Shown here one piece after another: positions 1-34,701 of a stretch of 34,701 nucleotides of DNA; position 1 is the first letter of the stretch, and each line of letters opens with the position of its first letter. Below the pieces are notes generated by a model. It ran no database searches. It saw only the letters and a program-made list of their open reading frames with translations, and was not told the DNA's origin. Where the stretch lies: assembly GCA_039908345.1 (NCBI GenBank), contig JAMOBD010000032.1, positions 1 to 34,701 of the forward strand, written 5' to 3'. A program made the position numbers and the translations under genes. The stretch comes from Magnetospirillum sp. WYHS-4 (GTDB lineage: Bacteria; Pseudomonadota; Alphaproteobacteria; Rhodospirillales; GLO-3).

Positions 1-126
1 CGGATATTTTTCCGATGGGTATGGGGCCCACGTGCCGGCTCTTTTCTGGGCGTCGCTGGGGGCAAGGCTGTCAAGTTTCGGCTTGCCGATAGTTTCAGAT
101 ATCCGGTTTGGGGTGGCATTGGTGTA

Positions 127-795
127 ATGAAGCGGCTGAACCTGGAGAATCTGCACATCCTGGTTGTCGATGATAACGCATTCATGCGCAATCTGATGTC
201 GGTTATTTTAAAGGGACTTCGGGTCGGTCGGGTGCAGATCGCCGATAACGTGGATGGCGGCCTGGATATCGTTAAGAGATTTGCAGTGGACATCGCCTTC
301 GTCGATTGGAACATGCCCACACGGGACGGTCTGGATTTTGTCCGCACCGTTCGCCAGGGCGGCGGCGGAATCGCACCGTTCCTTCCCGTCATCATGCTGA
401 CCGGACATACCGAACAGAACCGGGTGATCGAGGCACGGGATGCCGGAGTCGACGAGTTTCTGGCCAAGCCCATTTCGGTTTCGTCGGTCTACCGTCGGAT
501 CTACTCGGTGATCGAACGCCGTCGCTCCTTTATCCGCACGGGAAGCTACTTCGGACCGGACCGTCGCCGTCACGATATCCCCATGTTCGCCGCGCTGAAA
601 CGGCGAAAGACCGACATCGAGGCCCCTGCCCCCATGATGCCCGTCCCCGAGACGATGCCCAGCATCGGCCTTGAAAGCAAGGCGCCCCCGGTGGAGAAGC
701 CGGTCAAGGAAGCGGTTTCCGAACGGCCTCGTCCCGACGACCCCAACGCGATGAGCCAGCGCGAGGTCGCGGCCAAACTCAGAAAGAAGCCGTAG
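127..795 (+). CDS. Stand-alone response regulator with C-terminal extension
   Basis: The protein has 222 residues. Residues 9-130 form a CheY-like receiver: acidic pair D15/D16, phospho-acceptor D60 in 'FVDWNMP', the switch Thr in 'MLTGHTE', and the Lys in 'FLAKP'. All catalytic positions are intact, so phosphorylation is expected. There is no DNA-binding or enzymatic output domain. A basic motif 'YFGPDRRRHD' follows the receiver, then about 70 residues rich in Pro, Ala and charged residues. The same 'FGPDRRR' tail occurs in the receiver at 7192-7695, so the two are paralogues of one subfamily of small receivers. The start ATG has only a weak purine-rich upstream stretch. The gene converges with the pseudo-receiver gene ending at 844. 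Partner kinase and output are not identifiable from the window. Confidence 0.9.
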   Translation: MKRLNLENLHILVVDDNAFMRNLMSVILKGLRVGRVQIADNVDGGLDIVKRFAVDIAFVDWNMPTRDGLDFVRTVRQGGGGIAPFLPVIMLTGHTEQNRVIEARDAGVDEFLAKPISVSSVYRRIYSVIERRRSFIRTGSYFGPDRRRHDIPMFAALKRRKTDIEAPAPMMPVPETMPSIGLESKAPPVEKPVKEAVSERPRPDDPNAMSQREVAAKLRKKP

Positions 796-843
796 CGCCC
801 CCCCAATGGCAGGCAGGGCGGGAATCCCCCGGAAAGACGGCGA

Positions 844-2307
844 TCACCGTTTGCCGGGACTCCGCCTCGAACGCAAGGCGTCGAGGAGTTGATCCGAGGA
901 AAGAGCCCGCGTGGATGCTGGGACTTCGGGCGAGGGCCCCGCCGGCGGCGCAAGAGCTCCCGCGGAGGCCGCTTGTTGTTCCTCCCGCAACATCGCCAGG
1001 AGAGGGGCCTCGGGGATGGGAGGCAGAGGATCGACCGACGTGTCCGGCCATCCCCCCTCCGCCCCACGCATTGCCCCCATGAGCGGGTCATGCCCCGGCG
1101 AGGCGGGCGAAAAGGATGGGGACGCCGAAGCCGCGGGAGCGGAAGGCGGCCGGCCCGGCATCGCCAACGGAGGCGGCGGCGCCGTCGTGTCCGCCCCTCG
1201 CAGCCGAGCCAGGAGTTGGTCCTGAGATTGTGGAATGGTGGGCTGCGGCGGCGGCGAGGGGGGAGCCGGTATCGGTGACGGCGTTGGCGGGGTGGCCGGC
1301 TTGGGTGGAGGCGGTTCGGCGGGGGCCGGCTTGGGTGGAGGCGGTTCGGCGGGGGCCGGCACGGGCGGAGGCGGTTCGGGAGCAGCAGCCGCCGACGGAG
1401 GCGCCTCGGGGACGTTCGGCTTCGGGACAGGCTTTGCGGGTGCCGACGCGGGAGAATCCGGCGGTCGCCCGGCGGCGGGCGTTACGGGGGAAACCGAAGA
1501 CTCATCCGGCGGCACGGATGGAGCGGGAGCCGGCCTGACGGGCCCGCCCGGAGCGTCCAAATTTCCTGTCTCCCTTCCCTTGGTCGCGGCGGCATCGCGA
1601 TCCGCCTTCGTTTTCGCCACGAATTCGGCCAGTTTCTGAATGGAAAGCTTCGATTGCCCCTGTGGCGGAACGGAAGAAGCGGGACTGGCCGCAGGAGGTG
1701 CCGGAAGCGACCCATCGGCTTCTTCACGATCCGCAGGTGCCGGGGAAACGGGCGCGACATCGACGGCGGGTCCTGCCGGAGACTCCTCGGCCGCCTCGAT
1801 GTCCTCGTCTTCCGGCGGCGCCCCGGGTGAGGATGGAGAGGCATTCCCGGAACGTCTCCGGCTATTTACCGGCATGAGGGTCTGGCGGGAGGAGTACAGT
1901 CGGTGGCTGACATCCGGCCTTCGCGGAGCGCCATCGGGACTGCCGCAAAGACGCCGAAGCACGCGGAGCAGATCCTGGGATCTGCCGTGGCTTCCGATCA
2001 TCTCGTCGACCCCGGCTTCCTTGGCGGTCTCCATGAATTCGATGCCGATATCGGCCTGATCCGCGATCAATACGACGATTCCGGAAAATCCGTTCCGGCG
2101 CGCCTGCTTCACGAACTCCATGCCGTTGGCCGGCGGCAAGAAGGCATTGCAGATCACGATGTCGATGGGAATCTTGGAAAGCTTATCGAGGGCGTCGGAC
2201 GACGAACGGCTTTGAACGACGGACGACACCTTTGCCGCCCGCAGGAACAGAAGTAGGGAGGGGTCGGGAGACGCGTAGAGAATCCGTTTTTCGGTTAGGT
2301 CGTACAA
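844..2307 (-). CDS. Pseudo-receiver protein with long proline-rich C-terminal region
   Basis: The protein has 487 residues. Residues 8-125 have the fold pattern of a receiver, but the catalytic positions are lost: the acidic pair reads 'SPDP', the phospho-acceptor position is Asn in 'VICNAFLPPANG', and the Lys region reads 'MIGSHGRS'. This domain cannot be phosphorylated in the usual way. From about residue 150 to the end the chain is Pro/Ala-rich and low in complexity, with decapeptide repeats of the type PAPAEPPPPK and short conserved-looking islands ('QLLARLRGAD', 'DQLLDALRSRRS'). The only start before the upstream in-frame stop is TTG at 2307, with AGGA 9-12 bases ahead. It lies 39 bases after the pentapeptide-repeat gene and is probably cotranscribed with it. 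I infer a scaffold or protein-interaction role; the function is unknown. Confidence 0.8.
   Translation of the reverse strand: MYDLTEKRILYASPDPSLLLFLRAAKVSSVVQSRSSSDALDKLSKIPIDIVICNAFLPPANGMEFVKQARRNGFSGIVVLIADQADIGIEFMETAKEAGVDEMIGSHGRSQDLLRVLRRLCGSPDGAPRRPDVSHRLYSSRQTLMPVNSRRRSGNASPSSPGAPPEDEDIEAAEESPAGPAVDVAPVSPAPADREEADGSLPAPPAASPASSVPPQGQSKLSIQKLAEFVAKTKADRDAAATKGRETGNLDAPGGPVRPAPAPSVPPDESSVSPVTPAAGRPPDSPASAPAKPVPKPNVPEAPPSAAAAPEPPPPVPAPAEPPPPKPAPAEPPPPKPATPPTPSPIPAPPSPPPQPTIPQSQDQLLARLRGADTTAPPPPLAMPGRPPSAPAASASPSFSPASPGHDPLMGAMRGAEGGWPDTSVDPLPPIPEAPLLAMLREEQQAASAGALAPPAGPSPEVPASTRALSSDQLLDALRSRRSPGKR
1294..1383. repeat. 30-bp tandem repeat inside the proline-rich coding region
   Basis: Two exact 30-base units (1294-1323 and 1324-1353) are followed by a third imperfect unit (1354-1383). 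The unit length is a multiple of three, so each copy adds one decapeptide of the PAPAEPPPPK type on the minus strand. Copy number could change by slippage without breaking the frame. Confidence 0.85.
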
Positions 2308-2346
2308 TAGCCCCGATCCTCGCGAACCTTGCCGGTGCCCGGCATC

Positions 2347-3615
2347 CTACACGCCGGGAGCCTGACCCGCATCAAGCGATCTTGTGGGAAGGACCTGATA
2401 GCAGACGGCATCAACCTCGGTTCCCTTGTCATCGCCCATGAGCTTCCAGGCACGCTGCACCTTGACGAACTCGAACGGAGCCCCCTCCGCCAATAGACGG
2501 GAATGAAGTTCCTCGAGAACCAGGACTTCTCCCCGCTGCCCGATCGGATCGAGTCGCGCGTTCGGCGCGATCGAGTTGAGGATCAATTCCACATTATCGG
2601 TATCCATGTCGCGACGCACGGTAATTTCACCCCAGTTGACGCCCGCATAGGAATGAACGCCGAGCTTGCCCAAGACCGTCAGATAATTGGTCGCGTGAAT
2701 CAATGCCGCCACGGAATTTTGAAACGTCATGACGATCACGTCGCCCGCCAACGCCTCGGCGGCGGCGCCCTCGACATGCCGGACATTGGTATCGTACCGC
2801 CGAAGCAGCCCGAGGAATTCCTGCTTTTCCTTCGGCGTGCGCCTGGCGAAGCCCACCACATGAAACAACAGGATGGCCGCATCGCGCGTCTCGTAAGTGA
2901 AGTAGGCCCGGTCGTCTTCCGGAACCTCGTCGACGGGATATTCGTCGACGGAAGGGGGCTCTTCCGGAACGGGAACCTCCGGCGCCGGGGGCCGCACCGG
3001 CTCCAGTGCTTTGGGTGGTGGCGGGGCCCGTCGATCCTGGATCGACGGGCGGTCGAGAACGGTGGCCGTAAGATTGGCGCCGTCGAACTTGGCACCGCTG
3101 ATCTCGGCGCCCGCCAGGTTCGCCCCCTGAAGGTCCGCCTCGCGCAGATCGGCCCCCGCGAGAATGGAATTCGCCAGATTGGCGCCCGACAGCAACGCTC
3201 CGGACAGCCTCGCGCCCGACAGGACGGCACCGTACATGTCGGCCCCCGTAAGATTCACCTTGCCGACCAGCGCGGCGCCGGACAGGTTGGCCCGCCGCAA
3301 AATCGTACCGGACAGGTTGGCCCTGAGCAGATAGGCTCCCGCCATGTTGGCGCCCTCCATCTTGGCGCCGCCCAGGTTGACTTCCTCGAGATTGGCTCCC
3401 GACAGATTGGCGAGCGTGCAATCCGCCCCGCTCAAATCGGCCCTCTTGAGATTGGCGAGCGGCATGAGGACACCGCCGAGATTCATCCCCGCGAGCTTGG
3501 CTTCCTCAAGATCGGCTTGCGCGAGATCGGGCACGACATCAGGCTCGCGCTCGCGCCAAGCATTCCACTTCTCCGCTCCCTGGGCGATGTTCTGTAGATG
3601 TCGGATATTCGGCAT
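2347..3615 (-). CDS. Pentapeptide-repeat protein fused to a degenerate class III nucleotide-cyclase-like domain
   Basis: The protein has 422 residues. About residues 30-190 are a near-continuous run of pentapeptide repeats (A-[D/N/K]-L-x-x, for example 'ADLREADLQGANLAGAEISG'), which should fold as a right-handed quadrilateral beta-helix. A Pro-rich linker follows. About residues 235-410 resemble a class III adenylyl/guanylyl cyclase homology domain: 'LLFHVVGFAR' at the first metal-site strand, 'AGDVIVMTF' at the second, 'GVNWGEITV', and 'APNARLDPIGQRGEVLV'. The first metal-binding Asp is His ('FHVVGF') while the second Asp is kept, so catalysis is doubtful. ATG at 3615 is chosen over the GTG one codon upstream because GGGGAG lies 4 bases before it. 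It is followed by the pseudo-receiver gene. The protein is probably cytosolic; the function is unknown. Confidence 0.8.
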   Translation of the reverse strand: MPNIRHLQNIAQGAEKWNAWREREPDVVPDLAQADLEEAKLAGMNLGGVLMPLANLKRADLSGADCTLANLSGANLEEVNLGGAKMEGANMAGAYLLRANLSGTILRRANLSGAALVGKVNLTGADMYGAVLSGARLSGALLSGANLANSILAGADLREADLQGANLAGAEISGAKFDGANLTATVLDRPSIQDRRAPPPPKALEPVRPPAPEVPVPEEPPSVDEYPVDEVPEDDRAYFTYETRDAAILLFHVVGFARRTPKEKQEFLGLLRRYDTNVRHVEGAAAEALAGDVIVMTFQNSVAALIHATNYLTVLGKLGVHSYAGVNWGEITVRRDMDTDNVELILNSIAPNARLDPIGQRGEVLVLEELHSRLLAEGAPFEFVKVQRAWKLMGDDKGTEVDAVCYQVLPTRSLDAGQAPGV

Positions 3616-3618
3616 CAC

Positions 3619-3919
3619 GCTCCCCGTCCGGGAAAAAGGCGAGGACCGAACGGCCCCCCCCCGGAAGCCGGCCCGAACTCCGGCCGGCCAATACTATCAA
3701 CGGGCCTCGGGTCCGGTCAATTTCAGATCGGCACCCCCCGCGCCCCCACCCGGACATCTTCATACATCTCATTGATATAAAGCGTCTTTCCCGTCATCCA
3801 AGGACGGCATCGGGTGACTGCGTCAAGCGTTATGCCAATCCATGCGGGAAGAAAGCCGACGGCGTATCCGGCCGAATCGCCACCTCATTCTTCGCACCAA
3901 TGAATCCCCGATCAGATCC
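3619..3919. other. Intergenic region without a gene
   Basis: About 300 bases lie between the hemerythrin stop and the pentapeptide-repeat gene. It holds a 7-bp GC hairpin (arms 3667-3673 and 3682-3688) just downstream of a possible promoter and inside the predicted leader of the pentapeptide gene, and a small 5-bp dyad near 3791-3807. I see no convincing coding sequence or strong terminator. Confidence 0.6.
3693..3720 (-). promoter_or_regulatory. Possible promoter of the pentapeptide/pseudo-receiver pair
   Basis: On the minus strand TTGACC (3720-3715) is followed after 16 bases by GATAGT (3698-3693). Each hexamer is close to the housekeeping consensus. The predicted start lies about 70 bases before the ATG, and the leader would begin with the 3667-3688 hairpin. 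This is pattern matching only. Confidence 0.3.
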
Positions 3920-4441
3920 TCATTTCGCGCCGTACATTGGCGAAGCCGCGGAAAAGCCGATCGTATCGTCGCATCCCCTTTCGAAGAACAGGTCGGCAAG
4001 TTCGTCCATGACCCGGCGGTTGGCTTCCGCGATCTCATACTCCTTCCCGACCATGAACGGGACATAGCGATGGTCCTCGATCTTGATGTGGTTGAACAGC
4101 CAGGATTTCATTAGGTCCAGAACGTCGCTGGCGTTCACCGCGGATGGGGCCGCGGCATGCAGGGCGAGTAGCTCGCCCAGGCGGGCCTTGAAGCGTTCGT
4201 GCACGCGCACATGGGCGTCCAGTCCGGGATACCCCACCGCGGCCATCAGATACTCTTCGCGGAGGAAATGGTACTTGGCATATTCCGTCAAGGCGGTCAG
4301 CACGCTGGCGACGCTCTCGACTCCGTGGTCGCCTTCGATGGCGTCGTCGAGAAGATTGATCAGCGCGACAAGGGTCTGGTGGTCAAGATCGATCTCGACC
4401 ACGCCGACGCTCAGATCATCGGTAAAAAGCAATTCTCCCAC
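3920..4441 (-). CDS. Bacteriohemerythrin
   Basis: A single-domain hemerythrin of 173 residues that should bind O2 at a non-haem di-iron site in the cytoplasm. All seven ligands are visible: H21, H58 and E62 in HxxxE, H77 and H81 in HxxxH, and H118 and D123 in HxxxxD. GTG at 4441 is chosen as start because GGAAGGAG lies 7 bases upstream; an open frame extends to a GTG at 4477 but that would add residues not typical of the family. The C-terminus has a roughly 40-residue extension beyond the four-helix bundle. It lies downstream of feoB on the same strand, separated by a strong hairpin, and a paralogue lies at 7761-8273. The likely role is oxygen storage or sensing linked to iron; the specific job is inference. 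Confidence 0.92.
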   Translation of the reverse strand: MGELLFTDDLSVGVVEIDLDHQTLVALINLLDDAIEGDHGVESVASVLTALTEYAKYHFLREEYLMAAVGYPGLDAHVRVHERFKARLGELLALHAAAPSAVNASDVLDLMKSWLFNHIKIEDHRYVPFMVGKEYEIAEANRRVMDELADLFFERGCDDTIGFSAASPMYGAK

Positions 4442-4537
4442 CGCACCGCTCCTTCCCCACCGGAGACTTTCCCCCACATTGTCACGTAATGATGAAAGGG
4501 ACCGCCGTCAACAGGTGGCGCAACGGAATCTGCCCCA

Positions 4538-4569
4538 CGCGCCCCGCCCCATTTTCGGGGCGGGGCGCG
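4538..4569 (-). terminator. 13-bp perfect GC hairpin downstream of feoB
   Basis: The arms 4538-4550 and 4557-4569 are perfectly complementary, almost all G and C, around a 6-base loop ATTTTC. It lies about 80 bases after the feoB stop and about 100 bases before the hemerythrin start. No T-tract follows on the minus strand, so it may be an RNA-end stabiliser or an imperfect terminator rather than a classical one. Confidence 0.55.
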
Positions 4570-4648
4570 GGCCCGCATCAAGGATCAACCCGGACGCGCA
4601 TTGTCGGGAATATCCCTTTCTTCGCACGCGGGAACGAGGCGATATGGA

Positions 4649-6760
4649 TCAGAATATCAGGAGACCGACATGGCGGACGATCAGAGCCAATATCCATGCG
4701 AAAACGAACGAGTAGCCGACAGAGAAGGCCGCCCATCCCCAACGCCCCGACTCGCGGCCGATGACGGCGATGGTGGCGAGGCATGGGGCGTAGAGCAGGG
4801 TAAAGATCATGAAGGCCAGGGCCGTCGACGTCGACATCGCCGCCGCCAAGGCTTTGGTCAGGTCCACCGATTCCTTTTCCTGGGCGAAAATCACCGCGTA
4901 GGTGGCCACGACCACCTCCTTGGCCACGAACCCCGTGAGAGCGGCCGCCGTTTCCCGCCACGAGAACCCCAGCGGCTCGAGCACCGGTGCCACGAGGTGG
5001 GAAACAACCCCAAGGTAGCTCTTTTCCAGCTTTTCCTGAGCCTGAACGGCCTTCAGCTTGTTGAGCGCCAGGGTATTTTCCTCGCTGGCCGGCTGCGCTT
5101 CGACCGCGGCGATGGCGGTCTCGAAGTCCTGGGAATAGGCGATGTCGCGCGGGAATTCCTGCAGGAACCAGATCACGATCGACCCCACCAGGATGACACC
5201 CGTCACCTTGGCGATGAAACCCTGGGCGCTGTCCCACATGTGGTGCAGGACCGAATGCAGGGTCGGCAGACGGTAGGGCGGGAGTTCCATGACATAGGCC
5301 TCGCCACCGCTGCCGGGAATGATCCGGTTCAGCAGCACCGCCGACAGCATCGCCGCGGCGATGGAAAGCATGTAGATGCCGAAGACCACGGTTCCCGCCG
5401 CCTCGGCGAAGAAGGCGCCGGCGAACAGGATGAACACCGGCAGGCGGGCCGAGCAATTCATGAACGGCGCGATCAGCATGGCGATCAATCGTGCCCGCGG
5501 ATTGGTGATGACGCGCGTCGCCATCACGGCGGGAACGTTACACCCGAATCCGGCGACCATGGGGATCAAGGTGGTGCCGTGCAGGCCCACCCCATGCATC
5601 AGGCGATCCATGAGGAAGCTGGCGCGGGCGATGTAGCCGGTACCGCTCAGCACGGCCATGAAGAAGAACAGGATGACGATGTTCGGCAGGAAAACGATGG
5701 TCCCGCCCACGCCGGCGATGACGCCATTGACGATCAGGTCGCGGGCCATTCCTTCGGGCATCGCCGATTCGACTCCCTGGGAGATGGCCTCGACCCCCGC
5801 CTTGATCCAATCGGTCGGCACGGAACCTAAGGAAAACGTCGTCTCGAACATCACCCACAAGATGGCGAGCAGGAGAGGAAGGCCCAGCGTGCGGTGGAGG
5901 AAAATTCCGTCAAGGGCCTTGGTCATCTTGAAGCTGGTGGTAGGCTCGTTGTCCTGGTGACGCACCTCGGAAAGCAAGCCATGGGCGAAGGCGAACCGCG
6001 CCGACGCGAACATCATGGCCGGGTCCTCGTCGTGTTCGTGAACGAGGGCCTCCCGCTCCCGCAGGATTTCGCCAATCAGCGTCTCGTGATTGCTTTCGCG
6101 ACGGACGATCTCGTCGTCTCCTTCCAGCAGCTTGATCGCAAGCCAGCGCGACTGGGCCGGAGACAATTCGTGAGGGTGCAGCTTCTCGAGGTGCTCCTGG
6201 ACACGGACGATCGCCTGCTCCAGGTGCTTGTCGTAGTGGAGGCGGATGGGAAGACGGGCCGACGACGTGGCGTAATCGACAATGGCGTCGAGCAGTTCCG
6301 AGACGCCCTCGTCCTTAATGGCGCAGGTCTCCAAGACCGGGGAATCGAGCGCCGATGCCAGCGTCTGTGTATCGATGCGAATACCCGCCCGGCGGGCTTC
6401 ATCCTTCATGTTCAAAACGGTGATGCGCGGGATGCCGGACTCGATCAGCTGCGTGGTCAGAAACAGGCCGCGATCCAACTGCCCGGCGTCCAGCACATTG
6501 ACCACGATGTCGGGCGGTTCCGTATTCAGATATTCGCATCCCGGCCGATCGTCGGCCGCCCCGGAAGACAGGGAATAGATGCCCGGAACGTCGACGATGT
6601 TGATCTCGACCCCTCGATGGGACACCTTGCGGGCGACCTTGGAAGCCGTCACACGGGGATAATTGGCGACGCTTTCCCTGGCTCCGGTCAAGCAGTTCAG
6701 CAAACTGGTCACGCCAGCGTTCGGGTTGCCCACCAGGGCAACCGTGACGGTCGAGCTCAT
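4649..6760 (-). CDS. feoB: Ferrous iron transporter FeoB with altered P-loop
   Basis: The protein has 703 residues and is the inner-membrane Fe(II) permease of the Feo system. The N-terminal G domain shows G1 'GNPNAGVTS' (11-19), G2 around T38 in 'NYPRVT', G3 'DVPG' (57-60) and G4 'NMKD' (117-120). The usual G1 lysine is valine (V17, codon GTG), which is odd because this lysine contacts the GTP phosphates. The membrane part has the two Gate motifs, with 'GFGCNVPAVMATR' and 'PFMNCSARLPV', so the permease looks intact. It starts 35 bases after feoA and is surely cotranscribed with it; no feoC is visible. It is probably Fur-controlled through the feoA promoter. GTPase function may be weakened or rely on other contacts. 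Confidence 0.95.
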   Translation of the reverse strand: MSSTVTVALVGNPNAGVTSLLNCLTGARESVANYPRVTASKVARKVSHRGVEINIVDVPGIYSLSSGAADDRPGCEYLNTEPPDIVVNVLDAGQLDRGLFLTTQLIESGIPRITVLNMKDEARRAGIRIDTQTLASALDSPVLETCAIKDEGVSELLDAIVDYATSSARLPIRLHYDKHLEQAIVRVQEHLEKLHPHELSPAQSRWLAIKLLEGDDEIVRRESNHETLIGEILREREALVHEHDEDPAMMFASARFAFAHGLLSEVRHQDNEPTTSFKMTKALDGIFLHRTLGLPLLLAILWVMFETTFSLGSVPTDWIKAGVEAISQGVESAMPEGMARDLIVNGVIAGVGGTIVFLPNIVILFFFMAVLSGTGYIARASFLMDRLMHGVGLHGTTLIPMVAGFGCNVPAVMATRVITNPRARLIAMLIAPFMNCSARLPVFILFAGAFFAEAAGTVVFGIYMLSIAAAMLSAVLLNRIIPGSGGEAYVMELPPYRLPTLHSVLHHMWDSAQGFIAKVTGVILVGSIVIWFLQEFPRDIAYSQDFETAIAAVEAQPASEENTLALNKLKAVQAQEKLEKSYLGVVSHLVAPVLEPLGFSWRETAAALTGFVAKEVVVATYAVIFAQEKESVDLTKALAAAMSTSTALAFMIFTLLYAPCLATIAVIGRESGRWGWAAFSVGYSFVFAWILALIVRHVGLLIF

Positions 6761-6795
6761 CGGTCGAGTCCCTCTATTCGGAATGGAATCTGGAG

Positions 6796-7074
6796 CTATT
6801 TCAGGCGAACCAGGATCGCCCGCGCTTCCTTGCCGCGAAGACCGAGCGGATAGCCCTTGACGATATAGGTGCGCGGGTCGCCTAGCGGCGCCGTGCGATC
6901 GATCCTGACGTCGGCATCGCGCACCATGCCCAGCGACATCATGCGCCGCTTGAACACCGGGTCCGGGCTCTCGATGGAGACGACGACCCCCGCCTGTTCC
7001 GGCCCCAAATCCGCGAGAGTGAGGAGATTGTCCACGCCGCCACTTCCCTTCGAAACATCCGCCCGCATGACCAT
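6796..7074 (-). CDS. feoA: Ferrous iron transport protein FeoA
   Basis: The protein has 92 residues. This small SH3-like cytosolic protein works with FeoB in Fe(II) uptake. The C-terminal half contains the family pattern 'RRMMSLGMVRDADVRI' and ends 'LRGKEARAILVRLK'. The frame is open up to 7146, but that region contains the promoter and Fur-like box. The ATG at 7074 has an AGGGAG ribosome-binding site about 6 bases upstream and is taken as the true start; an ATG two codons later is an alternative. It is the first gene of the feoAB operon. Confidence 0.9.
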   Translation of the reverse strand: MVMRADVSKGSGGVDNLLTLADLGPEQAGVVVSIESPDPVFKRRMMSLGMVRDADVRIDRTAPLGDPRTYIVKGYPLGLRGKEARAILVRLK

Positions 7075-7125
7075 ACAGCTCCCTTTGTCTCTGACCAGAC
7101 CCGTCGGCGACTGCCGTCCTGGAAT

Positions 7126-7144
7126 GATAGCGACAATAATTATC
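7126..7144. promoter_or_regulatory. Fur-like iron box upstream of feoA
   Basis: The 19-base minus-strand site GATAATTATTGTCGCTATC matches the classical Fur box in 14 of 19 positions. It covers the -10 element of the feoA promoter, the position expected for iron-dependent repression. Other alphaproteobacterial iron regulators with AT-rich sites cannot be excluded. Confidence 0.65.
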
Positions 7145-7160
7145 ATCTTGCCGCTGTCAA
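7133..7160 (-). promoter_or_regulatory. feoAB promoter
   Basis: A perfect -35 TTGACA (7160-7155) is followed by a 16-base spacer and -10 TATTGT (7138-7133). The predicted start is near 7126, about 50 bases before the feoA ATG. The overlap with the Fur-like box supports iron control. Confidence 0.6.
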
Positions 7161-7191
7161 GCCCAAACTGGCTGGCCCTTCGTCGTGGCGG

Positions 7192-7695
7192 TCATGGGTG
7201 GCTCTTGCGACGCTCTCTTCCACGATAGGCCGCATCATGGCGGCGGCGGCGGTCGGGACCGAAGAAGTCCTTCGCCCGGACGAAGGGACGCGGTCGCAGA
7301 ATCACGGCGGCCAGACGGCTGTAGAGGCCCTTTGCCGTCACGGGCTTGACCAGAAACTCGTTGATGCCGGCGTTAAGAGCCGCCAGCACCCGATGTTGTT
7401 CCGAATGCCCCGTCACCATGACGATGGGAGTATACGGGTTCACGCTGTCCGGATCGGATCGGATATTGTGCGCGAAGGTGATTCCGTCCATCTCCGGCAT
7501 GTTCCAGTTGGTGATGATGATGTCCGGAGAAAAGCCGCCGCGGAGCACCTCAAGAGCCTGAACCCCATTTTCGGCCTCGCGTATGTTGCGGCAATGAAAC
7601 GCAGACAAGACCGTCTTTGTGATACTCCGCATGAACTGGTTATCGTCGACTACCAGCATCCTAAGGAAAGACAGGTCAAGGCTAGTCGAATTCAT
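7192..7695 (-). CDS. Stand-alone receiver with Asp-to-Asn phospho-acceptor
   Basis: A 167-residue CheY-like protein. The acidic pair D17/D18, the Thr in 'MVTGHSE' and the Lys in 'FLVKP' are kept, but the phospho-acceptor is N63 in 'IITNWNMPEMDG' (codon AAC). The remaining pocket is therefore complete apart from the residue that accepts phosphate. The tail 'FFGPDRRRRHD' matches that of the intact receiver at 127-795. The gene follows the hemerythrin at 7761-8273 on the same strand by 65 bases and may be cotranscribed with it. It could act as a constitutive or phosphorylation-independent binding partner; this is inference. Confidence 0.9.
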   Translation of the reverse strand: MNSTSLDLSFLRMLVVDDNQFMRSITKTVLSAFHCRNIREAENGVQALEVLRGGFSPDIIITNWNMPEMDGITFAHNIRSDPDSVNPYTPIVMVTGHSEQHRVLAALNAGINEFLVKPVTAKGLYSRLAAVILRPRPFVRAKDFFGPDRRRRHDAAYRGRERRKSHP

Positions 7696-7723
7696 GGCAT
7701 GGGATCCTCGTCCCGTACGCTAG

Positions 7724-7733
7724 ATGATATCAT
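7724..7733. promoter_or_regulatory. Short perfect palindrome upstream of the Asn-receiver gene
   Basis: ATGATATCAT, 29 bases before the start codon of the 7192-7695 gene. Its minus-strand side overlaps a -10-like TATGAT, but I see no matching -35 element. It may be an operator or chance. Confidence 0.2.
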
Positions 7734-7760
7734 AGGCTCGCAGTGCCCATATTTTGCCGT

Positions 7761-8273
7761 TCACGATCTTCCCCCCATGAACGGATCGTTTTCCATGTCA
7801 TCGAAATCAATATCGTCCAGGGATACGAAATGGACGGATTCGGCTGCCGCCTCGGCCTCGGGCGTGTTGGCCACGTAGGGGGCGAAGGCCTTGTCCTCGG
7901 ACATGATGTGCTCGACAAGCCAGTCCTTGAGAAAGACGTAAAGATCGTCGATGTCCACCGAGGCCGGGTCCGCCATGAAACGCGACCGGTACTGCTCCAC
8001 GGATTCCTTGAGACTCTCGTGGATACGATGATGGGCCGCCAGCCCTGGGTAGCCCCCCGCCGCCTGAACGAGTTCCTCGCGGGTGAAATGGTAGTCGGTG
8101 TAATGGCCGAGAACATTGAGAACGGTGCCGATCACGGAAATCGGCTCAGGGCCATCCTTGGCCTTGACGATCTGGTTGAGAAGGTCGATCAGAACCTTGT
8201 GATCCGCGTCCACCGCCGGTATGCCGACGCTCAAATCCTCGGTCCAGTGGACCAGTTGAAGTTCTGTGCCCAT
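7761..8273 (-). CDS. Bacteriohemerythrin (second copy)
   Basis: A single-domain hemerythrin of 170 residues. The ligands are H25, H62 and E66, H81 and H85, and H122 and D127, giving a complete di-iron O2-binding site. ATG at 8273 is used because AGGAA precedes it closely; a TTG four codons upstream is an alternative. The C-terminus carries an acidic tail ('DDIDFDDMENDPF') that the first copy at 3920-4441 lacks, so the two copies are not simple duplicates. It is followed by the Asn-receiver gene on the same strand. Oxygen binding in the cytoplasm is well founded on the family; whether it stores, delivers or senses O2 is open. Confidence 0.93.
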   Translation of the reverse strand: MGTELQLVHWTEDLSVGIPAVDADHKVLIDLLNQIVKAKDGPEPISVIGTVLNVLGHYTDYHFTREELVQAAGGYPGLAAHHRIHESLKESVEQYRSRFMADPASVDIDDLYVFLKDWLVEHIMSEDKAFAPYVANTPEAEAAAESVHFVSLDDIDFDDMENDPFMGGRS

Positions 8274-8387
8274 CGTTCCTGTCAACCGCCTTCCAATGAT
8301 GCGCAGGCCGATGATCCGACCCCCCGGACCGTCGCGACGGGTCCCAGACCCGAACGCAGCCCCCTGGGCATCCCATGCCTTTACACA

Positions 8388-10691
8388 TCAAGGGCGGCCC
8401 CCACGTGCCATTGCCCAAGCAGAGGAACCATAGCCGATTCCCTCGGGATTGGAAAGAATCGCGCTTTTGTCCGGCAGTGACGACGCGCTCGCGGGCCGCA
8501 ACATCCGCAATCCATTGAGCACCACAAGCAGCGACACCCCCGAATCGGCAACGATGGCCCCCCAAAGGGTGGCCACATCGACCATGGCGAGCAAGGTGAA
8601 CAATGCCTTGACCCCCAGGGCGAAGCCGATGTTCCAGCGAATCAGGCCCATCATGCGCCGCGAATGCTGGATCAGCCATGCCAAGCGGGTCAGATCGTCG
8701 GACATCAGCGCCAAGTCCGATGTCTCGATGGCCGCGTCGGTGCCCGCCACGCCCATGGCGATGCCAAGGGACGAACGCGCCATGGCGGGCGCATCGTTGA
8801 CGCCATCCCCGACCATGGCCACGTGGCCATGTCGCCGTACCAACTCGTCGATGGCGGCACTCTTGTCCTGGGGTAACAATCCCGCCCTGACTTCATCGAA
8901 CCCCAGGGCGGCGCCAACCCGGTCGGCGGCAGCCGCGTGGTCTCCGGTCAGAAGGATCATGGTGGATACCCCCGCTTGGCGCAGGGAGGCCAGCGCAACG
9001 CCCGCCTCAGGACGGATAGGGTCCTCCAGGGCCATCAGGCCCAGCACACGATCCCGATCGCCGACGGCCACCACGGTCCATCCTTCTTCCGCCAAACCGT
9101 CGGCCGCTTCGCGCACGGCGGACGTCTCGGCGCCCCGTTCCGCCATGAACCGGGGAGAGCCTAGCCAGACGGCGGATACGCCGATGCTTCCTTGAACCCC
9201 CTTGCCTGGAAAGGCGCGAACATCATCGGCCGGGGGCGGCCGGATACCCTGGGCGGCCGCACATTCGACGATGGCGCGGGCCAACGGATGGGTACTGCGG
9301 GATTCCAGCGCCGCGGCGACATGCAGGACCTCCGCTTCGCTCCCCCCGTCCAGCGCGAGCACCCGTTTGACACCGGGACGCCCCAGGGTAACGGTCCCCG
9401 TCTTGTCGAAGGCGATGGCGGCGATGCGCGACGGAGCCTCCAGGTGCTCTCCTCCCTTGACCAGGACCCCTGCCCGCGCGGCCGAGGCCATGGCGGCCAC
9501 GACCGTCACCGGAGTAGAGATCACCAGTGCGCAGGGACAGGAAATCACCAACAACACCAGCGCCCGGTACACCCAATCGGGCCATGCTCCTCCAAACGCC
9601 AACGGCGGAATCAAGGCCACCGCGACCGCGCAGGCCAGCACGAAGGGCGTATACACGGCGGCAAAGCGGTCGACCCAACGTTCCACCTTGGACCGGCGGC
9701 TCTGGGCTTCATCGACCAACCGGGCCACACCGGCCAGGGTGGTCTCTTGGGCAAGCTTGGAGTTTTCCACTTCCAACACGCCGTCCGCATTGATCGTCCC
9801 CGCGAAGACATCGGCGCCGGGACCTTTGAATATCGGCATGCTTTCCCCTGTGATGGGGGCCTGGTCGACCATGCTTTCTCCGGCCACGACCCGCCCGTCC
9901 AGGGGAATGCGCTCGCCGGGATGAACCAGGAAGATGGCACCCACGGCGACATCGGCCGGAGAGACGATGGTTTCGCGACCATCCGGCCCCTTCACCCTGG
10001 CGACAGGCGGGGCCAAATCCATCAGCGCGGCGATGGCACGCCGGGCGCGCCCGGCACTCCAGCCTTCCAGTGCCAACGACAGGGCGAACAAGGCCGAGAC
10101 CATGGCCGCCTCCAGCCAGTCTCCCAGGGCCACGGCACCGAACACCGCCATGGTCATCAGCAGATTCATGTCGGGACGGAAGGATCGGGCCGCACGAATC
10201 GCCCTCGGCAGCACCATCCATAGCCCCACCGCCATCGCCAGCGCCTCCGCGGTCCGGGCCGGGACCACCGCGGAGTCGAGCCAAGTCTCCAGTCCCCATC
10301 CGACCATCGCGGCCACGCCGCTGATGGCCGCCATCCATGCCTGAAGCCGGCGACGGGAAGCTTCGTCACGCCCCCTATCGACGGCCGAAGTCGCCTGCCA
10401 TGGATCGGCCTCCATGCCGGTGCGGGCAACGGCGGCAATCACCTTGTCCTGGGAAATCCCATCGGCCTTGATGGACATCCTGCCGTTCAACAGGTCGAAG
10501 GATAAATTGTCCTCCCCCCCGACCAACGGACCGACCGCCGCTTTCAGAACCCTCACCTCCTCCAGGCAACACATGCCGGTGACGCGAAAGGATTGGCCTT
10601 CGATCGCCGCGGATGCCGGAACCTCCGGTGAAACGGGGGCCGGAGCGCCACAGCACCCGGATCCACTGCAGCGGGTCGCGGTCGACGTCAT
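8388..10691 (-). CDS. Heavy-metal P1B-type ATPase, Zn/Cd/Pb exporter type
   Basis: The protein has 767 residues. The N-terminus has a Cys cluster ('CSGSGCCG', 8-14) and an HMA-like domain whose metal motif is CCLEE (41-45), the CCxxE form known from plant Zn/Cd pumps rather than the common CxxC. Then come TGES (281-284), the CPC transmembrane motif (385-387), the phosphorylated D429 in 'DKTGT', the HP motif in 'STHPLAR', and 'GDGVNDAPA'. The last membrane part contains 'VADSGVSLLVVLNGLRML' with the Asp typical of ZntA-like pumps. ATG at 10691 has GGAGGAAC upstream. The divergent MerR-family gene and the dyad promoter make it a metal-inducible inner-membrane exporter. Zn, Cd or Pb is expected; the exact metal is not provable here. 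Confidence 0.95.
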   Translation of the reverse strand: MTSTATRCSGSGCCGAPAPVSPEVPASAAIEGQSFRVTGMCCLEEVRVLKAAVGPLVGGEDNLSFDLLNGRMSIKADGISQDKVIAAVARTGMEADPWQATSAVDRGRDEASRRRLQAWMAAISGVAAMVGWGLETWLDSAVVPARTAEALAMAVGLWMVLPRAIRAARSFRPDMNLLMTMAVFGAVALGDWLEAAMVSALFALSLALEGWSAGRARRAIAALMDLAPPVARVKGPDGRETIVSPADVAVGAIFLVHPGERIPLDGRVVAGESMVDQAPITGESMPIFKGPGADVFAGTINADGVLEVENSKLAQETTLAGVARLVDEAQSRRSKVERWVDRFAAVYTPFVLACAVAVALIPPLAFGGAWPDWVYRALVLLVISCPCALVISTPVTVVAAMASAARAGVLVKGGEHLEAPSRIAAIAFDKTGTVTLGRPGVKRVLALDGGSEAEVLHVAAALESRSTHPLARAIVECAAAQGIRPPPADDVRAFPGKGVQGSIGVSAVWLGSPRFMAERGAETSAVREAADGLAEEGWTVVAVGDRDRVLGLMALEDPIRPEAGVALASLRQAGVSTMILLTGDHAAAADRVGAALGFDEVRAGLLPQDKSAAIDELVRRHGHVAMVGDGVNDAPAMARSSLGIAMGVAGTDAAIETSDLALMSDDLTRLAWLIQHSRRMMGLIRWNIGFALGVKALFTLLAMVDVATLWGAIVADSGVSLLVVLNGLRMLRPASASSLPDKSAILSNPEGIGYGSSAWAMARGGRP

Positions 10692-10731
10692 GACAAGTTC
10701 CTCCGGCTGGACAGAAATTCCTCTTGCGCCC

Positions 10732-10762
10732 ATGATGGACCCTGGAGCGGCTACAGGGTCAA
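10732..10762 (-). promoter_or_regulatory. MerR-type promoter and operator of the metal ATPase
   Basis: On the minus strand -35 TTGACC (10762-10757) and -10 CATCAT (10737-10732) are separated by 19 bases, the overlong spacer typical of MerR-activated promoters. A 21-base dyad at 10739-10759 (arms ACCCTGTAG and CTCCAGGGT, one mismatch, 3-base centre) fills the spacer. It ends 9 bases before the merR-family start codon, so it may also control that gene. Confidence 0.85.
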
Positions 10763-10768
10763 TGGGCC

Positions 10769-11173
10769 ATGAAAGAGAAATCCGCGATCAGCATCGGTCT
10801 GCTGGGCAAATGGACCGGCGTGAATATCGAGACCATCCGTTACTACGAGAAAATCGGCTTGCTCCCCGCGCCCCAAAGGACGGCGGCCGGCTATCGCCAA
10901 TACGGCGAAGATCATGTCCGGCGCCTCCGATTCATCCGTGGCGGCAGGGATCTCGGGTTTGCCATCGAGGATATTCGCGCCCTTCTGTGGCTGGCGGATC
11001 ATCCGGAACAATCGTGCGAGGATGCCGATCGGCGCGTTGTCCGGCACCTGGAGGAGGTGGAAAGGAAGATCGCCGACCTTACCCGCCTGCGGCGCGAACT
11101 ATTGCGCATGGCGAACTGCACCGGCCAAGTAGCCGCCGAGTGCCGAATCATCGATGCGTTGACGGTCGGTTGA
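10769..11173 (+). CDS. MerR-family heavy-metal regulator (ZntR/CadR-like)
   Basis: The protein has 134 residues. The N-terminal winged helix-turn-helix has the family signature 'NIETIRYYEKIGLL' and 'AGYRQYGEDHVRRL', followed by a dimerisation coiled coil. Cysteines C83, C117 and C125 fit the metal-binding positions of ZntR/CadR-type regulators (near 79, 114 and 124 in ZntR), with 'NCTGQVAAEC' as the C-terminal metal loop. It is divergent from the P-type ATPase, with a 19-bp-spacer promoter between them, so it should activate the exporter by DNA distortion when Zn, Cd or Pb binds. Its ATG lies right beside the operator and has no good Shine-Dalgarno sequence. Confidence 0.93.
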   Translation: MKEKSAISIGLLGKWTGVNIETIRYYEKIGLLPAPQRTAAGYRQYGEDHVRRLRFIRGGRDLGFAIEDIRALLWLADHPEQSCEDADRRVVRHLEEVERKIADLTRLRRELLRMANCTGQVAAECRIIDALTVG

Positions 11174-11249
11174 GGGGAGCCCTTGACGGCATCGCCGCTT
11201 CCATGCGTAGCTTTCGCCGGGGCTGAACGGTTTCCTCAATCGGCTTAGA

Positions 11250-11756
11250 ATGGAGAGGTCGTGGAGGGAGCGCTTGCGACAAGGTTGGATGATGGATTGG
11301 TATGGGTTTGGCCAACGGGCAAGGACGCTCGTCGATCTGTGGAACACGAGGACGGCCGAGAGCCGCTCCCGCGTCCTGTCGGAAATCCGCGAACAGGCCT
11401 TGCTGGCACTTTGGGTTCTTGAACTCCTGCCCCCCCGTGACGAAACCAACGACCGGAATGAACTGGCTTTCGCGTTGGCGCAGACGGCCGGCCAGGGCGG
11501 GGGACCTTCCCTTCAGATCTTGACCCATCGGGCGGAAGAACTGGCCAAGCAATGGCAGGAAGACTCCATGGAGGTGCGGGCCCGGGTCCTTCGCGAAATC
11601 CACCGGGACGGCGCCTTGGCTCTCTGGGTCTTCGACTTGTTGCCTTCTCTGGAGACCAGCGGCGCCCGATCGGAATTGGGAAGCTCCCTGGTCGCTCTGT
11701 ATGACACCATGGAAGCGCGCAAGGGCTCGGTTCCCGCCCCCGCTCAAAGCCCGTGA
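11250..11756 (+). CDS. Hypothetical protein with two internal repeats
   Basis: The frame codes for 168 residues and I recognise no family. It contains two copies of one helical unit, W31-P61 and W102-P132, offset by 71 residues and with 16 of 31 identical positions. The core reads R-V-L-x-E-I then L-A-L-W-V-x-x-L-L-P. The C-terminus is Pro/Ala-rich. No signal peptide or membrane span is evident. An alternative start at 11289 or 11292 has AAGG 4-7 bases upstream and may be better than 11250, which has no clear ribosome-binding site. It sits alone between merR and the end of the kdp operon. Predicted helical and cytosolic; function unknown. Confidence 0.7.
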   Translation: MERSWRERLRQGWMMDWYGFGQRARTLVDLWNTRTAESRSRVLSEIREQALLALWVLELLPPRDETNDRNELAFALAQTAGQGGGPSLQILTHRAEELAKQWQEDSMEVRARVLREIHRDGALALWVFDLLPSLETSGARSELGSSLVALYDTMEARKGSVPAPAQSP

Positions 11757-11831
11757 GCGGAATTTGTCGGCGGGCTGCTTCCTTTTCGCCTCCTAATCAC
11801 TCTGTTTTGGACGGCCTCAGGCACAGTATCG

Positions 11832-12515
11832 CTAGTCTCCGACCTTCAGCCGGTATCCCACTCCCGGATCGGTGAGGATCAGGGTCGGCTGGGCGGGGTC
11901 GGGTTCCAGCTTTTGACGAAGCTGGTTGATATAGACCCGCAAGTAGGCGGTGTCCTCGACATGGGCCGGCCCCCAGACCTCCCTGAGGATCAGCCTGTGG
12001 GTGAGCACACGGTCGGGACGGCCGGCCAGGAAGACCAACAGGTCCCATTCCTTTTTGGAAAGCCGGATTTCCTCCCCGCCCCGCAGCACCAGCCGCCGCC
12101 CGATGTCGATCCGGATGGGGCCGAGATCCAGCATGTCGGCCGCTCCGCGTTCCGCGTGCGGCCGGAGCGAGGCGCGGACACGAGCCATCAATTCGGCGAT
12201 TCCGAAGGGCTTGACCACGTAGTCGTTGGCCCCCCGGTCCAGGGCCTCCACCTTGTCGGACTCGCCGGCCCGCACCGACAACACGATGATCGGCAAGGCC
12301 GAGAATTCGCGCACCGCCGTGATCACCTCCTGACCGTCCAGGTCGGGCAGGCCCAAGTCGAGGATCACCAAGTCCGGTGCCTGGTCGCGGGCCCCCCGGA
12401 TGCCGGCGGCGCCGGTCTCCGCCTCCAGCACGTCGTAGCCGTTGGCGGCCAGGGAAATGCGCAGGAACTTCCGGATCTGTGGTTCGTCATCGATGACCAG
12501 AATGCGGTTTCCCAT
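11832..12515 (-). CDS. kdpE: KdpE response regulator
   Basis: A 227-residue OmpR/PhoB-type regulator. The receiver has phospho-acceptor D53 in 'VILDLGLPDLDG', the switch Ser in 'VLSVRAGESDKVEALD' (KdpE-typical), and Lys in 'VVKPFG'. The C-terminal winged helix contains 'LSKKEWDLLVFLAGRPDRV' and 'YINQLRQKLEPDP'. It starts three bases after the kdpD stop, so it is translationally coupled. It activates the kdp operon when KdpD signals K+ limitation or osmotic stress. As last gene of the operon it should autoregulate. Confidence 0.96.
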   Translation of the reverse strand: MGNRILVIDDEPQIRKFLRISLAANGYDVLEAETGAAGIRGARDQAPDLVILDLGLPDLDGQEVITAVREFSALPIIVLSVRAGESDKVEALDRGANDYVVKPFGIAELMARVRASLRPHAERGAADMLDLGPIRIDIGRRLVLRGGEEIRLSKKEWDLLVFLAGRPDRVLTHRLILREVWGPAHVEDTAYLRVYINQLRQKLEPDPAQPTLILTDPGVGYRLKVGD

Positions 12516-12518
12516 GCC

Positions 12519-15209
12519 TCAAGCCTCATCCTCACCGGCATTCAGGTCAAGTTCTGGGGGCAGCGGCAGGTGGACGACGATGCAGGTGCCGGACCCGTGC
12601 AGGCCGGACTCCACGTGGATGGTGCCCCCATGGGCCTCGACGATCCCCCGGCAAATGGCTAGGCCAAGGCCCGTTCCCGCCTGGCTATCGCTCTGGGCCA
12701 CTCGGTAGAACATGTCGAAGACTTTCTCCCGGTCCTCGGGAGCGATGCCCGGCCCCTCGTCGCAAATCTCGACCGCCACATGGGCGGCCGTCCGGCGGGC
12801 CCAGACTTTCACCAGCGTGCCGGCAGGCGCGTACTTGCAGGCATTGTCCAGCAGGTTGAAGAAGGCCTGCTCCATCAGCACGGCGTCCAGGCTGAGAAGC
12901 GGCATGTCCGGGGCGATGTCGATGCGGAGTTCGTGGGAACGAGCCACCCGCTTGGCGCGCCGCACCGCCGCCGCGACGATGTCGCGCAGGTCCGCCCAGT
13001 CGGCCCTGGGCTTCAGGGCCCCTGCTTCCAGGCGGGTCATGTCGAGCAGGTTCTGGACGAAACGGTTCAACCTCTCCGCCTCGTCCTCGATGCTCTGGGC
13101 CAGGTCGTGGCGGGCGTCCGGGGACAGTTGTTCGCCGTAGGAGATCAGGGTCGAGGCCGCGCCCTTGATCGAGACCAGGGGCGTACGCAGATCGTGGGAG
13201 AGGGACGACAACAGGGCCGAGCGCAGGCGTTCGCGCTCGGTAGCCACCCGAGCCGCCTCGACGTCGGCCACCAGGTTGGTGCGTTCGATGGCCATCGCCG
13301 CCTGGTCGGCCAGGGTTTCCAGGAGGCGAGTTTGCTCGGGTGTCGGCGTTTCGGCCCCCTCCGGCATCCGCACCCCGAGCACCCCGACGGGCCCGCTCAC
13401 CGACTTCATGGGCAGGAACAGCCACTCGGCGGTAGGCAAGGTGGCCGAACCCCGGCCCGCCGGCTGCCCATGGGTCCAGGCCCAGCCGGCCGCGCCCACC
13501 GACTTCTCGTCGATCTGATCCTCGGGCGGATAGCCGGCAGCGATGGCCAGGCCATGCGCGCCCGGCAGCAGGACGAGGGACCGGCCGCGAAGGGTGGAAG
13601 CCACATGATGAACCACGGCCCAGAGGACGTCGTCCAGCGTGGCGGCGGCGCCGATGCGACGGCCGAAATCGTAGAGGTTGGTGGTTCGCTTCGCATTCTC
13701 GCGCGCCGCTTCCATCTGGGCGCGCAGGCGGCTGGCCATGTTGCTGACCGCTACGGCCGCGATCAGGAAGAAGACCACCGTCAGGATGTTCTGGGTATCG
13801 GTGATGGCGAAGGAATAGCGGGGTTCGGTGAAGAAAAAATTGAAGGCAAGGAAGCTCGCCACCGACACGAGCACCGCCGGTCGCAATCCCACCGTCATCG
13901 CCACCACCAGCACGGCCATCAGGTAGGCGACCGAGATGTTGGCGACCGGCAGCCAGAGGTCGATCAGAAATCCGGCCCCCGTCGCGGCGACCGTTCCCGC
14001 CAGGGCCACGAGGTAGCCCAGTCCTTCGCGAATCGACGGCTTGACGCGGGGACGGACCGGGGCGGACCGGGGACGGCTCTCCTCCTCGCCACCCACCACG
14101 AGGACATTGAACTCGCCGGCCCGTTCGATCAGGCGGTCGGTCACCGATTTCCCCAGCCGCCAGCGCCGCTTCTTGGTGCGCCCAACCACGATCTGCGTCG
14201 CGTTGCGCTCCCTGGCGTAATCCAGGATTGCAGCCGGCACATCGTCCCCCTGGAGAACAGCGGTCTCGCCGCCCAACTGGGAGGTGAGGCGCATGGCTTC
14301 GGCTACCCGGTCCTTGTCCTCGTCGTTAAGGGAGTGATCGCGCGAGGTCTCGACCGTGACGGCGACCCAGGCGGCGGAACGCCGTTCTGCCGACCGCTTG
14401 GCAACCCGCACCAGGCGCGTGGCTTCCACCCGCTCGTCGATGCAGACCAGAATGCGTTCGCGGGCGGGCCAGGGTCCCGCGATGGCATGGGCCCGCATGT
14501 AGTCGACCATCTGCTTGTCGACCCGCTCGGCGGCATGGCGGAGCGCCATCTCGCGAAGGGCGGTCAGGTTGCCGGGCGAGAAGAAGTGGTGGACGGCGCG
14601 GCGGGCCTGTTCGGGGACGTAGACCTTGCCTTCGTGCAGGCGCTTGATGAGGTCTTCGGGCGGCAGGTCGATCAGTTCGATCTCGTCGGCGACGGTAAGC
14701 ACCCCGTCGGGCAAGGTCTCGCGCACCTTGACCCCGGAAATCTGCTCGACCACGTCGTTCAGGCTTTCCAGGTGCTGGATGTTGAGGGTGGTATAGACGT
14801 CGATGCCGGCCGCCAGCAATTCCTCCACGTCCTGCCAGCGCTTGACGTGGCGCGAGCCGGGCACGTTGGTATGGGCAAGTTCATCCACCAGGGCGATGGT
14901 GGGCCGGCGCGTCAGCAGAGCGTCCAGGTCCATTTCCCGGAAGGTCCGGCCCCGGTAGTCGACGACGCGGGGCGGCAACAGCTCCAGGCCTTCCAACAGG
15001 GCCTCGGTCTCGCGCCGGCCGTGGGTCTCGATGACCCCGGCGACGACGTCGCCGCCTTCGCGCCGACGCTCGTGCGCCGTTTCCAGCATGGCGAAGGTCT
15101 TGCCGACGCCGGGGGCGGCGCCCAGGAAGATCTTCAAATGCCCGCGCCCCTCGCGCCGGGCTTCGGCGAGAAGGGCATCGGGGGACGGACGGGTTTCGTC
15201 GTCGGTCAT
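12519..15209 (-). CDS. kdpD: KdpD sensor histidine kinase
   Basis: The protein has 896 residues, the usual length. In order: the N-terminal KdpD domain with Walker A 'GAAPGVGKT' (30-38), a universal-stress-protein-like domain (about 250-370), four clustered transmembrane helices (about 395-490), a GAF-like domain, a dimerisation/phosphoacceptor helix with 'SSLSHDLRTPLVSIKG', and a C-terminal ATPase with 'NLLDNACKYAP' and '[18 protein letters not shown]'. It senses K+ limitation and phosphorylates KdpE. It begins 10 bases after the kdpC stop. Confidence 0.97.
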   Translation of the reverse strand: MTDDETRPSPDALLAEARREGRGHLKIFLGAAPGVGKTFAMLETAHERRREGGDVVAGVIETHGRRETEALLEGLELLPPRVVDYRGRTFREMDLDALLTRRPTIALVDELAHTNVPGSRHVKRWQDVEELLAAGIDVYTTLNIQHLESLNDVVEQISGVKVRETLPDGVLTVADEIELIDLPPEDLIKRLHEGKVYVPEQARRAVHHFFSPGNLTALREMALRHAAERVDKQMVDYMRAHAIAGPWPARERILVCIDERVEATRLVRVAKRSAERRSAAWVAVTVETSRDHSLNDEDKDRVAEAMRLTSQLGGETAVLQGDDVPAAILDYARERNATQIVVGRTKKRRWRLGKSVTDRLIERAGEFNVLVVGGEEESRPRSAPVRPRVKPSIREGLGYLVALAGTVAATGAGFLIDLWLPVANISVAYLMAVLVVAMTVGLRPAVLVSVASFLAFNFFFTEPRYSFAITDTQNILTVVFFLIAAVAVSNMASRLRAQMEAARENAKRTTNLYDFGRRIGAAATLDDVLWAVVHHVASTLRGRSLVLLPGAHGLAIAAGYPPEDQIDEKSVGAAGWAWTHGQPAGRGSATLPTAEWLFLPMKSVSGPVGVLGVRMPEGAETPTPEQTRLLETLADQAAMAIERTNLVADVEAARVATERERLRSALLSSLSHDLRTPLVSIKGAASTLISYGEQLSPDARHDLAQSIEDEAERLNRFVQNLLDMTRLEAGALKPRADWADLRDIVAAAVRRAKRVARSHELRIDIAPDMPLLSLDAVLMEQAFFNLLDNACKYAPAGTLVKVWARRTAAHVAVEICDEGPGIAPEDREKVFDMFYRVAQSDSQAGTGLGLAICRGIVEAHGGTIHVESGLHGSGTCIVVHLPLPPELDLNAGEDEA

Positions 15210-15219
15210 GCCGGACAGT

Positions 15220-15798
15220 TCACCTCATGGGCCAGCGTTCGTCCAGGGCCAGGTTGAGGCGCAGCACGTTGATGCGCGCCTCGCCCAGGACGCCCAACTC
15301 CCGGCCCTCGGTATGCCGGATGACGAAATCGCGGAGTTCTTGGACCGGAATATGGCGGTAGGCCGCCACTCTTTTCACCTGGTAGGCGGCGGCGGCCGGC
15401 GAGATGTGGGGGTCGAGGCCGCTGGCCGAGGCGGTCGCCAAGTCGGCCGGGACCGGCCCAGTCTCTTCAGGATGGGTGGCCTTCAGTTTCTCGGCCTGGG
15501 AGGCGACGCCTTCCGCCAGGGCCTTGGCGGAAGGCGCGAGGTTGCTGCCCCCCGAGTTGGCGGCATCGTAGCCCTTTCCCGCCGCCGACGGGCGCCCCTG
15601 GAAGTAGCCGGGCCCGCTGAAGGCCTGGCCGATCAGGGCGGAGCCGACCACCTTGCCATCTTTCTCGATCAGACTCCCGCCGGCCTGCCAGGGGAAGGCC
15701 ATCTGGGCGACGCCGGTGACCAGCAGGGGATAGATGATGCCGGTGATGGCGGTCATGACGGCCAGCAGCACCAGGGCGGGACGAAGTTCCTTCAGCAT
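15220..15798 (-). CDS. kdpC: K+-transporting ATPase KdpC subunit
   Basis: The protein has 192 residues. There is one N-terminal transmembrane helix ('LRPALVLLAVMTAITGIIYP') and a periplasmic domain with family signatures 'GSALIGQAFSGPGYFQGRPS', 'ASGLDPHISPAAA' and 'LNLALD'. ATG at 15798 has GGAGAA about 6 bases upstream; the frame is open nine codons further but those overlap the end of kdpB. KdpC is the accessory subunit that stabilises the KdpAB pump. Confidence 0.96.
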   Translation of the reverse strand: MLKELRPALVLLAVMTAITGIIYPLLVTGVAQMAFPWQAGGSLIEKDGKVVGSALIGQAFSGPGYFQGRPSAAGKGYDAANSGGSNLAPSAKALAEGVASQAEKLKATHPEETGPVPADLATASASGLDPHISPAAAAYQVKRVAAYRHIPVQELRDFVIRHTEGRELGVLGEARINVLRLNLALDERWPMR

Positions 15799-15811
15799 GG
15801 CTTTTCTCCGA

Positions 15812-17899
15812 TCAGGCAAGGCCAAGGGCGGCGATGACGAGGTCGATCAGCTTGATGCCCGCAAACGGCACGACCAGGCCGCCTAAGCCGTAGACGAACA
15901 AGTTGCGCTTCAGAAGCGCTTCGGCCCCCGCCGGCCTGTAGCGGACGCCCTTCAGGGCCAGCGGGATCAAGGCGATGATGATCAGCGCGTTGAAGACGAT
16001 GGCCGAAAGGATCGCCGACTGCGGGCTGGCCAGCCCCATGACGTTGAGGGCCTGAAGCTGCGGGTAGGAGGCCAGGAACAGGGCCGGGATGATGGCGAAG
16101 TACTTGGCCACGTCGTTGGCGATGGAGAAGGTGGTCAGCGAGCCGCGGCTCATCAGCAACTGCTTGCCGATCATCACGATCTCGATCAGCTTGGTGGGAT
16201 CGCTTTCCAGGTCGACCATGTTGCCGGCCTCGCGGGCCGCCTGGGTGCCGGTGTTCATGGCCACCCCCACATCGGCCTGGGCGAGGGCTGGGGCGTCGTT
16301 GGAACCGTCGCCGCACATGGCGACCAGGCGTCCGCCCTTCTGGTAGTCGCGGATCAGTTCCAGCTTCCTTTCCGGCGTCGCCTCGGCGAGGAAGTCGTCG
16401 ACGCCGGCCTCGGCGGCGATGGCGGCGGCGGTCAACGGATTGTCGCCGGTTATCATCACCGTCTTGATGCCCATGGCGCGTAGCGTCGCAAAGCGTTCCC
16501 GGATGCCCGGCTTGACGATGTCCTTGAGGTGGACCACGCCCAAGGCCCGGTCATCGCGAGCCACCACTAGGGGCGTGCCGCCCGAACGGGCCACTTGTTC
16601 CACCAGAAGGGTCAACTGGCGCGGCAGGCCCCCCGGTGTGCGGCCGGCCCTGTCGGCCACCCAGGCGACGATGGCATCCACCGCGCCCTTGCGGATTTCG
16701 CTGACCGAGGTCATCACTCCCCCCCAGGAACCGCCGTTGAGGTTGATACCGCTCATGCGGGTCTGGGCGGTGAAGGGCACGAAGCTCATGCCCTTGCGAT
16801 CCGGATCGGCGAAGCTGAAGCGATGTCGGGCCAGGGCGACGATGGACTTGCCTTCCGGCGTCTCGTCGGCCAGGGAGGAAAGGAAGGCGGCTTCGGCCAA
16901 GTCTCGCTCGTTGACGTCCGACAGGGGCAGGAATTCCGCCGCTTGGCGGGCGCCCAGGGTGATGGTACCGGTCTTGTCCAGCAACAGCACGTCGATGTCG
17001 CCCGCCGCCTCGACGGCGCGGCCAGACTTGGCGATCACGTTGAACTTGACCAGCCGGTCCATGCCGGCGATGCCGATGGCCGACAGCAGGCCGCCGATGG
17101 TGGTGGGGATCAAGGTAACGAACAGGGCCACCAGGAAGACCACCGGAATGTTGGTCCCGGACCAGGAGGCGAAGACCGGCAGGGTGGCGACCACGATCAG
17201 GAAGATCATGGTCATGCCGACCAGCAGGATGGTGAGCGCGATCTCGTTGGGCGTCTTCTGGCGCTTGGCGCCTTCGACCAGGGCGATCATGCGGTCCAGG
17301 AAGGTCTGGCCCGGATCGACCGTGATTCGCACCACAATGCGGTCGGAAACCACCCGGGTGCCGCCGGTGACCGCCGAGCGATCGCCACCCGATTCCCGGA
17401 TAACTGGTGCGCTCTCGCCGGTAATCGCGCTTTCGTCCACGGTGGCGATGCCGGCTACCACGTCGCCGTCGCCGGGAATGACGTCTCCCGCCTCGCAAAC
17501 CACGAGATCGCCGGCCCGCAAGGTCTCGGCGGCCACCGCCACGAAGGAGGCCGCTTCCGGGCTGGCGACCTTCTTGGCCACCGCCTCGGTCTTGGTCCGG
17601 CGGAGCGAGGCCGCCTGGGCCTTGCCGCGCCCTTCGGCCACCGCCTCGGCGAAGTTGGCGAACAGCACGGTGAACCACAGCCAGGCGGTGATCTGGACCT
17701 CGATGGCCAGATGGGCCCCGGCGTCGCCGATGTCACGGATGGACAGGACGATCGCGATCAGGGCCACCAGGGCGGTGGCGAACATCACCGGATTGCGGAT
17801 CAGTTGGCGCGGGTCGAGTTTTTTCACGGCGTCCCTGGCCGCACTCGCCAGGATGGCGGGCTCGAACAGGGAAATCTCTTGCGGACGATGGATGCTCAT
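15812..17899 (-). CDS. kdpB: K+-transporting P-type ATPase KdpB subunit
   Basis: The protein has 695 residues and is the ATP-hydrolysing subunit of the KdpFABC K+ pump. Visible motifs are the TGES actuator loop, the phosphorylated Asp in '[12 protein letters not shown]', 'FTAQTRMSG' in the nucleotide domain, and '[19 protein letters not shown]'. The C-terminal membrane region has the Kdp-specific '[18 protein letters not shown]'. ATG at 17899 is chosen with AGGAAGG 7 bases upstream; a start 12 codons earlier would overlap kdpA. The frame is complete. Confidence 0.97.
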
Positions 17900-17912
17900 G
17901 GATGCGCCTTCC

Positions 17913-19598
17913 TCAGAACAGGGTGCCGGCGCCAAGCAGCAGGTGCTCGACGATGGGCCCCAAGGCCAGGACAGGGAAGAATGTGAGCCCCCCCACCACC
18001 AGGATCACGCCGACCAGCAGCACGACGAACAGCCAGCCGTGGGTGGGAAAGGTGCCCGCCGAAGGCGGCACGGTCTTCTTGGACGCCACGGAACCGGCGA
18101 TGGCCAGTACCGGAACGATGACCACGAAGCGGCCCAGCAGCATGGCGATGCCCAGCAGGATGTTGTGAAGGGGCGTGTTGGCGCCGAAGCCGCCGAAGGC
18201 CGAGCCGTTGTTGGCGGTTGCCGAGGTGTAGGCATAGAGAATCTCCGACAGGCCGTGCGGGCCGCCCGCCGGAATGGCGTCGGCGCCGGCCAGTAGGCCG
18301 ACCGCCCCCAGGCCCAGTACGCCGATGGGGAAGATCAGGATGGCGAGCACCGCCAGCTTGACCTCCTTGGCCTCGATCTTCTTGCCCAGGTATTCCGGGG
18401 TCCGGCCCACCATCAGCCCGGCGATGAAGACCGCGATCACCACGAAGACCAGCATGCCGTAGAAGCCGGCCCCCACCCCGCCGACTACGATCTCGCCCAG
18501 CATCATGTCGATCATCGGGACCATGCCGGCCAAGGGCATCAGGCTGTCGTGCATGGCGATCACCGCACCGCAGGAAGCGGCCGTGGTGATGACGGCGAAC
18601 AAGGACGAGAGTGCGATGCCGAAGCGCACCTCCTTACCTTCCAGGTTGACCGGATCGGCAAGCAGTCCAGCCAAAGCCGGATTGGCCTGGGCCTCGGCCC
18701 AATAGGTGACGCCCACGCCAACCATGAACAAAAGCCCCATGGCGGCCAGGATGGCCCAGCCCTGGCGGACGTCGCCCACCATGCGGCCGAAGGTGTTGGT
18801 AAGCCCGGCACCGATGACGAAGATCGCCACCATGTGGATCAGGTTGGCGAGCGCCGTCGGGTTCTCGTAAGGGTGCGCCGCGTTGGCGTTGAAGAACCCG
18901 CCGCCATTGGTGCCCAGATGCTTGATCGCCATCTGGCTGGCGACCGGCCCCTGGGCGATGGCCTGCTTGGCGCCTTCCAAGGTGATCGCTTCCACATAGG
19001 CGGAAAAATTCTGCGGCACGCCCTGCCAAACCAGGACCAGCGCCCCCGCCAAGCTGATGGGCAGGAGCAGGTAAAGCAGGCTGCGGGTCAGGTCGACGTA
19101 GAAGTTGCCGACCGTCTTGGCGTTGCGGCGCGAAAAGCCGCGGATCAGAACGACGGCCACCACGATGCCGGTGGCGGCGGAAAGGAAATTCTGCACGGTC
19201 AGGCCGGCCATCTGGGTCAGGTAGCTGAGCGTGCTTTCGCCGCCGTAGGCCTGCCAGTTGGTGTTGGTGGCGAAGCTCACCGCCGTATTGAAGGCCAAGT
19301 CGGGCGGGACGGGCCCCATGCCGGCAGGATTGAGCGGCAGCCAGCCCTGCAGGCGCAGCAATCCGTACAACAGCAAGGCCCCTGCCAGGTTGAAGGCCAG
19401 CAGGGCCAGCGCGTAGGCCGTCCAGTGCTGCTCCTTGTCCGGCACGATGCCGCAGAGGCGGTAGATCGGCCGCTCCAGCCAGCCGAGGAACGTGAGCTTG
19501 CCCTCGTAGAGCCGCGCCATGTAGCCGCCCGCGACAGGCGTCAGGGCGACCACGAGCCCGATGTAAAGGATGATCTGGAGGATTCCGTTGGCGTCCAT
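17913..19598 (-). CDS. kdpA: K+-transporting ATPase KdpA subunit
   Basis: A 561-residue, multi-spanning, channel-like K+-binding subunit. Family signatures: '[13 protein letters not shown]', '[20 protein letters not shown]' and '[12 protein letters not shown]', corresponding to selectivity-loop repeats. The start ATG at 19598 has AGGAGG five bases upstream, and the kdpF stop codon overlaps this ribosome-binding site, so kdpF and kdpA are coupled. It is followed 13 bases on by kdpB. Confidence 0.97.
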
Positions 19599-19607
19599 CT
19601 TTTCCTC

Positions 19608-19709
19608 CTAGAACCGTTCTGGATGTATCAGCGCGTAGCCCAGGTAGCCGAACAACGCCACCACCGCCGCCAGGCCCAGGGACAGGCCAAGAAGGTCGAT
19701 ACCGGTCAT
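19608..19709 (-). CDS. kdpF: KdpF small subunit
   Basis: A 33-residue, one-helix membrane peptide ending 'YLGYALIHPERF', the typical KdpF ending (Y-A-L-x-x-P-E-R-F). GAGGG lies 5-6 bases before the ATG. It stabilises the KdpABC complex in the membrane. It sits between the upstream micro-ORF (7 bases) and kdpA (9 bases). Confidence 0.93.
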   Translation of the reverse strand: MTGIDLLGLSLGLAAVVALFGYLGYALIHPERF

Positions 19710-19716
19710 GACGCCC

Positions 19717-19812
19717 TCACATCCGCTCGCAGCCGCGCGCCAGAAGCGCGAAGGCCGCGAAGGAAAGAACGATGCCGGCCGGCAAGACGATGTCGAAAAT
19801 CCAATCGACCAT
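19717..19812 (-). CDS. 31-residue membrane micro-ORF heading the kdp operon
   Basis: The ATG at 19812 is preceded by CGGAGG with five bases of spacing, the best ribosome-binding site in this intergenic region. The peptide begins 'MVDWIFDIVLPAGIVLSF', continues as one hydrophobic helix, and ends 'ARGCERM'. The stop lies 7 bases before kdpF. It is the first gene of the operon in this orientation. I infer a single-span peptide acting with the Kdp complex or its sensor, or a translated leader. I recall similar short peptides ending in 'CER' next to kdpF in other genomes, but I cannot check this here. Confidence 0.7.
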   Translation of the reverse strand: MVDWIFDIVLPAGIVLSFAAFALLARGCERM

Positions 19813-19950
19813 GGGAACCTCCGTAAGTATCCACGTTTCCATGGTCGCGCCGAATGGCGTCAAGGTTCCATGCGGAATTGGGCGTCCCGCCCTTATGAAT
19901 ATTTTATTCGGCCATCGCTCGAACGAAGGGCCGGTTTCCATAGCAAGGAC

Positions 19951-19979
19951 GTGACGGGCGGCAGAGGACCGCCTATAGT
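19951..19979 (+). promoter_or_regulatory. Promoter of the S41 protease, possibly leaderless
   Basis: -35 GTGACG (19951-19956), 17-base spacer, -10 TATAGT (19974-19979). The predicted start is about 19986-19987, which is the ATG itself. No Shine-Dalgarno sequence is seen upstream of that ATG, consistent with a leaderless mRNA. Confidence 0.5.
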
Positions 19980-19986
19980 GGTCCCC

Positions 19987-21570
19987 ATGCGCTCCCGGGG
20001 ATGGGCAGGCAAGGTGATCGTCATCGGCTTGGCGACGTTGTGCGTCGGCGGCTGCGTGGGTTCGCGCGTGCCTTCCGAAGAGGGCGGGGCAGCCTTTTCC
20101 CGCGAAATGGCGGAAAAAACCATCGCCACGGGCTTCGCGCGGATCGGTGAGATGGCCCTGGAGCCCATCGCCGCCCGGCGGCTCGCCCTGGAGGGCCTGA
20201 AGGGGCTCAGCGGCCTCGATCCGGAATTGGCCATCGCGGCGGTGGACGGCGAGGTCACCCTGGCCGTGGAAGGCTATGAAGGCCTGCGCTTTCCGGCGCC
20301 CGCCGACACCGACGCCGGCAAGTGGGCATCCCTGGTGGTTGAGGTGGGAGTCGCGGCACGCCACCGGTCCGAGGAAATCCGCGCCGCTGACACGGAGCGC
20401 TTCCTGGAGACCGTTCTGGACGCCGCCTTGGCGCCTTTGGACGATCCCTATTCCCGTTACGCCGGGGCCGAGGAGGCCAAGAAGAACCGGGCCCGGCGCG
20501 ATGGCTTCGGCGGCCTCGGACTGCTGTTCCGCATCCTGGAGGGCGAAGTCCGGGTGTCGCAGATCGTGCCGCACACCCCGGCGGCCCGTGCGGATATCCG
20601 GATCGGGGACCGGCTCACCCATGTCGGGGAGGTCCCGCTTCGCGGACTGGACGAGAAGACGGTGACCGACCAATTGCACGGGCCGGTGGGCAGCCGCATC
20701 AAGCTCCGCCTCCTGCGCGAAGGCGAGCCGGAACCGAGAGAACTGAGCCTTGCCAGGGCCCATGTGGTGTTGCCCACGGTGACCGCGCAGGCCCATTCCG
20801 GTATCGCCCTGCTGGCGGTCGGCGGGTTCAACCAGGACACGGCGGAGAGCATCCTTCGCGAGTTGGAGGCCCTCAAACGGCTGACCGGAGGCCGCCTGCG
20901 CGGTATCATCCTGGACTTACGGGGCAATCCGGGCGGCCTTCTGTCGGAAGCCGTGGCCGTGGCCGACCTGTTTCTCGCGCAAGGGGAAATCGTCTCGACC
21001 CGCGGCCGCCATCGCGACAGCCATCAGCACTACGAGGCGACCGAGGATGATCGCCTCCAAGGATTGCCGTTGGTGTTGTTGGTGGATGGGAAGACCGCCT
21101 CGGCGGCCGAGGTTCTCGCGGCGGCGCTGCAGGATCGTGGCCGCGCGGTGGTGGCCGGCACGACCACATTCGGCAAGGGGTCGGTGCAGACCGTGCTGCG
21201 CCTGCCCAACGACGGGGAGATCACCCTCACATGGTCGCGCTTGGTCGCGCCGTCGGGCTATGTCCTGCACCACCTGGGCGTACTCCCTTCCATCTGCCTG
21301 AGCGGGTCCGGCTCCGATGCCGCCGCCGCCCTGGTTCGGGCCCTGAAGAGCGGCGAGATACCCCCCACCCAGGCGGCTTGGCGCGAGGTGGGCATCGGCG
21401 ATGAGGCGCGCCGCAAGGGCTTGCGCCACGTCTGCGCCCCCGAGGAACGCCATACCCTGGCCGACCGCGAAGTGGCGTTGCGCTTGGTCGCAGACCGCAA
21501 TCTCTATACCCAGGCCCTGGCCTTGGGGGACCGCCCCGTCCTGGCGCGCGGCGGGCTGTCGGCGCGGTGA
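19987..21570 (+). CDS. S41-family (CtpA-like) lipoprotein protease with PDZ domain
   Basis: The protein has 527 residues. A lipoprotein signal peptide ends in the lipobox 'VGGC' with C23 as the acylation site, so it is membrane-anchored and faces the periplasm. A helical N-terminal region follows, then a PDZ domain ('[20 protein letters not shown]', '[13 protein letters not shown]') and the S41 catalytic core. The catalytic Ser is S372 in '[16 protein letters not shown]' and the Lys is K397 in 'TFGKGSVQT', 25 residues apart as in carboxy-terminal processing proteases. A C-terminal extension of about 100 residues follows. The start codon coincides with the predicted transcription start. Substrate unknown. 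Confidence 0.92.
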
Positions 21571-21631
21571 AACGGGCTTGGCCGACCGATTCCCGGATGC
21601 TAGCTTTGCCGGACAACACAGGGGGAAGGCA

Positions 21632-22579
21632 ATGCCTTACAGAAAGAAGGTTCTAGTGACCGGCGGCGCCGGCTTTTTGGGCTCCCATCTCTGCGAGCGT
21701 CTGCTTCAGGATGGCCGCGACGTGCTTTGCGTGGACAACTTCTTCACGGGCTCCAAGGAGAACGTCCTATCCTTGCTCCAGGACCCCCACTTCGAGCTGC
21801 TGCGCCACGACATCACCTTTCCCCTCTACGTCGAGGTGGAGGATATCTACAACTTGGCCTGCCCGGCCTCGCCCATCCACTACCAGTTCGATCCGGTCCA
21901 GACCACCAAGACCACGGTTCATGGCGCCATCAACATGCTGGGCATGGCCCGGCGGACCAAGGCCAAGATTCTCCAGGCGTCGACCAGCGAGGTCTACGGC
22001 GATCCCGAGGTCCATCCCCAGCCCGAAACCTATCGCGGCAACGTCAACCCCATCGGCCCGCGCGGCTGTTACGACGAGGGCAAGCGGTGCGCCGAGACGC
22101 TGTTCTTCGACTATTTCCGCCAGTACGGGGTGAACATCCGGGTCGCCCGAATCTTCAACACCTATGGGCCGCGCATGCACCCCAACGATGGCCGGGTGGT
22201 GTCCAACTTCATCGTCCAGGCCCTGACCGGCAAGCCGATCACCATCTACGGCGACGGTAGCCAGACGCGGTCCTTCTGCTACGTGGACGACCTGATCGAC
22301 GGCATGGTGCGCCTCATGAACGCGCCCAACCATATTCAGGGGCCGATGAACCTGGGCAATCCCGGCGAATTCACCATCATGGAACTGGCCGAACTGGTCA
22401 TGAAGATGACCAAGTCCAAGTCGGAGCTCGTCCATAGGAAACTTCCCGCCGACGATCCCACCCAGCGCTGCCCCGATATCGCCCTGGCGACCAACCTGAT
22501 CGGCTGGCGGCCCACTGTGCCGCTGGAAGAGGGCCTCAAGCCCACCATCGCCTATTTCAAGGATATCTTGGGAATTTAG
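21632..22579 (+). CDS. uxs: UDP-glucuronate decarboxylase (UDP-xylose synthase)
   Basis: A 315-residue short-chain dehydrogenase/epimerase. The NAD-binding motif is '[10 protein letters not shown]' (10-19), with '[15 protein letters not shown]' typical of UXS enzymes, the catalytic triad region 'STSEVYG' (118-124) and Y147/K151 in 'YDEGK', and '[10 protein letters not shown]'. It converts UDP-glucuronate to UDP-xylose for surface polysaccharides. GGGGGAAGG lies just before the ATG at 21632. A weak promoter pattern (TTGGCC, 17 bases, TAGCTT) precedes it at 21578-21606. dTDP-glucose dehydratase is less likely because of the UXS-type '[10 protein letters not shown]'. Confidence 0.92.
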
Positions 22580-22678
22580 GCGGACGCGAAGAAAACCAGC
22601 CGGGGCAGTCCGGCGATCCACTTGTCGGTGGCGGCGGTTACGTCAAGGCGTTTTCTGACGGTGACCTGGGGGAGCAGG

Positions 22679-22813
22679 ATGAACATCGCCACCGTCGCAC
22701 GAACGCGCCTCTTCGAGCAGATCCACACCATCACCGCCTATCTCGTCTTCCGCTCATGGGCCAGTCTCTTCCGGTCCATCCGAACCGGAGTCCCACCGCC
22801 ACAGACCGCTTGA
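22679..22813 (+). CDS. Possible small protein, 44 residues
   Basis: The ATG at 22679 has GGGGGAG four bases upstream. The peptide is basic and amphipathic ('ARTRLFEQIHTITAYLVF'), without a recognised family. It could be a real small protein, for instance a membrane-associated helix, or a chance frame in GC-rich DNA. Confidence 0.25.
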   Translation: MNIATVARTRLFEQIHTITAYLVFRSWASLFRSIRTGVPPPQTA

Positions 22814-22903
22814 TCGACGGAAACCAACCCCCTCCTTTCCCCGCAACCCCAGAAACCGCCGATCGACGCCATAATGAGAACTGCTGGGTGGTCTTCCGGC
22901 CGC

Positions 22904-22933
22904 TTGACAGAAGACCCGCCGGCCCGCTATATC
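22904..22933 (+). promoter_or_regulatory. tRNA-Val promoter
   Basis: A perfect -35 TTGACA (22904-22909), an 18-base spacer, and TATATC (22928-22933) within GCTATATC, which matches the alphaproteobacterial -10 pattern GCTANAWC. The tRNA begins about 18 bases after the predicted start. Confidence 0.75.
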
Positions 22934-22957
22934 GCCAGCTTCCGACCCACTGGGTCC

Positions 22958-23032
22958 GGGCGCGTAGCTCAGCGGGAGAGCACTCCCTTCACACGGGAGG
23001 GGTCACAGGTTCAATCCCTGTCGCGCCCACCA
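22958..23032 (+). tRNA. tRNA-Val (anticodon CAC)
   Basis: Complete cloverleaf: acceptor GGGCGCG pairs with CGCGCCC; D arm GCTC/GAGC; anticodon stem CTCCC/GGGAG around loop TTCACAC, giving anticodon CAC (reads GTG, Val); T arm ACAGG/CCTGT with loop TTCAATC; discriminator A and an encoded CCA. The 3' half is a likely integration site because an integrase remnant starts about 100 bases downstream. Confidence 0.97.
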
Positions 23033-23073
23033 TATCATTGAAGATAAACGATAACTTTAAGATGATTTCGGGA

Positions 23074-23089
23074 CGGCGACCGGTCGCCG
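23074..23089. repeat. 16-bp perfect palindrome after the tRNA
   Basis: CGGCGACCGGTCGCCG can form a 6-bp hairpin with a CCGG loop. It lies 42 bases after the tRNA CCA. No T-tract follows. It could help tRNA 3' processing or termination, or be part of the old recombination region. Confidence 0.4.
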
Positions 23090-23132
23090 CGCCTCCTTGT
23101 CGCCTCTGCGTCATGCAGTCCTTGCTGCATAA

Positions 23133-23288
23133 TCACCGATGATCGGTAAGCTGTTCGGCCACGCCCGGGTCCAGACCACGGCACGCTATGCCCACTTGGC
23201 CGCTGAACCGGTGAAGGTGGCGGCAGGGCAGCCACTCACCGATTACGCCATGGATCAGAGCATGCGAGCGGGAGCGGAGAACAGGTAG
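23133..23288 (+). pseudogene. Tyrosine recombinase (integrase) C-terminal remnant
   Basis: The frame begins after a stop at 23130 and reads 'SPMIGKLFGHARVQTTARY' followed by 'AHLAAEPVKVAAG', the C-terminal end of phage-type tyrosine recombinases. It keeps the His of the 'GH' motif and the nucleophilic Tyr in 'RYAHL', but the Arg-His-x-x-Arg boxes and the whole N-terminal part are absent. It ends at TAG 23288, overlapping the stop of the regulator on the other strand. Its place just after tRNA-Val marks a former integrative element that has been lost. Confidence 0.8.
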
Positions 23289-24013
23289 CCGAGGCCGTAA
23301 ACGGTCTGTACCGGCAATTCCTGGCCCGCTTCCTCGAAGGCCTTGCGCCGCAACCGCCGCACCAGGGCGTCCAGGGCGCGATTGCCGAAGGAGTTTTCCG
23401 GGTAGGCGAGGGCGTGCAGAATGGTGGAACGGCGAACGGTCTCGCCGGGCTGGGCCAGCAGCGTCTCGACCAGGGCCTTTTCCTTGGACGTCAGCCGCAT
23501 CGTCTTGCCGTTGGGCGCCGCCAGATTCCAGTGGGCCAAGTCGCAAATCCAGACGCTGGAGACCGCGACCGTCTGGCTCGACCGCCGGGAAGCCAAGCTG
23601 CGCACCGCCGCCGTCAGTTCCCGGGGGCAGGCGGGCTGGACAAGGCAAAGGTCGGCCCCGGCCTCGTAGCCCTTGATGCGGCCGTCGGGATCGCCCGCAT
23701 CGCACAGAAGCACGATGGCCATGCGCGAGGCCTGGCGCAAATCCGCGACCAACGCCGCTCCATCCCGCTCCGCCAAGCCCTGATCGACGATCGCTACCGC
23801 GAAGTCCTGGGTGGCGATACTGCGGAAAAGATCGAAGGCGGTGGGAACGCCGGCCACCGACAGTGCGTGACCCTCCAGTTCCCCGGCCATCCGGGCCCGC
23901 GCCTCGACGCTGCCGCCGACCAGGATCACCGCGTGCCGTTCCTGGAGATCGCTTTCATAGGAGGTGGCGATGCTCGCGCTTGCCAGCCTTTCCCTTTCGA
24001 ACCAAACCGTCAT
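23255..24013 (-). CDS. OmpR-like regulator with degenerate receiver
   Basis: The protein has 252 residues. The receiver keeps an Asp at the acceptor strand ('AIVDQGLAERDG') but the acidic pair is GG ('ILVGGS'), and the conserved Lys is Gln ('CLVQPACP'). Metal-dependent phosphorylation is therefore unlikely. The C-terminal winged helix is normal ('LTSKEKALVETLLAQPGETV', 'LDALVRRLRRKAFEEAG', 'VYGLGYLF'), so DNA binding is expected. It lies divergent to the intact OmpR-type regulator at 24252, and its start is preceded within 10 bases by an inverted repeat. It probably binds DNA without a phosphorylation signal; targets unknown. Confidence 0.88.
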   Translation of the reverse strand: MTVWFERERLASASIATSYESDLQERHAVILVGGSVEARARMAGELEGHALSVAGVPTAFDLFRSIATQDFAVAIVDQGLAERDGAALVADLRQASRMAIVLLCDAGDPDGRIKGYEAGADLCLVQPACPRELTAAVRSLASRRSSQTVAVSSVWICDLAHWNLAAPNGKTMRLTSKEKALVETLLAQPGETVRRSTILHALAYPENSFGNRALDALVRRLRRKAFEEAGQELPVQTVYGLGYLFSAPARML

Positions 24014-24022
24014 GTGATGTGC

Positions 24023-24069
24023 CCCTATCCCTACAATGTGTAATTATCTTGATTGCACCCAGGATAGGG
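24023..24069. repeat. 8-bp inverted repeat upstream of the degenerate regulator
   Basis: The arms CCCTATCC (24023-24030) and GGATAGGG (24062-24069) are perfect, with a 31-base AT-rich centre. They lie in the divergent intergenic region next to the start at 24013, a sensible place for an operator. Arm spacing equals about 3.7 helical turns between centres. A 9-base direct repeat GTATGAATG (24108, 24194) lies further on. Confidence 0.45.
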
Positions 24070-24251
24070 CGGCCATGTCACTGGGGTGCGAAGGCCATGT
24101 AAACGGCGTATGAATGCGTCAGAATCGGGCGCCGCGGGGCGGGACGGGGGAGGCGATGGCGCGGGCAGAAGGTGCAAAAGCAGGGGAAACTCTGTATGAA
24201 TGTACCGGAATTCATCAGGACCCAGACCAGGGAAGGAGGCGATGCGGCGTC

Positions 24252-24968
24252 ATGACCGACCCCGGGCACTTGCTGATCGTAGAGGACGACCTGTTCGTCC
24301 AATGGCTCCTGGCAGCCTATCTGGGGCAGGTGGGCTATCGCGTCAGCGTGGCCGAATCCGGGGAGAAGATGTTCGACATCCTGGAGAAGGAGGCGGTCGA
24401 CCTGATCATTCTCGACCTGACCCTGCCCGACGACGACGGCTTGGTGCTGACCCGGAAGCTGCGTACCCGCTGGTCCATGCCGATCGTCGTGCTGACGGGA
24501 CGGGCCGGGCGCGACGATCGTCTGACCGCCCTGGAATTGGGAGCCGACGACTACGTGGTCAAACCGGCCGATCCCGAGGAACTGGCCCTCCGGGTCCGCA
24601 ATCTGCTGCGTCGGACGGGCGGCAAGCCGGATTCGGCGGGCTCCCACCCCGATGTCATCCGCTTCGAGGAATGGGAACTGGACATCCCCCGCTTTCGCTT
24701 GAGCCGCGCGGGCGGCGAGAACGTGGCTCTTTCGCCCGCTGAATTCAAGCTGCTGACCGCCCTGGTCAAGGCCGATGGTCGCGTGCTGTCGCGCGACCAG
24801 CTTCTGGATGCCATCAGCGGCACCGACGAGGCTCCGGGCGATCGGATCGTCGACGTCCTGGTCAGCCGGCTGCGCCGCAAGATCGAGGTCGACCCGAAGG
24901 CGCCGGTCCTCGTCCTGACCGTGACCGGCGCCGGCTACAAATTCGGCGGCCGGTCGCTTCAGTCCTGA
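24252..24968 (+). CDS. OmpR/PhoB-family response regulator
   Basis: The protein has 238 residues. The receiver has acidic residues 'VEDD' (10-13), phospho-acceptor D55 in 'IILDLTLPDDDG', Thr in 'VLTGRAG', and Lys in 'YVVKPADP'. The C-terminal winged helix contains 'LSPAEFKLLTALVKADGRVL' and 'LVSRLRRKIEVDPKAP'. ATG 24252 is the only start that fits the receiver; AAGGAGG lies 12 bases upstream, a long spacing. Its 3' end overlaps the 3' end of the convergent hybrid kinase gene by 10 bases. No cognate kinase is adjacent on the same strand, but the hybrid kinase next door is a candidate partner. Confidence 0.92.
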   Translation: MTDPGHLLIVEDDLFVQWLLAAYLGQVGYRVSVAESGEKMFDILEKEAVDLIILDLTLPDDDGLVLTRKLRTRWSMPIVVLTGRAGRDDRLTALELGADDYVVKPADPEELALRVRNLLRRTGGKPDSAGSHPDVIRFEEWELDIPRFRLSRAGGENVALSPAEFKLLTALVKADGRVLSRDQLLDAISGTDEAPGDRIVDVLVSRLRRKIEVDPKAPVLVLTVTGAGYKFGGRSLQS

Positions 24969-26707
24969 TCGTCTTCCAAAGTCTCCAGGCCCGTCAGGAC
25001 TTTTTCCAGTTCGCTCCGGAACGGGGCATGGGCGGCCTCGATTTCCGCCACGTTCCTGTCTTTGGCCGCCATTTCCAACTGGCTGGCCCGCTTGGCGAGA
25101 TCGATCGCGCCGATATACCCGGCTCCTGACTTGATGGAATGGGCCGCGCGCAAGACCAGATCCAGACGGCCGGCGGCAAGATCTTCGTCCATCTTGCGGC
25201 CCAGCTCCCGGTAGTCGGAGCGGAACTTGAATAGAGACGCCCGCAGGAGCTTGAGGTTGCCCGCCAGCATGCGGAGCGCCTGAGCCAGGTCGATGCCGGG
25301 AAGGGACGGCAGTCCGGAAAGCCGGGTCAACGCGGGTTTGGCCGCGGGCCGGGCCCCGGCGGCGGGGGCCGGGGCGATCCAACGCAGCAGGGTGGCCGAA
25401 AGGGCCCCCGGATCGATGGGCTTGGTCAGGTGGTCGCTCATGCCGGCGGCAAGGCTCTGGTCCCGGTCGCCCGCCATGGCCTGGGCGGTCATTGCGATGA
25501 TCGGCAGGTCGCGGAACCGCTTGTCTTTGCGGATTCGCCGCGTCGCCGACAGGCCATCCATTTCCGGCATGTGGATATCCATCAGCACCAGATCGAAGGA
25601 CTGCCCCTTCATCTTCTCCAGCGCCTCGCGACCCGTTTCCGCCGTATCGGCGACCATCCCCATCCCCTTGAGGAATTCGGTTGCCACTTGCCGGCTGAGC
25701 GGGTCGTCCTCGACCAGCAGGACACGCCGCCCGGCCAGTGCCGGCACCAGCCCGATGCCCTTGCCGGCCAGTTCGGCGGTGGACGATTCCCGGACTTCAT
25801 CCTCGTCGGCCAAGCCCAGGTCGACCACGGCGATGAAGGTGCTCCCGACGCCAGGCTCGCTAGACACGCGGATGCGGCCGTTCATCAGTTCCGACAGTTG
25901 CTTGCAGATCGCCAGTCCGAGGCCGGTGCCGCCATAGCGCCGGGTGATGGAACTGTCGGCCTGGGCGAAGGACTGGAACAGCTTGGATGCCTGCTCGCGG
26001 GTCATGCCGATACCGGTGTCGCGGACCGAAATCCTAAGGCGGACCCGATCCTCCGTCACCTCGTCGGGTTCGATACCCACGGCGACCTCGCCGCAGTCGG
26101 TGAACTTTACCGCGTTGTTGGCCAGGTTGATCAGGATCTGGCCCAACCGCAGGCGGTCGCCCACCAGGAAGCGGGGCGTGCCCGGCGCCACGGAGAAGGC
26201 AAGCCGCAAGCCCTTTTCCTCGGCCCGCAGGGCAACCATGTTGATCGCGGTGTCGAGCACCTCGTCGAGGGAAAAGGGCGCCTCTTCGAGTTCCAGTTCG
26301 CCGGCCTCGATCTTGGAGAAATCCAGGATGTCGTTTATGACGCCGAGCAACAGCCGGGCCGCCCCGTGCAGCTTGACCACATAATCCCGCTGCTGGGCCG
26401 TCAGATCGGTCCGCAGCACCAAGTGGGACATGCCGATGATGGCGTTCATCGGGGTGCGGACCTCGTGGCTCATGCGGGCGAGGAATTCGCTCTTGGCGCG
26501 GGTCGCCGCCTCGGCTTGGTCGCGGGCGTCCTTGAGTTGGGCTTGGCCGCGGTCGCTGATCTTGGCCAGCTTGTCGATCTGGCGTCCCGACCGGATGTAG
26601 CGTTCCGCCAACCGCTCCAGCTCCGTCATCAGCGGATGGCCCGCCCATTCGGGATGGGCCTTGAGTTCGGCCAACCAGCGTCTGGTTCTCTCCTCTTCCG
26701 GCCGCAT
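24959..26707 (-). CDS. Cytoplasmic hybrid histidine kinase with REC and Hpt domains
   Basis: The protein has 582 residues. There is no transmembrane segment or recognisable sensor domain; residues 1-70 are a helical, coiled-coil-like region. HisKA has H81 in '[10 protein letters not shown]'; the ATPase has '[11 protein letters not shown]' and '[15 protein letters not shown]'; the receiver has D377 in '[13 protein letters not shown]' and K429; and the C-terminal Hpt has H523 in '[10 protein letters not shown]'. All phosphorelay residues are intact, so a His-Asp-His relay to a separate regulator is expected. It could feed CtrA or one of the local receivers; this is inference. It is convergent with the regulator at 24252-24968 with a 10-base overlap. 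Confidence 0.95.
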
Positions 26708-26827
26708 GCGGTTTCCGTTCCCCCCAAGGCCTGCCCAAGGTAGACCGGGTCGGGCCGGGCGGCAAGAAGCCGCGTCGCGGCCGGGGTGGCCAACCCGCTT
26801 GAAACCCGGATTCGTTGCCCCGGCAGG

Positions 26828-27526
26828 TCAGTCGGCGAGCTTGGCGGCGACTTCGGGATCGCGCAGCACGTAGCCGCGGCCCCAGACGGTCTCGATATAG
26901 TTTTCCCCGCCGGTGGCGTCGGCCAGTTTCTTGCGCAGCTTGCAGATGAAGACGTCGATGATCTTCAATTCCGGCTCGTCCATGCCACCATAGAGATGGT
27001 TGAGAAACATCTCCTTGGTCAGGGTCGTGCCCTTGCGCAGCGACAACAGTTCGAGGATGCCATATTCCTTGCCGGTAAGATGGATGGTCTGGCCGCCGAT
27101 CTCCACCGTGCGGGCGTCCAGGTTGACCGTCAGCTTGCCGGTCCGGATCACCGATTGGGCGTGGCCCTTGGAGCGGCGCACGATGGCCTGGATGCGCGCG
27201 ATCAGCTCCGCCTTGTTGAACGGCTTGGTCAGGTAGTCGTCGGCCCCGGAGCCCAAGCCCTTGACCTTGGTGTCTGGCTGGGTGAGGCCGGAAAGGATCA
27301 GCACCGGCGTCTCGACGCGGGCATCGCGCAGCCGGCGCAGGACTTCCATGCCGTCCATATCGGGCAGCATGAGGTCCAGAATGATGATGTCGTAGTCGTA
27401 GAGCTTGCCGATCTCAAGCCCATCCTCTCCGAGGTCGGTGGTATCGACCACCATACCTTCGGACCCGAGCATCAGCTTGATGCTCTCGGCGACCATGGCA
27501 TCGTCTTCGACCAGCAGCACGCGCAT
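26828..27526 (-). CDS. ctrA: CtrA cell-cycle / motility master regulator
   Basis: A 232-residue OmpR-type regulator. Its receiver has D51 in '[13 protein letters not shown]', the residue number of Caulobacter CtrA, and '[19 protein letters not shown]' with the conserved Lys. The DNA-binding region '[20 protein letters not shown]' and '[14 protein letters not shown]' is near-identical in pattern to CtrA. It is divergent from fliI-fliJ. A TTAA-N6-TTAA site lies 20 bases before the start codon and suggests autoregulation. In related spirilla CtrA mainly controls motility and chemotaxis genes, which fits its place beside flagellar export genes. Confidence 0.95.
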
Positions 27527-27545
27527 GGCTGGATTAGCCCTCCCG

Positions 27546-27559
27546 TTAACTATCGTTAA
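27546..27559. promoter_or_regulatory. CtrA-like box between ctrA and fliI
   Basis: TTAACTATCGTTAA: two TTAA half sites separated by six bases instead of the usual seven. On the minus strand it reads TTAACGAT, close to the CtrA half-site TTAACCAT. A second half-site-like CTAACCAT lies at 27637-27644 nearer fliI. The region therefore may bind CtrA for both directions. Confidence 0.5.
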
Positions 27560-27693
27560 TCACAAAATTCGTGCTGCCGCCAGGGGTATTGCGGAAATCC
27601 TTGAATTTCGGCGATTTTACCAAACGTAAAGACTCGCTAACCATAATAATCCTGGATTCGCCCACGCCGAATCCGCCCGTCGAAGGGGGAAAA

Positions 27694-29058
27694 GTGACCG
27701 TCATCGTCCACAACGTCCTGAGCGAAATCGAGCGTCTGCCGGACTATGCGGTTTACGGGCGGGTTACCGCCATCGTCGGTCTGCTGGTCGAGGTGGGCGG
27801 CGTGCAGGGCAGCCTGTCCATCGGCGACCACTGCGTCGTCATCGGCCGCAACGACCGCCGGGTGACCTGCGAGGTGGTGGGATTCCGCCAGGGCAAGGCG
27901 CTGCTCATGCCGTTCGGATCGCTGGACGGGGTCGGGCTGGGCTGCCGGGCCGAGATCGGCGCCACCGAGCCGGCCATCTATCCCGACCGGTCCTGGCTGG
28001 GCCGGGTGATCAACGCTTTCGGCGAACCGGTGGACGGCAAGGGGCCTTTGCCCATCGGCCGGCGTGCCTATCCGATCCACAATACGCCGCCGGCCGCCCA
28101 CAGCCGCCAGCGGGTGGGCGGCAAGATCGACTTGGGCGTGCGGGCCATGAACGCCTTCCTGACCTGCTGCCGGGGCCAGCGCATGGGCATCTTCGCGGGT
28201 TCCGGCGTCGGCAAGTCGACTCTGCTGTCCATGATGGCCCGCCATACGGACGCCGAGGTCAGCGTCATCGGCCTGATCGGCGAGCGCGGCCGCGAGGCCC
28301 GCGAGTTCATCGAAGACGACCTGGGCGAAGAAGGCATGGCCCGCAGCGTCGTCGTGGTGGCGACCAGCGACGAGCCGCCCCTGGTGCGCCGCCAGGCGGC
28401 TTACGTGACGCTCGCCATGGCGGAATTCTTCCGCGACCAGGGCAGCGAGGTGCTCTGCCTGATGGATTCGGTGACCCGCTTCGCCATGGCCCAGCGGGAA
28501 ATCAGCCTGTCGGCCGGCGAGCCGCCAGCCAGCAAGGGCTATACGCCCTCGGTCTTTGCCGAACTGCCCCGCCTTCTGGAGCGTGCCGGGCCCGGCGCGC
28601 GCGGCCAGGGCAACATCACCGGCCTGTTCACCGTGCTGGTGGAAGGCGACGACCACAACGAGCCCATCTCGGACGCCGTGCGCGGCATCCTGGACGGCCA
28701 TGTGGTGCTGGACCGCGCCATCGGCGAGCGCGGCCGCTTTCCGGCGATCAACATCCTGCGCAGCGTGTCGCGTACCATGCCAGACTGCAACACCGCCGAG
28801 GAGAATGCCATCATCGGCCGGGCCCGGCGCATGATGTCGGTCTACGAGGACATGGCGGAAATGATCCGCCTGGGCGCCTATCGCAAGGGCAGCGATCCGG
28901 CGGTGGACGAGGCCATGCACTATTGGCCGCGCATGGAGGAGTTCCTGACCCAGAGAAAGGCGGAAAAGACCGACTTGGCGACCTGCTATAAGCGGCTGGC
29001 CGAGATCCTGGAGATGCCAGAACCCGGCGCCAAACCGAAGCCGAAACCGATCAAGTGA
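27694..29058 (+). CDS. fliI: Flagellar export ATPase FliI
   Basis: The protein has 454 residues. It is the ATPase of the flagellar type III export apparatus on the cytoplasmic side of the basal body. Walker A is 'AGSGVGKST' (168-176), and Walker B region 'EVLCLMDSVTRFAMAQREI' and 'GEPPASKGYTPSVFAELPRL' are family hallmarks. GTG at 27694 is chosen because AAGGGGGAAAA precedes it and the length then fits FliI; the frame is open for 41 more codons without family similarity. It is followed 14 bases on by fliJ. Confidence 0.96.
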   Translation: MTVIVHNVLSEIERLPDYAVYGRVTAIVGLLVEVGGVQGSLSIGDHCVVIGRNDRRVTCEVVGFRQGKALLMPFGSLDGVGLGCRAEIGATEPAIYPDRSWLGRVINAFGEPVDGKGPLPIGRRAYPIHNTPPAAHSRQRVGGKIDLGVRAMNAFLTCCRGQRMGIFAGSGVGKSTLLSMMARHTDAEVSVIGLIGERGREAREFIEDDLGEEGMARSVVVVATSDEPPLVRRQAAYVTLAMAEFFRDQGSEVLCLMDSVTRFAMAQREISLSAGEPPASKGYTPSVFAELPRLLERAGPGARGQGNITGLFTVLVEGDDHNEPISDAVRGILDGHVVLDRAIGERGRFPAINILRSVSRTMPDCNTAEENAIIGRARRMMSVYEDMAEMIRLGAYRKGSDPAVDEAMHYWPRMEEFLTQRKAEKTDLATCYKRLAEILEMPEPGAKPKPKPIK

Positions 29059-29072
29059 GGGGATGAAGGACC

Positions 29073-29507
29073 ATGGCGAAGGGCGATCTGCACAATCTGA
29101 TCCGGCTGCACGAATGGCAGGTGGACGAGAAGCGTCGACGACTGGGCGAGTTGCTGCGGGTCCTGGACGACCTGGAGGCGCGGCTCAAGCGCTTGGAGAC
29201 GGAATTGATCGAAGAGCAGAGGATCGCTGCCCGCGCCCCCAACGAGGCCGGATTTCTGTACGGCAACTATGCCGAGGCGGTAATCGAACGCCGGGAACGC
29301 CTGAAGGAGAGCATCGCCCGCGCCGAAGTCGAAATCGCCCGCGCCCGCGACGACCTGCGAGAAGCCTTCCGCGACTTGAAGAAATACGAGATCGCCCAGC
29401 GCAACCGCGACCAAAAGGCGGCCGCCGAACTGGCCCGCAAGGAGCAACTGGTGCTGGACGAACTGGGACTGCAAGGCTACCGCCAGCGCCTCACCGCGCC
29501 GGCATGA
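29073..29507 (+). CDS. fliJ: Flagellar export chaperone/stalk FliJ
   Basis: The protein has 144 residues. It is an almost continuous two-helix coiled coil ('RLGELLRVLDDLEARLKRLE', 'ERRERLKESIARAEVEIA'). It begins 'MAKGDLHNLIRLHEWQVDEK', the alphaproteobacterial FliJ start. It sits in the centre of the FliI hexamer and couples it to FlhA. The position immediately after fliI supports the call, as the family is poorly conserved in sequence. Confidence 0.92.
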   Translation: MAKGDLHNLIRLHEWQVDEKRRRLGELLRVLDDLEARLKRLETELIEEQRIAARAPNEAGFLYGNYAEAVIERRERLKESIARAEVEIARARDDLREAFRDLKKYEIAQRNRDQKAAAELARKEQLVLDELGLQGYRQRLTAPA

Positions 29508-29526
29508 CGCGGCCTTGAAGAGGGCG

Positions 29527-29556
29527 CCACGCTTCCGCCCCCTTCCGGGAGCGTGG
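29527..29556 (+). terminator. 11-bp hairpin after fliJ
   Basis: The arms 29527-29537 and 29546-29556 pair over 11 bases with one T-G wobble and an 8-base loop. It lies 19 bases after the fliJ stop. No T-tract follows, so it may stabilise the mRNA end or act as a weak terminator. Confidence 0.5.
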
Positions 29557-29604
29557 GAATGCATCGCAATCTGCGCCTTGCGGCGGGAAGGCCACCTCGT
29601 TGGC

Positions 29605-29673
29605 CTGGCCGCCGATGCCATGCTCCACCAAGCCAAGGCACGGGGCCGCAACCGGGTGCTCTGGCAACCGTAA
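29605..29673 (+). pseudogene. GGDEF-domain C-terminal scrap
   Basis: The frame ending TAA 29671-29673 reads 'LAADAMLHQAKARGRNRV' then 'LWQP', the typical last helix of diguanylate cyclase domains (A-D-x-A-L-Y-x-A-K-x-x-G-R-N-R-V). No GG[D/E]EF motif or upstream domain is present; the frame is open back into fliJ without similarity. It is a relic of a cyclic-di-GMP gene between fliJ and the polysaccharide cluster. Confidence 0.6.
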
Positions 29674-29676
29674 TCC

Positions 29677-31434
29677 CTATCCCGCCAACGCTTCCATCGC
29701 ATCCGGTGCCAACCGGCGGCCCAGGATATGGCGCTGGTGCCAGAGGGCGTAGAACAGCAGTGTCCATGCGGCCTTGCCGGCCTTGGGGTCGGCAGAGGCG
29801 AAAAGGCGTTCGACGGCTTCGCGGCGGCATGCCTCGGCGATGCCCGGCTGGGCGGCAACAAGCGGCCCCAGCGTCCGACCCCTTGCGGCGATCCAATCCC
29901 CGACCGGCACGGTGAATCCGCGCTTGCGCTCGAAGGGCCGGGCAGCGGGCAGGGCGGTTTCCAGCCACCGCCGCAGCAACCACTTGCCTAGGCCCCGCTT
30001 GACCTTGAGGGAGTCGGGAAGGCGGACGGCGAAATCGGCCAGGATGGGATCGAGAAAGGGCACCCGCCCCTCCACCCCATGGGCCATCAGGCAGCGGTCC
30101 AGCTTGAGCAACAGGTCGTTGGGCAGCCAGTCGGCCACGTCGACGGCCTGCTGGGCCTGAAGACGGGATCGGCCACCGCGCTGGGCTTCCGCCTCCACGG
30201 CGGCGATGGGATCGCGCCAAGCCCGGTCCTCGTGGCGCAGTACCCCCAGGCCTTCCAGGATGCCCTTGGCCCGCATGGGCCGCCCGCCCAGAAGGCGCCA
30301 ACGGGCGGCTCGGCGGTAGCGGGAATAGCCGGCGAACAATTCGTCGCCGCCTTCGCCCGACAGCACCACCTTCAGTCCGGCGGCACGGGCGGCGGCGGCC
30401 AGCTTGTAGGTGGGCAGGATGGCGTAGTCGGCCACCGGGTCGTCCAGGGTCGCCGCCACCTCGGGCAGCAGGCGCCAGAAGTCGTCGGCGGTGAATTCGA
30501 CTTCGTGATGGTCCGCCCCCGCCGCCTTGGCGACGGCGCGGGCGTGGTCGCGTTCATCCCTGGCCGCCGTGCCCGGAAAACCGGCGGTGAGGGCCTGTAC
30601 CGGACGTTCGTTGAGCCGCGTCATCATCGCCAGCAGCACCGACGAATCGATACCGCCCGAGAGAAACATGCCGTAGGGAACGTCGGAGCGCTGGTGGATG
30701 CCCACTGTATCGTTCAGCCGGCGGTCCAGTTCCATCAGCGCCGCACCCTCCGAGATCGGCACCGGTCCGCCGTCGGGCAGGGGGGAGCGCTGTTCCTGGC
30801 GGGCGGCGAAGCCATCTTCCAGCACCAGGGTCTCGCCGGGCAGGACGCGGCGGATGCCTTCGAACAGGGTCTGGCGACCGCAGGCGAACTGGAGCTGGAG
30901 AAGCTGGTCGCGCGCCGTCCGGTTCACCACGGGCGCCACCAGGCCGGCGGCCACCAGGGCCTGAGCCTCGGAGGCGAAGGCGAGGCCAGCCGGCGTCTCG
31001 GCCACATAGAGCGGCTTGATGCCGAAGGGATCGCGGGCCAATAGCAGCCGGTCATGGGCAGGATCGTGCAGGGCGATGGCATACATGCCGCGCAGGCGCT
31101 TGGTGAAGGCCGGCCCCTCCCCCAGGTAAAGATGCAAGGGCGGTTCGCAGTCGGAATGGGTGGCGAAAAGGCAATCCTTCATGCCGTCCCGTAATTCCAG
31201 ATAGTTGTAGACCTCGCCGTTGGCCACCAGGGTGGCGCCTCCGGCATGCAAGGGCTGACGCCCGCCTTCCAGGTCGATGATGGCCAGCCGGGTCTGAACC
31301 AGGCCGACGCGGCCTTCGACATGGCGGCCGCTGCCGTCGGGGCCGCGGTGGCGAAGGGCGTCCTGCAGGCGATCCAGGACCGCGCCGGACGGCGTTGCGC
31401 CGGGCGCAGCCAGGATGCCGGCGATCCCGCACAT
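29677..31434 (-). CDS. asnB: Asparagine synthase (glutamine-hydrolysing)-type amidotransferase
   Basis: The protein has 585 residues. The N-terminal class II glutaminase starts 'MCGIAG' with nucleophile C2, followed by 'RHRGPDG', 'LAIIDLEGGRQPL' and 'VANGEVYNY'. The synthetase domain contains the PP-loop 'FLSGGIDSSV' and 'LSGEGGDELFAGYSRYRRA'. It overlaps the upstream glycosyltransferase stop by one base (TAATG), so it is coupled. In polysaccharide clusters such enzymes often amidate sugar acids or other precursors; a plain asparagine synthase role is equally possible. Confidence 0.9.
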   Translation of the reverse strand: MCGIAGILAAPGATPSGAVLDRLQDALRHRGPDGSGRHVEGRVGLVQTRLAIIDLEGGRQPLHAGGATLVANGEVYNYLELRDGMKDCLFATHSDCEPPLHLYLGEGPAFTKRLRGMYAIALHDPAHDRLLLARDPFGIKPLYVAETPAGLAFASEAQALVAAGLVAPVVNRTARDQLLQLQFACGRQTLFEGIRRVLPGETLVLEDGFAARQEQRSPLPDGGPVPISEGAALMELDRRLNDTVGIHQRSDVPYGMFLSGGIDSSVLLAMMTRLNERPVQALTAGFPGTAARDERDHARAVAKAAGADHHEVEFTADDFWRLLPEVAATLDDPVADYAILPTYKLAAAARAAGLKVVLSGEGGDELFAGYSRYRRAARWRLLGGRPMRAKGILEGLGVLRHEDRAWRDPIAAVEAEAQRGGRSRLQAQQAVDVADWLPNDLLLKLDRCLMAHGVEGRVPFLDPILADFAVRLPDSLKVKRGLGKWLLRRWLETALPAARPFERKRGFTVPVGDWIAARGRTLGPLVAAQPGIAEACRREAVERLFASADPKAGKAAWTLLFYALWHQRHILGRRLAPDAMEALAG

Positions 31435-32456
31435 TACGAGGTGACCTGCTGGAAGAAGGACAGGTAGCGCTCGACCACCCGCTGTTCGGTGAAGCCCTGT
31501 TCGTAGGCGGCGCGGCCGGCGTTGGCGATGGCGGAACGGAAGACGTTGTCTTCCAGCACGTGGCGGATGGCCTTGCCCATGCTGATGGCGTCGTCCACCG
31601 GCACCAGGACGCCGTTGACCATGTGGTCGATCAGCATTCCCGGTCCCACGCTGTCGGCGGCGACCACGGGCACGCCCTGGGCCCAGGCTTCCAGCACCAC
31701 GTTGCCGAGCGGCTCGTGCCGCGACGGGCAGACGAACAGGTCGCAGGTGGCGAGCAGCGCCGCCGTGTCCTCGCGCCAGCCCATAAAGCGCACCCGCGGC
31801 TTGATGCCCAGGTGGTTGGCCTGCTTTTCCAGATCGGCCCGCAAGGGGCCTTCGCCCGCCAGCCACAGGTAGATGTCGGGCACGCGGGCCACCGCCTGCA
31901 GCAGCACGTCGAAGGCCTTGTTCTCGTGCAGGCGGCCCATGGCGAGCACCAGGGGCGCCGAATCCGGGGTATAGAATTCCTTGCGCGACAGCGGCCGGGC
32001 CTTTTCCTCGCTGACGAAGTTGGGCAGGTAATGGGCCCTTTCCGTCGGCCAGCCCTGCTTGACCAGATATTCGACGATGTCCTCGGTATTGCCGATCAGG
32101 TGCTGGCAGTGCCGGTAATATTTCAGGTCGTAGTAGCCGCCCAGCCGGCCCACGTGCACGAAGTCGCCCTTCGGGCAGGCCTTGGTGGCCCGGTTCATCC
32201 AGGTCATCGCCACCTGGGGCCGGAAGGCCTTGACCTCGCGCTTGAAGGCGAAGCCGGTGGCGAAGTCGAAGGTACCGCCGAAGGGCAACTGCACGGGCTC
32301 GATGCCGCCGGCCCGCAAGGCCGCGGCGCGGCGCGGGTTCTCGCGGATGACGACCTTCTGTTCGAGACCGGCGCGGTGCAGCGCCAGCACCAGACGCACG
32401 AAGAAGGCCTCGGCGCCCCCGAATTCCGCTCCGGCCATGGCCTGCAGGACACGCAT
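31434..32456 (-). CDS. Glycosyltransferase family 4
   Basis: A 340-residue GT-B fold enzyme. The N-terminus begins 'MRVLQAMAGAEFGGAEAFFV', with the Gly-rich loop typical of GT4. The donor site contains 'VLAMGRLHENKAFDVLLQAV', 'WLAGEGPLR', 'FMGWREDTAALLATCDLFVC', and the E-x7-E motif in 'RHEPLGNVVLEAWAQGVPVV'. It transfers an activated sugar to a growing surface glycan. The ATG overlaps the preceding stop by one base (TGATG). Confidence 0.92.
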   Translation of the reverse strand: MRVLQAMAGAEFGGAEAFFVRLVLALHRAGLEQKVVIRENPRRAAALRAGGIEPVQLPFGGTFDFATGFAFKREVKAFRPQVAMTWMNRATKACPKGDFVHVGRLGGYYDLKYYRHCQHLIGNTEDIVEYLVKQGWPTERAHYLPNFVSEEKARPLSRKEFYTPDSAPLVLAMGRLHENKAFDVLLQAVARVPDIYLWLAGEGPLRADLEKQANHLGIKPRVRFMGWREDTAALLATCDLFVCPSRHEPLGNVVLEAWAQGVPVVAADSVGPGMLIDHMVNGVLVPVDDAISMGKAIRHVLEDNVFRSAIANAGRAAYEQGFTEQRVVERYLSFFQQVTS

Positions 32457-33490
32457 CAGCGGATCAACTCCTCGAAGGCGGCTGCCGCTTCGGGCCAACC
32501 CCAGCGGCGTTGTTTGTCCAAGGCGGCGGCATGCTGGGCCCGCCACAATTCCTCGTCCGCCAGCAGGCGGATCGCGGCTTCGGCGAACGCGGCGTCGTCA
32601 TCGGCGATGAACCCCGTTTTCCCGTCGATCACCCTTTCGACCACCGAGCCCAGCCTTTGCACCACGCAAGGCACTCCCAGGGCCTGGGCCTCGCCCAAGG
32701 CGAGGCAGAAGGTCTCGTTGAGGTCCCCCCGGTATAGCATGACGCGGGCGGCAAGCAATTCCTCGATCAATCGGGCCTTGGGAACCGGGCCGCGCAGCAC
32801 TACGCCCTTGCCCGCCAAAGCCCGCGCCTTGGCGAGAATCGCCTCCATGGCTTCTGCCTTTGCATCGCCGACGGCGCCGTAGGTGGCGGCGCCGGTGAAC
32901 AGATGCAGTTCGGCGCCCGGCACCCGCGGCTGCACCTTGGATTCCCATATGCCTAGCAGCCAGTCCAGCGAGCGTAGCGGATTGGAGGTGAAGACGGCGC
33001 GCGGCGCGGGGATGCCTTCGACGGACGGGGCGTTGCGGAAAATGTCGGGGATGCCGTAGGGAATGACCTTGCGGCCGCCGTCGGGCACCCACCGGGGCAG
33101 GGTGGTCGCCGCGTAGGTGCCGATGAACACCACCACCGGCCGCCAGCGCCATAGCTTCCACAGATAGCGCCACTTCAGCACGTACCGGGCCGGGTTGTGG
33201 GTCCAGAAGACGCGGTTGCGCGCCTTCGGAACCAGGGGGATCAGCCTGTCGCCCCGGTTGGCGATGTAGAGGTCGGCATCGTCGGGCAGGCCGTCACGCA
33301 AACGGCGCCAACGCACGCCCTTGTGGTCCAGGGGCGCTTCGCACATGTTGTAAACCGACACGTCGTGGCCCCGCCGCGCCAGTTCCTCGACCAGGAAGCA
33401 GACCGAGGATTCGACGCCGCCCAAAGGCTTTTGTTCCGGCGTGCGGCCGTCGAAGACGATGCCGTCGTCGGCGATCACGATGCGCGCCAT
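32456..33490 (-). CDS. Glycosyltransferase family 4 (divergent)
   Basis: The protein has 344 residues. The N-terminus is 'MARIVIADDGIVFDGRTPEQ' followed by 'PLGGVESSVCFLVEELARRG', a GT4 acceptor loop. The C-terminal donor domain has 'GDLNETFCLALGEAQALGVP' with the E-x7-E spacing, and 'GKTGFIADDDAAFAEAAIRL'. It starts three bases after the GT2 stop. A role in lipopolysaccharide or capsule assembly is inferred from context. Confidence 0.85.
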   Translation of the reverse strand: MARIVIADDGIVFDGRTPEQKPLGGVESSVCFLVEELARRGHDVSVYNMCEAPLDHKGVRWRRLRDGLPDDADLYIANRGDRLIPLVPKARNRVFWTHNPARYVLKWRYLWKLWRWRPVVVFIGTYAATTLPRWVPDGGRKVIPYGIPDIFRNAPSVEGIPAPRAVFTSNPLRSLDWLLGIWESKVQPRVPGAELHLFTGAATYGAVGDAKAEAMEAILAKARALAGKGVVLRGPVPKARLIEELLAARVMLYRGDLNETFCLALGEAQALGVPCVVQRLGSVVERVIDGKTGFIADDDAAFAEAAIRLLADEELWRAQHAAALDKQRRWGWPEAAAAFEELIR

Positions 33491-33493
33491 GGC

Positions 33494-34249
33494 TCAGTCC
33501 CTTTCCAGCTTGGCCTTCAGGTGCGACAGCAGCGGGAACAGCCCGGCAAAGAGCGCGATCAGCAAGCCGTAGCCCCCTTCCCGGTAACCCTTGCGCAGGA
33601 CGTAGCACTTGAAGAAGCGCGAGAAAAGCCGGCGGATGTTGGCCGGCAGTGTCCCCACGTTCCCGGCGTCCCGCAGGTCTTTCGCCCGCGCCGTGGAGTA
33701 GCTGTCCAGGCGGCGGATCATGTCGGAAATGTCGCGGTCCACGTAATGGCGCAACCGGTGGCGGAGCATCGGCCCCTTGCGGGCGCCGTCGGCCCATTTC
33801 AGGCTGGGGTGGACCCGCTGCGGGCCCCAGGTCTTGACGCCCTTGCGGAACAGGCCCGGATAGGCGGCCTTGCCGAAGGACGCGCCCCAGCCCCAGCGCA
33901 CCAGCCTGTCGCCGATATAGTTATCGACCAGGATCTCGTGCCAGTCGCAGGGCGTGGTCTCGACGGTCCGGCGGATCTCGTCCGCCAGTTCGGGGGGCAC
34001 GCGTTCGTCCGCGTCCACCTCCAACACCCACTCGCCGGTGGCGAAGGCGATGCCGGCGTTGCGGCGTTCCCCTTCCAGCGCCCAGCTTCCTTCCAGGATG
34101 CGGTCCGTATAGCGGAGCGCGATGTCGCGCGAGGCATCGGTGCACTTGTCCAGCAGCACCGCGATCTCGTCGGCGAAACGGAGCGTTTCCAGGCAGTCGG
34201 CCAGTTGCCGTTCCTCGTTGCGCACGGAAATCAGGGCGGTGAGCTTCAT
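33494..34249 (-). CDS. Glycosyltransferase family 2 (LPS core type)
   Basis: The protein has 251 residues. A GT-A fold with 'ALISVRNEERQLADCLETLR', the 'EVDADERVP' metal-binding DxD-type motif, and 'GKAAYPGLFRKG' / 'RLRHYVDRDISDMIRRLDSY', a pattern of WaaE/KdtX-like beta-glycosyltransferases of LPS core. The C-terminus has a hydrophobic stretch followed by basic residues that may contact the membrane. ATG at 34249 is chosen, overlapping the GT9 stop by four bases (ATGA). Confidence 0.9.
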   Translation of the reverse strand: MKLTALISVRNEERQLADCLETLRFADEIAVLLDKCTDASRDIALRYTDRILEGSWALEGERRNAGIAFATGEWVLEVDADERVPPELADEIRRTVETTPCDWHEILVDNYIGDRLVRWGWGASFGKAAYPGLFRKGVKTWGPQRVHPSLKWADGARKGPMLRHRLRHYVDRDISDMIRRLDSYSTARAKDLRDAGNVGTLPANIRRLFSRFFKCYVLRKGYREGGYGLLIALFAGLFPLLSHLKAKLERD

Positions 34250-34701
34250 GCCAGCTTCTCCCACAGGGCGCGGGCGCCCGCTTCCGCCATGTCGACGCTC
34301 AAGGAATCCATCAGGGTGCCGGAGGCCTTGGGATCGAAGTTGGGCGGGAAGATGTCGGCGTAGGGAATGGCGGTCTGCACGAAAGCCGCCTTGGGGCCCC
34401 AGGGGGCATACTGGTTGGCCGGGCTGGGCCCGAACAGGCCCAGGGTCGGAATGTCCGCCGCCGCCGCCAGATGCATCAGGCCGGAATCGTTACCCACGTA
34501 GAAAGCGCAGCGCCTCAGGCAGGCATAGGCCTCCAGCAGATCGAGGGCGCCCACCAAGTCGATGCGGCGTTCGGACGGAACGGCTTCCAGCAGCGCCAGC
34601 GCCTGGGGCCGTTCGTCGTCGCGCCCGAACAGGGCGACCCGGCCGCCCGGCAGGATGCCGCCCGGCCCGGTGAGGCGGGCGGCCAGTTCGGCGAAGCGCT
34701 C
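34246..34701 (-). CDS. Glycosyltransferase family 9 (heptosyltransferase-like), 5' end outside the window
   Basis: The last 151 residues are present, and the frame stays open to the right edge. The donor-site signature 'YVGNDSGLMHLAAAADIPTL' with 'LFGPSPANQYAPWGP' is that of the ADP-heptose:LPS heptosyltransferase family. The upstream part 'VALFGRDDERPQALALLEAV' fits the start of the C-terminal Rossmann domain. It is the first visible gene of the operon leading through GT2, GT4, GT4 and asnB, which suggests LPS core or O-chain assembly. Confidence 0.92.
   Translation of the reverse strand, partial: ERFAELAARLTGPGGILPGGRVALFGRDDERPQALALLEAVPSERRIDLVGALDLLEAYACLRRCAFYVGNDSGLMHLAAAADIPTLGLFGPSPANQYAPWGPKAAFVQTAIPYADIFPPNFDPKASGTLMDSLSVDMAEAGARALWEKLA

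Follow-up and report, generated by a model that had tools for sequence, protein, structure and literature searches.

A conserved pentapeptide-repeat pseudo-cyclase family linked to magnetosome genes

The window analysed here is a 34,701-nucleotide stretch of DNA from Magnetospirillum sp. WYHS-4 (contig JAMOBD010000032.1). Near its start, the minus strand carries an open reading frame at 2347..3618, read from 3618 to 2347, that opens with GTG and encodes 423 amino acids followed by a stop. Frame 1 of the plus strand contains stops over the same coordinates, and a 364-residue plus-strand ORF that overlaps the gene (2503..3597) appears to be no more than its antisense shadow. A preliminary description of this DNA had placed a feature at 2347-3615; the ORF lies there, encoded on the minus strand, and the feature is real. 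The protein has three parts: pentapeptide repeats at the N terminus, a class III cyclase homology domain at the C terminus, and between them a short linker that is acidic and Pro-rich.

The gene lies among signalling and iron-transport genes, also on the minus strand. About 40 bp downstream is a receiver-like gene (844..2307) with a long Pro-rich tail and Asn at the phospho-acceptor position, in line with the pseudo-receiver proposed earlier, although its Pfam match (E 4.1e-5, 24.1 bits) falls below the 30.2 cut-off. The next gene upstream encodes a bacteriohemerythrin (3920..4477; Pfam, NCBIfam), followed by the ferrous iron transporter FeoB (4649..6760; Pfam), FeoA (6796..7146; Pfam), a single-domain CheY-like receiver beside feoA that also has Asn at the phospho-acceptor position (7192..7695; Pfam, alignment), and a second bacteriohemerythrin (7761..8285; Pfam, NCBIfam). 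Asn thus occupies this position in two of the three window receivers compared (7192-7695 and 844-2307). Further along, the window holds a P-type ATPase gene, probably of the heavy-metal type, on the same strand just upstream of the hemerythrin and feoAB genes (8388-10733; Pfam), a potassium uptake locus with KdpA, KdpC, a KdpB-like ATPase, a KdpD sensor kinase, and a response regulator (11832-19598), and an ATP-synthase-type ATPase with a T3SS-type C-terminal domain (27571-29058), which we take to be flagellar FliI.

The N-terminal pentapeptide repeats named in the preliminary description were borne out. Residues 31-190 (3049..3528, minus strand) match PF00805 with an E-value of 2.8e-37 and form tandem A(D/N)LXX repeats, as expected of a pentapeptide-repeat beta-helix; read in its best register, the stretch has L, F, M, or I at 19 of 32 centre positions, compared to maxima from 2000 shuffles that averaged 10.6 and never exceeded 17. 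A 30-residue N-terminal cap precedes the repeats and contains a family motif, N[VI]xHL...WNAWR, that was also seen in relatives. Tandem repeats are shared with HetL-like and Qnr/MfpA-like pentapeptide proteins, and the best NCBIfam repeat matches were HetL and Alr5209. Unlike those proteins, the window protein scores far below the NCBIfam cut-offs for HetL and Qnr, and its repeats are fused to the acidic linker and a pseudo-cyclase domain. The linker spans about residues 191-235 (2914..3048, minus strand), with a net charge of -7 over the 42 residues measured, and was negatively charged in all 28 sequences that could be measured via the N-terminal motif, near-copies counted.

The C-terminal domain of about 188 residues (residues 236-423; 2350..2913, minus strand) was less readily recognised. 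A Pfam scan of the window protein gave no convincing match in this domain, a DUF234 match being dropped as weak, and single-sequence Pfam scans of 23 family members detected a cyclase in none of them, with no match to PF00211 at E <= 1. Neither Pfam nor NCBIfam has a model dedicated to this domain. Because Pfam was silent on single members, linking the domain to cyclases required profiles. The window protein matched the cyclase part of the NCBIfam LipJ model weakly (E 3.1e-4), and 19 of the 23 members matched the same model with a best E-value of 5.4e-8 and 21.5 bits for the window, its curated cut-off being 800 bits. We then used an alignment of 23 rows, comprising the window, two full-length relatives (L010 and L011), and 20 loci from a single-domain search, near-copies included; 21 of its columns are invariant. 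Searched against the PDB, its profile found the cyclase domain of LipJ/Rv1900c (E 1.9e-6) and a Silicibacter cyclase (E 3e-4). The same profile also matched ribosomal eL30, at E-values from 0.014, which we discounted as weak and as noise. Profile-profile comparison of the family with eight real cyclases from the window's own genome gave an E-value of 6.8e-7 and a probability of 91.9%.

Structure prediction pointed to the same fold. AlphaFold2 run on one sequence produced an unusable model (pLDDT 44.2); a three-sequence alignment (window, L010, and L011) gave a model of moderate confidence (pLDDT 65.6, pTM 0.64). With this second model, the best 50 Foldseek matches listed were all class III cyclases or constructs that include one, with a best E-value of 1e-9 and moderate TM-scores of 0.45-0.66 when normalised by model length. 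The 50 rows listed by VIA were likewise all class III cyclases or constructs with one, at Z-scores up to 15.3. The preliminary description had seen the strand pattern of nucleotide cyclases in residues 235-410 and had proposed checking it by structure prediction and a profile search against class III cyclases; both were run and both returned matches. The C-terminal domain is therefore a class III nucleotidyl cyclase homologue with the catalytic-domain fold. Its nearest solved structures are LipJ/Rv1900c (1ybt) and CyaB (3r5g), with which the family has in common the fold, detectable sequence kinship, and an invariant Arg.

The active site is where the family departs from these enzymes. In class III cyclases, two aspartates (Asp1 and Asp2) serve as metal ligands, a Lys selects the base, and an Asn and an Arg act on the transition state. 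We mapped these positions by profile-profile comparison with the eight real cyclases of the window's genome and by alignment. Those eight have Asp1, Lys, Asp2, and Arg throughout, with Asn (five) or Gln (three) at the Asn position. The family, in contrast, lacks Asp1, the base-selecting Lys, and the transition-state Asn in all 23 aligned rows. His253 occupies the Asp1 position in the window (2860..2862, minus strand), as the preliminary description had noticed, and Tyr is found there in 15 of the 23 rows. That description had also read the second Asp as kept, which holds for the window itself (Asp293; 2740..2742, minus strand) but for only three of the 23 rows including it; the remaining 20 have Asn, Ser, or Glu, with Asn in 15. 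The pair of metal aspartates expected of an active cyclase is thus missing across the family. The transition-state Arg, in contrast, is present in 23/23 (Arg355 in the window; 2554..2556, minus strand). Domain position 25 is basic (Lys or Arg) in all 23, and Arg154, Trp156, Cys171, and Tyr172 are invariant. The invariant Arg and basic position 25 are compatible with a putative anion-binding pocket.

Judged by these residues, the pseudo-cyclase domain appears to be dead and not half-dead, and non-catalysis is its likeliest state. The suggestion that the domain makes no cAMP thus agrees with a family-wide loss of catalytic residues. As a whole, the preliminary description was right about the cyclase fold, the His in place of Asp1, the neighbouring pseudo-receiver, and probable non-catalysis, but 'half-dead' was too mild for a domain whose Asp1, Lys, and Asn are gone in 23/23 and Asp2 in 20/23. 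We considered a role as heterodimer partner of a real cyclase and judged it unlikely, because Lys and Asn are lost in addition to the metal residues.

The preliminary description had also proposed looking for the same fusion in other genomes. When the single domain was searched against 317 genomes of the order, 32 had a relative at E <= 0.001, the one in G041 being weak (2.1e-4). The 23-row profile matched at E <= 1e-59 in 31 genomes, at 34 loci, and these 31 carry the three-part protein; matches in 19 further genomes were 9.3e-9 or weaker and were taken for ordinary cyclases. In 385 genomes sampled across the class, some of them from the order, there were two matches at E <= 1e-10, both inside the order and none outside it. 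When architecture was checked in 35 sequences (duplicates included, one copy from G130 left out), 29 had many pentapeptide repeats together with the domain, and L059, cut by a contig end, had part of the repeats. The remaining five (L011/L049, L047, L056, and L058), interrupted by frame changes, an N, or the end of a contig, did not count either way. The fusion of pentapeptide repeats to a pseudo-cyclase is thus the rule in the family. A single paralogue, L079, carries the repeats without the N-terminal cap motif. Two family copies have broken reading frames, in G120 (L071:7410-9007, with the break in the linker) and in G245 (L058), representing either pseudogenes or assembly errors; G120 is possibly M. 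gryphiswaldense MSR-1.

NCBIfam Mam models matched neither the window protein nor any of the 23 domains, and our literature search found the family described nowhere, although homologues may be listed among hypothetical proteins specific to magnetotactic bacteria. The window protein is a member of an unannotated, unnamed, conserved family of magnetotactic Rhodospirillales-type bacteria and a real variant of known parts.

As a marker for magnetotactic genomes, we used magnetochrome (PF18509), a haem motif of magnetosome proteins. It was present in 44 of the 317 genomes at E <= 0.001, 38 of them over the cut-off, and in none of 14 control genomes. Magnetochrome was found in 30 of the 31 family genomes, so that by this marker, and in the order searched, the family is restricted to magnetotactic genomes with a single exception, G011. 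Conversely, the family was present in 30 of the 44 magnetochrome genomes, across seven family-level groups (f1, f21, f22, f23, f24, f28, and f31). In four chosen genera, with genomes assigned by handle order (handles between two of one genus being taken as that genus), the counts of genomes with both and with neither were 4 and 7 (g63), 11 and 6 (g65), 2 and 1 (g101), and 3 and 1 (g115), without exceptions. A Fisher test on [30,1],[8,278] gave p = 1.5e-33, a value that ignores phylogeny and in which the 8 was obtained by subtraction from 38. The preliminary description had missed this main point: a conserved fusion family is almost confined, in the order searched, to magnetochrome genomes, and its genes are mostly linked to magnetochrome genes.

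The association does not run in both directions. Eight magnetochrome genomes over the cut-off (by subtraction), or 14 at E <= 0.001, lack the family, which is therefore not required for magnetosomes. Genus g53 is discordant, with magnetochrome but no family gene in G103 and G104 and both in G107, and further discordant genomes occur in other genera (G004, G005, G102, G166, G171, and G248). The exceptional G011 (L054/L076) is the only family genome without magnetochrome and without a MamE match above generic proteases, which may point to loss, to a gap in the assembly, or to a different use of the gene. The nearest relative of the window genome in our set, G001, has neither the family nor magnetochrome. 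In the window genome itself, a MamE-like gene lies on contig C56, apart from the family gene, and scores 692 bits against a cut-off of 800.

Physical linkage was also evident. Among the matches listed, 25 of the 34 family loci share their contig with magnetochrome at a distance of 0.3 to about 25.1 kb, and the other nine, including the window, do not; all seven loci in genomes of one or two contigs lie within 20.2 kb of magnetochrome, again among the matches listed. On the window contig, no mam gene was recognised by Pfam (27 ORFs) or NCBIfam (6 ORFs), and genome searches for magnetochrome and MamE matched other contigs; feoAB is one gene away. A Mam-labelled neighbour of at least 100 bits (phmmer) occurred in 14 of 20 fetched regions, or 11 of 20 without weakly supported MamY and MamF labels, some of these regions being the source of the query itself. 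Among the neighbours scanned with NCBIfam, MamC, MamD, and MamZ scored over their cut-offs, MamX (372/400 bits) and MamE (762/800) fell just under, and MamY was weak (57/600); the MamF label, without an NCBIfam match, is our presumption. Co-distribution and physical linkage thus tie the family to magnetosome-island genes (mam, mms, feoAB1), although, unlike mam genes, the family protein matches no Mam model.

feoA and/or feoB adjoin the family gene in four of the 20 regions (L063, L064, L074, and L077). In L077, the family gene is followed by feoA, feoB, MamC, a magnetochrome protein, and a MamZ-like gene. A FeoAB-specific subfamily was considered and rejected because the FeoAB-linked copies do not form one clade but fall in separate parts of the tree (4 changes, compared to a shuffled mean of 4.7; 125 of 500 shuffles were as low); the window sequence sits on a long branch (1.52) and its placement is unsure.

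Degenerate receivers and hemerythrins recur near the family gene in other genomes. In a non-exhaustive choice of 13 receivers from these neighbourhoods, with L063 and L074 being close relatives, nine lack the phospho-acceptor Asp (five Glu, two Asn, one Pro, and one Gly) and four retain it; degenerate receivers also follow the family gene directly in G160 (two) and in G187 (one). Hemerythrin-like matches were found in 12 of the 20 regions, and Pfam confirmed all six of these that were scanned (L067, L070, L071, L074, L076, and L079). Genes for a VWA protein, a PP2C-like phosphatase, and a protein-kinase-like protein lie near the family gene in L073 (5096-7959), L010, L011/L072, L062 (phosphatase and kinase only), and L075, spanning genomes of three family-level groups.

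We favour the reading, to which we assign a probability of roughly 55%, that the protein acts without catalysis as a scaffold or sensor within the magnetosome gene neighbourhood, with a plausible tie to O2 or iron signalling. Since the family occurs, in the genomes searched, almost only in bacteria with magnetosome genes and its loci mostly lie close to them, it probably contributes to iron handling or oxygen sensing in a non-enzymatic way. This reading draws on the retained fold, the loss of catalytic residues, co-distribution with magnetochrome, linkage, and feoAB adjacency; it is weakened by the lack of a recognised mam gene in the window, by G011, by the magnetochrome genomes without the family, by published deletions in M. 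gryphiswaldense, and by feoAB adjacency being a minority arrangement (4/20). The protein would be a soluble cytoplasmic scaffold whose rod-like repeat domain may dock partners, whose acidic linker may space or tether, and whose pseudo-cyclase domain may dimerise and/or hold an anionic ligand as a switch. In the window, it could link hemerythrins that respond to O2 or iron, together with pseudo-receivers, either to FeoAB import supplying iron for magnetite or to a magneto-aerotactic response. That the locus encodes a magnetosome-specific hub of dead signalling domains, with a pseudo-cyclase scaffold, pseudo-receivers, and hemerythrin O2 sensors gating FeoAB import for magnetite without cAMP or phosphotransfer, strikes us as quite unlikely.

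Other readings use the same evidence differently. The gene could be a passenger of the magnetosome island, kept through linkage and co-transfer, with a function in oxygen or stress signalling at large and none in magnetosomes, which we regard as possible but improbable. In two reports on M. gryphiswaldense, large deletions between the magnetosome operons left wild-type magnetosomes and island regions outside the main operons were largely dispensable, as this reading would expect if those regions include the family's homologue, although one region resisted deletion (PMC3197154, PMC7908775). The frame-broken copies in G120 and G245 and the retention of the gene in G011, which has neither magnetochrome nor a specific MamE match, fit it as well. 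However, if G120 is M. gryphiswaldense MSR-1, the copy is frame-broken in that assembly, so the published deletions may not test an intact protein. Presence of the family in 30 of 44 magnetochrome genomes (E <= 0.001) from seven family-level groups, its absence from the magnetochrome-free genomes of g63, g65, g101, and g115, and 21 invariant columns in 23 rows argue against a passenger, as does a screen in AMB-1 in which certain island genes are reported to be important under particular growth conditions only (PMC8788322).

The idea put forward originally, of a nucleotide sensor whose pocket would bind ATP, GTP, cAMP, or ppGpp and signal by shape without making cAMP, seems unlikely to us. The retained class III fold, the transition-state Arg and basic position 25 in 23/23, and the invariant Arg154 are consistent with it, but with Lys and Asp1 gone in every row and Asp2 in 20 of 23, the usual purine and metal contacts have disappeared, and the invariant residues may be structural. 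An active cyclase using His253 and Asp293 as alternative metal ligands is highly improbable: Asp293 is kept and His could bind metal in the window sequence, but position 253 is Tyr in 15 of the 23 rows and Asp in none, and Lys and Asn are lost throughout.

MtxA (MGR_0208) was also compared; like the family, it is associated with magnetotactic bacteria and lies near signalling genes, a CHASE2-cyclase gene following mtxA. We rejected MtxA on the basis of its differing architecture: it is a 313-residue protein with a signal peptide and Big and TPR folds (PMC4439547).

Collectively, these findings show the pentapeptide-repeat pseudo-cyclase to be real and conserved. A conserved gene that is nearly confined, in the order searched, to magnetochrome genomes, and of which we found no description in the literature searched, is a concrete candidate for how magnetotactic bacteria couple oxygen and iron status to magnetosome formation.
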